Source: Antedon mediterranea
Lineage: Eukaryota > Echinodermata > Crinoidea > Comatulida > Antedonidae
Assembly (NCBI RefSeq): GCF_964355755.1
Contig: NC_092676.1
Span: 4,754,288 to 4,818,287, forward strand
Direction of reading: 5' to 3'
DNA: 64,000 nt
The notes beneath the pieces were generated by a model, which searched no databases, was not told the origin of the DNA, and saw nothing but the letters and a program-made list of their open reading frames with translations. The position numbers were made by a program, and so were the translations under genes. This document shows, one piece after another, positions 1-64,000 of this stretch. Numbering within the stretch: position 1 is the first letter of the stretch; every line of letters begins with the position of its first letter.

Positions 1-113
1 TCAACATTATTATTAAATCCAATAGCTATTCCACCTTCTTATATGCATGTTTTCTAAACTTAATAATGACTTAATTTAAAGAAATCATTTTTTTTTTCAA
101 CTTTTTTTGATAG

Positions 114-3100
114 GTTTCTCCTCTTCCTCCATTGGCTCGAACATTACCCCCTTTAGGCTCATCTAAAAAATCTTACCTTCAGTCTCTGAATGATAAAAAC
201 AGTTCACATAATGCAACTTTAAATTCACTGGACCATGCAAGGATACAAAATATAAAGACAGAAGGTATGAGATTTTCTTTTTGTTCAGTAACTCTAGGAA
301 TTCATTTTCAGTGACCCATAATGTTGATAGAACATAGTATTTAATGGTTTAAAGATTATATTTCATCATTTATATTTTTGTCAATTCAAATTTCAGCCAA
401 AAAGAAAGCAAATTTTTACTTTATATTTCAGGCGAAGATGAAGTTGATTTTGCCTCAAAACCGGTTTCATGTAATAGTGAAGATCCTTTAGGAACAGTAA
501 GTAATTGTTTAACATATACAATTGAATTCTCCAACAGCCTGTCATCATAAATTCAAGACATTTTCATAAGGTTGCCATTGTCCCTATCTTTTCCTACCAT
601 ATAAGATGCATGCTAGAAAGAAGTCTTTCATAGAAAATCTTTTCCTAAAGGTGTCCATGTTCTGTTATAAAATGATATATTTTAAAGTGGAGCTCCACCC
701 AGAAAATTACTATTTTTCATACATTTCAACTATTATTTAAAAATATCATCCCCCAATGAGTACGAGTTTCTTGAAAATCACGCCTTTTTGCGTTTTGGGG
801 GGATACCTTGTAATTTCCTATTCTTTTACATGCAAAAGGGGGGTATATTTGAATAATCCTAAAAAATTAATTTCTTCACTAAAAAAAAAATTTTAAATGT
901 AGTTTTATGTAATTTTTCCAGATCTTTCTATTTCTGGTATAGTTATCGCATATACATTGCGCAATTTTGCGTAAATAGACACTTTCCCCCGTTCGGGTCC
1001 AATTGGGTTTTTTAGTTTGCTAGGGAGTATGATCACGTGACATTTTTCACAATCACACTACTCTGCAGCTGGCGATCTGTTATAATTTTATTTTCAGACA
1101 CATTTTTCAAAAAGTGGATCAAGAAAAGATATGAAGCCAATGTTCTCAGCAATGCATAAAGTAAAAAGAAAAGATCAGGTAATTACTAATGAGGATAACA
1201 ACTTATTTGAAGTATTAATGCATGATACACTTTGAAAATAATGATCTGGTAGTGCTCCTCAGACTGGACATAGGCCTAGAACATTCTCTTTCCAAACATC
1301 AAACTGACACACATTCCTTGTTTTTAATATTTCGTTTCTCTATTGGAATATAACTAATTTCACTAGTATTGTTTTCAGGAAAATTACCAAGTTGTTATAA
1401 TAATATTTAGAATTCAAAAGCAGTATTCTTTGTGTTTGTTTATTGCTGTTTCCAATTTGGTAGCGTTAATAGTCAACTGTTACAACACAATGGGAAGTTG
1501 TTAACTTTTATTATTTGACCTTTGCCCTCTATTCTAGGGAGAAGATGAACATGATAGTGCACGGTCAAACAACAAGGTAAGATGATTGAATTTTGTTTTA
1601 TTTTTTTGAAAACGAAATTCAATTTTATGGAACTAAAAGTATAACAAGAATTTTTGTTTGCATCTTTTTTTCCCAGCATGTTAAGGCAGATACCATGAAT
1701 AATATCTGAACATAATTATATAAATTATTAAATTATTAAATTACAGAGGGCGCTATGACATAAGCATGAACATAACTACACATTTTTTTAGTTACATTGT
1801 TTAGATTAGTGAAGGCTTTGAAACGCCATTTTTTCAAAATATAAACAAAATTATCGTGAAATATTTCATCAACTTCTTATGAAACAATAAAAACCAGGAT
1901 TTGGTTAATGGTATAAATGAAGAAAATGATAAATCACAAGAAGAAGAAGAATCTGGAACAAAAGAAAATCAAGAGGATCAAATAAAAGAGGAAGACAGTA
2001 ATAAAGAAACCATTGTTGATGAAAAGATCTCAAATGATATTATAAACGATAAAAATACTTTCAATGATGTTAAGGTAGATTTAACAATAAGTTTTTGGTT
2101 GGAATTCTTCTCCTTTTGTATTATTCCATTTTCCTTCAAAGTGTACTTCACTAGTTGTTTCATCAGGGTGATGGCTCATTTTGTCTGTGCATTCCTATTG
2201 TTCTTAAGGTCAAAGTTCATTAACAAATTAGTATTTTGAAACATGGATTCCTTGTTCTCATCTATATAATTTCCTTTATATTGTCTTCATATTTTGTGTA
2301 TCTTATCGTAGCTCATCATATCTTCTTTTTATTCTCCTGTATAGATAGCACATTTTTTCTCAATTACCTTTGTATCTGATTTTTTTTTGTGCCTTGCCCT
2401 CTTATATTTTTCTGTTCACTACTGTGAGTGAAAAAAAAATAACAAGACATTTCTTCATGAAAACTTTACTGTTTCAAGATGTATAATACTGTATAAACAT
2501 AGTTATAAATTCTTATTTTATCAATAAATAAATTAATATTACATAGTTGTAATTAAGTAATATGATTATAAAATATGTTTGAATTAGGAATTTATTAGTG
2601 AAACAAAAGAAGAAGAACAAAATGTCAAAGGCATTGACAGTAAAGAAGAAAACTTGGGAGATCTTATGAAGGACAGTGAATCGGCAGAAGAGGTAGAACA
2701 GACTTGTGGTGCTCCTTCTCTACTGATTAAGTGATCTGCCACGTTTACCATCTGATCACCTCTTTTAAATCATCCTCTTTGTGTTCTTTCCATCTCTCAC
2801 AATACCTTAACATAACACTACAGGAGAAACTATTGGCATGGGGACAATATTTTTAGTCCATTCATTGCCATGGGTTTTCCAGCCAGATCTGTCCATATTT
2901 CTGGTGGTAGAACAAGTCTCCTCCAATATAGACTGTAGGATTCATTGTACATTAATTGCACATGTGCACTTGGATTGAAAATCGCCATCTACAATGGCTG
3001 CCAATAATGTGATCTAGAAGAGAAACATGTTAATCTACCAAGCACACTGCTGTACGAAATAGCACTAATTCAATGTAGCATGTCAAAACCTAGTCTAGGT

Positions 3101-6100
3101 CACTAGACCGAAAAAAGTATAAAAGAAAGTCTAGTCAAAAACACATGGTTTGAAACATGACAACACTGATTCTAAACCACCATGTAGAAATAATGTATCC
3201 ACCATTATTATAATATTCACTTTTTTTTAAAAAACCATATTTAATGAGGGTGATCCATCCAGCTATTGCTGATCATTAGGGACCCTCAGAGGATCACAAG
3301 ACAAACATATACACAAGATGCTCTACATAAACAAAGTCTTATTACATGTCTTTGGGAGTGGAGTAATTTGGTCCTTAGAAAAAATCCTGACATGTGACGG
3401 GACTTGAACCCAGGACCCTTGGAGTGGTAGCCAAACATCATAACCACCAAGCCACAACTCCACTCCACTAATCCACCACTAATGTGGAAATTCACTGATA
3501 CACCAATGACTGTTTACAAACAAATTCAAATATGCACCCATTATCCACTTAAGTTCCTAAAGTCTCACCATGTCACTAATTATATAAGTTTGATGTTAAA
3601 TTCTTTCTGTGTTTTGTTTTTTTTCTGTAACATTCACAAATTACTTCACTGGTGCAATTACTAATCTTACTGTCTGTACCATGTTTTATAGAACGTCATT
3701 TGTAGTCTTGTAGTCTTTATTTTATGACTTAAATTTGGTATGCTGATGAAATGCGCTCAATTAATGTTATCTTCATAGTCATATTTTACTGACGGATGCG
3801 TGATTGGTGATTGATTGATCTTTCTATATGTAGTACAATTATGTGTGATGTTCTCACTATGATCAATTAAATGGATACTACAATCAATCAATGTTATATT
3901 GACATGTTTATTCCATACATCTAATAAAATCAGTAAAATATTTCTACTAAAAACAATATCAGGAAAATATAAATGAAGATAAGACGTTACCAACAGAAGA
4001 AACAAAATTGAAATCACAAGAGGAGGATGCAGAAAAGGAAAATAAAACAAATAAAGATACAGTTCTTGAAGTGCGTTCAAAAGATCCTGACAGTCAAGCA
4101 AATGAGAAAAAACCTGCTGATGAAACTGTCATTGAAGAACTAAATGTAGAAGAAAAAGAGGTAGATTTAACCTACAGCTGAACAAGCTTCACAATCTGTA
4201 TCTGTATACTAATATTCATCAGTTTGTTTCTTTGTCAAAGTGAAATAGTATCATGGTTGGTTTATCATTGTACGAGTTCCATTCTTATTTCTTAAAATTT
4301 AGCACAACTCTACCATCTCTGTACGGTAAACTAAACTGGTTTGTTTAGTTGTGATCATCATTCAGAAATGATTTTCTTGCAGTAGAATTAAGTTTATCAT
4401 TGTATGAGTGTGATTTGATTCTAATAATAATTGTTGGTTTTGCAACACTGCACTATTTACTCTTACTGTACTAATTTTTTATTTATGGTAATCATCCATT
4501 GGCAGAACTATTTGTCTTCTAACTTCTCCTGGTTTTTGTGTTCTTTACTACTACTTAGTTCTACTACAACTGCAATAGAATTAAGTTTGAATTAATCTGA
4601 TTATAATACTTATTGGTTTTGCAGCACTAAACCTATTTTTCTTTCCTGTACTTGTTCTGGGTTTTATTTATGGTCATCATCTAGTAGTAGTAGTAGTATT
4701 TCTCTTCTAACTTCTTCTGGTTTTGTGTTCATCATTTACCAGTGACTAGTTACTCCATTATGTCATTTTTGTGGCAGTAAATGATTTGCAGTATATTATA
4801 ATTATTTCATCTTTGTATAAATTTGATTACATTCAATGCTAATATTTCAGGGTTTTTTCAACTCTTTCACCATCAACACTATTTCTTTTTCTCTAACTTC
4901 TTCTGGTGTTTTTAGTCGCGTGGAAGCGACTCTATAGTTCACTATGTCGGTCGGTCGGTCTGTCTGTCTGTCGGTCTGTCTGTCGGTCTGTCTGTCGGTC
5001 TGTCGGTCTGTCTGTCTGTCTGTCTGTCGGTCCGGTATCACTATGCGTTTTATCGCTTTCTGACCTTATCTTGATATCAGTTTAATCTAGCTAGGTCAAT
5101 TTTTCACAGTATATTCCTTATGGCCAGGAATCAATGTGGTTATGTTTTCACGGTGCGCAATAAAAAATTACGCGGTCTACGCACGATTTAACGAAATCAC
5201 GTTTGTAATCATATCTTCACAACCATGAATCACAATTAAATAAAATTTGGTACTCATAAATTTCAGGGCATAAATCATCATATGGCAATACAATTACGTG
5301 CGTAGCGCATGTAAACGCATGCGTACGCGCGCTTAACATTTTCAAAATTTATTTTCGATGAAATAAGAGTACATTTCAGGCAATTTTAAGCGTTTACAAA
5401 ATTGCCATGAGTGCGCATATTTTTGCGCGCGCACTGCGCGTTAAATGTTATTGCGCACTCTTTTTTCCCGATTTCTGTTTTCTTGACTTACTTTTCAACT
5501 CGAAATTACGTTATACGAGCACGTCGAAAGTGACAGGCTACGCACGTGTAAATTAAAAAAAAAAAAATGTTTTTAAACATTTCAACATTTTTAAACATCT
5601 TCAGTAATTTCGGTCAGTATAGTTCACTATGTCGGTCGGTCGGTCTCTCTGTCTGTCTGTCTGTCTGTCGGTCTGTCGGTCTGTCTGTCGGTCCGGTATC
5701 ACTATGCATTGTAGCACGCGACTTAATGGCTGTTGGCCTTGTTATTTATGATTTCCGTCTGTAGACTATTTCTCTTCTCTTGTTCATGTATTTCTTTCAG
5801 TCATTTCATCGGTGTAAACCCTGTCTACACTATCAAACTTTATGTGACAGAAAAATGATGATGTCATATTACTACCATATTTGGGCACATCACACTTGTT
5901 TGTCAAACTAGTTTGATAGTGTAGACAGAGCTTTAGAATTGATGAATGAATGGTTTTGCAACTCTCAATAATATTCTATTTCTCTTTCCTCTAACTTTTC
6001 TGTTTTCATTTTCATCTAAATAGTGTGGATTATTCTGACTAAGAGTCAATGTCTCTCATCATTTAGTATCAAGATACTATATACTATACACTAATCATCA

Positions 6101-8662
6101 TCTTTTATTATTAATATTTTCATTTTTAATATTTATAGAATTTAATATCTGGAAAAAGTGTTTGCAAACATCTTGTTGTTTTGTTATTAGTTTTAGTTAT
6201 ACAAACTTAATATTATTTAATTTTGATAATTACAAGGTAATTGTGTGCTTTTTATATTCCTCCAGCAAATAGGATAGAGCAATTGATCACTATTGTCTTA
6301 TTATTACTTTTTTTATTTCAATGATTAAAAAGTAGAGATCTAAGGAATGTAAATCTCTAATAATAGATTAATAGGTATCTTTCCATTAAATTGTTTGAAC
6401 AAAAGGCCAGGATTAGCTGGTAGGCATCTGTTACTTGCTACAAATTGATTTCTTTATTCTTACAATAGTCCAAAAGAAAGTCTGCCCTTGATAGTTCATC
6501 GGAGGAAGATGAAAAAGAAACTGAGGTATTATTACTTGGATCCTGCACTTTGCACTTGGAATGCTGTGTCATTATCACTGCTTATTAATCAACTAACTTT
6601 TACTTTTATTATAGCTTTTTCGGACAACCAGATTACAAATCTGCTAATTGCTGGATTTTTAAAACCTATAAAATCTAAACTAATTCCATGAGGCTTCAGA
6701 TATAAAAGCTAATAAGAGAGAAAAATGTGTCATAATGAAAAGGATTCGGACTGGCATGCGAGAGGCATAAGTTTGAGACATTTCAGTACCATATTGGTAT
6801 AGGGCCGTCTCCTAGTGTGTTGAACAAGCTGCAGCCTTTCTGAATTTCTTCATTTATACTGACGATTAATACTACAATACATTATTTTTTAATTTTCTAA
6901 CCTAGGAACCTTAAATTGGAAATAAACTACAGTGCTGCTACTGGTACTTTAATGCACAAACTCATAATCATGATATACTAACCATATTTAATTGGTGTCA
7001 TTCTTGCACGGCAGATAGCTTATACTTGAGATTACCAGGAAAATAGCATTCATCTATTTGTTTTGTCTTTCTATTTTAAGAATCGCAAACCGGTACCAGC
7101 TCCACGTATTCAAGAAAAACCAAAGAAGATTCCAAGTGAAGAGGAGGAGGAGGATGAAGAGGACGGTGAAGAGGATGATGACAGTGAAGAAGAAGATGAC
7201 AGTGAAGAAGAAGACAGTGATGATGATGAGGAAGAGGAAAAAGGTATATCATATCGGAAATTACAATACCATTTTGTAAGATTTTACTGAAAAATCTCCA
7301 GAAAGAGAAATCGATTTTAAATTTAGTATTTTGATTGTGATACCATAAAACACATTTAACGCATTCCATCCGAACACCCTTTTTATTTGTTCTCTCAAGT
7401 TAATAATTTGGCCTTGCTATCGGTCTAAACAAAAATGTTATCATTTATATTGGTTAATGTTATCACTTGTAATGTATACGACTCAGAAATTATTTTCTTT
7501 TTTTTAGCAGCTAAAGTGAACAAACAACCAGTTAAAATGCAACAAAGTCCAGCGGTAAAACCGCGAACAATTCCACCTATAAAGAGTACTCATGAAAAGT
7601 CAAAGACAAATGGAAATGTACCAAAGCCGGCTCCAAGACCATTAAGGAAACCACAACCAAAAGAAGAGAGCGAGGAGGACGAGAGCGAGGAGGAGGAAGA
7701 TGAAGAAGAAGATGATGATGATGAAGAGGATGATGATGAGGAAAGTGACGAAGATGAAGGCAAAATCACTAAAAATAAACCAGCAGTACAAGCTGATTCA
7801 AAGAAAAATGGAAAACAAACAGGGAAAATGATCAAGAAAGATGAAGAAGAGGATGATGAAGTTGAAGAGGATGATGAAGAAGATGATGATGAAGATGAAG
7901 AGGATGATGAAGAAGATGAGGATGATGATGAGGATGAAGAAGAAGGTAAGATGAATTCAGAACTTTAAATATATTTTTTATACATTTAGAAGTGCTTTTC
8001 TAGTTGTGATTTAATATGATAATTTTCAAATTTTTGCTTATGATTTAATAGATACAAAATCAAAAGGAAAACAAGTCAAGAAAAAAGATACTGAGGAGGA
8101 AAATACAGATCCACCAGCTAAGGTATTTTTTAAATTATAAAGTGACCAATTGAATAAAAACCCTGTATAAAACTGTAGTAGCTTCCAATCCTAATTTCCA
8201 GTGTGCAATCCTCAACAGGACTTAGTTTATAGGCACGATAAATTCTGAAATAGTTTATCCATCCAGTAATTGAAATAATTTATTTTATATGCAAATGACA
8301 ATAAATGGAAGTAATTTTCCACCGAGTAGGCTAATAATTTTTCATGATGAATGACTATTATACTTTTTTTTTAGTCTTGGCAATTCTGGAAAAAGAAAGG
8401 AAAAGAAACAGAAGCGGAGAGTAAAAAGAAAGAAGAAAGTAAAAAAAAACAGGAAGAAGAAGCTAAACAAAAGAAAATTCAAGAAGAAAAGGAGAAAAAG
8501 AAAAAAGAGGCAGAAAAGAGTAAGAAAAAAAATGCAGCCAAAAAAGATGATGACGATGATGAAGAGAATGAGGATGATGTTGAAGAAGAACCGAAGGATG
8601 GAAAGAAAACGAAAGAATCACCTGGAAACCAGCAAAAGTCAAAGGCATGTGTTATATTATAA
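114..8662 (+). CDS. RPGR: RPGR-like protein, 3' half of gene (12 exons, 5' end outside window)
   Basis: Twelve exons join in one frame: 114-264, 432-496, 1098-1178, 1538-1576, 1898-2074, 2588-2692, 3963-4160, 6469-6525, 7081-7243, 7508-7945, 8052-8122 and 8375-8662 (stop TAA). All have AG acceptors and GT donors, and phases agree at every junction, giving 610 residues. The first exon carries a Pro/Leu linker (LPPLARTLPPLGSS) like the segment that follows the RCC1 propeller in vertebrate RPGR. Acidic Glu/Asp/Lys linkers follow, then very acidic runs, then a Lys/Glu-rich tail ending in a CAAX box, CVIL. Vertebrate RPGR has an acidic low-complexity region and, in its constitutive isoform, a C-terminal CAAX box. 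RPGR works at the ciliary transition zone in protein traffic. The RCC1 propeller itself would be upstream of the window, so the name rests on layout and short motifs. Another acidic prenylated protein remains possible. Confidence 0.68.
1898..4160 (+). other. Three related acidic linker exons of the RPGR-like gene
   Basis: Exons 1898-2074 (59 codons), 2588-2692 (35 codons) and 3963-4160 (66 codons) each begin and end in phase 0. All code for the same kind of peptide: Asn/Asp/Glu/Lys-rich, no hydrophobic core, probably disordered. The introns after the first and third begin with the same 11 bases (gtagatttaac), and the intron after the second also begins gtaga. This suggests the exons arose by tandem duplication. 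Each could be skipped without changing frame. Confidence 0.6.
3236..3478 (-). mobile_element. tRNA-derived SINE, family 1
   Basis: Read on the minus strand, the 5' part looks like a tRNA: an A-box-like TGGCTTGGTGG and a B-box-like GGTTCAAGTCC about 35 bases apart. A tail then ends in CATTAAATATGG next to an A/T run. Near-identical sequence recurs at 14311-14487 (+) and 56925-57163 (-), which shows it is a dispersed repeat. It sits in an intron of the RPGR-like gene. Confidence 0.75.
4944..5034. repeat. TCGG/TCTG microsatellite, left array
   Basis: About 22 tetranucleotide units mixing TCGG and TCTG, bounded by TATAGTTCACTATG and GGTATCACTATG. A matching array lies near the other end of the same transposon at 5631-5694. 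Confidence 0.9.
5631..5694. repeat. TCGG/TCTG microsatellite, right array
   Basis: About 16 units of TCGG/TCTG with the same flanks and the same orientation as the array at 4944-5034. The two are therefore direct, not inverted, copies. Confidence 0.9.
5817..5935. mobile_element. MITE family A copy 1
   Basis: A palindromic element whose ends read CTGTCTACACTATCAAAC and GTTTGATAGTGTAGACAG. The interior carries ATATTTGGGCACATCACA. The same termini recur at 9548, 15075, 33860, 40574, 50618 and 57551, with degraded pieces at 30109 and 34102. This copy lacks much of the left interior. Confidence 0.85.
7081..7945 (+). other. Glu/Asp-rich exons of the RPGR-like gene (ORF15-like)
   Basis: Exon 7081-7243 opens with a Pro/Arg segment (NRKPVPAPRIQEKPKK) and runs into about 35 residues of nearly pure Glu/Asp/Ser. 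Exon 7508-7945 has a Lys/Pro segment (KPAPRPLRKPQPKEE), two acidic blocks separated by a Lys-rich spacer, and ends in phase 1. The DNA is a degenerate GAA/GAT/GAG repeat at 7679-7760 and 7837-7945. In vertebrate RPGR a Glu-rich region of this kind is polyglutamylated and needed for transport; the same role here is inference. The acceptor is tandem (TAGCAG at 7505-7510), so one Ala can be kept or dropped. Confidence 0.7.
8375..8662 (+). other. Last coding exon with C-terminal CAAX box (CVIL)
   Basis: The exon follows a polypyrimidine tract and TTAG acceptor. It begins SWQFWKKKGK, continues with about 60 residues rich in Lys and Glu (probable single helix or coiled coil), then a short acidic run, and ends KSKACVIL-stop. 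A C-terminal C-a-a-L box is the substrate type of geranylgeranyltransferase I. In RPGR the prenyl group allows PDE6D-dependent delivery to cilia. That pathway is known for the vertebrate protein and is inferred here. Confidence 0.75.
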
Positions 8663-9142
8663 TGTATATTATCTTTAGTATAATTTTCAATTAGTATTAG
8701 TAATGTAGAGCTTTAAAGCTACCATATAATATTTAATATTGCAATGACATTCAACAGAAATAACTTACAAGTAGAATTTGTGTGCTAACATTGAGTAAAT
8801 TCACCATAATAAGTCACTAATTGTATCTGTATCTGGAATCAGATTATTCAAATGCTTAATTAACAAAAGAAATCATCCTAACTCTGTTTTCAGTCAATAT
8901 TTTTCCTTAAGTCAATTTTTAAAATTTTGGTAAATAATCAAACCTTGTACCTTGATTCCTATAAAACATTTCTAAAAAATATAATAAATGGGAAAAAAAT
9001 AAATTTTTATTATTAATTGACATTTTATTTAATTTAAAAAATTTTATTTTAATTGTATAAACTATCGTAGTGTACATATAATTCTGACTAAATTTATGTT
9101 TATCAAAGTATATAATAAGGAATTTCTATTTTTATACCTCAG
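8663..9142 (+). other. 3' UTR and downstream AT-rich stretch of the RPGR-like gene
   Basis: No coding sequence is visible after the stop. A canonical AATAAA lies at 8983-8988, about 320 bases past the stop codon, and is the best candidate polyadenylation signal. The true 3' end cannot be placed without transcript data. Confidence 0.4.
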
Positions 9143-9485
9143 TCATTGTCATAGTGTAAACTGTAGGAACGTGAACTTCATTCCATTTTAGTAATTTTCA
9201 AAGTTAAGATTTAAGTCATTCACAGATTGATGCATACCTAGTCATAGTGTAACATTTATGAACGTGAAGTTAATTCCATTTTGGTCAGTTTAAAAGTTAA
9301 GATTTAAGTCATTCACAGATTGATGCATACCTAGTCATAGTGTAACATTTATGAACGTGAAGTTAATTCCATTTTGGTCAGTTTAAAAGTTAGATTTATG
9401 TCATTCACAGGTTGATTCATATTTATTCACAGTGTAAATTGTAGGAACGTGAATTTAATTCAAATTTTGTCATTTTCAAAGAATC
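9143..9485. repeat. Tandem repeat, about 93-bp unit, four copies
   Basis: The marker GAACGTGAA occurs at 9167, 9260, 9353 and 9445, giving periods of 93, 93 and 92 bases. The second and third units are nearly identical, and the outer ones are more diverged. Confidence 0.85.
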
Positions 9486-9547
9486 AAAAGCAAGATTTAT
9501 AGCCATTTAAAACCTTTAATCATTTGAATATTTTTATAAAGTACTTA

Positions 9548-9709
9548 CTGTCAACACTATCATACATTATGTGACAAAAATAAATGTGATGTGCCCATAT
9601 ATGGACATGATGATGTCGTATCACTAGTATATTTAAGCATATCACTACCATATTTGGGCACATCACATTTTTTTTGTCAAACTAGTTTGATAGTGTAGAC
9701 AGAGCTTTA
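9548..9709. mobile_element. MITE family A copy 2
   Basis: Inverted ends (CTGTCAACACTATCATACAT and GTTTGATAGTGTAGACAG) flank an interior with alternating CATATATGGACATGATGATG and ATATTTGGGCACATCACA segments. It lies between the RPGR-like and Kazal genes. Confidence 0.85.
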
Positions 9710-10014
9710 TTACCCTTTACACAATATCTATTAATATGTTGTTATTACACAATTGAAACTATTAGTATTAGATCTGATTAGATTCAGACTGAATTGAATT
9801 GGCCATAACATGCTCTATTGTTTCCTGTTATAAACTTGTTATTGTTTTGAACACCTTGAATATCCGCGTGTGATCATATTGACTGTAACCTTCCATTGTG
9901 TTTATTATTTATTGTAGAAAAAATGTAAGCAATAAAAAATTAATCATTTTTAATTTATAGATAAATTTGTACAGGTATTAAAAGCAAGGAAAATCTGCTG
10001 TAAAAAAATTATTT

Positions 10015-10245
10015 TGCGACGTTAATTAGTATTATTAATATTATTTTGTGATCATAATATTAGTATTATTAAAATGATGTTGTGATCATAATATTGGTAT
10101 TATTATTTTGTGATCATAATACAATATTAGTAATATTTAATATTATTTTGTGATCATAATATTAGAATTATTAAAATTATTTTTTGATCATAATATTAGT
10201 ATTATTTTGTGATCATTTTATTTTGCGATCATGATATTATTTTAT
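10015..10245. repeat. AT-rich tandem repeat
   Basis: The segment TTATTTTGTGATCATAATAT recurs about seven times with 25-45 base spacing and variable ATTAGTATTA fillers. No coding sense is visible. Confidence 0.8.
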
Positions 10246-10249
10246 CATA

Positions 10250-11120
10250 TAGTTTTTTCATATTACTCATGTTGTTTTAATGTGATCTTTTTCAATTGAT
10301 TAAATTTAATTCAACCTTTGTTTTTAGCCGTACAACGGTTTCTTGACACTTACTGATATTTTATATAGTTTTTAAAACTGATAAATGAGTTATACACATA
10401 CAGTACAAAGATTTACTGATATTTAGATCTTCAGGGAAGGTATATATAAAGTACAACACATTTATGTAGGCCTAAATGTTTTTTGATTTCATCCAATACC
10501 AACATAGAGAAAAGATTAAACCAACATTAAACATTATATCAGTACTCCTCGAACCGATCTTCCACCATTTACGCATCTATCAATACGTCAGCCTATTATG
10601 CGTATATTCCGCTACGCTAAATTCACGCGCGTACATATGTTTTGGGGATATCATAGAATTATGTTGCGTATGTCTATCCGTTTTTTGTTGTTGAAATGAA
10701 ACTAATTGCGATTTGTGCTTCACTGTTGTCCGTGTCTTGCAAACATTTTTGCGTCTTGTTTACCCTGATATACGCCACTGATAGGCATCACATGTACAAC
10801 ACATGAGACGCTGTATGGAATTTGCCTATGAAATTACCCACTGTCAATCGTGACTGATTCTGTTTATTTTAAATAATATAATTTTTAATTATGTTAATTA
10901 TGTTATGTTATGATTCAGAACTAAACGTTTCTTCTGTGATGAGGTGTTTTAGTGACCACCCACTAGTAATGTAGGAGGACAGCTATCGGGATAATGTACT
11001 GTAGATGTAAAACACCCAAAAATGTACTTTATGACAAATTCTATTGACGATTTTAATGAATGTCCGGAAGTTTTCAAACAATACTAAATATACAGTAATT
11101 GTTTATTAAATTTAACGAGC
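10250..11120. other. Intergenic stretch, nothing recognised
   Basis: I see no exon pattern, RNA gene or repeat family here. The 72-codon open frame at 10476-10694 has no splice context or recognisable motif. Confidence 0.5.
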
Positions 11121-11121
11121 C

Positions 11122-11306
11122 TAAAGCGTGGTTTCCACTAGCGACGCAACACAAGGACGTAACGCAACGCAAGTGAATTGACCAATCACAAGCGATGGTT
11201 TATTCGCTTGTGATTGCTAACTGTCTATAACTTCGCTTGTCATTGGTTAAAACGCTTGCTTTCCGTTTACGTCCTTGCGTTACGTTCTAGTGGGAACCAA
11301 GCTTTA
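11122..11306. mobile_element. MITE family B copy 1
   Basis: Inverted ends read TGGTTTCCACTAG and CTAGTGGGAACCA. The subterminal parts are also inverted (ACGCAACACAAGGACGTAAC against TTACGTCCTTGCGTTACG) and so is the core (CAATCACAAGCGA against TCGCTTGTCATTG). There is no coding capacity. Two further copies, one nested in the other, lie at 13731-14053. Confidence 0.85.
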
Positions 11307-11796
11307 CTGTGTCGGAAGTACGTACATACTTCGACCAGTCTTTTACTACTTTGTAATCTGTGCAGCACGTCTTCTATTTGTACGTGAGCCGGTTGTAGAT
11401 ATCATGTCTAATTAATGCTCAAGTTCTAGGATTTCCCATGGCCTTACCTCAAGGCCTTAAGTCGATGATAGATGATAGTTTTCCTGAATTTGATGACGAA
11501 TGATCTTGACTATCAAGTCCCATCCGAGTGGATTGCGTTTTTTTCTTTTTGGTTAAAAATGACGGGACATGTGATAATCATGAGTCATTAGACTATTAAA
11601 CAAGTACTTATTTTAGTAGTTTTAGGCTACTTGCAAGAAAACTTTAACCAAAAGAATATTATTCGCTTCTAATATACGTAATATCTTCACCACAATCTTT
11701 ATTTTTCGTCCTTATCAGTTGTCTATGCGATATAAGAGTATTATTGTCAGCGTTTCCCAAGCTTTTATGTTTCTTCACGAGCAACCTAGCGGTAAG

Positions 11797-12197
11797 CCTA
11801 CTTATCTTCATCATGAGCAAGATACCGGTTTTTATCTTTATCATGAGCAAGATACCGGTACTTATCTTCATCATGAGCAAGATACCGGTACTTATCTTCA
11901 TGATGAGCAAGATACCTTTACTTATCTTCATGATGAGCAAGATACCGGTACTTATCTTCATCATGAGCAACATACCGGTACTTATCTTCATCTTGAGCAA
12001 GATACTGGTATTTATCTTCATCATGAGCAACATACCAGTACTTATCTTCATCATGAGCAAGATACCGGTACTTATCTTCATCATGAGCAAGATACCGGTA
12101 CTTATCTTCATCATGAGCAACATACCGGTACTTATCTTCATTATGAGCAACATACCGGTACTTATCTTCATCATGAGCAAGATACCGGTATTTAACA
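11797..12197. repeat. 30-bp minisatellite, about 13 copies
   Basis: The unit is approximately ACTTATCTTCATCATGAGCA plus AGATACCGGT. Because 30 is divisible by 3, several frames on both strands stay open and mimic proteins (for example TYLHHEQDTG repeats). Variation between units is single-base (CAT/GAT, AAG/AAC) and shows no codon pattern. Confidence 0.95.
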
Positions 12198-12775
12198 ACA
12201 TCATGAGCAACACTGGTAACATTCTTCTGAGCAAAAAACCGTTTAACTATCTTATTTAATGAGCAGCATACAGGACCTTACTTCACCATCAACATAATTT
12301 CCAGTGTATCAACAAAAACGTCATTGTATCATTGTACTTTTCTTCTTCGTCATCATCATCATCATCTACTTCTTGTTCTTCAACAGCATAATCGTAATTG
12401 TGTCGTCAACAATGTATCCAACGTTTCAAAGTTCAAACAATTTCAACTTTCCTTATTAATTACATAATACAGTAGTCATCGCTTGGTACGGACTTTTATT
12501 GTTAAAAATGTTAAGATAAGATGCCAAACCACAGTATAATCTCCCTTAATTCCAGTCGGATGCAATTTGCTTACCCATAGATTTGATTGCTATTTTTGTG
12601 TAGTGCCTTGTTCAATTTTGGCCTACAACAATGATTATTATTAGAGCAAGGGTCATAGGACGCCAACCGTGTCCCTGATCTGCAAGTCCTTATACTATCG
12701 TACGGTAAATAGTGGATTTATTGTTAAATGAAATTCATGTGTTCGATTAGGATATGATATCATCGCTGGTAGAAC
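12198..12775. other. Intergenic stretch upstream of the Kazal gene
   Basis: It contains a short CAT/TCA simple repeat at 12349-12366 and otherwise nothing I can identify. It should include the upstream control region of the Kazal gene. Confidence 0.4.
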
Positions 12776-12776
12776 C

Positions 12777-12860
12777 TATTTAAGAGCAAACATTGCAGAC
12801 TTTGATTATTATTTCAGTTTTTAACTTCACATTTTATAACCGCACCACCTGAACCACAAG
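12777..12860 (+). promoter_or_regulatory. Putative TATA element and 5' UTR exon of the Kazal gene
   Basis: A TATA-like TATTTAAG at 12777-12784 lies about 75 bases before a good donor (CACAAG then GTAGGC, exon end 12860). The coding exon at 13434 is preceded by acceptor-like sites (TTTTCCAAG ending 13425, and AGCAG ending 13432). A short untranslated first exon spliced to the coding exon is the simplest reading. It is unproven. Confidence 0.45.
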
Positions 12861-13433
12861 GTAGGCCCTATGTTTCTTCTTATTAGTGTGTTATTCATTT
12901 TTAATAATTTTATACAACTTTTGATATGTTTGAAGAAGATATTAGACCGTGTTACACATTACACATTCGCATTAAAAAAATTATTTTAAATATAAGTTGC
13001 GTTAGATTCTATGTAGGCCTATAATATGTTTTGAGTGAATTGGGAGATGAACATTTTAGCTTCAGGACGTCAGCATATTTCCTATTGTTTTTTATTCTAC
13101 ATACATTTTTATGATGAATGAATACGCTTCGGGAAATATATATTCCTTCGAGTAAAATATCATTCCTTCGTGGATGTCAATCTTATATTTTACCTCTAAG
13201 CAGACAATATCTGTATAATATTGTCATCTTCAATACAGTATTAAAACTATTTTTATTGTTTTTTATTCTGCATAAACGTTTATTGTGAATGAATATTAAA
13301 ACTTAGCCTAAATACTGATTTGTTTTTATTACTATTATATATTTGATAAGGATTACTGGTAATTCATGCTCTGTATTATATCTCATTTCTTCTATCTTAT
13401 TTGTTTTTTAAATTTCTTTTCCAAGATAGCAGC

Positions 13434-15549
13434 ATGAAGTTCGTTGGTCTTGTTTGTCTCCTGTTACTGGCTGTTGCCGTGAAACCATTCTCAGCTGGCC
13501 GAGGCAATAAATATCGAAAATCGAAACACAGCAGTAATCCAGCAATAACTTATTATCCTAGACCAGGCTACCAGGGCTTCAAGTGCTCGGATACTGTGTA
13601 TTATGTTTGTGGAAACGATGGCCAAACATATCGTAATATGTGCGAGTTGATGAAGGCGATGTGTACATCCACTTGTCTAAAATTCGCTTACCATGGAAGG
13701 TGTACAAAAACTGGTAAGTTAACTTTACTAACGGTTGGTTTCCACTAGGACGCAACGCAAGGACATAAGCCGCAAAATAATGCTTGGTTCCCACTACGCA
13801 ACACAAGGACGTAACACAACGTAAGTTAGTTGACCAATCACAAGCGATGAATACAAAAACTGTCGCTTGTCATTGGTCAACACGCTTGCGTTGCGTTTTC
13901 GTCCTTGCGTTACGTCCTAGTGGGAAAACAACCAAGCATGAGTGAATTGACAAATCACAAGCGACAGCGAATAATCCATCTTATTTGATTGGCCAATTTT
14001 CTTGCGTTGCGGCATACGTCATTGCGTTGCGTCCTAGTGGGAAGCAAGCTTAAACCAGAACAGTTTTGCCGATGCTTTTGTACGTTTAGTGATTTCTCGA
14101 CCGTACTTTTGAAAATGCGTTTCTACCCGAACACAAGATGTCTAGTTGTCGTATTCACCAATCACACCTGAATGAGTTATTTCCTTTAAAACACTCAAGT
14201 CAACTTAACTGACTTAAGTCAATAAATATTTGAGATTTGTTGTGGTAATAATCGAGATAGGACTTTTAAATTTAAGATTTGTTTTTTATATTTCAATTTT
14301 TGTTTACAATGGAGTTAAGTTGTGGTTTGGTGGTTATGATGCTTGCTATCAATCCAAGGGTCCTGGGTTCAAATCCTGTCATATGTCAGGATTTTTTCTA
14401 ATGAAAATTTAGAACTCCACTTCTAAAGACTTGTAAAAAGACTTTGCTTATGTAGAGTATCTTGTGTATATGTTTGTCTTGTGAACGGGATTGCCACCTT
14501 TTAGAAGGACAGTGAATGATTTCGCTTATGGTTATCCTTGGCAATTTGCCTAATATAAACAAACAATAATAATATTTATAATGTTATATTGATATTACCA
14601 CAGGTCCTCGTGGATGCGCCAGATGCTCGAGCTATTATTACTGGCATACTTACCACAAAGTATGTGGCACCGACGGAGTTACTTACAATAGCAAATGCGA
14701 GTTGTGTCGTCAGAAGTGTTTGACTGGAAATGGTGAGCTAGATGTGAATTACAAGGGAGAGTGTGAAACAGTACAGACGCCACCAAATGGTAAATAAATA
14801 AAAAATAATATGTTTATATAATCAATTTTTTAATATTAGTAATACATTTTTTACAACAATTAATTATTCTCTTTAATGTCAAGATTAGTATTTGCGTTAT
14901 CGGTTCATTAATTATTGCATTGTTTTTTGTAAGATGTTTGTTGCTTGACAATAGATGTTTTTTTAAGTTTATAAATTGTTTTCAATTCAAAGGTACTGAC
15001 TTGCATTTAATTTGTTAAATTTGCTAAAATGTAGACATTGTTTCTGCAATTTGCCAAAGTTTGTCATGGCCTACAAAGCTGTCTACACCATCAAACTTTA
15101 TGTGAAAGTAAAAATGTAATGTGTCCATACGGACATGATGATGTCATATCACTACCATATTTAAGCATATCACTACCATATTTTGGCATATCACAACCAT
15201 ATTATAGCACATCACATCATTTTTTGTCAAAGTAGTCTAATAGTATAGACAGAGCTTTACAAACTCAAAGAAACAAAAGTGTACTTCTGAAAGTGACACT
15301 TAATTTATTTTGCTGTTTCTTCTAGAAGTTCTAACAACCACTGCTGACCCTACTACTATCAATCCAACGACAGATTCCGTGACGACACCGTGTCGTACTG
15401 AGTGTCCATTGGAGGATGATCCTGTGTGCGGAAGCGATGACGTAACGTATCCAAGTCCGTGTATTCTCTTTGCCGTTAGATGCACGACGGGTAATACGAA
15501 CTTGACGATTGCTAACGAGGGACCGTGCATCACCCGTGGGGATGTCTAA
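13434..15549 (+). CDS. Secreted three-domain Kazal-type serine protease inhibitor
   Basis: Three coding exons join in phase 1: 13434-13713, 14604-14789 and 15326-15549 (stop TAA), giving 229 residues. The start ATG opens a clear signal peptide (MKFVGLVCLLLLAVAV). Each exon supplies one Kazal domain. The first has VCGNDGQTYRNMC, the second VCGTDGVTYNSKC, and the third VCGSDDVTYPSPC, where the usual Gly is Asp. A Thr-rich linker (about 15345-15390), probably O-glycosylated, precedes the third. Kazal domains block serine proteases by presenting a rigid loop; the target cannot be predicted. Several AATAAA motifs lie at 15617-15690. Domain 2 has extra cysteines near its start (GCARC), so disulphide pairing may differ. 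One exon per domain with phase-1 borders is the usual layout for secreted modular proteins. Confidence 0.9.
13731..14053. mobile_element. MITE family B, one copy nested in another
   Basis: The outer copy runs from TTGGTTTCCACTAGGACGCA (about 13735) to GACGCAACG...CTAGTGGGAAGCAA (about 14050). It is interrupted by a second copy from about 13781 to 13938 with the same inverted ends. Both lie in intron 1 of the Kazal gene. Confidence 0.8.
14311..14487 (+). mobile_element. tRNA-derived SINE, family 1, 3'-truncated copy
   Basis: It matches the family seen at 3236-3478. It has the A-box-like TGGTTTGGTGG and B-box-like GGTTCAAATCC, and the body continues to TATATGTTTGTCTTGTGA. The 3' part present in the other copies (the GGGACCCTCAGAGG side) is missing. 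Confidence 0.7.
15075..15258. mobile_element. MITE family A copy 3
   Basis: It has the ends GTCTACACCATCAAACTTTA and TAATAGTATAGACAGAGC. The ATATTTAAGCATATCACTAC-type internal segment is present three times. It lies in intron 2 of the Kazal gene. Confidence 0.85.
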
Positions 15550-16576
15550 AGAAACTGCAGTACTACTAACTAAACTACTATTATGCTGGAGAAAAGTGAA
15601 TGACTAAAGAGGTACAAAATAAAACGACATGCGAATCGAGCCTCAATTGTTGCTGTTAAATATTCAAAACTGTTTTTAATATTAAAAATAAAAATGTAAT
15701 TTATAGGTCCATGGTTGAATCAAGGTAATCTAACAACAAGATGATGATTTCTGGAGATCAAAGGTTTATCTGTGACTGCGACGCGATCAGCCTTCCCACG
15801 CCCCTTAACAGGCACCGCGCGCCGCGGCGAATACATAGTACAGTATTCTTGGTATTTGTCGCAGCCAGACATAAGATCAAAGTCTGTTACGAGTTCCTAT
15901 CTTGTCAAGGCCAGCTCAATGTCCTGTTGTTAGATTGCATTGGTCGAATGATGTTTGTAACGCGTTGTTTAGTTAGTACTTAGATTTTCCGTAGTTAAAT
16001 TAGTTTGGTGGATTGTTATCACAATATCTTATTTGTATGTTTGGTGTAGATATAGATAGACTCGGGGAAACCATGTCAATATTTTGGTTAGGCCTATAAC
16101 TTTAAAATGTTTTGAAAATAATAAAGTAAAATGTCATAGGGGGAGAAATGTCGTACACATCATGGTTAGTTCGCCGCGGCGTTTTGTTAAGTGCGACTGC
16201 TGCACCATTAAAGGCACAACGGCATTGTTACGTAATTAAAACGTAAATCTGACGTTGCGAATAAAAGATATTTTATGCATAGACATTCACAACACCTGTG
16301 TATTATGGCTGTTATTTTTGTGCGTTAGCCTCTTAAATCTTTGGCGTGTAGGGCCTAAGATACGTCCAATATATAATATGACAACTGTGGCGAAGCTAGG
16401 ATAAGACCGGCTTCATCGAGTTCTTTTAGGCGTAAAGGTAATTTATTACTATTATAAAATATGAGTAATTATAGATTTATCATATCGCCAAAGATAACCT
16501 AAGGCTTATCAGTCATACGTGTATTGTATTTATTTGGATACCGCTCTAAATCTGGCCGGTCAAGTAAAACCTCAAA
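15550..16576 (+). other. 3' side of the Kazal gene and intergenic stretch
   Basis: AATAAA signals follow the Kazal stop. At 16148-16231 an ATG opens 28 codons (starting MSYTSWLVRRGVLL) up to a weak GTAATT donor. It looks like a mitochondrial presequence but ends in phase 0, so it does not fit the androglobin exon at 35084. I do not call it a gene. Confidence 0.3.
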
Positions 16577-16659
16577 ATGACCAACAAGGAAGGTGGCTCG
16601 GAGGAAAAGAGGCCCGTGTCATCTTACAGATACCATAAGCCTAGGCTGTCTTTTCAAGC
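16577..16659 (+). CDS. ADGB: Candidate alternative first exon 1 of androglobin
   Basis: An ATG opens 27 codons (MTNKEGGSEEKRPVSSY, then a basic stretch with KPRLSFQ) up to a strong GTAAGT donor at 16660. The segment ends in phase 2 (GC), so joining to the shared exon at 35084 (first base A) gives an Ala codon and keeps frame. No acceptor of matching phase is obvious upstream, as expected for a first exon. The 18-kb distance and the lack of transcript data are the main weaknesses. It could instead start an unrelated transcript. Confidence 0.5.
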
Positions 16660-17838
16660 GTAAGTTTTATTTTATTTTATACTATCGGCATTGTATGGTC
16701 TAACGTTACCAATAGGTTTAGGCCTATATTATTAGGTAGTTGAAATGAAGATCAAACATGGTGTTTATACCAAAACTAAACTATTGAAACTGCATGAATA
16801 TCCTTAAATATACCGAGTTCAACTGATTCATAATTCAGTTATCGTTCAGACACTGAAGATAAAATAGGACTCAGTCAAAAAGTCTACTAAGTACTATTGT
16901 AAATCTGCTGCAAAGTTGCCAGAAGAGACGGCGAATGGGGAATGCATCGTACTTCGAATAAAACTAAACCTGTCTAGGTATTTTCTATACTGTTAGAGTA
17001 CTGGAAATATAAAAATATAAATTGGATTTATAAACACGTGTAATACAATTTTGAACGTTTTTGTTGTATTCGATCATTCTCTATGTTCTTCTCACGTGAA
17101 GTGGAAAAGGACAACATCGTTTCAAAATATTATCAATAATGCCAATTAAAATGTCAACGATCAAAGTGACAAACATGGTAACGGAAATTAACGTTTTCTC
17201 ACCAGGTGACATATATATTTATAGTCTAATTGATATTAAAAAGACATTGTTTAACAAAACCGTCTGTCCATGATTTCGCCGGAAATTCGATGGCAGGATT
17301 TAGTACAATTAACTATGAGCCGCACCTCAAGAAATCGATTCGGCGAAATTATTGAAATGTATTTAGATTGAGCTTGAGGAAATGATTGAACCGACTAGAA
17401 AATAGGTCTGAACTCAAGTTAATGAATAGTAATAAGGACGTCATTGAACGCGCGCGTCTGAAATACAGACGGTAATGAGTACGGCGCGACTGAAATTCTA
17501 GGCTATCGACTTTGCTACTTGAATTCTCATCATGGTTGAATTGATTGACTAAGGGTTATTTGTATACCATCAACATAGGATATCATTACTGGAAATATTT
17601 TATGTTTAGTCGCCGAGACCATTAGGGCCCGAGTATGCCTGGTTCCAAAGTTTAACATTAATTGGACATTCATGCGTTCAAATAATTGTGTTGCTGAAAA
17701 AAATATTGTCAATTAAGAATAATCTTAACATCGGTCAATGGAATTGTATAAAGATTTGTACAATAAAATGAATTTTAAGATAAACAGATGAGGATATTGC
17801 GTCTCATAGTTAGACGGTAATTATGGAACAGGTGAGAC

Positions 17839-18012
17839 ATTTTCCAAAAGGGAGCAAGTTTGTCAAATTAGTCAGGTAAGTAGGCTTATCAGATACATTA
17901 AACTAGCTGTATTTTACGTTAGAAATTTTCCAAAAGGGAGCAAGTTTGTCAAATTAGTTAGGTAAGTAAGCCTATAAGATCCATTAAACTAGCTGTATTT
18001 TACATGCACATA
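17839..18012. repeat. Tandem duplication, about 87-bp unit
   Basis: Two adjacent copies start at TTTTCCAAAAGGGAGCAAGT (17840 and 17927) and run to CTAGCTGTATTTTACG/A. They differ at a few positions. Confidence 0.9.
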
Positions 18013-18594
18013 ATGAACCAGATGTGTCCATTCAGAACAATATGACGATTTCCATATGAAATATTTTGGGCCGGCCCTACACAATTTCTCTCGTTTTTTG
18101 TTTTTGAACTTCTAGCCTATACCACGTTCGGTCATGATAACAGTACCGCTAAATAAATATCAGTTTTATACTACTACTAGTAGTTATAGGTCCATGGTTA
18201 GAGATAAAGGTCTATGCCTCTTTCTCAACAATGTGGGTATATTAACGATAAACATTGTGTTTGAGAGTGTTGATAAAATGAAAGTTAGATATTCTTATTG
18301 CTTGATTAATTAGGCCTAGTACAGTAATTTTATTTATTTATCACAGCAATACAAATGGCATTTTCTGACGTCGTCGGGGCTTGGCACCCGCCTTTTCGAC
18401 AGTCACTCAGTCTTTGTTTTTCTCTCCAATTTTCTGAGGCATCATCTGGAAGAAAATGTGAATACTATATCTAAAAATAATTGTTTTTATTCATACGAAT
18501 CCAAGCATCAAACTATTAAAAGTATTACTATTTAATAATGTTTTAATAACTTATCGTGCTTATAAATTATGTCTCATTTGAGGATTAGGGAGTG

Positions 18595-18730
18595 AAGTTG
18601 AAAGAATCTTGAGTTACAACCCTGGCACTAGTTCAGGATTGAATCCCAGCACTAGGTCAGAATTGAATCCCGGACCTTTGGATTGGAAGGCAAGCACGTT
18701 AACCACCGAGCTATAACAGCTTCACTACAT
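18595..18730 (-). mobile_element. tRNA-like SINE, family 2
   Basis: On the minus strand an A-box-like TAGCTCGGTGGTTAA is followed about 35 bases later by a B-box-like GGGATTCAATTC. Part of the B-box region is then duplicated (GGATTCAATCC). This resembles the head of a tRNA-derived SINE. No second copy is clear in the window. Confidence 0.5.
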
Positions 18731-19654
18731 GTTTCTTCTCTAACTATAATAATTGCAGTCAAATGTTTAATCGTCAATACAATTGGTATAGTAACATACC
18801 CCACTTGACCTTAAACACATGTCAATAATAATAGTCCAGTAAAATATCACCTTCACCATTGCATAACGTTAGTAGTCAACGAGATTCTCACCGTAGGTTC
18901 TAAACATTATGTAAAGATCATTTATTGATGTTGCGTCGCGTAAAAGTTGGGATTTGTAGAGAAAATGAAGTTTTTATACGCAGTTTTTGCTTCCTTTCGT
19001 CGTGGTTTGTTTTCATCGGAAAAAATGACGTCATGGGGCATAAGTGAATGACACGCCATTGTCGACATTTGCGTTCGTATTAAAAAGTGAATTTTAAATG
19101 TACGAATATGGTATTAATTATCTGTATTACATTGTATTATTATGTATCACATATATAACAAGTCATTTTGATAAAAAATAAGTCAAATAAATATGAAAAA
19201 CAAAGGAAAATTGTGATTTTTGCATGTCATCTGAAGTGACCTTCCATACAATGTGATAGCGCCCTCTATAAGTATTGATACACTCTCACTTCAAACTGCA
19301 AGCTTTTTGTTGTTATATTCATTCATTCAGAAATACAATTTAAGGAAGGAATCGAATCAAGGGCACATTATTACTTGGTTTATTATATATTTATGATGTT
19401 TTCCTCAAAAATAATTACTAGTATGTACATTTTGCGAATTGTAGATGTACCGGCGGTATGAAATTAAAAAAAGCTGTTTACGCGATCTGTAGCCTAACGA
19501 TATAATAATAATTATATGTATAAAATAATTGTTACTTTTTTCTGATAAATCAGTATGAATATGTTTACTTAGCGCTGCTTTAAGCACCCTATTAAAAAAG
19601 AAAAGAAACAAATTGATTTAAGCCTATTTTTTGTCACGTTTTCGGTAATTAATT

Positions 19655-20445
19655 GTCTTCTTCGCTCTCACTATCTGATTCGTCACTGTTCTCATCATCC
19701 GAGTTAAAGGAGTCGTTCTCAGCAATCGCTCGTTCAATTCTGTTGGAAGAATCTCGCTTTCACACCACAAAGGCCCCAGCAAATCGTTATCGCCAACGCA
19801 CCATCCGTTATTGTCTTGGGGTTTCGGCAACTCGTAAAATCGGTGTTAGTGCGAGCCTCCACAGATCCTGACTTGATAGTTCGATCATCGTGCGTTGTAT
19901 ATGTTGATGCAAGCATCTACGCGACGGTGGAAAGTTAGCTAATTTTTAAATCAATGTTTTTTTAACACTGATTATTCCGGGGTTTTTTTTCTTGCATTTC
20001 CTGCGAAAAAAGTCAAATCTAAGTTCATCGGTAGGCCTACGCCTTGCTTTCGAACGGAATCCATATAATAACAGGCACGTGAACTATTCCAGTTCCTGTC
20101 AGAAAACATTAACTCTTCTTCTCCTTTCCAACTTTCTCCTACTTTCTTGAAAACCTCTTCAAATTTTGGATATTTTTCGACAAGTTTAATGGCCTTTAAT
20201 TTTCCTTTTCCCTTGAAAGCGCTGGTCGTGCTGCACTTTGTGAACGCATGCAGCCCTAGAATGGCATTACATCGACTTGGGGTGATTTCAGTGGTGGCTA
20301 AACTGGTGAGATTGGTTATTCGTCGATTCCTGCCACTGCCTGTATCGAATAGGACTTTTGCAATAATGGACGCGTGACGAAACAAAATGTAACAATATAA
20401 AAAAAAAAAACATCGCTGTCTTATATGGATCCCGATCGAAAGCAA
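19655..20445 (-). pseudogene. Degenerate transposon-type gene fragment, left copy
   Basis: The minus-strand frame contains ILGLHAFTKCSTTSAFKGKG followed by an alpha-helical basic segment. This is typical of a large family of transposon-associated proteins in fish, corals and other animals, usually with an upstream PIN/XPG-like region. After one or more frameshifts it continues with NNGWCVGDNDLLGPL and ends in an acidic tail (SDDENSDESDSESEEDN). No N-terminal half is present. The function of the family is not established. It is probably part of a mobile element. Confidence 0.6.
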
Positions 20446-20762
20446 GGAGTACCGATGAACTTAGATTTTACTTTCTTCGCAGGAAATGCAAGGAAAAAGA
20501 CGGATAATCAGTGTTAAAAAACATTGATTTAGCTAACTTTCCACCGTCGCGTAGATACTTGCATCAACATATACGACGCACGATCGAACTATCAAGTCAT
20601 GATCTGGAAGCTCGCACTCTAACACCGATTTAAGAGTTGCCGAAACCCTAAGACAATAACGGATGGTGCGTTGGCGATAACGATTTGCTGGGGCCTCTTC
20701 CAACAGAATCGGATGATGAGAACAGTGACGAATCAGATAGTGAGAGCGAAGAAGACGATTAA
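20430..20762 (+). pseudogene. Degenerate transposon-type gene fragment, right inverted copy
   Basis: This is an inverted duplicate of the 3' part of the left fragment. It includes FHRRVDTCINIYDARSNYQV, a stop, then in another frame WCVGDNDLLGPLPTESDDEN and an acidic tail ending EEDD-stop. It is shorter than the left copy by about 60 bases before the acidic tail, so the arms have diverged since duplication. Confidence 0.6.
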
Positions 20763-21716
20763 TTACCGAAAACGTGACAAAAAGTAAGCTTAAATCAATT
20801 TGTTTCTTTTTTTTAAATATGGTGCTTAAAGCAGCGCTAAGTAAACATTATTATTCATACTGATTTATCAGAAAAAAGTAACAATTATTTTATACATATA
20901 ATTATTATATCGTTAGGCTACAGACCGCGTAAACAGCTTTTTTTAATTTCATACCGCCGGTACATCTACAATTCGCAAAATGTACATACTAGTAATTATT
21001 TTTGGGGAAAACATCATAAATATATAGTAAACCAAGTAATAATGCCCTTGATTCGATTCCTTCCTTAAATTGTATTTCTGAATGAATGAATTTATATAAC
21101 AACAAAAAGCTTGCAGTTTGAAGTGCGAGTGTATCAATACTTATAGAGGGCGCTATCACATTGTATGGAAGGTCACTTCAGATGACATGCAAAAATCACA
21201 ATTTTCTTTGTTTTTCATATTTATTTGACTTATTTTTTATCAAAATGACTTGTTATATATGCGATACATAATAATACAATGTAATACAGATAATTAATAC
21301 CATATTCGTACATTTAAAATTCACTTTTTAATACGAACGCAAATGTCGACAATGGCGTGTCATTCACTTATGCCCCATGACGTCATTTTTCGATGAAAAC
21401 AAACCACGACGAAAGGAAGCAAAAACTGCGTATAAAAACTTCATTTTCTCCACAAATCCCAACTTTTACGCGACGCAACATCAATAAATGATCTTTACAT
21501 AATGTTTAGAACCTACGGTGAGAATCTCGTTGACTACTAACGTTATGCAATGGTGAAGGTGATATTTTACTGGACTATAAACACTACTTTTTATCTTAAA
21601 CAAATATAAAAAATGATAAAAATGGTGTAAATCCACAGTGCAACAACGGTCGATGGGCGGAAATAGATTACCGGTACGTATATAATTCGTTTTTTTTTTA
21701 ACTATTACTAAATAAA

Positions 21717-21907
21717 ATGAAGTCTTCTAATGATATCGCCGAAAAGTCTGGAAAACACAAAATCAAGCGCAATGTAGAGACTCAGAAGAATACCCGAGAA
21801 TCGCAGACGGCAATCAACTTGGTAGCGGATCAACGACAACGAGCTTCGAGTGTAGGATCAGGAATGGGCAACTTGATGCCTGTTCTGACCACAAATATGC
21901 GACTTAG
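21717..21907 (+). CDS. ADGB: Candidate alternative first exon 2 of androglobin
   Basis: An ATG opens 63 codons (MKSSNDIAEKSGKHKIKRN, later QRQRASSVGSGMG) and ends ...NMRL + AG at a GTAGGT donor (21908). Reading through the donor hits a stop at once. The phase is 2, so AG + A from 35084 makes Arg. A TATATAA lies at 21679-21685, about 32 bases before the ATG. The peptide is basic and Ser-rich, like the other candidates, with no known domain. It begins about 140 bases beyond the palindromic element. Confidence 0.55.
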
Positions 21908-21969
21908 GTAGGTGATAAAATCATGGTGTAATATATTAGGCCTACTCCATGCTAAAATCATGTCAATAG

Positions 21970-22515
21970 GATATGGTGTAGGGGGATTTGTTCGCGACGC
22001 TACCACCCTTTACACATGCCTTCTCCTGTCTCTGACGGTGATCCATTCCAGTACAAACGATCTTTTGAGTGTAGGCTAATCTTGATGTTTTGTTTGTATT
22101 ACGGTCGATGAAAGTGTTCGGGTTTTGGGATTAGGTGCAGGCGACGACAATTACTGAAGAAAACGAGGGTATTGTATAGGGATGTGTAGGAGGATTTGTT
22201 CGCGACGCTACCACCCACACATGCCTTCTCCTGTCTCTCTGACGGTCCATTCCAATACAAACGATGTTTGTTTGTCTTACGGTCGATAAAAGTGTTCGGG
22301 TTTTGGGATTAGGTGCAGGCGACGACAATTACTGAAGAAAACGAGGGTATTGTATAGTGATGTGTATGAGGATTTGTTCGCGACTCTACCACCTGCCTTC
22401 TATAGTCTCCGACTGTCCATTCCATAAAATCTAGACGATCTGTTTTTGTATTGGGTCGATGAAAATGTTTTGAGATTATTTTTAGGAGAACTGGAGAAAA
22501 CGAGGGTACTGTATA
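21970..22515. repeat. Imperfect tandem repeats of about 175-210 bp
   Basis: The segment GGATTTGTTCGCGACGCTAC occurs near 21981, 22191 and 22369. TGTTCGGGTTTTGGGATTAG occurs twice (about 22113 and 22292), with a diverged third version. The repeats follow directly after candidate first exon 2. Confidence 0.75.
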
Positions 22516-23963
22516 TTTTCTTAAAGTCTTAATTGGCACCAGATCCATTTAGAAGTAATTATGCATGTTTTCTACCAATGATATGATGATGTAATTTTAA
22601 ATGTTATTTTTTCTGTTTTGCTGAACTTATTGATTTTGTGACACATACAATGAGTTATCAGTGTACTTTACAATGATCCAGATAAGCAGTGACTTGTATA
22701 TCCTTTTGTTAATTTCCACCTGGACCTGTCCTCATCAATCGACATAATTATTCTGTAATGTAATGAAAATGTATGTTAACTAGTTGTTCTAGTCTCAGAG
22801 AAAATGTAATATTGACCCCCAGAGAAAGGTGCTTTTGTGTGCGTACAGAGTTGCCAGATTAGTTCATCAGGTGCACTCGATCGAATGTTATTCTTGTTTC
22901 AGACATTAACCTCAACACTATTTGTTTTGTCTTTTTCCACCACCTTTCAACCAAAATAAAGACCGAATCAGCTCCTCACCCCAATCTTATAAAATCCGCC
23001 AATTCACCAAGATCATTTGTGTTTTTTATGCCTCTTTCCCCCATTTCAGTCGTCGAGGAATATGGTCTCAACAGTTCCTTCTTACCTTTCATAATAGGCA
23101 AAGACCTTAGCCTATCTCCCCAACTTATAAACCTACCACGTTCACACAGATCTTTTTGTGGTCTTTTTTCTTTCTTTCTTTTTTTCTTTCTGTTTTTCTT
23201 TAATTGTTTGTTTCTTTTTTCCCGTTGTCGAGGAGAAGCGCGCTACGCGATTTAAAAATGTACCTATTTTAAAGTGTCTTTGTATCATGAAACCCAAACA
23301 TCCACAACCGTGTTTCACTGTATCAATATATATAAATTTTAACAAAAGAGACTTTATAACAAAACAGATTTTATAAAAGTATATAGATTCACTGATCCAT
23401 AGATAGAATCCATTATCTTTACTATTCTTTATTATTATCAACTGAATTACTATGGAAACATTTGTAAACAAACTACTTCAGGAACAAAAAAAATTGAGTT
23501 TTTCCAAAGCAGTCCTATAGTTAATTCTCGCGCCAAGTGACGTTGATTATCTTCTGTTTTTCTAGTGTTGGTTGAAGTGAGTATATTATTTTGTTTGTAT
23601 AGGCTCTTTATACGAATGCTTTGGCAAGTTTCGTAGCCTTTATGTTTCACACATTTATAATGTTTCGGACACTATTACAGTATAGTTGCATGTTGTCAGA
23701 CAGGTCAATATTTACAGTAGTATCAATTGTTAGTTCTGAGTATATATCGGTAGTCCGGGTACATTTTCTTTCAAATATCGAAAACAAACGCATGCAAATT
23801 ACAACTAGGCCTATAAGTTATGAGTTCACAGAAGCCAGAGCTAGAGAGCATTGAGTATGAAGAAACCTGCAATTAGAAATCCCATTGGTTCCACCTCATA
23901 TGGTTCCGTTTCTATCTTTTTTGTTTTATACAAAATCGATAAACTATAGGTCTTTTTCTGCAG
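22516..23963. other. Non-coding stretch with pyrimidine-rich tract
   Basis: It has a CTTT/TTTC-rich segment around 23160-23225 and no supported exon. Open frames here are low-complexity products of that tract. Confidence 0.4.
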
Positions 23964-23965
23964 CC

Positions 23966-24231
23966 ATGGAATCTGAGAAAAATCCTAGAAAACGAGATAA
24001 TCTTCCAAAAAACAAGAGCTTGGCAAATTTTCGTCGAAACACTGAACACAGCCTTGCAACGCGACGGAAAGTTGATCAACGAAGACAGCCGTCGGTAACT
24101 GACCTCAGGAGGCGTAAGCTCAACAAAGATGGAAGAATAAGACCGATAAATGAATTAGATCGTAGGCGGAAATCACCAGTAGATTCAGAAGGAAATTCAC
24201 CAGGTTCTGCCGAAGAAGATGAGGACTGTAG
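23966..24231 (+). CDS. ADGB: Candidate alternative first exon 3 of androglobin
   Basis: The ATG sits in a good context (CAGCCATGGAA) and opens 88 codons, very rich in Arg/Lys with RRQPSVTDLRRRK and RRRKSPVDSEGNSPGS, ending in an acidic EEDEDC. The donor is strong (GTAAGA at 24232) and the phase is 2 (AG), matching the exon at 35084. A polypyrimidine tract and CTGCAG lie just before the ATG, so a non-coding upstream exon may be spliced here. There is no known domain, and the protein is probably disordered and phosphorylated. Confidence 0.6.
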
Positions 24232-26371
24232 GTAAGAAGATTTGATACATTTGGTGGTAGAAGGTTGATTAATCTAACCTATCCTCGCGTGTCACACGCG
24301 TGTTATATTCGTATGAGACACACTAGCACCAGGTACAATTCAATGGGACTTTAGACAGCAAAACTCTGTGTGACGTGCATGTTGGAAGAAATTTGTACTC
24401 ATAACCAGTCAGCAGACAAGAAACTGCAAATGCTGTGTATGTCGCTAGACATGATACCGTACGAAAATCGGGTGATTGTTTACTAGCCTAAGATGTGAAT
24501 GCGCATGAAGTCAATATTTTTTATTAGTAGAAAACAGGCTTTATTTGAGTAAAGGATGTATAACCATTGAGGTTCATTATCTCGAAGATAAATCTTCAGT
24601 AAAAAAAACTATCTTTTATGGGCGCCATGAGTGATTTGTAAATTGTATTAATTTGGTTTATAAATATGTTTTGTTCGTTTAGGTCTATTATATAAGGACA
24701 TAGCGGTTTCACGCATAACCTGTTTTTTTATAAGTCAAAACAACGTTACTATGGTAACGAGAGACGCTTTTGCCTGGAAACCAACCCACACCTCATAATT
24801 TACATTACAATACATGCGGTATATCGTTGAATCTGAAATTTCTCCGGTCTTTATTTTTCTAGGGTAATCAATAGTAGTAGTAACCTATTTGATTTGACGC
24901 ACAGCCGTAAAATTTAAACAAAGATATTCAGTGTCTCATTTATCCGTAGTAATAATAACAATCAGATCACTCGTTTTAGAATCAATCTATAACAATTAGT
25001 GAGCGATTTAGAGTCTTAGACCTAATGTATTCACTATTTCAAGAGTTCACCCAAGGACAACTTGACACTGTAGCTTAATAAAATCAATCCTTTTCGAATA
25101 ATATTCATTTTAATGCATTGTTACTAATGGAAACGGTAATAAATCGACTGGTCCCGAAGGATTTTGTTGCAGCAGCGAAACAGGGAGAGGAATGAATCGG
25201 GTCGATTGTAAAAACCTGTTGAGCTGGTTTAGTCGTTCTTACAGTGTTCTCAAATTTGATTGCGTGTCATGAGTAGTTCTCTATTGTGATCAGTATAGTA
25301 AATCTATATGGTTGCAGAGTAGCGCAAATAGTCAACGTTGTATTTTATTTACTAGTATTTTAACACGTTTACGAAGATGTTCGTGTATGGATTATATTTG
25401 ATTGGCTTATTTGAATACGGGGCAGCGGTACGTGAGGAATACTGTTTGTTTCCATGTTTGTATACCGTGGCCTAACAGGCTACGACATGTTTCTATGGAT
25501 AAGTCAAACACAAACTTCGTTAAAATTGTTTGAGTCGACTTTACATTCTTAAATCAAAGGGTGTATGTACGCTGGGATTAACTGTACAACGAACCTCCAC
25601 CAACCTACTGGACTTACAGATTACCACCCTCAAGAATTCAGTTTTTGAGTAAATCGTTTCAGTTCATCGTACTATTAATTTCTAGGCCTACATCTGCTGT
25701 ATAAATCAACTGGATCTTCAGTCTGTTACATGTGACGACTAACTGATTTAAATTATATCACGATTTTAAATTCAACTTTGGTGAACAATTTAATTAAACC
25801 GTCTCCGGAGATAGATTGCAAATTTGTGACAAGCTTCAGTTGAGCCGCCATCAAATTATTGTTGCTATAATTCACGTTGTTCAGCTCTAACGAACATTTT
25901 GCCTAAGAACTTCGTGATATGCTGCGAATAAAATCATTGACTGTTGCAACAATGCAAGTTATCGATTAAAGAAAACGCATTTTCCATTTGGCTTTAAGGA
26001 TTATTTTTCATATGATTTCTATATTTTGATCTTGAACGTAGAGGCTTTTATTACAGTACTGCTTCGACATTGTTAGATCAACTTTACTTAAAGCATCGAT
26101 TTGATCTGTGGAAGAGGAAGTTGAATATAGAAAAGATATAACGTCGGTGCCATATTAGGAAAGATGACGCGGCCGATTCCCATATTAAGAGAGAGGAGCG
26201 TCACATGTTTCCCCCTATACTCTCTGTTTAATTTTGTTGTGCTTCACTGACGAGGCCTTTTTATATTTTAAATTGTAACATTTTGCTGCTATCATACTAC
26301 AAGGAACTTTAAACTTACGGTAAAGAAGCGTTCCGGGTTACTGTTCTTCATATATTTTGAATATTTTAAAC
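24232..26371. other. Long stretch between candidate first exons 3 and 4
   Basis: Over 2 kb without a supported exon. It contains a palindromic X-box (24745-24758) and otherwise unrecognised AT-rich sequence. If first exon 4 is used, its promoter should be in the last few hundred bases. Confidence 0.4.
24745..24758. promoter_or_regulatory. RFX-type X-box, GTTACTATGGTAAC
   Basis: The 14-base site consists of two inverted half sites (GTTACT and GGTAAC) around AT, matching the RFX consensus GTNRCC/NRGYAAC with one relaxed base. RFX factors, with FOXJ1, switch on ciliary genes in animals. Androglobin expression is FOXJ1-dependent in vertebrates. The site lies between two candidate androglobin first exons, about 1.6 kb before the fourth. 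Confidence 0.5.
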
Positions 26372-26805
26372 ATGTCTAGATTACGCGAAAGAAGGGGAGC
26401 GATAAAATCTCCCGGGATGAGTGGGTATGAACTCAACTTTAACTACATCCAAAACATTCGCGAAGTAGTCTACCCGACTTTACCAATAACCCTGGATGAG
26501 ATATACGATCGAGCAGCAAAGTACACTGATAAACCAATGGCTAGGCCTTTAATATCCGAAGAAGATGACGATGAGGATGACGATGTAGGCCCATTATTGA
26601 TGCGACAATCGAGACGGGGTAGCGATAGGAGGCAATCGGTTATACCGGGCCAGGATGAAAGACGTGGGTACGGTTTATTACCTGGTCAAGAAAGACGCAG
26701 AGGAACAATTGGTTATGCACCCGATCGTCGAACCTCAATGGCAAATGCTAATTCAGAAGTTCGGCGGAGTTCGGCTTTCCCGAGTTTATCCGGACACTCA
26801 GAAGA
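26372..26805 (+). CDS. ADGB: Candidate alternative first exon 4 of androglobin (longest)
   Basis: An ATG opens 144 codons and ends phase 2 (GA) at a GTAAGT-type donor (26806); GA + A gives Glu at the junction. Residues about 20-60 look structured (NYIQNIREVVYPTLPITLDE). An acidic run (EEDDDEDDD) follows, then a tail with repeated RRxS/T sites (RRGS, RRQS, RRGT, RRTS, RRSS) spaced 5-25 residues apart. Those match the basophilic kinase consensus used by PKA. No domain is recognised. Length and codon quality make this the best supported coding segment of the array after 27715. It could be an isoform-specific head of androglobin or the start of another gene. Confidence 0.65.
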
Positions 26806-27714
26806 GTAAGTTTAGTGGCACGAACTATGATATTACAATTTACTTTCAATAGCCTACTATAATACATGTAGACCTATATAACTACAATTATCACATATGA
26901 AAATTAAACAAATAAAACAAACTATTTTTGTCAAATTGAATTGTCTAGGCCTATCCTATAAAAATAGTATTTTTAAATCCACCTTATTTTGTCAATTTGT
27001 AGGCTCCTATACCATATAAAACTGTTTTCATCATAGAATTTATGTTATAATATTCATGGTAGACCTACATATATTAATATACTAAAACAGTTTACAACAT
27101 AATATTATGATATAGGCTAATTTTACATTTAGATTATAACAAATATATATAATTTCGTTTTTTCAGTTGCGTTTTAAAAATCTTCAAAAAATTCAGTTCG
27201 GAAAATAATTCCGGATTGAATGTAATCATCTCCAGCGAATGTGTTATATAGGCCTACACTAATGATTGAATAGTCTGTTATATTCTTTAATACTAAAATA
27301 GTAGGCCTAATAATAATTTGTAGTTAATTTTAAAATTCGCGCGTAAAACACTGAACCAATAATAGGCCTACCGTCATGATTCCATTGGCTAAGTTGACGC
27401 CGTGACTTTTCTGTTGGTAGGCCTATAAACAATTATGCCGTTTTTTGGTAGGCCTATGGGTTTCATTCCTCCTCATATCTAAAAATAAGATTGAAAATCA
27501 AAAAGGGGCCGAAATTTAACAAATTTTAGGAATATACGTACGAAAAAAAAATGTCAATTAATCTACCGCCCTCTGTAGTTCATGAACTTTCAACTCGGTA
27601 CCTAACGACAGCGTTGTAGCCAAGAACGCTATTAATAATTGTTTGTTTTCTTGGTTAAAAAAAACATATTTTTTATACAAATAACAACTTTAAACTCATG
27701 GTGTCAATTGAAAT
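26806..27714. other. Non-coding stretch rich in AGGCCTA motifs
   Basis: No exon is supported. The heptamer TAGGCCT or its complement occurs at least six times between 26940 and 27460. The stretch should contain the promoter for the exon at 27715. Confidence 0.4.
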
Positions 27715-27782
27715 ATGTCATCAAAGCAAGCTAAAGAGAAAAAATCATCAAATCGCGTGAATTCAGCTTCAAATAATAAGGA
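27715..27782 (+). CDS. ADGB: Conserved-type first exon of androglobin (candidate 5)
   Basis: The ATG opens 22 codons, MSSKQAKEKKSSNRVNSASN, and ends phase 2 (GA) at GTAAGT. Vertebrate androglobin starts with a very similar Lys/Ser-rich segment (SKQ near the start, then R-[IV]-N-S-A), so this is the best choice of ancestral start. GA + A at 35084 gives Glu. The intron to the next exon is 7.3 kb and contains two LINE fragments. Confidence 0.85.
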
Positions 27783-30700
27783 GTAAGTTTCCTACTAAGT
27801 CTTGATTGATGATGATTGATCTTTCTTTATTTTATACAATCACAGCACGGAATGGCTGGCCAGCCAACCCAGTCTGGCTACTGGATTAAGCCTAGGCTCA
27901 GGCCTAGGCTATACTCTGTAGTAGACCTAGAGAAAAGCTCCTATTTTTATTATTGCGTAGGTTACTTTGCAGTTATATGTCATGATGGGTATGCAAACAC
28001 TTTTCAATTTCATATTATTTGTTAATTTTAACCGGGTTATTAATTTACAAAAATGTAGGCTATTCACCATCTGCATTTCATAATTAATATTATTATTATT
28101 ATTTTAAAATTAAGACGACTTTTACTCTCGCCATCCATAATTAATTGCCTAGGCCAGGTCAAGAGAAATGTTAGTTTGAGGAGGGGGCGTCAATTACAGG
28201 ACAGTGTGCAAAACATCATATTCTGGTAGCCTCTTGTGAGTACGATAATTGTACTGAGTACTTTTGTTATAGTTTATACAGTAGTACTGTAGTAGCCATT
28301 CTTATTGTTTGAAGCCCTAATTGACAAACAAATTAATTCACTGTAAACAGGGAGGTATTTTATACCTCCCACCTGTAAAGTATACTACTACAGTCTCTCT
28401 TAAAACGCTAATCGTCGTTAGACATTGCGCGTCTCACTTGTGTTCGCCACTCAGTACGTTTTTGAGCAAGCATGTTTATAGGTCCGCGTGTGAAAAGTTC
28501 TGTTTCCTTTTTTATGTTTGCCATCCATGTTGTTTTTGGTCTTTCTCTGAGCCTCTCCGAGTGCGATCTTAGCTGGTGTGTTTTCATTTAAACGGTGCAG
28601 GTGAACGTTCTTACTCCACTCAATTTCTCCTGTTCTTTTGTACAAATCTTCATTTTTTATGTTCTCCGGCCACCTTATACCTATTATTCTCTTTAGGAAT
28701 TTTCTTTGAAAGACATCTATTTCGCTTTTTAGTGATGCTGTCATTGTCCACAGTTCACAATTATACAGAAAGATGCTTGTAATGTATACGTTGAAGACTC
28801 TCATTTTCAGGTTTATTGTTATTTTTCTATTTTGGAGAGTATGTGATTTATCTTGCTGAAAGCTGCTAATGCGAGACATTTTCTGTTATTAACTACTACT
28901 ACTACAGTACACCACCATAAAACATAATTATTAATACTGCAGTAAGAATAAGAGAAAAATGACTACTACTGTGTTGAGATTTCAAAGAGTAAACAATAAC
29001 ATAATTGTATCAAAACTTTCTTTCCTAGATTGTTCAAACAATTTGTTATTAAAACGACCTAATTTATAGGTCCATGATTAGACAATCAAATAGGTCATTA
29101 TGAATATTAATATTAACCTTTAGTAGTTTGCAGCTTCTAGTCTACTGTACTATGTGTCAAAGTCTAAATTCCATTTATTCAAGTGTGAATAATTGCTGTT
29201 TTACTGTCTGTATTATCAGGAACATAATATTTCGCCGGTGTTTCCTCAACCAATTGTTAAACAAATTTTGTAGACATATTGCTCAATCACGCGAAAAATA
29301 TTTGTGCTTTTGTTGAACACTATGTCTAAAGAATCAACCCAGAGAGTAAGGTTTTTCTTGTTTGATGAAACAGCGTTACAATCTATATCAGAACTTAGCG
29401 AATCGTCAAATCAAACGGGTCAAAGGCCTAGGAGTCCACGACCACGGAGTCCACGACCACGGAGTCCACTAAGTCCAACAAAGAGGTATGTACTTACTGT
29501 CGTTTTCACAGTACAGTTAGCTTAAGTCTGAGTTACTGTATAATTCTATCTACTGTAGACCACGTCCTAAACCCCAGGAGTTGAATCTATTAAAGTTGCT
29601 TACCCAAAAAATGATCTTTGCTTTGAATTAAGTCAGATTTATTAATGATTGTAAGACTATGATCAACAGCACACAGACTATCCCTTATTCTTTTTGTGTA
29701 CAGTCCTAAAGATCTTTGTAGTACACATTTGAAATGTATGTGCACAGGACCTATGGCTTAACATCTCATCCGAAGGACAAGGTAATAAGATTAAAGCATG
29801 ATTAAAGTACTGTATCTTGCCTTATGGATACAAGGAAGCAACACAAGCGGTTCTCAAACCTATGCCTCTCTTACATGCTAGTCGGACATCCATACCATTC
29901 CGCCATATCTTTTGGGATATTTTAATCATTGGAACTAACAATTACATTGTTATTTAATACTGTATCTTTTTAGACCTTTAGAATAAATAAATATTTTGGC
30001 AATACAATAGTAATGTGTACTCAACAATAAGGAAATATATTTGATTGTAATTTTTTACTAGTTTATTAAACAGAGTATTTTTATTTTACTTTCATTTCTT
30101 GCTTTTGATGCCTTTATTTGACAACAAAATGTGATGTGCCCATAAATGGATATGGTGAGGTCATATCACTACCAATCCTATATTTGGGCATATCACTACT
30201 ATATTTGGCCACATAACACTTTTTTTGTCTAACTAATTAGTCTATTAATAAGAATAACTTTATTTACCGTAGTTGGAATATGTTAAATTTGAGGATTGGA
30301 AGGTTTTTAGAAAATGTGTTACCTTTTTATTTTTTATTTAATAGTAAATTTGAAATTTTTTCCCCTTAAGAATCAGCTTTTACCATCAACCACTGCTTTA
30401 AAAAAAAAAGTACTGTACATTAAAATGTACAAACCATTGACAGACTATAGAGGGCAGTTTTGTTATTATTTGGTATCTAGGGTCCATGATGAATATTCAT
30501 GAGTTATCTAGGTGTGTAGTTATTCCATGGTTCGTTGAACATTGACAATTTGTGAACAGTCTGTGTATGAACAAAGCTCATACAGTCTGTTTACTCTTTG
30601 TTGTTCAATACTAATATGTTACAATTTTGTTTATAGAACATTTCTAAAAAATGTTTAAAGAAATGTATTATTTTATTTCCTACAATTTAATTTATTGTGA

Positions 30701-33700
30701 CATTCTCCAACTCAAAATTGACCTGGGATGACCATGTCCATGCCATTGTTTCCAAAGCTAAAGGTATGTTGGGCTTTGTTTGGAGTGTGGCTGGACATGC
30801 TTCGACCAGTGCATTTTGTCTTTGTACAAAAGTCTTGTTTTGCCTGGTCTGGAGTATGCGCAACCTGCTTGGTTTCCATGGACGAAGTCTTTGTCAGATC
30901 AGCTTGAGGGGGTCCATAGGAGAGCAACTCGTCTTGCTCTCAAACAGCATCGTGGACAGATGTGCTTTGAGAAGAGGTTGAATTTGCTTTCAGTTTCATC
31001 TTTTTCTTTTAGAAGAGATAAATTTCTTATTATATTTTGTTTTAAGGTTCTGGTGGGGTTTCTGGACTGCAGCACAGTTCATAACTGTATTTTAATAAAT
31101 ACTCGTCACAATGATCGCTTGTGCTTCAGACATCAAGCATCAAGGAGACAGGCTTTTTTCCATTCTATAGCAATCAGGTTACCCCGTGTCTGGGACCAGC
31201 TTCCCAGACCGTTGACAGATGCTGCAGGTCCTAGAAAGCCCATCAGCCTTCATTAGAAAAGTTCATATTCATTTTGATTCGCTGTAACTGTATTTTGTCT
31301 TTACCTCTTTTATGTGTAAACTGACTTTGGGGTTGGGTCAACCGGCTCAGCTACAGTGATTAAGTTCACTTAGGTTGACCCACCTGGTCTCCCCAATTTC
31401 AGTTCTTTTTGTTTTGTATATACTTAAATAGACCAAATAAATAATGAAATGAAATGAAATGAATTTAAAAGGGATTAATAATTTAATAATTAATAATTTT
31501 AATGTCCTCCAGTCAAGTCTCTGAATTGGGACTCTCAAACTCAGCCACCTTCTGCTCTATAGGATGTTTGCGAAGTAGTTGTTTTACTTATTTTGACTTT
31601 ATAGTGTCTTGTGCATATGAGAACTTGCTAAGCATCTGACCAATTGGCAAGTCTCCTTTCACAGTAGTTTCAAAACCATATACTCTAGTGGTGGTGAAAT
31701 TAAGTAAATACATTTGATTTTATGGTATTGAAATAGATTGGAAAAATACCATTGATCCATGTAATATAGGTCAGTTATTCCATATTTGGTATGATTATGT
31801 TTGTCATTATCATTAAATCTTTGATTCATTTGATTAAGAACTGTAAAACTGAGATACCCTATCCATCAGACAATTGTGTGACCATTAGCCTCTCTGACGT
31901 TACTACGCTTAATAGAGAAAGTGTAAATATCATTGGATGGTACCGGTACTATTAAACAGATTTTTCCTTTGATTATTCCAAACAACCTCATTCGTCAGGT
32001 TGTATGACCTGTACAACTGTTCATTTCAGTTCTACAAGTCTCAATATTCAGTATAAAGAAAATTTTTCACCCTGATGCTACAGATAACAGTTTTTTTATT
32101 TGTGAAATAGAGCTCTTTTTGATACTGTACCTGTCTATTGTTCTAAGGTATTGCATCCAATTGATTTTTATCTGTTTGTCCTGGATTCCTATTTATTATC
32201 ATTCATGTGTTATTGATTTCTGCTAGACGTTTATTGAATGGATGAATGAAGCGTCTTACTCTTCTTGTTTTCAAGTGTCTACTGTACATTCACTTAACAT
32301 AATTGCTTAGAACTGACAAGCATACTGTATATAAGAACACATGTACTTCGACCACCATTGAACACTATCTTATATGAAGTAATGTGGCATCTGTATTTTT
32401 ACTTGGTGGATATTTATTGAATGGACCAACTGTAACTGTAATTCATCCTTCAAATGTTGGTTTAGTCCTTAAACATTTCCGCAGCAATTTGAAGTCTGTA
32501 TTCTTACCTCAACTTAGACATTTTTGAATGGACTGTTTCTTTAATGTTCATGGCTAGAAGCGACAAGATTCTGAAAACATTTTCGCAGCAATTTGAAGTC
32601 TGTATTCTTACCTCATCTTAGACATTTTTGAATGGACTGTTTCTTTAATGTTCATGGCTAGAAGCGACAAGATTGCGAAAACATTTTCGCAGCAATTTGA
32701 AGTCTGTATTCTTACCTCATCTTAGACATTTTTGAATGGACTGTTTCTTTAATGTTCATGGCTAGAAGCGACAAGATTGCGAAAACATTTTCGCAGCAAT
32801 TTGAAGTCTGTATTCTTACCTCAACTTAGACATTTTTGAATGGACTGTTTCTTTAATGTTCATGGCTAGAAGCGACAAGATTCTGAAAACATTTTCGCAG
32901 CAATTTGAAGTCTGTATTCTTACCTCATCTTAGACATTTTTGAATGGACTATTTCTTTAATGTTCATGGCTAGAAGCGACCAGATTCCTAAAACATTTCC
33001 GCAGCTCAGCAATTTAGAGTCTGTATTCTTTCTTACCTTAAAGTGATAGATATTTATTGAATGACCTGTCAAGACCGGCAGCTTTTTTTTTTGCTTACAA
33101 GTGTCTTCTGTACATACTGTAATTCATGCCTAGAAGCGACATGCACTCATGAACAGGTTTTTGCAATGTGGAAAATGTATATTTAATAAACTTTAGCAGT
33201 CATAATTTATGGACCTTGATTGCAACAGCAACACTTGTATCGTTATATCGCTGTAACAGTTTAGTTGTATAGATGTTCCTAAAGGATTAGTTTGAAAAGA
33301 AAGAAAAGAGTTGCAGATAAAGAAATACCACATTAATAGAAATTGAGTACAGTAGGATCATAGAAGAAAAGTTGGAACATAACAATTCTGTATACAGACT
33401 GAATGGTTGTTTCAGATAACAAGAACTTTTGTGGATACTTCAATTCTGTGAGAATAGAAATCATATCAGTCATGTCTGTTATTCCCTTGAACATTTTCAA
33501 CTTTTTCTGAATGGTACTGCAGATAAAAACTTTGTTTGCTCCACTTCAAGAAGATTGTTTTGTTCCTCTGTAAACTAAATGCAGTAATGTATGGTATAGT
33601 CATCTTATAAAAACAGCTATCTTGAAGAATTTGAAGAGATTTTAAAACTATAAAAATAATGAGAAGATTGTCTCCAAGACCGCCAACAACAGGAAGACAA

Positions 33701-36700
33701 AGCCGTACTGGTTCTGGCAAGACATTGTCATTGAAATCGCTGTGGAGGTAGAGTTTTCTTCAAAGTCTCCAAACATAATTCCCATAGAATTTGTAATAGT
33801 GTACTGTAATAGCATAGAGAAAGAAATAGGTTCTCCAAAGTGATTAATTCACTAGAATTAAGCTCTGTCTACACTATCAAACTAGTTTGACAAATAAGTG
33901 TGGTGTGCCCAAATATGGTAGTGATATACCCAAATATGGCAGTGATGTGCCCAAATATGGTAGTGGTATGACATTATGTCCATATATGGGCACATTACAT
34001 TTTTTGTCACATACCGTAAAGTTTGATTGTGTAGACAAGGCTTTAGTTTCCAGAACCACCTTATAGAATATGTGTGGGGACTGTAACATCATGGATGAAT
34101 TAAGCTCGGTCTACTGTATGCTATCAAACCAATGGACATGATGATGTCATATCACTACCATATTTGGGCAAACTAGTAGACCGAGATTAAGAGACTAATA
34201 GTCTGCATTTGGATTTTTGCAGTTTTTTGTTGAAATTTATATCTGGTTGAATCAATAATTATTAGAAAGATAATAAACTTTGACCCTGAAAAATATACTT
34301 GAAAACATGCACCACAATAGAACAAGGCTGCTGATTGCTGAATGTTTTTAAAAGCATTTCACAAATAAGATGTTGTTTTAGCTCCTTAGCCTGCAATCGG
34401 CTCAATTACTACAATACTAAAGAACCAGTTTTGTAACAATGAAGATTAAATCAGCACTAATTGTATTTTCTCACTCATATTTGCTTTTCTTGTGAAGCAA
34501 GGCCAAATAATAAAATAAATGTTGCTCATGGTGATGTAAATAATGATGAAAAAATTCTGTATTTGCACATTTGTTTGTAAGGTGATTTTGATGAGCTCAT
34601 TCGACATTTAGTGGTGCTAGCAGCTGGTCTGATCATTATTAGTTTCTTCACATATCTGTAGTGATTTTAACACATTTTCCGTACTGTATGTAGTTGCAGT
34701 AAAGTATGCCAATATCTTTCAAAGCAAGCGTTCTCAAAGTAAAGTTGTAAGTTGTTTGTAAACTTGTTAATAGTTTGGTTCTGCTCTTACTTGTACTGTA
34801 GGTGATCATTTTTTTAACAACTTACTTTGACACTTTTTGCTTTGAAACTGACTGGTCTTTTCTTTAGCTGACACTGCATGATTGGCAAGATTGTGATTCT
34901 CTTTCAGTGCTGAGTACATTGATGAGTTCTTCAAGACAACCATCTGCTGTACAATAACAGCAAAAGCCTCTGTTAATAATGAATTATGAAACCATTTTTT
35001 TACATAGTATCTGTACAATTTGTTTTAAAGAAAGCTGCTTTCTTTCAACTATCTAAGTTGTATCTTTTGTTTTCTCACTTCAGAGCTGCGTCAATCGCTG
35101 CTAGCCTTGTGGGAGCTCAGGAAGGGAAGAAGCAGAGGATTGTATTATGGCCTGAATTTAACGATGCTGACATTAACACAGAAAGATGGGTAAGCGAAAC
35201 ACATTTATCTAATACAATACATGTATATGGTAAAATAGTAATTGAAACAGCAGTGTATTGTTCCAGTGCTATGAGGTAGCCACTATAAGTTTTTTTTTAA
35301 ATTTAATTTTTAATGTAGGATGCTGCCCACAAGACAAATCAAAAAGATCAGAAGGGGAAGTCTCCTAGTCTGGTAAGCAAGTTTGAAATTAAAGTTATAT
35401 TATTGAAATTAAATTGAAGTGAGCCCTCAATAGTTATTTACAACTTTTCAAACTATTCATGAATAAAATGATGATACAGAACTGTCAAAGTTTAGAGAAG
35501 AAATACTGTAGTATGAATAGATTTATACGTCACATTTAATTGTCTGTTTGTCCTTTAGCATTTCTTTGATGATCCAGATGGACGTATTGATATGCCTCCA
35601 TCGCTACGAAGTAAGGTAGAATGTTGGAAGCGCCCTCATGAGTTTATAACTGACAAAGCCATTGTGGTATATGATGCAGACAACAACAATGACTTTGATT
35701 TGATGTCTAAAAACGAGCACATTCATGATTGTGAAGTAAGTATAAGAGTAAGAATTGTGGTTTGGTGAGAATCACTGATCTTCTATCTTTTGTTTGAATC
35801 GTAGATAAATCATCTCAATTCCCACCAATGCCGTATATGGTAGCACAATGTATGTTTGTCATGTGAGGAATATAGTCACCTATTATTAAGCCCTTGGCAC
35901 TTGTTGTATTTCATCAGCTAATAATGCTATAAATAGATATTTTGGGAGGTTTTTTTGGAATGAAAAGTTTGTTTGAACAATTTATAATAAGAAATACCTG
36001 GACAGTGAGTGAATCATAAAACAACAGCATAATATTAACTTTAAATTAGTTCCAAATTTTTAATAAAATAGAATATATATATTTCATATAATTATTAATA
36101 TAAGATAATATAAGATAATAAATAATAATAAATATGTCTATATATTATTTTTGTTTATATCTATAACATTAAAAATGCATCACATTATTTATTCAAACTA
36201 CAGTACTGTAGTAAGATAACTAACTAACCTTAAACACATTACTGAATGGAGCACCACAACCAAGGGTACTTAGATACATAATTTATGATTGTATTATTTT
36301 AAAGTCTAACATTGCTTTGGTTTCATCAACATTCAATAGATATGTTAACCATAGTTATTTCGGGATTCCTCCGTGTGTATTTATAGCAGAGAGTATAATA
36401 ATAATAATATTAATAATAATAGTTTAATCTTGGACCTATAAATTAGGTTCATAGTATACTATAATGAACCTTTGGACTCAGTTCAGACATTTACGCAAAC
36501 AATAACAGTGTAGTATGACATGTTTATAAACAATAACAATTAAATTAATTAAACTTTTTCATTACTTCTGTATTAAAAGTAATGGCTTAAGAGATTCTTT
36601 GAACCAATGGGCACAACAATGAGCCTAACCAATGAATCAAAAATGATAATTTGGAAAAACCCAAACAATGTTGTGGAATATTTAAAACTGTGGTTAGTGT

Positions 36701-39700
36701 AAGTTGTTTTTGTATTAAAGTTTACTTTGTATATTAAAATTTTTTCAACTATATTCTGTTTATTAAATGATGTTTCAAACTTATTTTAAATCTAAAAACA
36801 ATTTAATTTAAATTCAATTGATGATTATAGAAAATATTGAGATTAAACACTGAAATATTCATTCCAATATATAGGAAGTAATTTTACAGCCTAAATAATT
36901 GCTGATATAAATTACTATAAACTAGATGGAACGCTCGCTTCGCTCGCGTACCATCTAGGTCGTGCCCACAGATGGTTCTCGAATACACAGTATTTCCAGC
37001 GAGAAAAAAAATGGAGATTTCAAATGTACGTACCGCAGGACTATAATACATTATCGTTTACAGAAACGAATAAATATACACAATGATTTATGTAGTCAAC
37101 CAAAATTAGCACCCTGGGAATTACTTCCAAGAGAGAAACAAAATGAGTCAAATTTTTTTATTTGGACTCATTTAAACAAACTCAATTTGTGTTTTGTATG
37201 TAACATTAAGGGTTGAGGGATGGGGGAAGAAGATAGGTACAAAGAGGAAACATTTTAAAATATATTCTTATCCACTCAGTAACGAAATATTGTTTTTAAT
37301 GTTTTATAGGCCTATAAATAATATACCACTAAATACAGTAAAACATTTACGATTTAATACGGTACTTTGTTAAAACTCTCACTGTCATAGTCGATTGAAA
37401 TAGTAAAGTACATGTAACGATACACCACTACGACGTTTATATATTTTTAAATTATTAATTAATACAAACGTTGAGAAGCAACTGTCAGTAATAACGTTTA
37501 TTTATTTGTTTATTATATGTTTATAATCTAACAGTAGGGCCTACCCACACTCACAGTAATAAAGTTTATTTGTATATATTTTTATATTACATCTAACAGT
37601 ACCAACACTCACAGTAAGAAATTTGCGATTCAAATTGGGATCAAAAGTGGTTAATACCTTAACAGTATTGTACAGCATTGCAATACTATTTATGTTTATT
37701 CTCCAAGGGGGCCCATAAATCTAAATCTATACCTCTATGGTTAAACCAAATAATTTGGAATGTTTATTTGTATATTATATGTTTATAATCTAACAGTAGG
37801 GCTTACCCACACTCACAGTAATAAAGTTTATTTGTATATATTTTTATATTACATCTAACAGTACCAACACTCACAGTAAGAAATTTGCGATTCAAATTGC
37901 GATCAAAAGTGGTTAATACCTTAACAGTATTGTACAGCATTGCAATACTATTTATGTTTATTCTCCAAGGGGGCCCATAAATCTAAATCTATACCTGTAT
38001 GGTTAAACCAAATAATTTGGAATGTTCCATTCATCACAAATCAATACATTTGTAAAAACGTATATTAAATGTATCAAAATAGTATTTTTTAAAGAAAATC
38101 GGCCTGTCTTCAACATTATGATGCTGTACTCGAACTGTTCAACCGGTTTTCAGCTATTAAAAACAATTATCGTAGGAGGAGATAGGAAAATGCGAAGCCT
38201 CCTCGCATTTTTGTGGCGGGTATTTTTCAAGATGGACATCCATTAGACAGTGTATACCACGATCGGAAAACACCCCTATTTGGGGCAAATCGTTGAACCT
38301 AAATTCGTTTTAATCGTCAATAACTAATTATCTAACTTAATTTAATTAGTAAACAGGGTTACATCAGGTGGTTAAAATCAGTACCGAAAGTACGAACCAA
38401 CTTTATATACCATCGAGTAAAAATTCTAGAAGTAAGGCGCGATTTACCGAATTTTGCCCTTACGTAAATTTATATATAGATGATTGTATAACAATACAAT
38501 TGTTAATAACAAAATATAACTTAATTGAAACCATTGCTGTCTTCTGTAGCGATGACGATGATATTGTCGTTTCCCACAATCTCGATTCCCTCTTTCTTTT
38601 TGATTATTGTCTGGTAGCAGTCCATTTTTTCCAACAATGCCATTTTACTTCTCTCACTTTTTACAACCAAAATGTCGCCGTTTATCTGCAACTTTTTTTT
38701 TTCATTTTCGGTCTTCATGAAAGTACCACTAGATAACAAGTTTACTTCGTGTTGCGATACGTTAGTTGGTCGATGGCGATTTATGATAACTGTTTTCGTT
38801 TCTTCATTGGCAATAACGATAGTGTTGCCATTTCCTTTGATAGTAATTTGCTCTTTTTTAGTTTTCATTAGAAAGTTTGACATCTTATTATTGTTTACTA
38901 AAAGATAGTAACTTTATCTTGATGTAATTAGTAGACTTGTTCAAATTTTTATTAGCGTGGTTCATTATATAGCGTCTGGGTGTAAATTCCCAATTTTGTT
39001 TTTATAAATATTACATTAATAATTATTTGTAATGATAATGAAAAATAACTTTAATTAGTTGGAATGTTACAGTTAATATAATGCAAATATAAGGTTCTTT
39101 TGTTCAGTTTGACCAATCAATGATCTGTATTTTGATTTGTTGTGGAGTTTTGGAAAGTTTTAAAATGTCTGATACATGATGACTCATTACCCTCTATGTA
39201 GTTGCCATTAGAACAACCACCATCATTCTCTCTGGTTTTCTCTCCCACTTTCTAACTGATTCTTATTTCATTTTTTTTTATTATTTAGATGTAAACAAAA
39301 CATTTTTTTTCTTTCTACAGTTCAATATTAATAAGGAAACATTTTTTGTTTTCATTTTTCAATTTATTTCAACTTTTTGGATTTTTACCACAACAATTGA
39401 GGTCTGTCTTTCAGTCTGTTTACTGTCCTGAGTTTTTTCAATCAATTTTCAAAATCTTTTATTTTGTTTTAAAAGTTTTAAAAGTATTATGTGTATTAAG
39501 CACTGAAATTGTTACTGCTGTGACTATAAAAGTGCAACAATGTATGAACTGTGTTTCAAAGTGGAAGTTTTATGAGTAGTCATTGTTACAATAAACAAAT
39601 GCAATAAATGTATCATGGTTCTTAAAGAAAGCTTGCGATTATTGCATGAACATGTTAAAGATTAAGTTAAGTATAGTAACTGCAGTAGAATATTTTTTTA

Positions 39701-42700
39701 GAAATGATTCCTAATATCTTTTTTTATAATTCTTTATCAGGTTATACGTTGGATAATCAGTCAAATTAATTGCTTATGGAAATCGACGACAGCAAACTCC
39801 ACTGATGGAGAAACATCTAATATCAGTGTTTCTGGTGGCGAGATGCATACATGGCGACCGTGGGATCATATATTTTCACTGTGTAAAGTTGGAAAAGGAC
39901 CTCATGTTCCTTTGCACAACCCTCATGGCAAATACGTTGTCAGATTGTATTGGATGGTGAGTTTTTACAAAGAATAAACAAATATTGAAATTTCAAATAG
40001 AGAAAATTTCTTTTTGTTTGTCAATGATACACTTGAAAGTTTTCTACATACCTTTTACTATGTCAACTATACTATAACTTTTAAACTATTAGTTTTAACA
40101 GTTATAGTATAGTTTAACTATAACTTAGTCAATGGTTATATTATTTGAAACTAGGCTACTTTGATGAGCAGCAACTGGATCAGTTATTCGGATGTTTTTA
40201 TTGCCATTTACCATGATTATCTGTTAAAAAACTATCACTATTACTATTTGTATGCCTAGTGTGTAAACATTATTGACATAATTTCATAAACATCTTCATG
40301 TCGTACAACTACTCGTAACATTTTTTCTCAACTTTCTATCATCTAAAAGTCGTAGTTAGTCATGCCTCGGGTCACATTCTATGGTCACCGTACAGATAGG
40401 CTACTACATCAGTACTTCTATGAATGGATGACTAGCCGGTGACAATAACGCTAGTTGGTCATACCCAGTACCGTTTTGATTTTAGGATCATTCGGGAAAC
40501 CACCTCACGACAAAAAACCATTTGTTTACTGCTCAATATTGTTCTATTGGTTGCTAATACTTACCTTGTATGTAAAGCTCTGTCTGTATCTGTACAGTAT
40601 CAAACTTTGTGTGACAAAAAGTGATATGCCCAAATATGGTAGCGATATGACATCATCAAGTTGAAATCTTGCCAAAACAATGCAAATTTTGATATGGAAA
40701 TTTTCAAAAAAAGATCAAAGTGAACTCAAAAACAAATTTTGTACAATATTATTTATAAATATAATTATATCATCACGTCCATATATGGGCACATCACATT
40801 TTGTTGTCACATAAAGTTTGATAGTGTAGACAGAGCTAGCTGTAGGTGTGCAAGTTGGAATCTTGCCAAGACAATGCAAATTTGTTATGGAAATTTCCAA
40901 AAAAACATCGAAGTGGACTTTGAAACAAATTCTCAAAAATATTATTTATAAAAATAATTTTATTGTCATAATTTTATTTCAATAAAATATTGATATAAAG
41001 TAAATTTTATTTTAAGGGTTGTTGGAGAAAAGTGACAGTGGATGACACAATTCCGTTTGACAATACCGGTAAAATGCTTCTGCCCGCTAGCACGCTCCAA
41101 CATGAAATATGGCCGATGATTCTTAGCAAGGCTATTATCAAAGTTATTTCTCTTGAGTAAGTACATAAAGTTTAATTTTGAAGAATGTTCGGGAACTTTA
41201 ATTTTGTCAAATTAAATTTTTTAAATTAAAAAGATGTAGCCAAATGCTAAAAGTATTATAATGAAATCTCAATATATAAAAGTGGGGGCAACAAAATGAA
41301 ATTTTACATAGTTGTGGCATAAAATTTTCCAGAAAAAAAAAACAAAGGCACAAAAACTGGAAACTCTAAAACTAAAACCACAGACTTTATATAAAGTTCA
41401 AAATATCTCTTGAAATTGAAATTACATTTAGAAATTCCAAAATTCATTTTGGACAACAACAGTTCACATAACCTTCCTCATCATTGAGCCAGGGAAACAA
41501 CTATATTGAATCAAATGCTGCTATTGCAATGGATAGGAAGAAAAGTAAATACACTCCCTGCACATAAACCAATTCTTTTTAAATAACTAATTATGAGTCA
41601 CATTTTTGATTAACAGATATCATAAATAATAATAAAGCCCATGACTCTGAAACATGTTTGAAACAACTTCAAAGAAATGGAAGCAGAATTTAGATTCTGG
41701 GGAATCCAGTTGTAATGTTTCAGATCATACTGTATGGTCTGTGCTACTCCAGCATCAGTTGAGTTTGATGTTGTTGAAATTGATCAATCCTATGACTCAT
41801 TGTGAGCAATAAAATAATTGTCTTTTATATAAATTGCATATTATACTTTGTACATCTACAAATCTATGTTTCAAGTTTGGACAAGTCTTATTGAACACAA
41901 ATTCAAAGTTACCAGTTAAGTAAACTATAATTCCATTATTCTCCTGTTTGTGAGTCAAACCTCTATACTGGGGGATTGCCCAGAGCCTGAAATTAGATTG
42001 AATTACAATTAGTGATGGAAAAGTACTGATGTTGTATGATGAAATAATAAAAGCCTTTTGTTTGATTGATTTTCAAGAATTTTCTCTTGAATAAACAATA
42101 TTTTATTTTAAAACTGTTAAAGATTTTTTTTTAATATTTAATTTTAAACACTAAATATTAATTATATTAAATCGCAACAATTATGATTTATCTCAATCAT
42201 GCATTCTTTGCTCATAATCATTCCTTAAAATAGACACTTTTACAATACATACAATGCTTTATTAATTTGTACAAAGCATGAAGACATAATAGGTTATAAA
42301 AAATGAAGACAAATTTTGAACAAACCTAAGATTGGCTTTTCTCTTTCTGTTCATTAAAAGCTTTTAGTTAGTAGAAATTAATATTTTTAGAAAAGGTTTT
42401 TATGAGTCGTGTAGGTTTAAACCCTGTGCGATGACACAGATTGTGGTGGAATTGTTAGGTGACAGATAGATATGGACTACTGATTTTTTTTTTGTGTTTT
42501 TCTGCAAAAGGCCTCTACCTCAATATTTTTTATAGTTTATTAAAATTATAAAAAAAAGCATGGCCAACTTCATTTTAATTAGTAAAATATTAAAAAATTG
42601 TACAGAATGTGGATCCTGGTTCGGATCCAAAATTGAATGGCGTTGTCCGTGACCACATATCTGTCTGGTTTTTGGTAAAGATCCGTCTTTGACACAAAAT

Positions 42701-45700
42701 ATAACTTCCTAGGCGGGGTGATAATAATAACATAATATAAATGTAATCATACATGTGACTATGAAGCATGTTTGGATTTTACAGTCAATTTAAAGCTTTG
42801 TTTGGCATTTCTGGAAAACCTGTTTACTTCAGAAACTGATTGCCTGTGCTACTGACGTACTGTAGCATCAGTTCAATTTGTTATTTCTACGCCACATCAG
42901 AAACGCTCAGTCCATTAACTCATTGAAAATCATCAAATATTTTTTCTTTATATTGTAGTAGAACACAGAACACACAAACTATGATTTCTTCAAGTTTGGA
43001 AAAGTCTGAATTATTAAATTGAACAGATTTTCTATTGCCTTTTTCTGAGTCAAACACATTCATTCCTGACTGGGGGAATTGCCCAGAGCCTAAAATTAGA
43101 TTGAATTGAAATTTAGTGATGGGAAAGTACTGATTGTTAATGTTATATGATGAATTATAATAAAAGCATTTTGATTATCAAGAATTTTCTTTTGATGATT
43201 AAACAATATTTTATTTACATTTTGAAGATTTTTAGTAATTTTAGCCATACTTTATTTTATTTACCTCATTCATGCATTCTTTGATAACAATAATTCCTTA
43301 AAATAGACACATTTACAATATATTTGCATTATTAATTTTTACAAACATTAATGGGTTTTAAAAAATTCTTACAAAAGTTCACAAAATTTTGAACAAACCT
43401 AAGATTGGCCCTTTTCTCTTTCTGTTAATTATTAGAATCTTTTAAACATAGTTTTAGAAAAGGTTTTTATGAGCTAGGTAGGTTTAAACCATATGTGATG
43501 ACACATACTGTGATGGAATTGTTTTGATTATTCTCTTGCCTTCATATTACAGTAGTTGACAGAAAAGTTAACAGAAAAAAAAGTGGTAATCCTATGACTC
43601 ATTTCAATTACTTTGTTTTTCATCAACTTCCACTACAGTACATGTGATATCTATGGCTACAGTATTTTCTTGTGTTATCTGTGTTTATGTCTGATGCTTG
43701 TATACATGATAAATATAACATGTTATGTTGTTTAAATAAATTGCCTTTTAATTGTTAAATTATGCCTATACTTGAAGTTTTGTTTTTTTATCTTCTAGTT
43801 ACAATGGAGGCAGCAGTAACTCTGAGCTTGGGGATATGACAGTTTTGCAACTTTTTAGTGGGTGGTTACCTGAAACTATACCGTTACAGTGAGTATTACA
43901 GGATAATTATCTTTGCTTATATTTTATTATATTTTATACCATGAGAATAGATAGAAGAATAGAAATATATATATTAGAAATAGAAATTTCTTTTATCAAA
44001 CCAATATTAAAAAAGACTACTTAGATGGTGTACCTTAAGAATGTTGTTGTTCATGAAAATAAAAAAAAGAATGACATTTCTAACAAGATTGTAGATGTTC
44101 ATCATCATTATTCTTCTGTAGAAACTCTTTGTGTAAAAAAAACAAAACTGTTAAAGATGTATTGTCCTCCCAAAACGTGAAAAATGAAGATTAATTAAAT
44201 CAGACTTTGAATAGGTTATTTTGTAGTTTTAATAAAGTTCTCTTCCATAGAAAAAAAAAGAAAACTAAATGTTTTCACTTATAAAATGACAAAATAAATT
44301 CAAGAAAACCCCCATTGACAGTTTTTTAAGGTACAGTAGGTAATTTCTACCATCACAATTTCTATTTTTCTAATATTGGTTTGATAAACTGAAAATTTAA
44401 TCTCATTTTGTTTTATACTACAAATCAGATGAACATTTACAACTACTGTATGCAACGTTGAAGATGTAAAAAAAGAAATAGTTCTTTAGAAGGAAATGTA
44501 GATGCAGAAGAAATAACCTCCTAAAAATTCTCTATCATTACATATCTGCCATTCACTGGTTAATTCAAATATTATCATGCTTTTTTACTTTTGTATTATC
44601 TGACATTATTCAGTGTATCTTCTAGCAATTTTACATTATTAAATTTGACTTAATTTTTAAAGCACATTTTATTTTTGTTATTGTTATTACATAGTGCAAA
44701 AATAGTAAACATAACCTTTGAACTTGGCCAGACTATTATCTGTCTATAACAATAAAATAATAGAAAAGAAATAATAGAAATTCCCAATCTTTATTTAGAA
44801 TGGGGTTACAAAGAGACTAGGTCACAATTGAATAGCTTTCTTTATTTTGACTAGTAATTGTGAGGATAAAAAAAACACCACCCTTTATTAATTTGTATAG
44901 GCATACAATAATACAGTACAAGATGTGTACAATTATTCTTGTGTTCATTTGTAAACAGACTGAAAATAAAGCTTTTCTAATCATAGAGATATTATATCTC
45001 TATGTTCTAATATAACATGAATTTCATTGCTATATGGTTGTTATTTACTTTAAAAACAACTGCTTACATGAAAAAGTAAAGTTTATAGCATTTTAAAGCT
45101 TTTTTGTCTTTCAAACTAGGAGTAATTGTTCAATGGTCTGTTACTGCGAAAATGACAGTGTTAAGAAAACTTGCATTTTTTAAAACACATACTATAACAA
45201 TTGTATTAAATAATGTCAGAGAAACAAATTATTTTATCCTATAGTTATTGCTATTCTACATCATTGGGATTTAAAATGTGTATCTTTAGAATAAGTTTTT
45301 CTCTTAATTATTTAAAGTGTTCTTTATCACTAGGCATATGTTTACTAAGTATATTAGTCAGAAAAATAAAAGTAACTCTAGGAAGGCAGAAGAAAAGTCT
45401 GAATCTCAAATTGAAGCTGACAAAGAAACTGGTTTTGTAAACAGGCGAGACTTTCTAAACGTTTTTAGATAAAAAATTTTCTGTGTTTTCTTAAAGTTTT
45501 TAGAGTTAGTTACAGTATTTGAGAATTCTGTTTTGCTTACTAACAATGTTCCCAATTTTTTTTTCTAAAATGTTTATTTTGTGTGTTTTCTGATAATATA
45601 TTATTAAATTTAGGAATTTTATAGTATTTTCACTAATACGTCTTGTTTTTAGAAATTGTGATTTTTCTTATTTTAAAACCATTTTAGTTTATAATAAAAT

Positions 45701-48700
45701 GGTTGTCTGTTTGTCGAATGAACTGGATATGAAAAATATATTTTTTATTTTTGTTAAAGTATAATGAAACTCTTTTAATTAAATACAGTAAACTTTCCAA
45801 AAATCTGCCTGGTCCAAAATGTCTTGTTTCTGAAAAACCAGACTAAACTTGATTTGGGACCACTTGACCTATGGACAAATAAAACAATTACAATTTAAGT
45901 ACAGATAATAAATACATTGATATTACAATTTTGCAAAAACAATGCCATTTATTTTTAAAGGAAAAAGGAAAGTCCCTGTCAACAAATATCTTTTAATTTA
46001 ATTAAATTGTCATGTTATGAATATCAATTTGATTTAAAAATACTTTCTATAGAACTTTAGTTAAATTGAATTTATTCCTTGTTTTGGTTGAATACCAATG
46101 CCATGATTGTTATGACCTTGAGTTGAAGTTATATACAAAACGAGAAATTTCTTTAATGTCTATAACATTTTCAATGCATTTACAGATATATTTAATAGAG
46201 TCACTGTAAACGTCTTGCATCATTTTTGTACATATATTTTTAGAAGTAAATGCATTGTTATGATGAATAACATAACAAAGGTGTGGTGGTATTGCAGCAG
46301 CAGAGGGCCTAATAATATATATAATAATACAAACAATGTATAGATAACTAATAAAGATCAAATAAAAGGTATAAATGAATAATAGAGCACCAAATAAGGT
46401 ACAAATAAATAATGAAACACCAAATAAGGTATGAATAAATAAATAATAAAACACCAAATAAGGTATGAATAAATAAATAATAAAACACCAAATAAGGTAC
46501 AAATAAATAATAAAACACCAAATAAGGTACAAATAAATAATAAAACACCAAATACAGGTACAAATAAATAATAAAACACCAAATAAGGTACAAATAAATA
46601 ATAAAACACCAAATACAGGTACAAATAAATAATAAAACGCCAAATACAGGTACAAATAAATAATAAAACACCAAATAAGGTACAAATAAATAATAAAACA
46701 CCAAATAAGGTACAAATAAATAATAAAACACCAAATAAGGTACAAATAAATAATAAAACACCAAATAAGGTACAAATAAATAATAAAACACCAAATACAG
46801 GTACAAATACATAATAAAACGCCATATACAGGTACAAATAAATAATAAAACACCAAATACAGGTACAAATAAATAATAAAACACCAAATACAGGTACAAA
46901 TAAATAATAAAACACCAAATAAGGTACAAATAAATAATAAAACACCAAATAAGGTACAAATAAATAATAAAACACCAAATAAGGTACAAATAAATAATAA
47001 AACACCAAATACAGGTACAAATAAATAATAAAACACCAAATACAGGTACAAATAAATAATAAAACACCAAATAAGGTACAAATAAATAATAAAACACCAA
47101 ATAAGGTACAAATAAATAATAAAACACCAAATAAGGTACAAATAAATAATAAAACACCAAATAAGGTACAAATAAATAATAAAACACCAAATACAGGTAC
47201 AAATAAATAATAAAACACCAAATACAGGTACAAATAAATAATAAAACACCAAATACAGGTACAAATAAATAATAAAACACCAAATACAGGTACAAATAAA
47301 TACTGAGAAAATTCCACATAATAATACAACTGGAAATCAGTCTTGAAGTAATAAGAAGTTTCTAACTAACTTTAATTTAATATATTATGTAAATATATAA
47401 AGTGGAATAACTTTTCAATTAAGCAAAATTAAAGTAGAAAAGAAAAAAACTACAGTAAGTCAGTCTAGCATAATTTGGTACACTCTCTCTACAGGTATGG
47501 ACACTTGGCTCAGGTCTGGAAGTTACTCAAAGAAATCCTGCCAGAGTTTAAGCTACCCGATCCAGAGGTAGAATCTGGCAACCAAGATAATGTAACAACA
47601 ACAAAGAATGGGAAGAAGGATGGTAAAAAGGAGGAAGAAGTTGGAACTAAAAAAGAAGACCGGCCCAAAGAAAGAGATCAAAAATGTAAGATTTTCTGTG
47701 ATTTAGGATCACCCAATTGCATCATCTGGAACCTGTCTAAAAATAGAATAATGATGCACATGTAAGGTGATTCTTGGTAATCAAGGAAACTGTTTAACAA
47801 AGAAAATATTAAAAAGGTTAAAAATCCAAACAAGGAATAATTATATTATGCTTTATTTTCAGAAGACAAGAGAGTAGTGTTTAATTAATTTCTAATCTGC
47901 ATTTTTAAAACAGTGTTTTAATATAGGCCTAAATAGTATTTTAACATTGCCTTTTGCAATTTTATGTATTTTTCTTTGTTGTTTTATTGTCTTAATTATG
48001 CCAATTAGTAAAACAAATTTCCATTTTAAAGTAGACCAATACAATTTTTGGAATCTATTATTATTATCTAAAGTGTCCGCTTTTTGGTGGGTGTTCCCTG
48101 AATAGGATATAGTATTGATACTAGTATTGGTATTTTATGGTTTTCACTCTTGTTTTATATTACAGTGGAAAAAGAAACAAAAGCTGGCAAAGACGACAAG
48201 AAGGATAAGAAAGACAAAGAAAAACGTAAGTTATTTACCCAACTATTCTTGGTGAGTATTTATGGGTGTAACACGGAATTTCCCGAGTCAAAAATAAACA
48301 TTATTCATACTGACCTTGAAAATATTAAAAATAAATGTATAGAAACAGTTTGTAAAGTTGAAAATATAATAATTTAAGTAATTATGATATAAGTAATTAA
48401 TAAGTAAGTTACACACAGTAGAAATATAAAAGAAGGTTGAGATTTAACAGCAACAGAACAATACAAAGAACACAAGATAAGTAACTTTGTTCATTTCTTA
48501 TAAACACAGGCCTACAGTTAGAGAAGGATGGTTCTGTTTTAGGTTGGTTATTGCACTCTACTAAACCCGGTTGTTGTGTGATTATCTAACTTGTTTGTTT
48601 TTTTGCTGTTTTGAAGTGCTTTGTGTGTATATTGTTTATATTTAAAAAAAGTATAAATACACTACATGGTCTTAACATATTCAATTGGGAATTGTTATGC

Positions 48701-51700
48701 GTATGCGTATTGTTTTTTATTCGAATGGTAATGTTTAAAAATTGTTTGTTTAATATGTTCTTAATGTTGGAATTAACTAAATAAGTATAGAATGGAAAAA
48801 TGAATGAAAAAAAAACTTTACACAATGGAAAATTCCAATTTGAATGCACGTTACTGTTTAGGATTCAATATTTCGACATAGATGATTATGTCATCATCAG
48901 AAAGGATGATGATATAATTTATGTTTAAATACTGATCGCTATAGATTATGTCATCTTTAAAAATAATGATGACATAATTTATTGTCAGAAATAATCAAGT
49001 ATTTACTTATTGCAGTATGTATTATTATACTCTTGTAGTTTTTTTTATTGGGCCTTTTTGTTGATAATTATTTACCCTTACTTAGTCACTGTACTTCTCC
49101 TATCCTTTCAACTGATGAATGAATATTGAAAGAAATGCTGAGTGCAATGTAATTTTAGTGAGGTTTAGATTTTTAGAATCTACCAAGATTTGAACCATAA
49201 CTTAATGTTTAAATGGCTGGCACTCTACATTTAGACCATTATATAAAAATTGTTTTGACTTCTACTAGATTAGGACTAAGCAGAAGTGAGGTTTAGATTT
49301 TTGGAATCTAAAAGATTTAAACCAGAATTTGTTTAATTAGATGGCACACTACCTTAAGACCATTATATGAAAATTGTTTTAGTTAATACTGTAGATTAGG
49401 ACCAAGCAGAATAGCATAGTGGATGCGGTTTTGACACTTTTTTGTGTAAAATCTGAATTCAAGTCCAATGTTGGTCACTGATTGTAATTAAACCTTAGCT
49501 TGTACTGTGTAAAATTAATTAAACAGTGACTGGTGCTAGTAGGCCATGTTATCAATCCCTCGTAGCTTTCCAGGTTTCCCTCTATGTTTTCATTCCAACT
49601 CCTTATGAACCAGTTTATTTGTGCTTAGAATAACATTTTAAGAGTATAGATCTATTATTTCTGTGCACTAACCCTCTTGTTTTAATACTATATAATTATG
49701 CTGTGTTGCATGAAAGTAAATTTAGCATTGTGTGGATTTGCGGTTTTATTGTTTTCTTTGTTATTATTATCAACATCATCATTGTCTCCATTGTTATCAA
49801 TCAACATTTCCATTTCAATATTATACATCATCATTATCAGCATCATAATCACATGACCACGATGATCTTAATTGTTTACTTAATTTTCATCTTCATTGTC
49901 ATTATCTTCATCATATAATGTATCATAATTTATCTTATTACTTTCATCATAATTATCATATCAACATTATAATCCTGTATTGTTATATTGTCATCATCAT
50001 TATCAATTATCATCATATCACCATTATAATCGGTATTATCATCATCATTATCAATTATCATCATATCACCATTGTAATCTGTATTATCATCATCATTATC
50101 AATTATCATCATATCACCATTGTAATCTGTATTATCATCATCATTATCAACATTATCACCATATCACCATTATAATCTGTATTATCATCATCATATCACC
50201 ATTATAATCTGTATTATCATCATCATATCATCATATCACCATTATAATCTGTATTGCTATATTGCCATCATTATTATCAATATCATTATCAGTGTTTCAT
50301 TATTTTCTTTTTCATAGCGGTAAGACTCACTGCCTGTTCACACTTTGTTTACTTGTTTCTTTGCAGATAAGGAGCAAGCACCTCCCTCAATACCAGAAAC
50401 TCCTCAGATTGCAGTGTTTGTTAGTTACGTCCATCCACCTAAGGTTCCAATTCGTGTGTCCGCATTAGGTGAAATGGTTAGTAATAAAATGTCATTTATA
50501 TTTTGTATTTAAAAAGTGACCCACTGTAGGCACCTACGACTGATGGATAACCCAAAGGCTAAAAACATAATATCATTTTTCTGTATGAAATATTTCCAAC
50601 AATATATATGTTTCTTAAACTCTGTCTACACTATCAAACTATAGTTTGCCAAAAAAAAAGTGTGATGTGCCTAAATATTGTAGTGATATGACATCATCAT
50701 GTCCATATATGGGCACATCACATTTTGTTGCCACATAAAGTTTGATAGTGTAGACTGAGCTTTATTCACTCTCTTCCAGGCTGATGCTTCAGAAAGGCTC
50801 CGTCAGTCAGGCCTGTCACATGTTTTCCCACATCCTTTACTAGTGAAACGGACAAGAGCATGTCCCCTTATTGCACCTCCACCACCTCCAAAGATACCAG
50901 CTTGGAAGCTCATACGGCCTAGAAAGAAGAAGACCACACCCTCAGATGAACCAGAAGGTACTTTTTTGACACAATTTGTTAAGCACACGACCTTACAATC
51001 ATAACATTTGTTGTGACAACATTTCCTCTTTGGTACTTGTATTATAATATGTATATTATACTTTAGTCTAAAAAAAAATAGTTGTATATACATCTAGTAG
51101 TAATGGCCTGAATTTCTATTGAGGCAGACTTAACTAACTTGATTCTATGACTAACTTATCTGCTCTCGCTCTCAACGTGCCATGTGATCTTGCCAAAAAA
51201 CACACAAAACATTTAATCATATTCTACTTTTTTCAGAAGTAGAAATTAAGAAGCCAGAACAATTTGTTGAAATAACTTCACCTTATGTTAACTACAAGAT
51301 CAGCCCTATACCAATACCCACAGAGACGTAAGTGTAGACTCTTCTGATCGTTAAGACCCATTTTGAACCAGGTCATGTAAGCAAAAGTGAATAGAAATTA
51401 ATGCACTACAAGGTGTTTTACAAGAAGTTCCTCAATTTTGAGGTGCTTAGCTAAATTATTTTTTATTTTAGACACATATGGCCAGGATTACCAATAATAA
51501 ATGAATCACACCCTGATAAAGGGAATATTTTTTGAACCAGTCTTATTGTCTCGAATGATGAACTGGGTTCTTGAAAGTGCACACTGGTTACAACTGTGTA
51601 CATTTTACCTACGGTTTATAGTCCTTTTCCGAGAAGACTTGTTCTACCACCAGAACTAGGAGCGAGTCGGCCTCGAACCCTTGCCGATAATGTTGGCTCT

Positions 51701-54700
51701 TTAGGTACGGTAAAAGGCTCGGCCATTTGACTTGCTCATTAATATTAATATAATATTATAATATGCACATTTTTAATGTATCAGGAAGCGGCCAAAGTCC
51801 TCTTTGGAAAGAGGAGCATCTCGTCTCAGTACAGGGACAATGGGAGGGATACACGAAGATAATGAAGATGTACCAGAGAAAGATGAGAGTGATAAGATGA
51901 AAGAAAAAGAAGAAAAGGACAAAGAAGAAAAGAAGAAAGAGTTAATTACAAGACAGTCAACGCAGCAGTTTGAGAGTGTGCCTGAAATTTGTGTAAGAAT
52001 TTTAAGGTTTCCATAGCTGTCTAGTCACCCTTAAAAATGTATTGTCACCAAAAACATAAAAAATTAAGGTTATATAAATTGGACTTTGAATAAGTTATTT
52101 TGTAGTTTTTAAGTTAATCACTTCCGTAGGAAAAAAAACGAAAAAAAATAATGTTTTCACTTATAAAACGACAAAATAATAATAATTCAACCAAAAACTG
52201 ATTTTGAAATTTGACTATTTTTTGCTTTAAATTAAAGTCTATGTCAGGTAAATATTTTTTTTTCTATCCAATCTTTGGTCAAAGTGGATAACTATTATGT
52301 GACATTAAAATGGCATATTCAACAAAAAAGAGAGAAAGAACAGTTGTTGAACTATTTAACCATACTTCCGCTGCTGGTCTTTTGTCTGAAAAAGGCAATT
52401 CAACAAAAATCTACCCTGGCTAACATGCTTGCCAAATTATTTTCTCATTTTCGCTTGCACTGTAAAAGGTTCTTCGCAATGTAATTCTTAAGTATTTTTT
52501 TTTCAACTCTGTTTTGCAGACTTCCTCACCTCAACCGAGGTCACCATCCCCAAAAGAGCGCAAAAAGTCTGGTTTAAAGAGAGATAAAAGTGCTAAGAAA
52601 GAAGAGGTATGTGTGATAGATTAAGATTAAAGAGATATACAGTAGAACCATATAAGGGGACATCTTTGATACACAACAAAGTTTCCACTCAATATGGATG
52701 TCCCCTCGAATAGTAATATATATATATCAATTTTATTCACATCATACATAAATAAATAGTACAATATATGTAAAAAGGAGCAAGAAGATAGCTTTCGCTA
52801 TTCGAGGTTTGACTATACTGTCACAAAAATAAATTATTCATAATGCATAAATTTTGATCTAACAACAATAACTTAAGAAAGAAACAACAACTATATGAAA
52901 AAATAACGTAAACAAGGGCTAACATTAATATTTTTGTAAAAGTAAACATTTAACTTCATTTATGAATTTAAATCTTGAAGAGGTACATTTTATAACTAAG
53001 GGTAATTATTTTAAAGTTGAGCTCCATTAAAAGAAATTCTATTCTCTGATGTCTGAAGTTTTCACGCTGCTACTCTAGCCTGCTACGTCACACGAGATGA
53101 CTCATTCATTAGATGAAATCAAGCAGCAGTATAGTACTACACTTTGACATTTTTGTTAAAATGGAAACTCGACTATAATTTATAGGTACCACCTGTTGAA
53201 TCAAAAAAACGGCTGGGAAAAGAGTCTAATGACAAATCCCAAAGCATTTCTGGTATTTATGAGTCCCATGATATTACTATAATTCACTAGTGTCAGATAA
53301 TCATTGAATTATTATCAAAACAGTCCATTGAAGTTTTTGTTTGTAATAGGATACTTGAAGTATCTAGGCTTGATAAAGTGACCCCCAGACTTGACCTTAG
53401 CAATAACAATAAGCAAGCAGCGTTTTTTGTAAGAAATATTCTTGTTTATATTCTATTTGTAGGAGAAAGCAAGTCCAGTTAGGAAGAAATCTGCTCCGAA
53501 GTTGAAAACACCATCAGGTGGCGAAAAGGTCACCAAAGGTGAGGAAAACTTATTTTTTATTTAGTCACCCTAGAGGAAAACATTGACCTTTGACACAGAC
53601 TATGAAACGGAAATATAAAATGAATCAAAATGAGGAATAGGCTAAAAAAATTCATTGATATCTTGCCATATCTGGTATATGTGATTGAATTCAGTATTCT
53701 GCAACATTTATTTTATTTGAAAATCAGATGAATTGGAAGCACAATCCATTGCCAATGATGTCACCAGCATAATTGGAGACAAAGTGTCAACACAAGAAGA
53801 GGCAGCAGCCAGTGGTGATCCTGCCAAACAGGAGGAACAACTTCTTGTCACGGATGAAACTCAACCAAAAGATATCTGGATGGACTTTGAAGATTTCTGC
53901 AAATGTTTTAAGTAATTTCTTTTGTCATGTTTTTTTTTTTATTCATACATTGTTTATTTTTATTTATTTTCCCCTTAGTGTGATATTTTTTCCTATAATA
54001 TTTTCTTTTTATTAAAAAAATAATAAAAATATTTTATTGAGTAAAGCAGCACATATTTGTTTGTTTGTTTGTTTGTTTTATCTTTATACTGGGTGACCTC
54101 TTCAGTCAAAGACTGATCTCCCAGAGGGCCCAGTTGGTGATCAGTGGCTGTGATGTACTAATACACCGGGGTAACCCCCTACTCGTCTCGAAAGATGTAC
54201 TAGGTTCTTTAAAGTGCACACGAGCAAGTTGTGTACACTGGACCTACGGTTTATAGTCCTTATCCGAGAAGACTCGTTCTACCACCAGAACCATGGAGTG
54301 AGTGAGCCTCTAACCCTTGCCGATGTAATGGCTACGTGATTACGGTTCCACTGTCTTAACCGCTCGGCCACTCACTCACATACTGTGTACTATGAATTAA
54401 AATGACATAACTAGTCTTAAGTTATTGCAAAACAAACAAAATTTAGTACTTATTTTTATATTACTGCCATATTAAATATTATATTTCTTATAATTTATAA
54501 ATATTATATTTTTACAGGACGTTGTACATATTTCATAAGCCAAACACTTACCCATCCAATCAGAAGTATTCTGACTTGAGGGTAAGTTCATTACAGAATT
54601 ATTTTATTGTGAAAACACTTCATATTTTGATTTTTATTGAAATTTAAAAATGGTGCAAAGGTATAAAATAAAAATTAATAATAATTATTTATTCTTTTGA

Positions 54701-57700
54701 ATTGTCTGATTGAATTAAAACTTTCTCAATTTCTATTGAAGTGTTTTTTTTAACTATTGACTGGCCCATTGGGTTAAGGCAATGTGTATGGCCCTTTATT
54801 TAAGGCAGAGGTAGTGTAAACGAAAGCCATAAAGATTGTCATTGGTTATAACTACATCTTGCGCTTGAGAAATTATTTTTGGGAACTTTTTGTTGGTAAA
54901 CTAACACATCTGACATTTTTTCTTTATTCCCTTCTTTTCTAAGTATTCCAAAGTTTTTCCTACTCTTTTAAAAAAGTGTAGAGTTTTAGGAAAGTTCAGT
55001 CTTATTTATTTACCCAGGTAAGCTGGTTTCATGGACCAATCATCACTCAGTTTCGTGGGTAGGCCACAAACTTGCCCGGGTAGATAACTAAGCCTGAACC
55101 GGCCGAATGTAATGAAATATTTTTAAAACGTAACTTCAATTTTTGTCTCTGCCGACATTCAAGAAGTCCGAGACTATGCCGTGGGTGAAACAGGTTTGTC
55201 ATTGTGGTGTATTTTGCTTTGCTGAGAGTGAATTAATACTGCTTATTACGCTAATTAAAGTATCGAAATATAACTTGTGCATGTTACGGTTGAGTGCTTT
55301 TTCTATAAAGAGATATGAAGCTTGAGAAATACTTAAAATTGAATTTGAGGTGCATACTGTATGTGCAATAGCTCAATGCTTATTTTGTTCTGTTTTTTAA
55401 ATTTTTTTGTTGTGGAAAAACACAATTAGTTTGTTGAAGTCGGTGTATAGTTGCACCTGTAGTGTTCGTGTGCAGAGGAAGAATACCCAATAGCATTGTA
55501 CAAAGCGGTGCATATTTGGGCTAGGTATATTCTGAATATAAAAAAATTGTTAATAAGAACGTATATAGTTTAACCTTTGACCTATGTATGTAGATACAGG
55601 AAGTTATCAATACTTTATGATGGTTATTAATGTCTTATCTAAAGTACTTTATGTATTCCAACTTGAAAAAAAATCTTTCTTATATACATCATTTCTTAAA
55701 ACATCATTGTTTAAATAACCACAATTAAGTTTTAATTGTATGTGTATAAGTATGTTATTTCAGTCTATGTTCCTGTTTTTCGTATTCGTAGCATTTCTGG
55801 TTTTTCTAATGTTGCGTTATTCTCCTCAAACACGTGCCAAAGTGTCCAGTTTTCAAAAACACACATTAGGGACCTTTTTATTGGTACGCGTTTTGGTTAA
55901 TGTTCAGAGACTCAAAGTTCCAGGAGGGTTAACTATATTCATTTTTTTTGGCAATTTTATTTTAAATGTTAATCTTAATTAACACAAATCACTGTAAAGA
56001 TATGTTATAGCTATGTTATTGTTAGTCACTTACTTTTAACTATCCTTGGTATGAAATGTTGCAGTGTATGTGTGCTATATTACCATGTTATGTTCAGAGT
56101 ATTTTCTATGTCAATACTTTTAATTTATCAATGGCATCATTATCAATCTCTTTATCATCAAATCTAATCAATTTATAATTTACTTCATATTCATTAACAG
56201 TCATTATAATCATCAACATCATTATCATTGTCATTATCATTGTCATTATCATTGGCATCATCATTGTCATTATCATTGGCATCATCATTGGCATCATCAT
56301 TGTCATTATCATTGGCATCATCATTGGCATCATCACTGTCATTATCATTGGCATCATCACTGTCATTATCATTATTATTAACATCATCATTGTCATTATC
56401 ATTGTCATAATCATTATTATTGTCATTATCATTGTCATTATCATTGTCATGATCATTGTCATGATCATTATTATTGTCATTATCATTGTCATTATCATTG
56501 GCATCATCATTGGCATCATCATTGTCATTATCATTAATACATTTCATCTGATTTCATAATTATCATATCTATCTACATTCTTTTTCATCAGTGTTTCGAT
56601 TCACCAGCGAGTTCGCAGTTGACTGTCCCACTGTCTGCTGCCCTCAAGAGAAGCGAGAGTGTAGGTCAACTCTTTTTTAGTGCATGCTTGCTTCTAAGTC
56701 CGACTCCAACCCTGTTGCATGAAGAAAAAAACCCATTAATTATGGATAGTTTAGTGCTATAAAACAGAGTTTAATATTTTTCCTTGCTTTTTCACATATT
56801 CGCAAAATTATGCTATTATATATTACCTTACCTTTGTCTTTGCTTATAGTGTTATCAATATCACCCAATTCTATCTATTTACTGCATTGTATAATTTTTT
56901 TTTTTTTTATTTTTTTTTTTTAAACTATATTTAATGAGGGTGATCCATCCAGCTATTGCTGACAATTAGGGACCCTCAGAGGTTCACAAGACAAACATAT
57001 ACACAAGATGCTCATACATAAACAAAGTCTTATTACAAGTCTTTGGGAGTGGAGTAATTTGGCCCTTAGAAAAAAATCCTGACATGTGACGGGACTTGAA
57101 CCAAGGACCCTTGGAGTGGTAGCCAAGCATCATAACCACCAAGCCACAACTCCACTCAATCAGGGATTTGTCTCCAATTACAACTCCCTGGTATAGTGTC
57201 TGTCACAAAGAATGAAAGTCATCCTCTTTTCTAGAGGATAAACTGTCACCTGAGTGTGACAAGTGGTAGATATCGTCTGCCGGCCTCCCGCACTGAACGA
57301 TATCTTCTCTCCTTCCTTCCATAAGCCATTAAACTTTTTAACGATTAAAATTATAAGTGAAATATACTGTAAACAGTTTTGCTTTTTATTGTTTTTATAT
57401 ATAATATATATAACAAATATATTTATTTTATGTAGTTTCAATTGTTCTGTAATTTTTAATGCAAGCAATGGAATTTCCAGAAATGGATGAAAATAAAATT
57501 TGAATCTTGATACTTATTATACTAACACAAGATATTGATTGTTCTCCACTTAGTGTAGACAGAGCTTTACACTTCAAATTGAAATTAGTTTGACAAGAGT
57601 TTGATGTTAGTCACTACCAAATATGGTAGTGATATGCCCAAATATGGTAGTGATATGTGTCATTGTGTCAATACTGTATATGGGCACATCACATTATTTT

Positions 57701-60700
57701 GTCATAAAGTTTGATAGTGTAGACAGAGCTTTAAAATTGTTCATAATAGTCAGATTCTTACGTACTGTAGTTATTTTATATTATGGGATGTAATGTTTTG
57801 CAATCAATAACATTTATTAGTAATTATTATTACTTTATAGTTTAATTCCATATTTTGATATCTGTATTTTTCCATGGGTTTAAAAAGAGTTTGCATGGCT
57901 TGTTTGTTATTTGGAGTTTATTATATAAAGAAAGTTATTATTTGTCTTCGAAAGTGTTCAAATATGTATTCATCAATTATCATGTAAAATGAATTTACTT
58001 CACAGAGTGTACAAGGCAGTACTTCCAAGCGTTCAGCTGCACCAGGAGGCGGACCAAACCCAAGTGCATCCATGACAGCCCAGACACCTGCCAGGATTCC
58101 ATTCAGTCCAGGCCCACAGGGACATCACCATGTAAGTGATATTTGCATTTTGAGTGTGGTAATATGGACTTTAATCGACTATAAATGATCTTAATCTAAA
58201 AGGGGACACTTTCTGAATAGCCATGTCCCCTGAATAGCCATGTCCCCTGAATAGCCATGTCCCCCGAATAGCCATTTAGCGGTGTCCCCTGAACAGCGGT
58301 GTCCCCTGAATAGCGGTGCTCACTGAATAGCGGTGCTCCCTGAATAGCTGTGTCCCCTGAATAGCGGTGCTCCCTGAATAGCGGTGCTCCCTGAATAGCG
58401 GTGTCCCCTGAATAGCGGTGTCCCAAATGGCGGTGTCCCTAATGGCGGTGTCAGTTCTGTATAAACAATCACCACTCCAACACTAAATCTATATTTATTA
58501 TATTAATTCATTAGTCAACCATTGGTGGATTTTTAATAGGGAATTCCATTGACGATATAATGGTAACTTGTAGTTTTTTGTTCATACTTTGTTGTTACAT
58601 AGAGACACAGCTTTTTAAACTTTTGATATCTATACAGTGTACTATACATCATTTTATATATTTGCTATATTAATATTTTATTCAATTTGTATTGTATTGT
58701 GTAATATGTGGCATTGTTAAAATCACTGTTTTACTTATTACTATATATTTTTAATGTAATACAAAAATAATGAAATATTTTTAACTGGATTTGCTAGAAA
58801 AATAATTTTTCTTTGCATTAGCTAGAATCTTTTTTGGGGATTATTTGTGTATTTTTATATTATAATTTAATAGTGGTCTTTCAAAATTTCAAATTTTTAT
58901 ATTCATATTTAATTTTATGCTTATGAATTAGTATCATTTTTATTCCCACAGGCTGCAGAGGACCGGTCCCAGCACTACCTATGTATCCTTTAATATAATA
59001 TAATTAATATCATTTTAATAATAATTTAAAGATATATTGTCCCCCTGAAAAAATAATTCTTAAATAATTTTTTGTTGAATATGCCAATTTAATGTCACAT
59101 AATAGTTATTCACTTTCACCCAAAATTAGATTGAAAAAAAAATTTTTATTATTTACTCGAAAATCTGTAATTTAAAGCAAAGAATAGTTAAATTTTTGGT
59201 TGAAAAATTAACAATTTATTTTGTCATTTTGTAAGTGCAAAAATTTGTTTCCTTTTTTTTTTCTATGAAAGTGATTATTAAACATAACCTATTCAAAGTC
59301 TGATTTAATTAATCTTCATTTTTCATGCTTTTTCAGTTGATTTTTAATTTTGATATTTAAATTGATTGAACCTTGACCTTTTGTTACCAGTTGTGGATAA
59401 TCTTGTGTCAACTGAGATCATTGTTAGTTATTCATCATTCTCTCGCTGGCTTGAGCCACCTCTTGACCCTCCAAAAACATCCCACAGCACCACGAAAGAG
59501 AGAGACCGAGAAAAGGCAAAAGAAACTGAATCTACCGTTGGTGGTGCTAGTAGCGTAGTTGATGGTGGGAATAACAAAGAAACCTTTGTATCAGCGACGC
59601 CTGGACTGCTCGTTGCTGAGCCGTATTCTTGGAAGAGTCTTGTCGTTGGCCAGCCTACACTAAGAATTCGCACTACGTCTACCAAAGCAGCTTGTCTGAC
59701 CCTACCACCAGGGTAAGTACTAAAAAGATGAAAATAAAAATGTTATGCAATTTTCCAACTATTTTACAAGTTTTTACGTGGATATTTCTCTTTTTTGGTT
59801 TAATACAGACGTCATGTTCTTCGTTTTATGATGAGCGCCCCTCTCGGATATCACGTTCATCTCTGCTCTACAACGCCTTTCGTGTTTGGTGATGAGGAAA
59901 CTGTAATGTCAAACTTGACAAATGTAAGTAAAAATTTATCAAGAAGTCAAGTACATCAACTCTGGCACATATACTAGAATGAGAAAAAAATTACTTTACT
60001 GAGTTGCTCTTATTTTGCGGTCTGCAAAGCAGGAGTTCAAAGATGTCTGTTGAATAGCCTTTAAAGTTGGTTCGCAGGAAATATGCCTCCCTGTGTTGGA
60101 GTTGCGACTTTCTCCTTTACCTTCACACAATATTTTCCTAACCATTTGGATGCGTATGAAATAAAATATATATATTCTTCTATATCATTAAAATATTGTG
60201 AATTATAGGAGAGTTGCCGATTTGTTGACCACGCTCTGCAAGTGACCAAGTGTGTAGGGAATGCTATTCAACAGTTTGATAATGAAACAGGGTTCAAAGA
60301 TGCAATGGCTGTTCTATCAGATAAACACAACCCTCAGAAAGGTGATGTTACAGCATCTATTCATAACCATGAGGTAACTTTTTATTTTGGGTTTCTTTTA
60401 AATTTTCATTTATCATTTTAAATTTAGAAAGAGAGTAATACTTTCATTGTCATTTTCAAAAGTAGATGTTATCTAAAGAAACTGTACTGACTTTTTAAAA
60501 CAAAATATTTCTCATGTTTATTTGGTATATACAATACTATTTACTATACATTTTTTAGTCTCATCTTAATTTTATTATTTGAATGTTGTATTTCTGTTTG
60601 TGTGATATTGTCACATTATAAAGTATTCCATGCATAATTTCTACCTCAAGGCCTAGGCCACCGCCACCCTGGAGCTGCAAGCCTTGAATTAGTGTTGGTA

Positions 60701-63700
60701 TGTGGTAACTAAATTTCAAATCTTCACACTTTGCTGTCACCCTCTAGTGAATGCATTGTATTGTCTCTATTATGAACTATTCATTCTTTGTTCTTAGGTT
60801 TTCAAAGACGCCTTCTACTTCATGCTAAGAAACGCTCTTCAAGATGGTTTCACAGCTGAGATGGTGTTTGCTTGGAAGGCATTCAACTTCGATGTCATCA
60901 CTCAGAACATTGCAGGTGCAAACACAGGAAGTAGACCAGGTGGGTTTAATTTACATAATTTATTCATGAATCTATTTTAAGAAATGTATTATTTGTTTAT
61001 TTAGATTTGTTTAAATAGGTAGAATTTTACACTAATTTAATATTGTAAGTTTTTTTGTGTATAAGTCTTATTTTTGTTATAAATATAACTTAAGTACTGT
61101 ATACTTATTACGTTGTTATTAATTATTTGTATATGTCTTAATTATTTTTGGCTTATTGATTATTAGCCGTGTATATTTTGTGTATTATAAACCTTCAAAC
61201 AATATATTATTAAGCTTATTTAGATAAATTTATATATAGTGTTGCAGACTTAATTTAAACACTTGCACCTTAGTTCGCACAGTTCATGACTAAATTAATT
61301 GTGGTTCAGCATGAGAAATGTCTATGGTTCGAATCTATTTGCACTCATACTCGTAAATCACAAACATCTGTATTATTCAGTGTATATTTCTTACAGCAAC
61401 CGGGGCTTCTAGAAAGTCCGGCAAAGCAGTACGCAAACGTAAGTGTAGTAGTGCTGCAGTGTCCCTTTCGCATCGTGTTGCTTTATCTATGCATTCTAGT
61501 CTTTCATTACAAAAATAAACGTCTTTAATTCCTTAACCTCTGCTTTATCATGTGTGCCAAAACCGATAGCTTTCATTTTTGTGTTTTTTCTAACATTTTA
61601 AATTTTTCCAACAGTGCTGTGATAATTTGTATATTTCTGTTGTGTTGTACATGTGATTAAAAGAATATGAAATATATATTTTATTTTTTTACAAAAATAA
61701 ACGTCTTTAATTCCTTCACCTCTGCTTTATTATGTGTACCAAAACCGATTGCTTTCATTTTTGTAGTTTTTCTAACAGTCTAAATTTTTCCAACAGTGCT
61801 GTGAACATTTGTATATTTCTGTTTATGTTGTACATGCGATTATAAGAGTATAAAATATATATTTTATTCTTTAATGTTTGACATTAAATACTTTAGAGTT
61901 TAGCTGTTACATAACAAGCCAATTTCAGAAATTAGATTAGAACTTTATCATCAATCACTCATAATGTAAAACTAGTGTTGATTTTAATAGCAGAGTGTGA
62001 AAATTCTTTATATAATTTGCTTGTTAATTTCATCCTTATCTTGTTTTCATCTACATTATGTGAAGTTTGATGTGAAGATCTTTATGGCAAATTTGATTAA
62101 TACAAATAAACAATATAAAACTGTCATTGGTGTTTTATGATTGTCAATGTTATATCACAGTCATTTCTATAACAAGCCATCACTATGCAGCTATTGAGTG
62201 TGCTCATATGTTTCCAAATGTGCATGGAATGACTTTTTGACACAATTGCTGCATAGTCCTTTGTGACCATTACCAGCCAATGTCACAGATAGCCTTCCTT
62301 TCTATATTGCATGGTTAAATAGGATAGCATGAACAAACAGCATGTCAACTATACAGTATTATTAATACAGTTTCATTCTTGAAGTTAAAGGCTCTCAATA
62401 AATTGTATTGGTAACTAAGAATATATTTTAAATACTCTTTTGTCTCATAAATAATTTTTTTTTTCATTTTCAGGAGAAGTTCCAGAAAATTGGCAAGGAA
62501 GGTTAGTACATTGAGAGCATTTGATATTTACAATTTAACACTATATATTAATTAGAAATTTTAGAACATGTTGACCAATAAAACTAAACAGTTTTTGTTC
62601 ATTTTAGACAACCAACTGATGAAGAGGCATCGGCCATTACACAGGTGGCTAGGTTCTGGAAGGGATTCTATGTCAGAAAAGTTGCAGAGGCAAGGAAAAC
62701 AGGTAGATTATGTCTAATGGTCCTTGGTTATTATGCCTTTTATAAACCCGTGCTAGCAACAGCCCTAATCTGAGTTTCCTATTATACTGAAAAATGCTGT
62801 ACTGCCTATACTACAATCGGTGTAGTAACTCAGTAATCCGAACTTTTACCAAGATGAGCACACTGGAGACAATCCTGTACAGTGTGCCAAGTTCTTTATG
62901 TGTAGGCGGCCTAGGCCTATTTATGTATACTAGACCAATGGCTTCACACCCCAAACAAAAGACAAAGCCATAAGAGTAAAGCGTTTTGCTAGCCAGACAG
63001 ACACCTTTTCACATACCACTCAGGTTCATTGGCATTATGTCATTTCATTCTCAAATTATATGCTTGTATGATATTAATTGTTTGAAATATCTTACAATAG
63101 GCACAGAACTGAATGTTCAAGTTAAGGAGAATCTTCTAAAATCATGGGCTATTGTTGAACAGAATTTGGAACAAAATGCCCTGCAGCTGTTTAGGTATTT
63201 ACACTTATATCTTTCTTACAAGAAACTGTCTGTTACCACCAGTAAGTGATTAGCAAGAGATGTCAACCACCATTAGGGATGCTAGAACAAGAAGTGAAGA
63301 AAAAAGAAAACATACCTACCTATTTTTAATTGGAAATTTTGTTAAAAGAACATTAAATTTTTGTCTCTCAACATTGATAGTTATAGTAGATTAGAAAGTT
63401 TGAATTGTTTAAAAGTCATGAATGTGTTTGTTTGTTTTTTGCTTACCACACAAATGAAAGCGGTTGTTTGCCAACTGAGGCCAGTGTTGATGATTTTGGA
63501 ATACCAACTTCACACTGGCCTTAGTTGGCAAACAATCATTCTAACTGGAGATCCATGCTGCAAAGTGGGATAAAACAAGACCATCAACAAACAAACAGTA
63601 AGATGTTGAGGAAAAGGCTTCAATCCGTGATAAATATCTATGACATTGTCGTTTGCAAAAACAACAATATAATATTCAATTCATGATGTTATTTTAACCA

Positions 63701-63890
63701 TGTTTTTCTTCTTATTTTAACTGATGTTTAGCCATGTTTTTCTTCTCTCTTGCAGGAGAATGTTTAAGATAGATCCTGACTTGAAGCCTCACTTTCCTTT
63801 CTATCAGGATGAATGGAACAAAGTCAGTTACGTGGACTATCAGGGTGTCTATGCTGACCAGCAACCTAATACCTGGTTTGTTGTCTTCAG
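27715..63890 (+). CDS. ADGB: Androglobin (chimeric calpain-like/globin protein), 3' end outside window
   Basis: Twenty-nine exons join in one frame over 1,154 codons: 27715-27782, 35084-35189, 35319-35372, 35559-35735, 39741-39956, 41017-41156, 43799-43888, 47495-47685, 48166-48225, 50367-50476, 50780-50957, 51237-51327, 51785-51992, 52520-52606, 53463-53538, 53728-53911, 54518-54581, 56592-56660, 58006-58131, 58952-58982, 59391-59712, 59809-59923, 60209-60373, 60798-60939, 61397-61438, 62474-62501, 62608-62702, 63101-63194, 63756-63890. The start MSSKQAKEKKSSNRVNSA resembles the vertebrate ADGB N-terminus, and the order calpain-like, linkers, permuted globin, IQ, C-terminal part follows the family. 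Vertebrate androglobin is near 1,670 residues, so about two thirds is here. It is expressed in ciliated and testis cells and needed for sperm flagella. Most donors match GTAAGT well. The weakest are GTTAGT at 50477 and at 62502. Confidence 0.95.
28348..28372. repeat. Short perfect hairpin
   Basis: GGGAGGTAT and ATACCTCCC flank a 3-base loop. It lies just before the LINE fragment. Function unknown. Confidence 0.5.
28385..28882 (-). mobile_element. LINE reverse transcriptase 3' fragment
   Basis: The minus-strand frame has the C-terminal signature of a non-LTR reverse transcriptase: LKMRVFNVYITSIFLYNCEL, then WTMTASLKSEIDVFQRKFLK and RIIGIRWPENIKN. After a frameshift it continues to a typical basic end (RTEWRTQVRRAMSND). 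Start and palm motifs are missing, so it is a 5'-truncated dead copy. Confidence 0.8.
29322..29485 (+). CDS. ADGB: Candidate alternative first exon 6 of androglobin
   Basis: The ATG opens 54 codons (MSKESTQRVRFFLFDETALQ, then SISELSESSNQTG). The end has three tandem PRPRS(P) repeats (SPRPRSPRPRSPLSP) before the GTATGT donor at 29486. The phase is 2 (AG), matching 35084. The frame is open for six codons upstream. The Ser-Pro/Arg repeats suggest proline-directed phosphorylation. No domain is recognised. Confidence 0.55.
30109..30250. mobile_element. MITE family A, degraded piece
   Basis: It shows the interior of the family (AATGTGATGTGCCCATA, ATATTTGGGCATATCACTAC) and a mutated right end. The left terminal repeat is lost. 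Confidence 0.65.
30690..31465 (+). mobile_element. LINE 3' end with TGAAA tail repeats
   Basis: Two overlapping frames give the end of a non-LTR reverse transcriptase: SKLTWDDHVHAIVSKAKGML, then after a frameshift LYKSLVLPGLEYAQPAWFPW, GVHRRATRLAL and a basic tail with RLPRVWDQLP. The element ends in AATAAATAATGAAATGAAAT, a short tandem-repeat tail typical of CR1/L2/Jockey-type LINEs. It is 5'-truncated and dead. Confidence 0.85.
31466..32466. other. Intronic stretch without recognised content
   Basis: No exon is supported. The last 250 bases look like diverged versions of the 104-bp repeat that follows (TTATTGAATGGA segments). Confidence 0.4.
32467..33020. repeat. 104-bp tandem repeat, about five copies
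   Basis: The marker CGCAG occurs at 32480, 32584, 32688, 32792, 32896 and 33000, exactly 104 bases apart. Units share GAAGTCTGTATTCTTACCTC and TTCATGGCTAGAAGCGACAA. The inner units are almost identical, which suggests recent expansion. It lies in a long androglobin intron. Confidence 0.95.
33659..33747 (+). CDS. ADGB: Candidate alternative first exon 7 of androglobin
   Basis: The ATG opens 29 codons (MRRLSPRPPTTGRQSRTGSG, then KTLSLKSLW) to a GTAGAG donor at 33748. The phase is 2 (AG), so AG + A gives Arg with the exon at 35084, only 1.3 kb downstream. The peptide is strongly basic and Ser/Pro-rich like the other candidates. The donor is weaker than in the others. Confidence 0.5.
33860..34045. 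mobile_element. MITE family A copy 4
   Basis: The ends are AAGCTCTGTCTACACTATCA and TTTGATTGTGTAGACAAGGC. The internal ATATGG-TAGTG segment is repeated three times. A degraded second piece follows at 34102-34190. Confidence 0.85.
34102..34190. mobile_element. MITE family A, short deleted copy
   Basis: Starts AAGCTCGGTCTACTGTATGC and ends CTAGTAGACCGAGATTAA, with only ACATGATGATGTCATATCAC and ATATTTGGGCA left of the interior. Confidence 0.65.
36921..36960. repeat. GC-rich hairpin of transposon type
   Basis: ACTAGATGG and CCATCTAGGT are inverted around GCTCGCTTCGCTCGCG, itself partly self-complementary. It stands out in an AT-rich intron and resembles the end of a DNA transposon. No partner end was found. 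Confidence 0.5.
37495..38024. repeat. 264-bp tandem duplication
   Basis: Two adjacent copies have matching markers 264 bases apart (CAGTAGGGC at 37530 and CAGTAGGGC at 37794). Both contain AAGGGGGCCCATAAATCTAA and differ at only a few bases. No coding content. Confidence 0.95.
38521..38883 (-). CDS. Nested intronless ORF of 120 codons, unknown product
   Basis: This is an intact minus-strand frame inside an androglobin intron, starting MSNFLMKTKKEQ. It holds three similar beta-strand-like segments: ITIKGNGNTIVIANEE (near residues 13-28), LQINGDILVVKSE (middle) and IEIVGNDNIIVIATED (near the C-terminus). The rest is charged linker. There is no signal peptide or membrane segment. A TATATAAT-type box lies at about 38963-38972, some 85 bases before the ATG. 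No close polyadenylation signal is visible. The hydrophobic-polar alternation with GN(D/G)N turns resembles beta-solenoid or RHIM/amyloid-type motifs, which is only a likeness. I do not recognise the family. It might be a retrocopy or a chance frame. Confidence 0.45.
   Translation of the reverse strand: MSNFLMKTKKEQITIKGNGNTIVIANEETKTVIINRHRPTNVSQHEVNLLSSGTFMKTENEKKKLQINGDILVVKSERSKMALLEKMDCYQTIIKKKEGIEIVGNDNIIVIATEDSNGFN
40065..40114. repeat. AT-rich inverted repeat
   Basis: AACTATACTATAAC (from 40065) and its reverse complement GTTATAGTATAGTT (to about 40114) face each other within 50 bases. Confidence 0.6.
40574..40965. mobile_element. MITE family A copy 5, split by a duplicated 115-bp segment
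   Basis: The left end (AAAGCTCTGTCTGTATCTGT) and right end (TTTGATAGTGTAGACAGAGC, to 40838) are separated by a foreign piece, 40659-40770. A second copy of that piece (CAAGTTGGAATCTTGCCAAG and on) follows the MITE at 40850-40965. The layout suggests a rearrangement or duplication involving MITE and flank. Confidence 0.7.
41640..43520. repeat. Diverged 1.1-kb tandem duplication in intron
   Basis: Landmarks recur in the same order: TTGCCCAGAGCCT at 41977 and 43080, and AAAGGTTTTTATGAG at about 42391 and 43458. The spacing of about 1.07-1.1 kb shows a tandem segmental duplication with indels. No exon is seen in either half. Confidence 0.8.
43960..44395. repeat. Inverted repeat arms around a family C repeat
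   Basis: TTATCAAACCAATATTA (about 43993) is the inverse of TAATATTGGTTTGATAA (about 44373). The neighbours GTACCTTAAG and TTAAGGTAC are also inverted. Between them lies ATGTATTGTCC...CTTTGAATAGG (44151-44325), which recurs at 52030-52325 and 59025-59335. Confidence 0.65.
44982..45006. repeat. Short palindrome
   Basis: CATAGAGATAT and ATATCTCTATG face each other across two or three bases. Function unknown. Confidence 0.5.
46390..47302. repeat. 30/31-bp minisatellite, about 30 copies
   Basis: The unit is AATAAATAATAAAACACCAA plus ATAAGGTAC (30 bases) or ATACAGGTAC (31 bases). The two length variants occur in blocks along the array. Three minus-strand frames stay open for up to 384 codons only because the unit has few stops. 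It lies in the androglobin intron about 200 bases before the exon at 47495. Confidence 0.97.
48395..49020. other. Intronic stretch with TATGTCATCAT-type inverted segments
   Basis: ATTATGTCATCATCAGAAAG, GATGATGATATAATTTATG, ATTATGTCATC and GATGACATAATTTAT alternate between 48884 and 48982. This forms weak inverted repeats. Nothing else was seen. Confidence 0.4.
49155..49412. repeat. Tandem duplication, about 128-bp unit
   Basis: Both copies start GTGAGGTTTAGATTTTTAGA (49158) or GTGAGGTTTAGATTTTTGGA (49286) and run to TAGATTAGGACTAAGCAGAA or its variant. Confidence 0.85.
49428..49590 (+). mobile_element. Possible tRNA-derived SINE
   Basis: AGCATAGTGGATGCGG (A-box-like) and GAATTCAAGTCC (B-box-like) are about 40 bases apart, followed by a body with TTGGTCACTGATTGTAATTA. 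No second copy was seen in the window. Confidence 0.35.
49975..50262. repeat. 48-bp tandem repeat of ATC-rich sequence
   Basis: About five units contain ATCATCATATCACCATTATA followed by ATCTGTATT. The open frames on both strands here are by-products. Confidence 0.9.
50618..50764. mobile_element. MITE family A copy 6
   Basis: Ends are CTCTGTCTACACTATCAAAC and GTTTGATAGTGTAGACTGAG. It sits only 16 bases before the acceptor of androglobin exon 50780-50957, so its right end borders the polypyrimidine tract. Confidence 0.85.
51537..51740 (-). mobile_element. tRNA-derived SINE, family 3, partial copy
   Basis: It matches the full copy at 54056-54379 over the GGTAGAACAAGTCTTCTCGG and CTATAAACCGTAGGT segments. 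The tRNA-like head is degraded and the AAAC tail is missing. Confidence 0.7.
52030..52325. repeat. Repeat family C copy
   Basis: It shares TTGTCACC...GGACTTTGAATAAGTTATTT with 44151-44325 and, inverted, with 59025-59335. No coding capacity. Possibly a MITE. Confidence 0.6.
53186..53252 (+). other. ADGB: Candidate alternative exon of androglobin (mutually exclusive with 53463-53538)
   Basis: The segment follows TTTATAG and codes VPPVESKKRLGKESNDKSQS (plus IS), ending at GTATTT. It enters in phase 0 and leaves in phase 1, exactly like the exon at 53463-53538. Either can join the exon at 52520-52606 to the one at 53728-53911. Using both would shift frame and hit a TAG within six codons. Composition (Lys/Ser-rich) also matches. 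Confidence 0.5.
54056..54379 (-). mobile_element. tRNA-derived SINE, family 3, full-length
   Basis: Read on the minus strand it begins GTGAGTGAGTGGCCGAGCGG, a near-perfect A box of a tRNA-Leu/Ser type head, with GGGTTAGAGGCTC as B box. A body of about 230 bases follows, and the element ends in (AAAC)n at 54056-54080. This is a typical complete SINE with a short-repeat tail. Confidence 0.9.
56205..56535. repeat. ATTATCATTGTC-type simple repeat array
   Basis: Six- and twelve-base units (CATTGT, CATTAT, GGCATCATCATT) fill about 330 bases immediately before the exon at 56592. The Met- and Asp/Asn-rich open frames here are artefacts. Confidence 0.95.
56925..57163 (-). mobile_element. tRNA-derived SINE, family 1, third copy
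   Basis: Nearly identical over its whole length to 3236-3478 (including GACGGGACTTGAACCCAGGA with one change) and also inserted at an A/T run. The high identity suggests recent activity. Confidence 0.8.
57551..57733. mobile_element. MITE family A copy 7
   Basis: The right end is standard (TTTGATAGTGTAGACAGAGC). The left end reads TAGTGTAGACAGAGCTTTAC, inverted relative to the other copies, so this copy has a rearranged left side. The interior has two ATATGGTAGTGATATG segments. Confidence 0.75.
58196..58455. repeat. 17-bp minisatellite
   Basis: About 14 units of GTCCCCTGAATAGCGGT and variants (GCTCCCTGAATAGCGGT, GTCCCCTGAATAGCCAT). Sequence near 52648-52725 (AAGGGGACATC...GATGTCCCCTCGAATAG) looks like an unexpanded relative. 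Confidence 0.95.
58952..60939 (+). other. ADGB: Androglobin C2-like and permuted globin region
   Basis: Exons 58952-58982 and 59391-59712 join to read HYLFVDNLVSTEIIVSYSSF, matching the conserved YLFVDSL block. Exon 59809-59923 gives RHVLRFMMSAPLGYHVHLCS and TTPFVFGDEETV. Exons 60209-60373 and 60798-60939 hold ESCRFVDHALQVTKCVGNAI and VFKDAFYFMLRNALQDGF, which are helices of the circularly permuted globin fold. In androglobin the globin is rearranged and split around an IQ motif. Which residues bind heme cannot be decided without alignment. Confidence 0.88.
59025..59335. repeat. Repeat family C copy, inverted
   Basis: It contains the reverse complement of the segments seen at 52030-52325, for example AACCTATTCAAAGTCTGATT. 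It ends about 55 bases before the acceptor of exon 59391. Confidence 0.6.
61397..61438 (+). other. ADGB: 42-base symmetric exon of androglobin
   Basis: After CTTACAG it codes ATGASRKSGKAVRKR across both junctions and ends at GTAAGT. It enters and leaves in phase 1, so it can be included or skipped without a frame change. It adds a very basic stretch just before the IQ motif exon. Confidence 0.65.
61508..61872. repeat. 181-bp tandem duplication
   Basis: Two adjacent copies each start AAAAATAAACGTCTTTAATT and contain TTTTTCCAACAGTGCTGTGA. The CCAACAG in each looks like a splice acceptor, but no matching exon follows. Confidence 0.9.
62608..63890 (+). other. ADGB: Androglobin IQ motif and following exons
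   Basis: Exon 62608-62702 codes EEASAITQVARFWKGFYVRK, a calmodulin-binding IQ-like motif (I-T-Q...F-x-R-K frame, with the first positions relaxed). Exon 63101-63194 gives LLKSWAIVEQNLEQNALQLF, and exon 63756-63890 ends NTWFVVFR, matching the conserved W-F-[IV]-V-F-R of the family. The gene continues past the window. Confidence 0.88.
63463..63537 (+). other. Intronic hairpin resembling a miRNA precursor
   Basis: TTGTTTGCCAACTGAGGCCA (from about 63464) pairs with TGGCCTTAGTTGGCAAACAA (to about 63536). The differences keep G-U pairs. The stem is about 25-27 pairs with a loop of about 20 bases. It lies in the androglobin intron between 63194 and 63756. The stem is a little short for an animal pri-miRNA. 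Confidence 0.4.
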
Positions 63891-64000
63891 GTAAATCTCC
63901 TTATGTACCAAAATATTTGTATTTTTAAATAAACCTTGTGATTGTCAGGATCTTTTTTTTTCTTCATCTTTGTTGTTTCTTTCTTTCCACGATTTTTGTG

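Follow-up and report, generated by a model that had tools for sequence, protein, structure and literature searches.

The window, that is the whole stretch of 64,000 nucleotides analysed here (C7:4754288-4818287 of its own genome of 354.4 Mb in 18 contigs; GC content, 32%), very probably carries the 5' end of an androglobin gene (ADGB), apparently present in a single copy, whose mutually exclusive first coding exons are spread over about 17 kb. The original prediction had placed seven alternative heads (H1 to H7) on one ADGB acceptor, and we found it supported for H4 and H5 and likely for H6, whereas H1, H2 and H3 lack a firm homologue and H7 is doubtful. We regard the array of alternative first exons as real, with two heads firm, one likely, H1-H3 plausible and H7 in doubt. 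With at least two of the heads matched in the ADGB of other animals, this marine animal probably has an ADGB protein with interchangeable front ends.

Candidate first exons and the shared ADGB body

Seven segments on the forward strand had been proposed to run from an ATG to a GT donor in phase 2, and all seven (7/7) proved open, with lengths that leave 2 when divided by 3. Named in the order of their starts, they comprise three candidate alternative first coding exons, H1 (16577-16659; MTNKEGG...RLSFQ+R), H2 (21717-21907; 63 codons), and H3 (23966-24231; 88 codons); the ambulacrarian-type alternative first coding exon H4 (26372-26805; 144 codons), recognized by homology and containing a conserved core, REVVYPTLPITLDEIYDRAAKYTDKPMARP, at 26459-26548; the MASK-type first coding exon H5 (27715-27782; MSSKQAKEKKSSNRVNSASNNK+E), also recognized by homology; the likely alternative first coding exon H6 (29322-29485), which has RPRSP repeats; and the weakest candidate first exon, H7 (33659-33747). 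Their donors, with the exon end marked by a slash, are AGC/GTAAGT, TAG/GTAGGT, TAG/GTAAGA, AGA/GTAAGT, GGA/GTAAGT, GAG/GTATGT, and GAG/GTAGAG from H1 to H7, the last scoring 5.9 bits. All seven have a purine at position -3, and the last residue of each head is R or E. Repeats occur in the long intron 1, and H2 starts 139 nt past a long inverted repeat.

These ATG exons and their donors, in the same phase in 7/7 cases, lie upstream of one acceptor at 35084. That this acceptor needs phase 2 was borne out by reading the exon, which, given two bases, yields AASIAASLVGAQ.... The shared exon 2 (35084-35189, forward strand; AASIAASLVGAQEGKKQRIVLWPEFNDADINTERW) is entered at a junction that recurs in the ADGB of other animals. 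It is followed on the same strand by exon 3 (35319-35372; DAAHKTNQKDQKGKSPSL), recognized by translation and similar to orthologues, by exon 4 of the exon-chain model (35559-35735), and by a further modelled exon, also compared with orthologues (39741-39956; VIRWIISQ...VVRLYWM). The exon chain comes from a simple, home-made splice-matrix model, which missed exon 3 and contains at least one spurious exon (36972-37025) that was left out of the queries. Homology of the body to ADGB extends from the AASIAAS junction across the calpain-like region. The best match in the first protein search was from a starfish, which together with the GC content makes an echinoderm or a near relative the likely source; the identity to Acanthaster ADGB was 63% (E 3.7e-88) over 30% of a 620-residue query part. 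Modelled exons at 59391-63890, where the permuted globin and C-terminal domains would be encoded, resemble orthologues by eye, the ADGB domain scan having been run on the orthologues P0005 and P0049 only. The gene seems to extend beyond the end of the window. When the animal's own genome was searched with every head plus the first ADGB exons, all matches (11/11) fell inside the window, so both the heads and the gene appear to be single copy.

A transcript begun at a given head would be spliced from the donor of that head to the shared acceptor at 35084, and the other heads would be skipped. Since every head leaves two codon bases, the reading frame is kept whichever head is used. The outcome would be one ADGB body, with its calpain-like, permuted globin and ciliary parts, carrying swappable N-terminal tails. 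H1, H2, H3, and H7 may be used in the same manner, and the heads may have separate start sites.

Homologues of the heads

Searching proteins with the heads and the body yielded at least 48 ADGB-like proteins, 45 of which have an AASIAAS-type junction after the head; a profile search gave at least 532 proteins, from which the best 120 were taken, and a short-query search gave 71 matches, none of them a named echinoderm protein. H4 matched the heads of Patiria, Asterias, sea urchin, Acanthaster, Apostichopus, Ptychodera, and Saccoglossus at E values from 8e-16 to 8e-8 (phmmer: Patiria P0002, 8e-16; Apostichopus P0005, 3e-10; Ptychodera P0007, 1e-9), with an HMM E value of 3e-22. These similarities argue firmly for orthology of H4 to the ADGB N-termini of starfish, sea urchin, sea cucumber, and acorn worm. 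H5 matched the annelid Owenia (P0012; phmmer E 1e-5) and the acorn worm Glandiceps (P0004; 2e-5), with an HMM E value of 1.7e-8; it also matched mollusc MASK-type heads and, more weakly, corals, and a MASK-type start was seen by eye in molluscs, corals, and vertebrates. Sequence similarity thus points firmly to H5 as the MASK-type start found from corals to vertebrates, a type that is probably ancestral, and the head comparison upheld the proposal that H5 alone resembles the vertebrate start.

Of the 2017 ORFs in the window, H6 was the first match of an HMM built from two bivalve heads (P0021 and P0032), at E 0.0044 with the next at 2.9. The MASK-type model, run alongside, assigned E 0.0092 to an unrelated ORF that ranked below H5. 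For H6, the E values were 0.011 and 0.098 by phmmer and 0.001 and 0.006 by tblastn, the best of 310 shuffled heads reaching 0.003 in the latter. Because of that false ORF and that shuffled head, H6 is a likely, and not a certain, bivalve-like ADGB head. In local alignment against 39 distinct heads, H4 (score 186) and H5 (70) exceeded all 200 shuffles, H6 (51) passed the 95% point of the shuffles (47) but stayed below their maximum (53), and H1, H2, H3, and H7 stayed under the 95% point. H1 and H2 did not pass plain local searches. With both ends anchored, the best partner of H1 was the Apostichopus X22 head P0009 (z 3.3, p 0.11; p 0.42 with only the 3' end anchored), and that of H2 was the Crassostrea virginica head P0031 (p 0.03 with both ends anchored, and 0.08), a pair that was not significant by phmmer (E 2.1). 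No homologue of H3 or H7 was found among database ADGB heads by local alignment, anchored alignment, or phmmer.

Other relationships among heads were also considered. A tandem-duplicate origin was rejected from a comparison of 21 pairs, of which H4-H7 was the best (p 0.013, uncorrected) and the other 20 had p >= 0.2. A repeat origin was unsupported, the heads being single copy at the protein level (13 candidates scored in the own genome). Shared ancestry of ambulacrarian H4-type and mollusc MSRR-type heads is weak, though suggestive (probability 4%, E 0.0093), and the mollusc head class of P0030, P0042, and P0022 had no counterpart among the window ORFs (best E 3.3).

A comparison with related species had been suggested along with the original prediction, and it turned out favorably: besides the orthology of H4 and H5, several heads on one junction occur in eight species. 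Database protein records of these species contain two to four different heads each (19 distinct in all), with four in Crassostrea virginica, three in Mytilus edulis, and two each in Mya, Apostichopus, Littorina, Styela, Dreissena, and Branchiostoma belcheri; the junction was identical within each species over the 30 residues examined, and many of the isoforms are, going by their names, predicted gene models. One sea urchin record bears the name isoform X28. Clustering of the protein database at 90% identity conceals many isoforms belonging to the same species. Among the 53 distinct database heads that pass a strict junction pattern, a set that excludes patternless heads and with them most vertebrates, the last residue is R or E in 43 (15.5% inside heads), and in just one it is a residue encoded solely by codons with C or T in the third position. 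As the excess of R and E fits exon ends in AG or GA to which A or G is added as the third base, a phase-2 junction seems to be the general rule. Head swapping is probably old within ADGB. We further propose, tentatively, that the bilaterian ancestor possessed an ADGB with at least three kinds of phase-2 first exons (MASK, equal to H5; MSR...YP, equal to H4; and the RP-repeat kind, equal to H6), and that the heads were swapped as cell-specific regulatory tails of a ciliary and sperm globin. The H4 kind in this ancestral set is the one rich in kinase sites.

Chance, splice signals, and rival explanations

To rank candidates, ATG-to-donor segments on the forward strand between 15.7 and 35.08 kb were scored by donor, codon log-odds (trained on 13 modelled ADGB exons), and the Kozak purine at -3, with phase left unused. 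The seven heads occupied ranks 1-7 of 22 non-overlapping candidates, all in phase 2, while the top seven of the same ranking on the minus strand had phases 0, 1, 2, 1, 1, 1, and 1. When the codon background instead came from 10-kb stretches of this genome picked at random (n = 17), H4, H3, H6, H2, and H1 took ranks 1-5, with H5 at rank 7, H7 at rank 9, and phase-1 segments at 17139 and 22016 at ranks 6 and 8 (ADGB-trained/genome-background ranks: H4 1/1, H3 2/2, H2 3/4, H6 4/3, H1 5/5, H7 6/9). Random-genome candidates scoring at least 14 had phases 0/1/2 in the numbers 16/17/12 (n = 45); given these, by our own arithmetic, five of five in phase 2 has a chance of about 0.001-0.004. As a control, five of six lower-scoring candidates in two ADGB intron stretches were also in phase 2 and one in phase 0, an excess that counsels caution. 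The codon scores of the seven heads were matched by 2-9% of 142 null ORFs, the level of H1 by 2.1% and that of H3 by 2.8%.

The segments had been chosen by eye, and the phase-blind ranking was made in view of the selection bias acknowledged with the original prediction. The raw phase count without the codon score (15.7-35.1 kb, forward strand; donor >= 6 bits, >= 60 nt) was much weaker, with 7/4/9 segments in phases 0/1/2. Stricter limits gave 0/0/3 (donor >= 7 bits, >= 150 nt) and 1/0/4 (donor >= 8 bits, >= 100 nt), one of the last four being antisense to a LINE-like ORF.

It is conceivable, if rather unlikely, that the real heads are few (H5, H4, and perhaps H6) and that H1, H2, H3, and H7 are chance ORFs picked for an ATG and a donor. 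Those four have no firm homologue, H7 is weak in both donor and codon score and codes better in another frame, and about 2.6 candidates scoring at least 14 are expected per 19.4-kb strand from the random stretches, which may themselves contain real exons, compared with six seen here. Such an account fits poorly with the placement of H3, H2, and H1 within phase-blind ranks 2-5, all in phase 2, with the 88 codons of coding-like codon use in H3, and with the best partners of H2 and H1, which are an oyster ADGB head (p 0.03) and the other of the two sea cucumber heads (p 0.11). Splice signals bear on a different proposal, by which there are one or two promoters and the heads are alternative exons spliced from upstream untranslated exons. 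An 8.2-bit acceptor lies two bases before the ATG of H3, so that its exon could begin at 23964; because of this position, H3 may be fed by an upstream untranslated exon. Acceptors were also found 102-147 nt upstream of H6 (7.7 bits), H5 (6.6), H1 (5.7), and H7 (4.7), where 95% of the AGs in the region score below 6.05 bits and five AGs in 15.7-35.08 kb reach or exceed the exon 2 acceptor by a crude matrix. No acceptor above 0.6 bits was present within 150 nt upstream of H2 or H4, which speaks against a shared promoter for all heads, and we consider this proposal unlikely. The missing acceptors fit the skipping of H2 and H4, and the pattern fits less well for H3, H6, H5, H1, and H7; skipping is not guaranteed.

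Promoter motifs near the heads showed no clear enrichment over chance, with 2, 0, 6, and 10 Forkhead, RFX, Inr, and TATA matches upstream compared with 2.3, 2.7, 5.9, and 6.3 expected. An X-box-like match with one mismatch lies at 24745-24758 (0.61 expected at <= 2 mismatches).

Finally, some segments might be exons of another gene nested in the long, repeat-bearing intron 1, for which a sub-threshold Pfam match of H2 to DUF2368 (E 0.012; 15.8 bits, with the cut-off at 25) could be adduced. This is very improbable: no Pfam family passed the threshold in any head, the other six matched none up to E 0.5, a -3 purine precedes the ATG of every head, one phase is common to all of them, and the orthologues of H4 and H5 join ADGB. 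Taking these results together, we favor a real array of alternative first exons at the 5' end of ADGB.

Composition of the heads, precedents, and meaning

The heads had been described as all basic and rich in Ser and Arg. Six of them carry a net charge of +4 to +9, but that of H4 is 0; the Ser and Arg content is 20-37%. H4 contains five R/K-R/K-x-S/T motifs compared with 0.5 in shuffles, and 0 of 2000 shuffles reached five; H3 has two, H5 and H7 have one each, and H1, H2, and H6 lack the motif. Database heads with a start other than MASK, MSSK, or MSK contained 78 motifs against 21.8 expected, many of the sequences being related. By this excess, H4-type heads appear enriched in candidate basophilic kinase sites. 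The AlphaFold model of H4 is of low confidence (mean pLDDT, 56.5), with a block at residues 31-60 of pLDDT 72-81 and a single predicted helix at 41-52 within the conserved core. One study reports that Adgb forms part of the C1b/C1f projection in the central apparatus of Tetrahymena and that motility changes little when it is lost (PMC8175508); the PDB contains the relative FAP42. A head-specific phosphorylation input to the C1b/C1f part of the cilium would be a reasonable idea, and the tails may tune the docking or kinase control of ADGB across ciliated and sperm cells.

The kind of gene structure is already known. In plectin, several unrelated short first coding exons share one acceptor and alter the N-terminus and targeting, as documented by transcripts. 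The ADGB array is alike in its unrelated short first exons on one acceptor; it differs in belonging to another gene and in being predicted here from sequence. In UGT1 and the protocadherins, the variable exons are related copies, unlike the seven ADGB heads, which are short tails without a known domain and not recognizably related to one another. PMC1885805 and PMC3325998 describe tandem alternative first coding exons spliced onto a common downstream set in UGT1 (UGT1A) and the protocadherins, and the likeness to ADGB is that each variable first exon of the array can join one common set. Vertebrate androglobin is the same protein, with a MASK-type head equal to H5, and the accessible parts of PMC7949040 and PMC9249397 describe one first exon and promoter there. 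For sea urchin, the part of PMC4527676 available to us reports two androglobin isoforms of 1765 and 1841 residues, that is, an echinoderm ADGB with more than one isoform. A passage of PMC13331133 mentions two Hydra transcript variants and, besides, isoforms that may be real or artefacts of annotation. The words isoform, alternative, and first exon are absent from the available portions of PMC9249397 and PMC11119863. No description of alternative first exons or promoters of androglobin was found in the literature searched, which includes few subscription papers, and neither the presence of this gene structure in androglobin nor its apparent age was found in print there.

ADGB is the oddest animal globin and is linked to motile cilia and male fertility, and its N-terminal tail is handled as a single entity in those passages of the published work that were available. 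If the head has been swappable since the early bilaterians, antibodies, knock-outs, and reporters directed at a single first exon or promoter would fail to capture some of the protein in invertebrates. The heads would then give direct access to the way in which a single axonemal protein is fitted to sperm, larval bands, and epithelia, and ADGB would be a clear and testable example of unrelated first exons locked in one phase and preserved across very long spans of time.

Sequence upstream of H2

Between H1 and H2, two of the candidate alternative first coding exons ("heads") of the androglobin gene (ADGB), lies a long and near-perfect inverted repeat (18831-21578), which consists of six arm pairs of 68-193 nt each with 95-99% complementarity. 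Because its outer end is located 139 nt before the ATG of H2 (21717-21907), a mobile element may have supplied the sequence upstream of this head. H2 itself gave a sub-threshold match to the Pfam family DUF2368 (21717-21905; E = 0.012, 15.8 bits against a cut-off of 25), and this resemblance is probably due to chance.

Repeats and open frames around the heads

In ADGB intron 1, two ORFs (28451-28885, minus strand; 30691-31256, plus strand) resembled C-terminal pieces of LINE reverse transcriptase by eye, and a Pfam scan of the segments 28454-28885 and 30762-31253 gave a match over threshold in neither. The same intron contains a 104-nt tandem repeat (32471-33005; 5.1 copies, 96% matches) between heads H6 and H7. 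Within an ADGB intron, 30.5 copies of a 30-nt tandem repeat (46366-47302) fall in a 408-codon open frame on the minus strand, and several frames are open in a 30-nt minisatellite of 13.7 copies at 11799-12210.

Upstream of the heads, the Kazal-type protease-inhibitor domain Kazal_2 of Pfam occurs three times (E values of 4e-8, 7e-10, and 3e-12) in plus-strand open frames at 13350-15549, whose start, judged by eye, resembles a signal peptide. Open frames at 7019-8678, which are Glu/Asp-rich and acidic as well as Lys-rich and carry PAPR-type motifs, are perhaps exons of a separate plus-strand gene; no Pfam family was found in the part spanning 7429-7965.

Motifs near and within H4

Between heads H3 and H4, GTTACTATGGTAAC (24745-24758) resembles the RFX X-box and differs from it at one position; 0.61 matches are expected by chance at two or fewer mismatches. 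H4 (26372-26805) contains five basophilic kinase motifs versus 0.5 expected, and such motifs are abundant both in this head and in similar heads of echinoderms, acorn worms, and molluscs.
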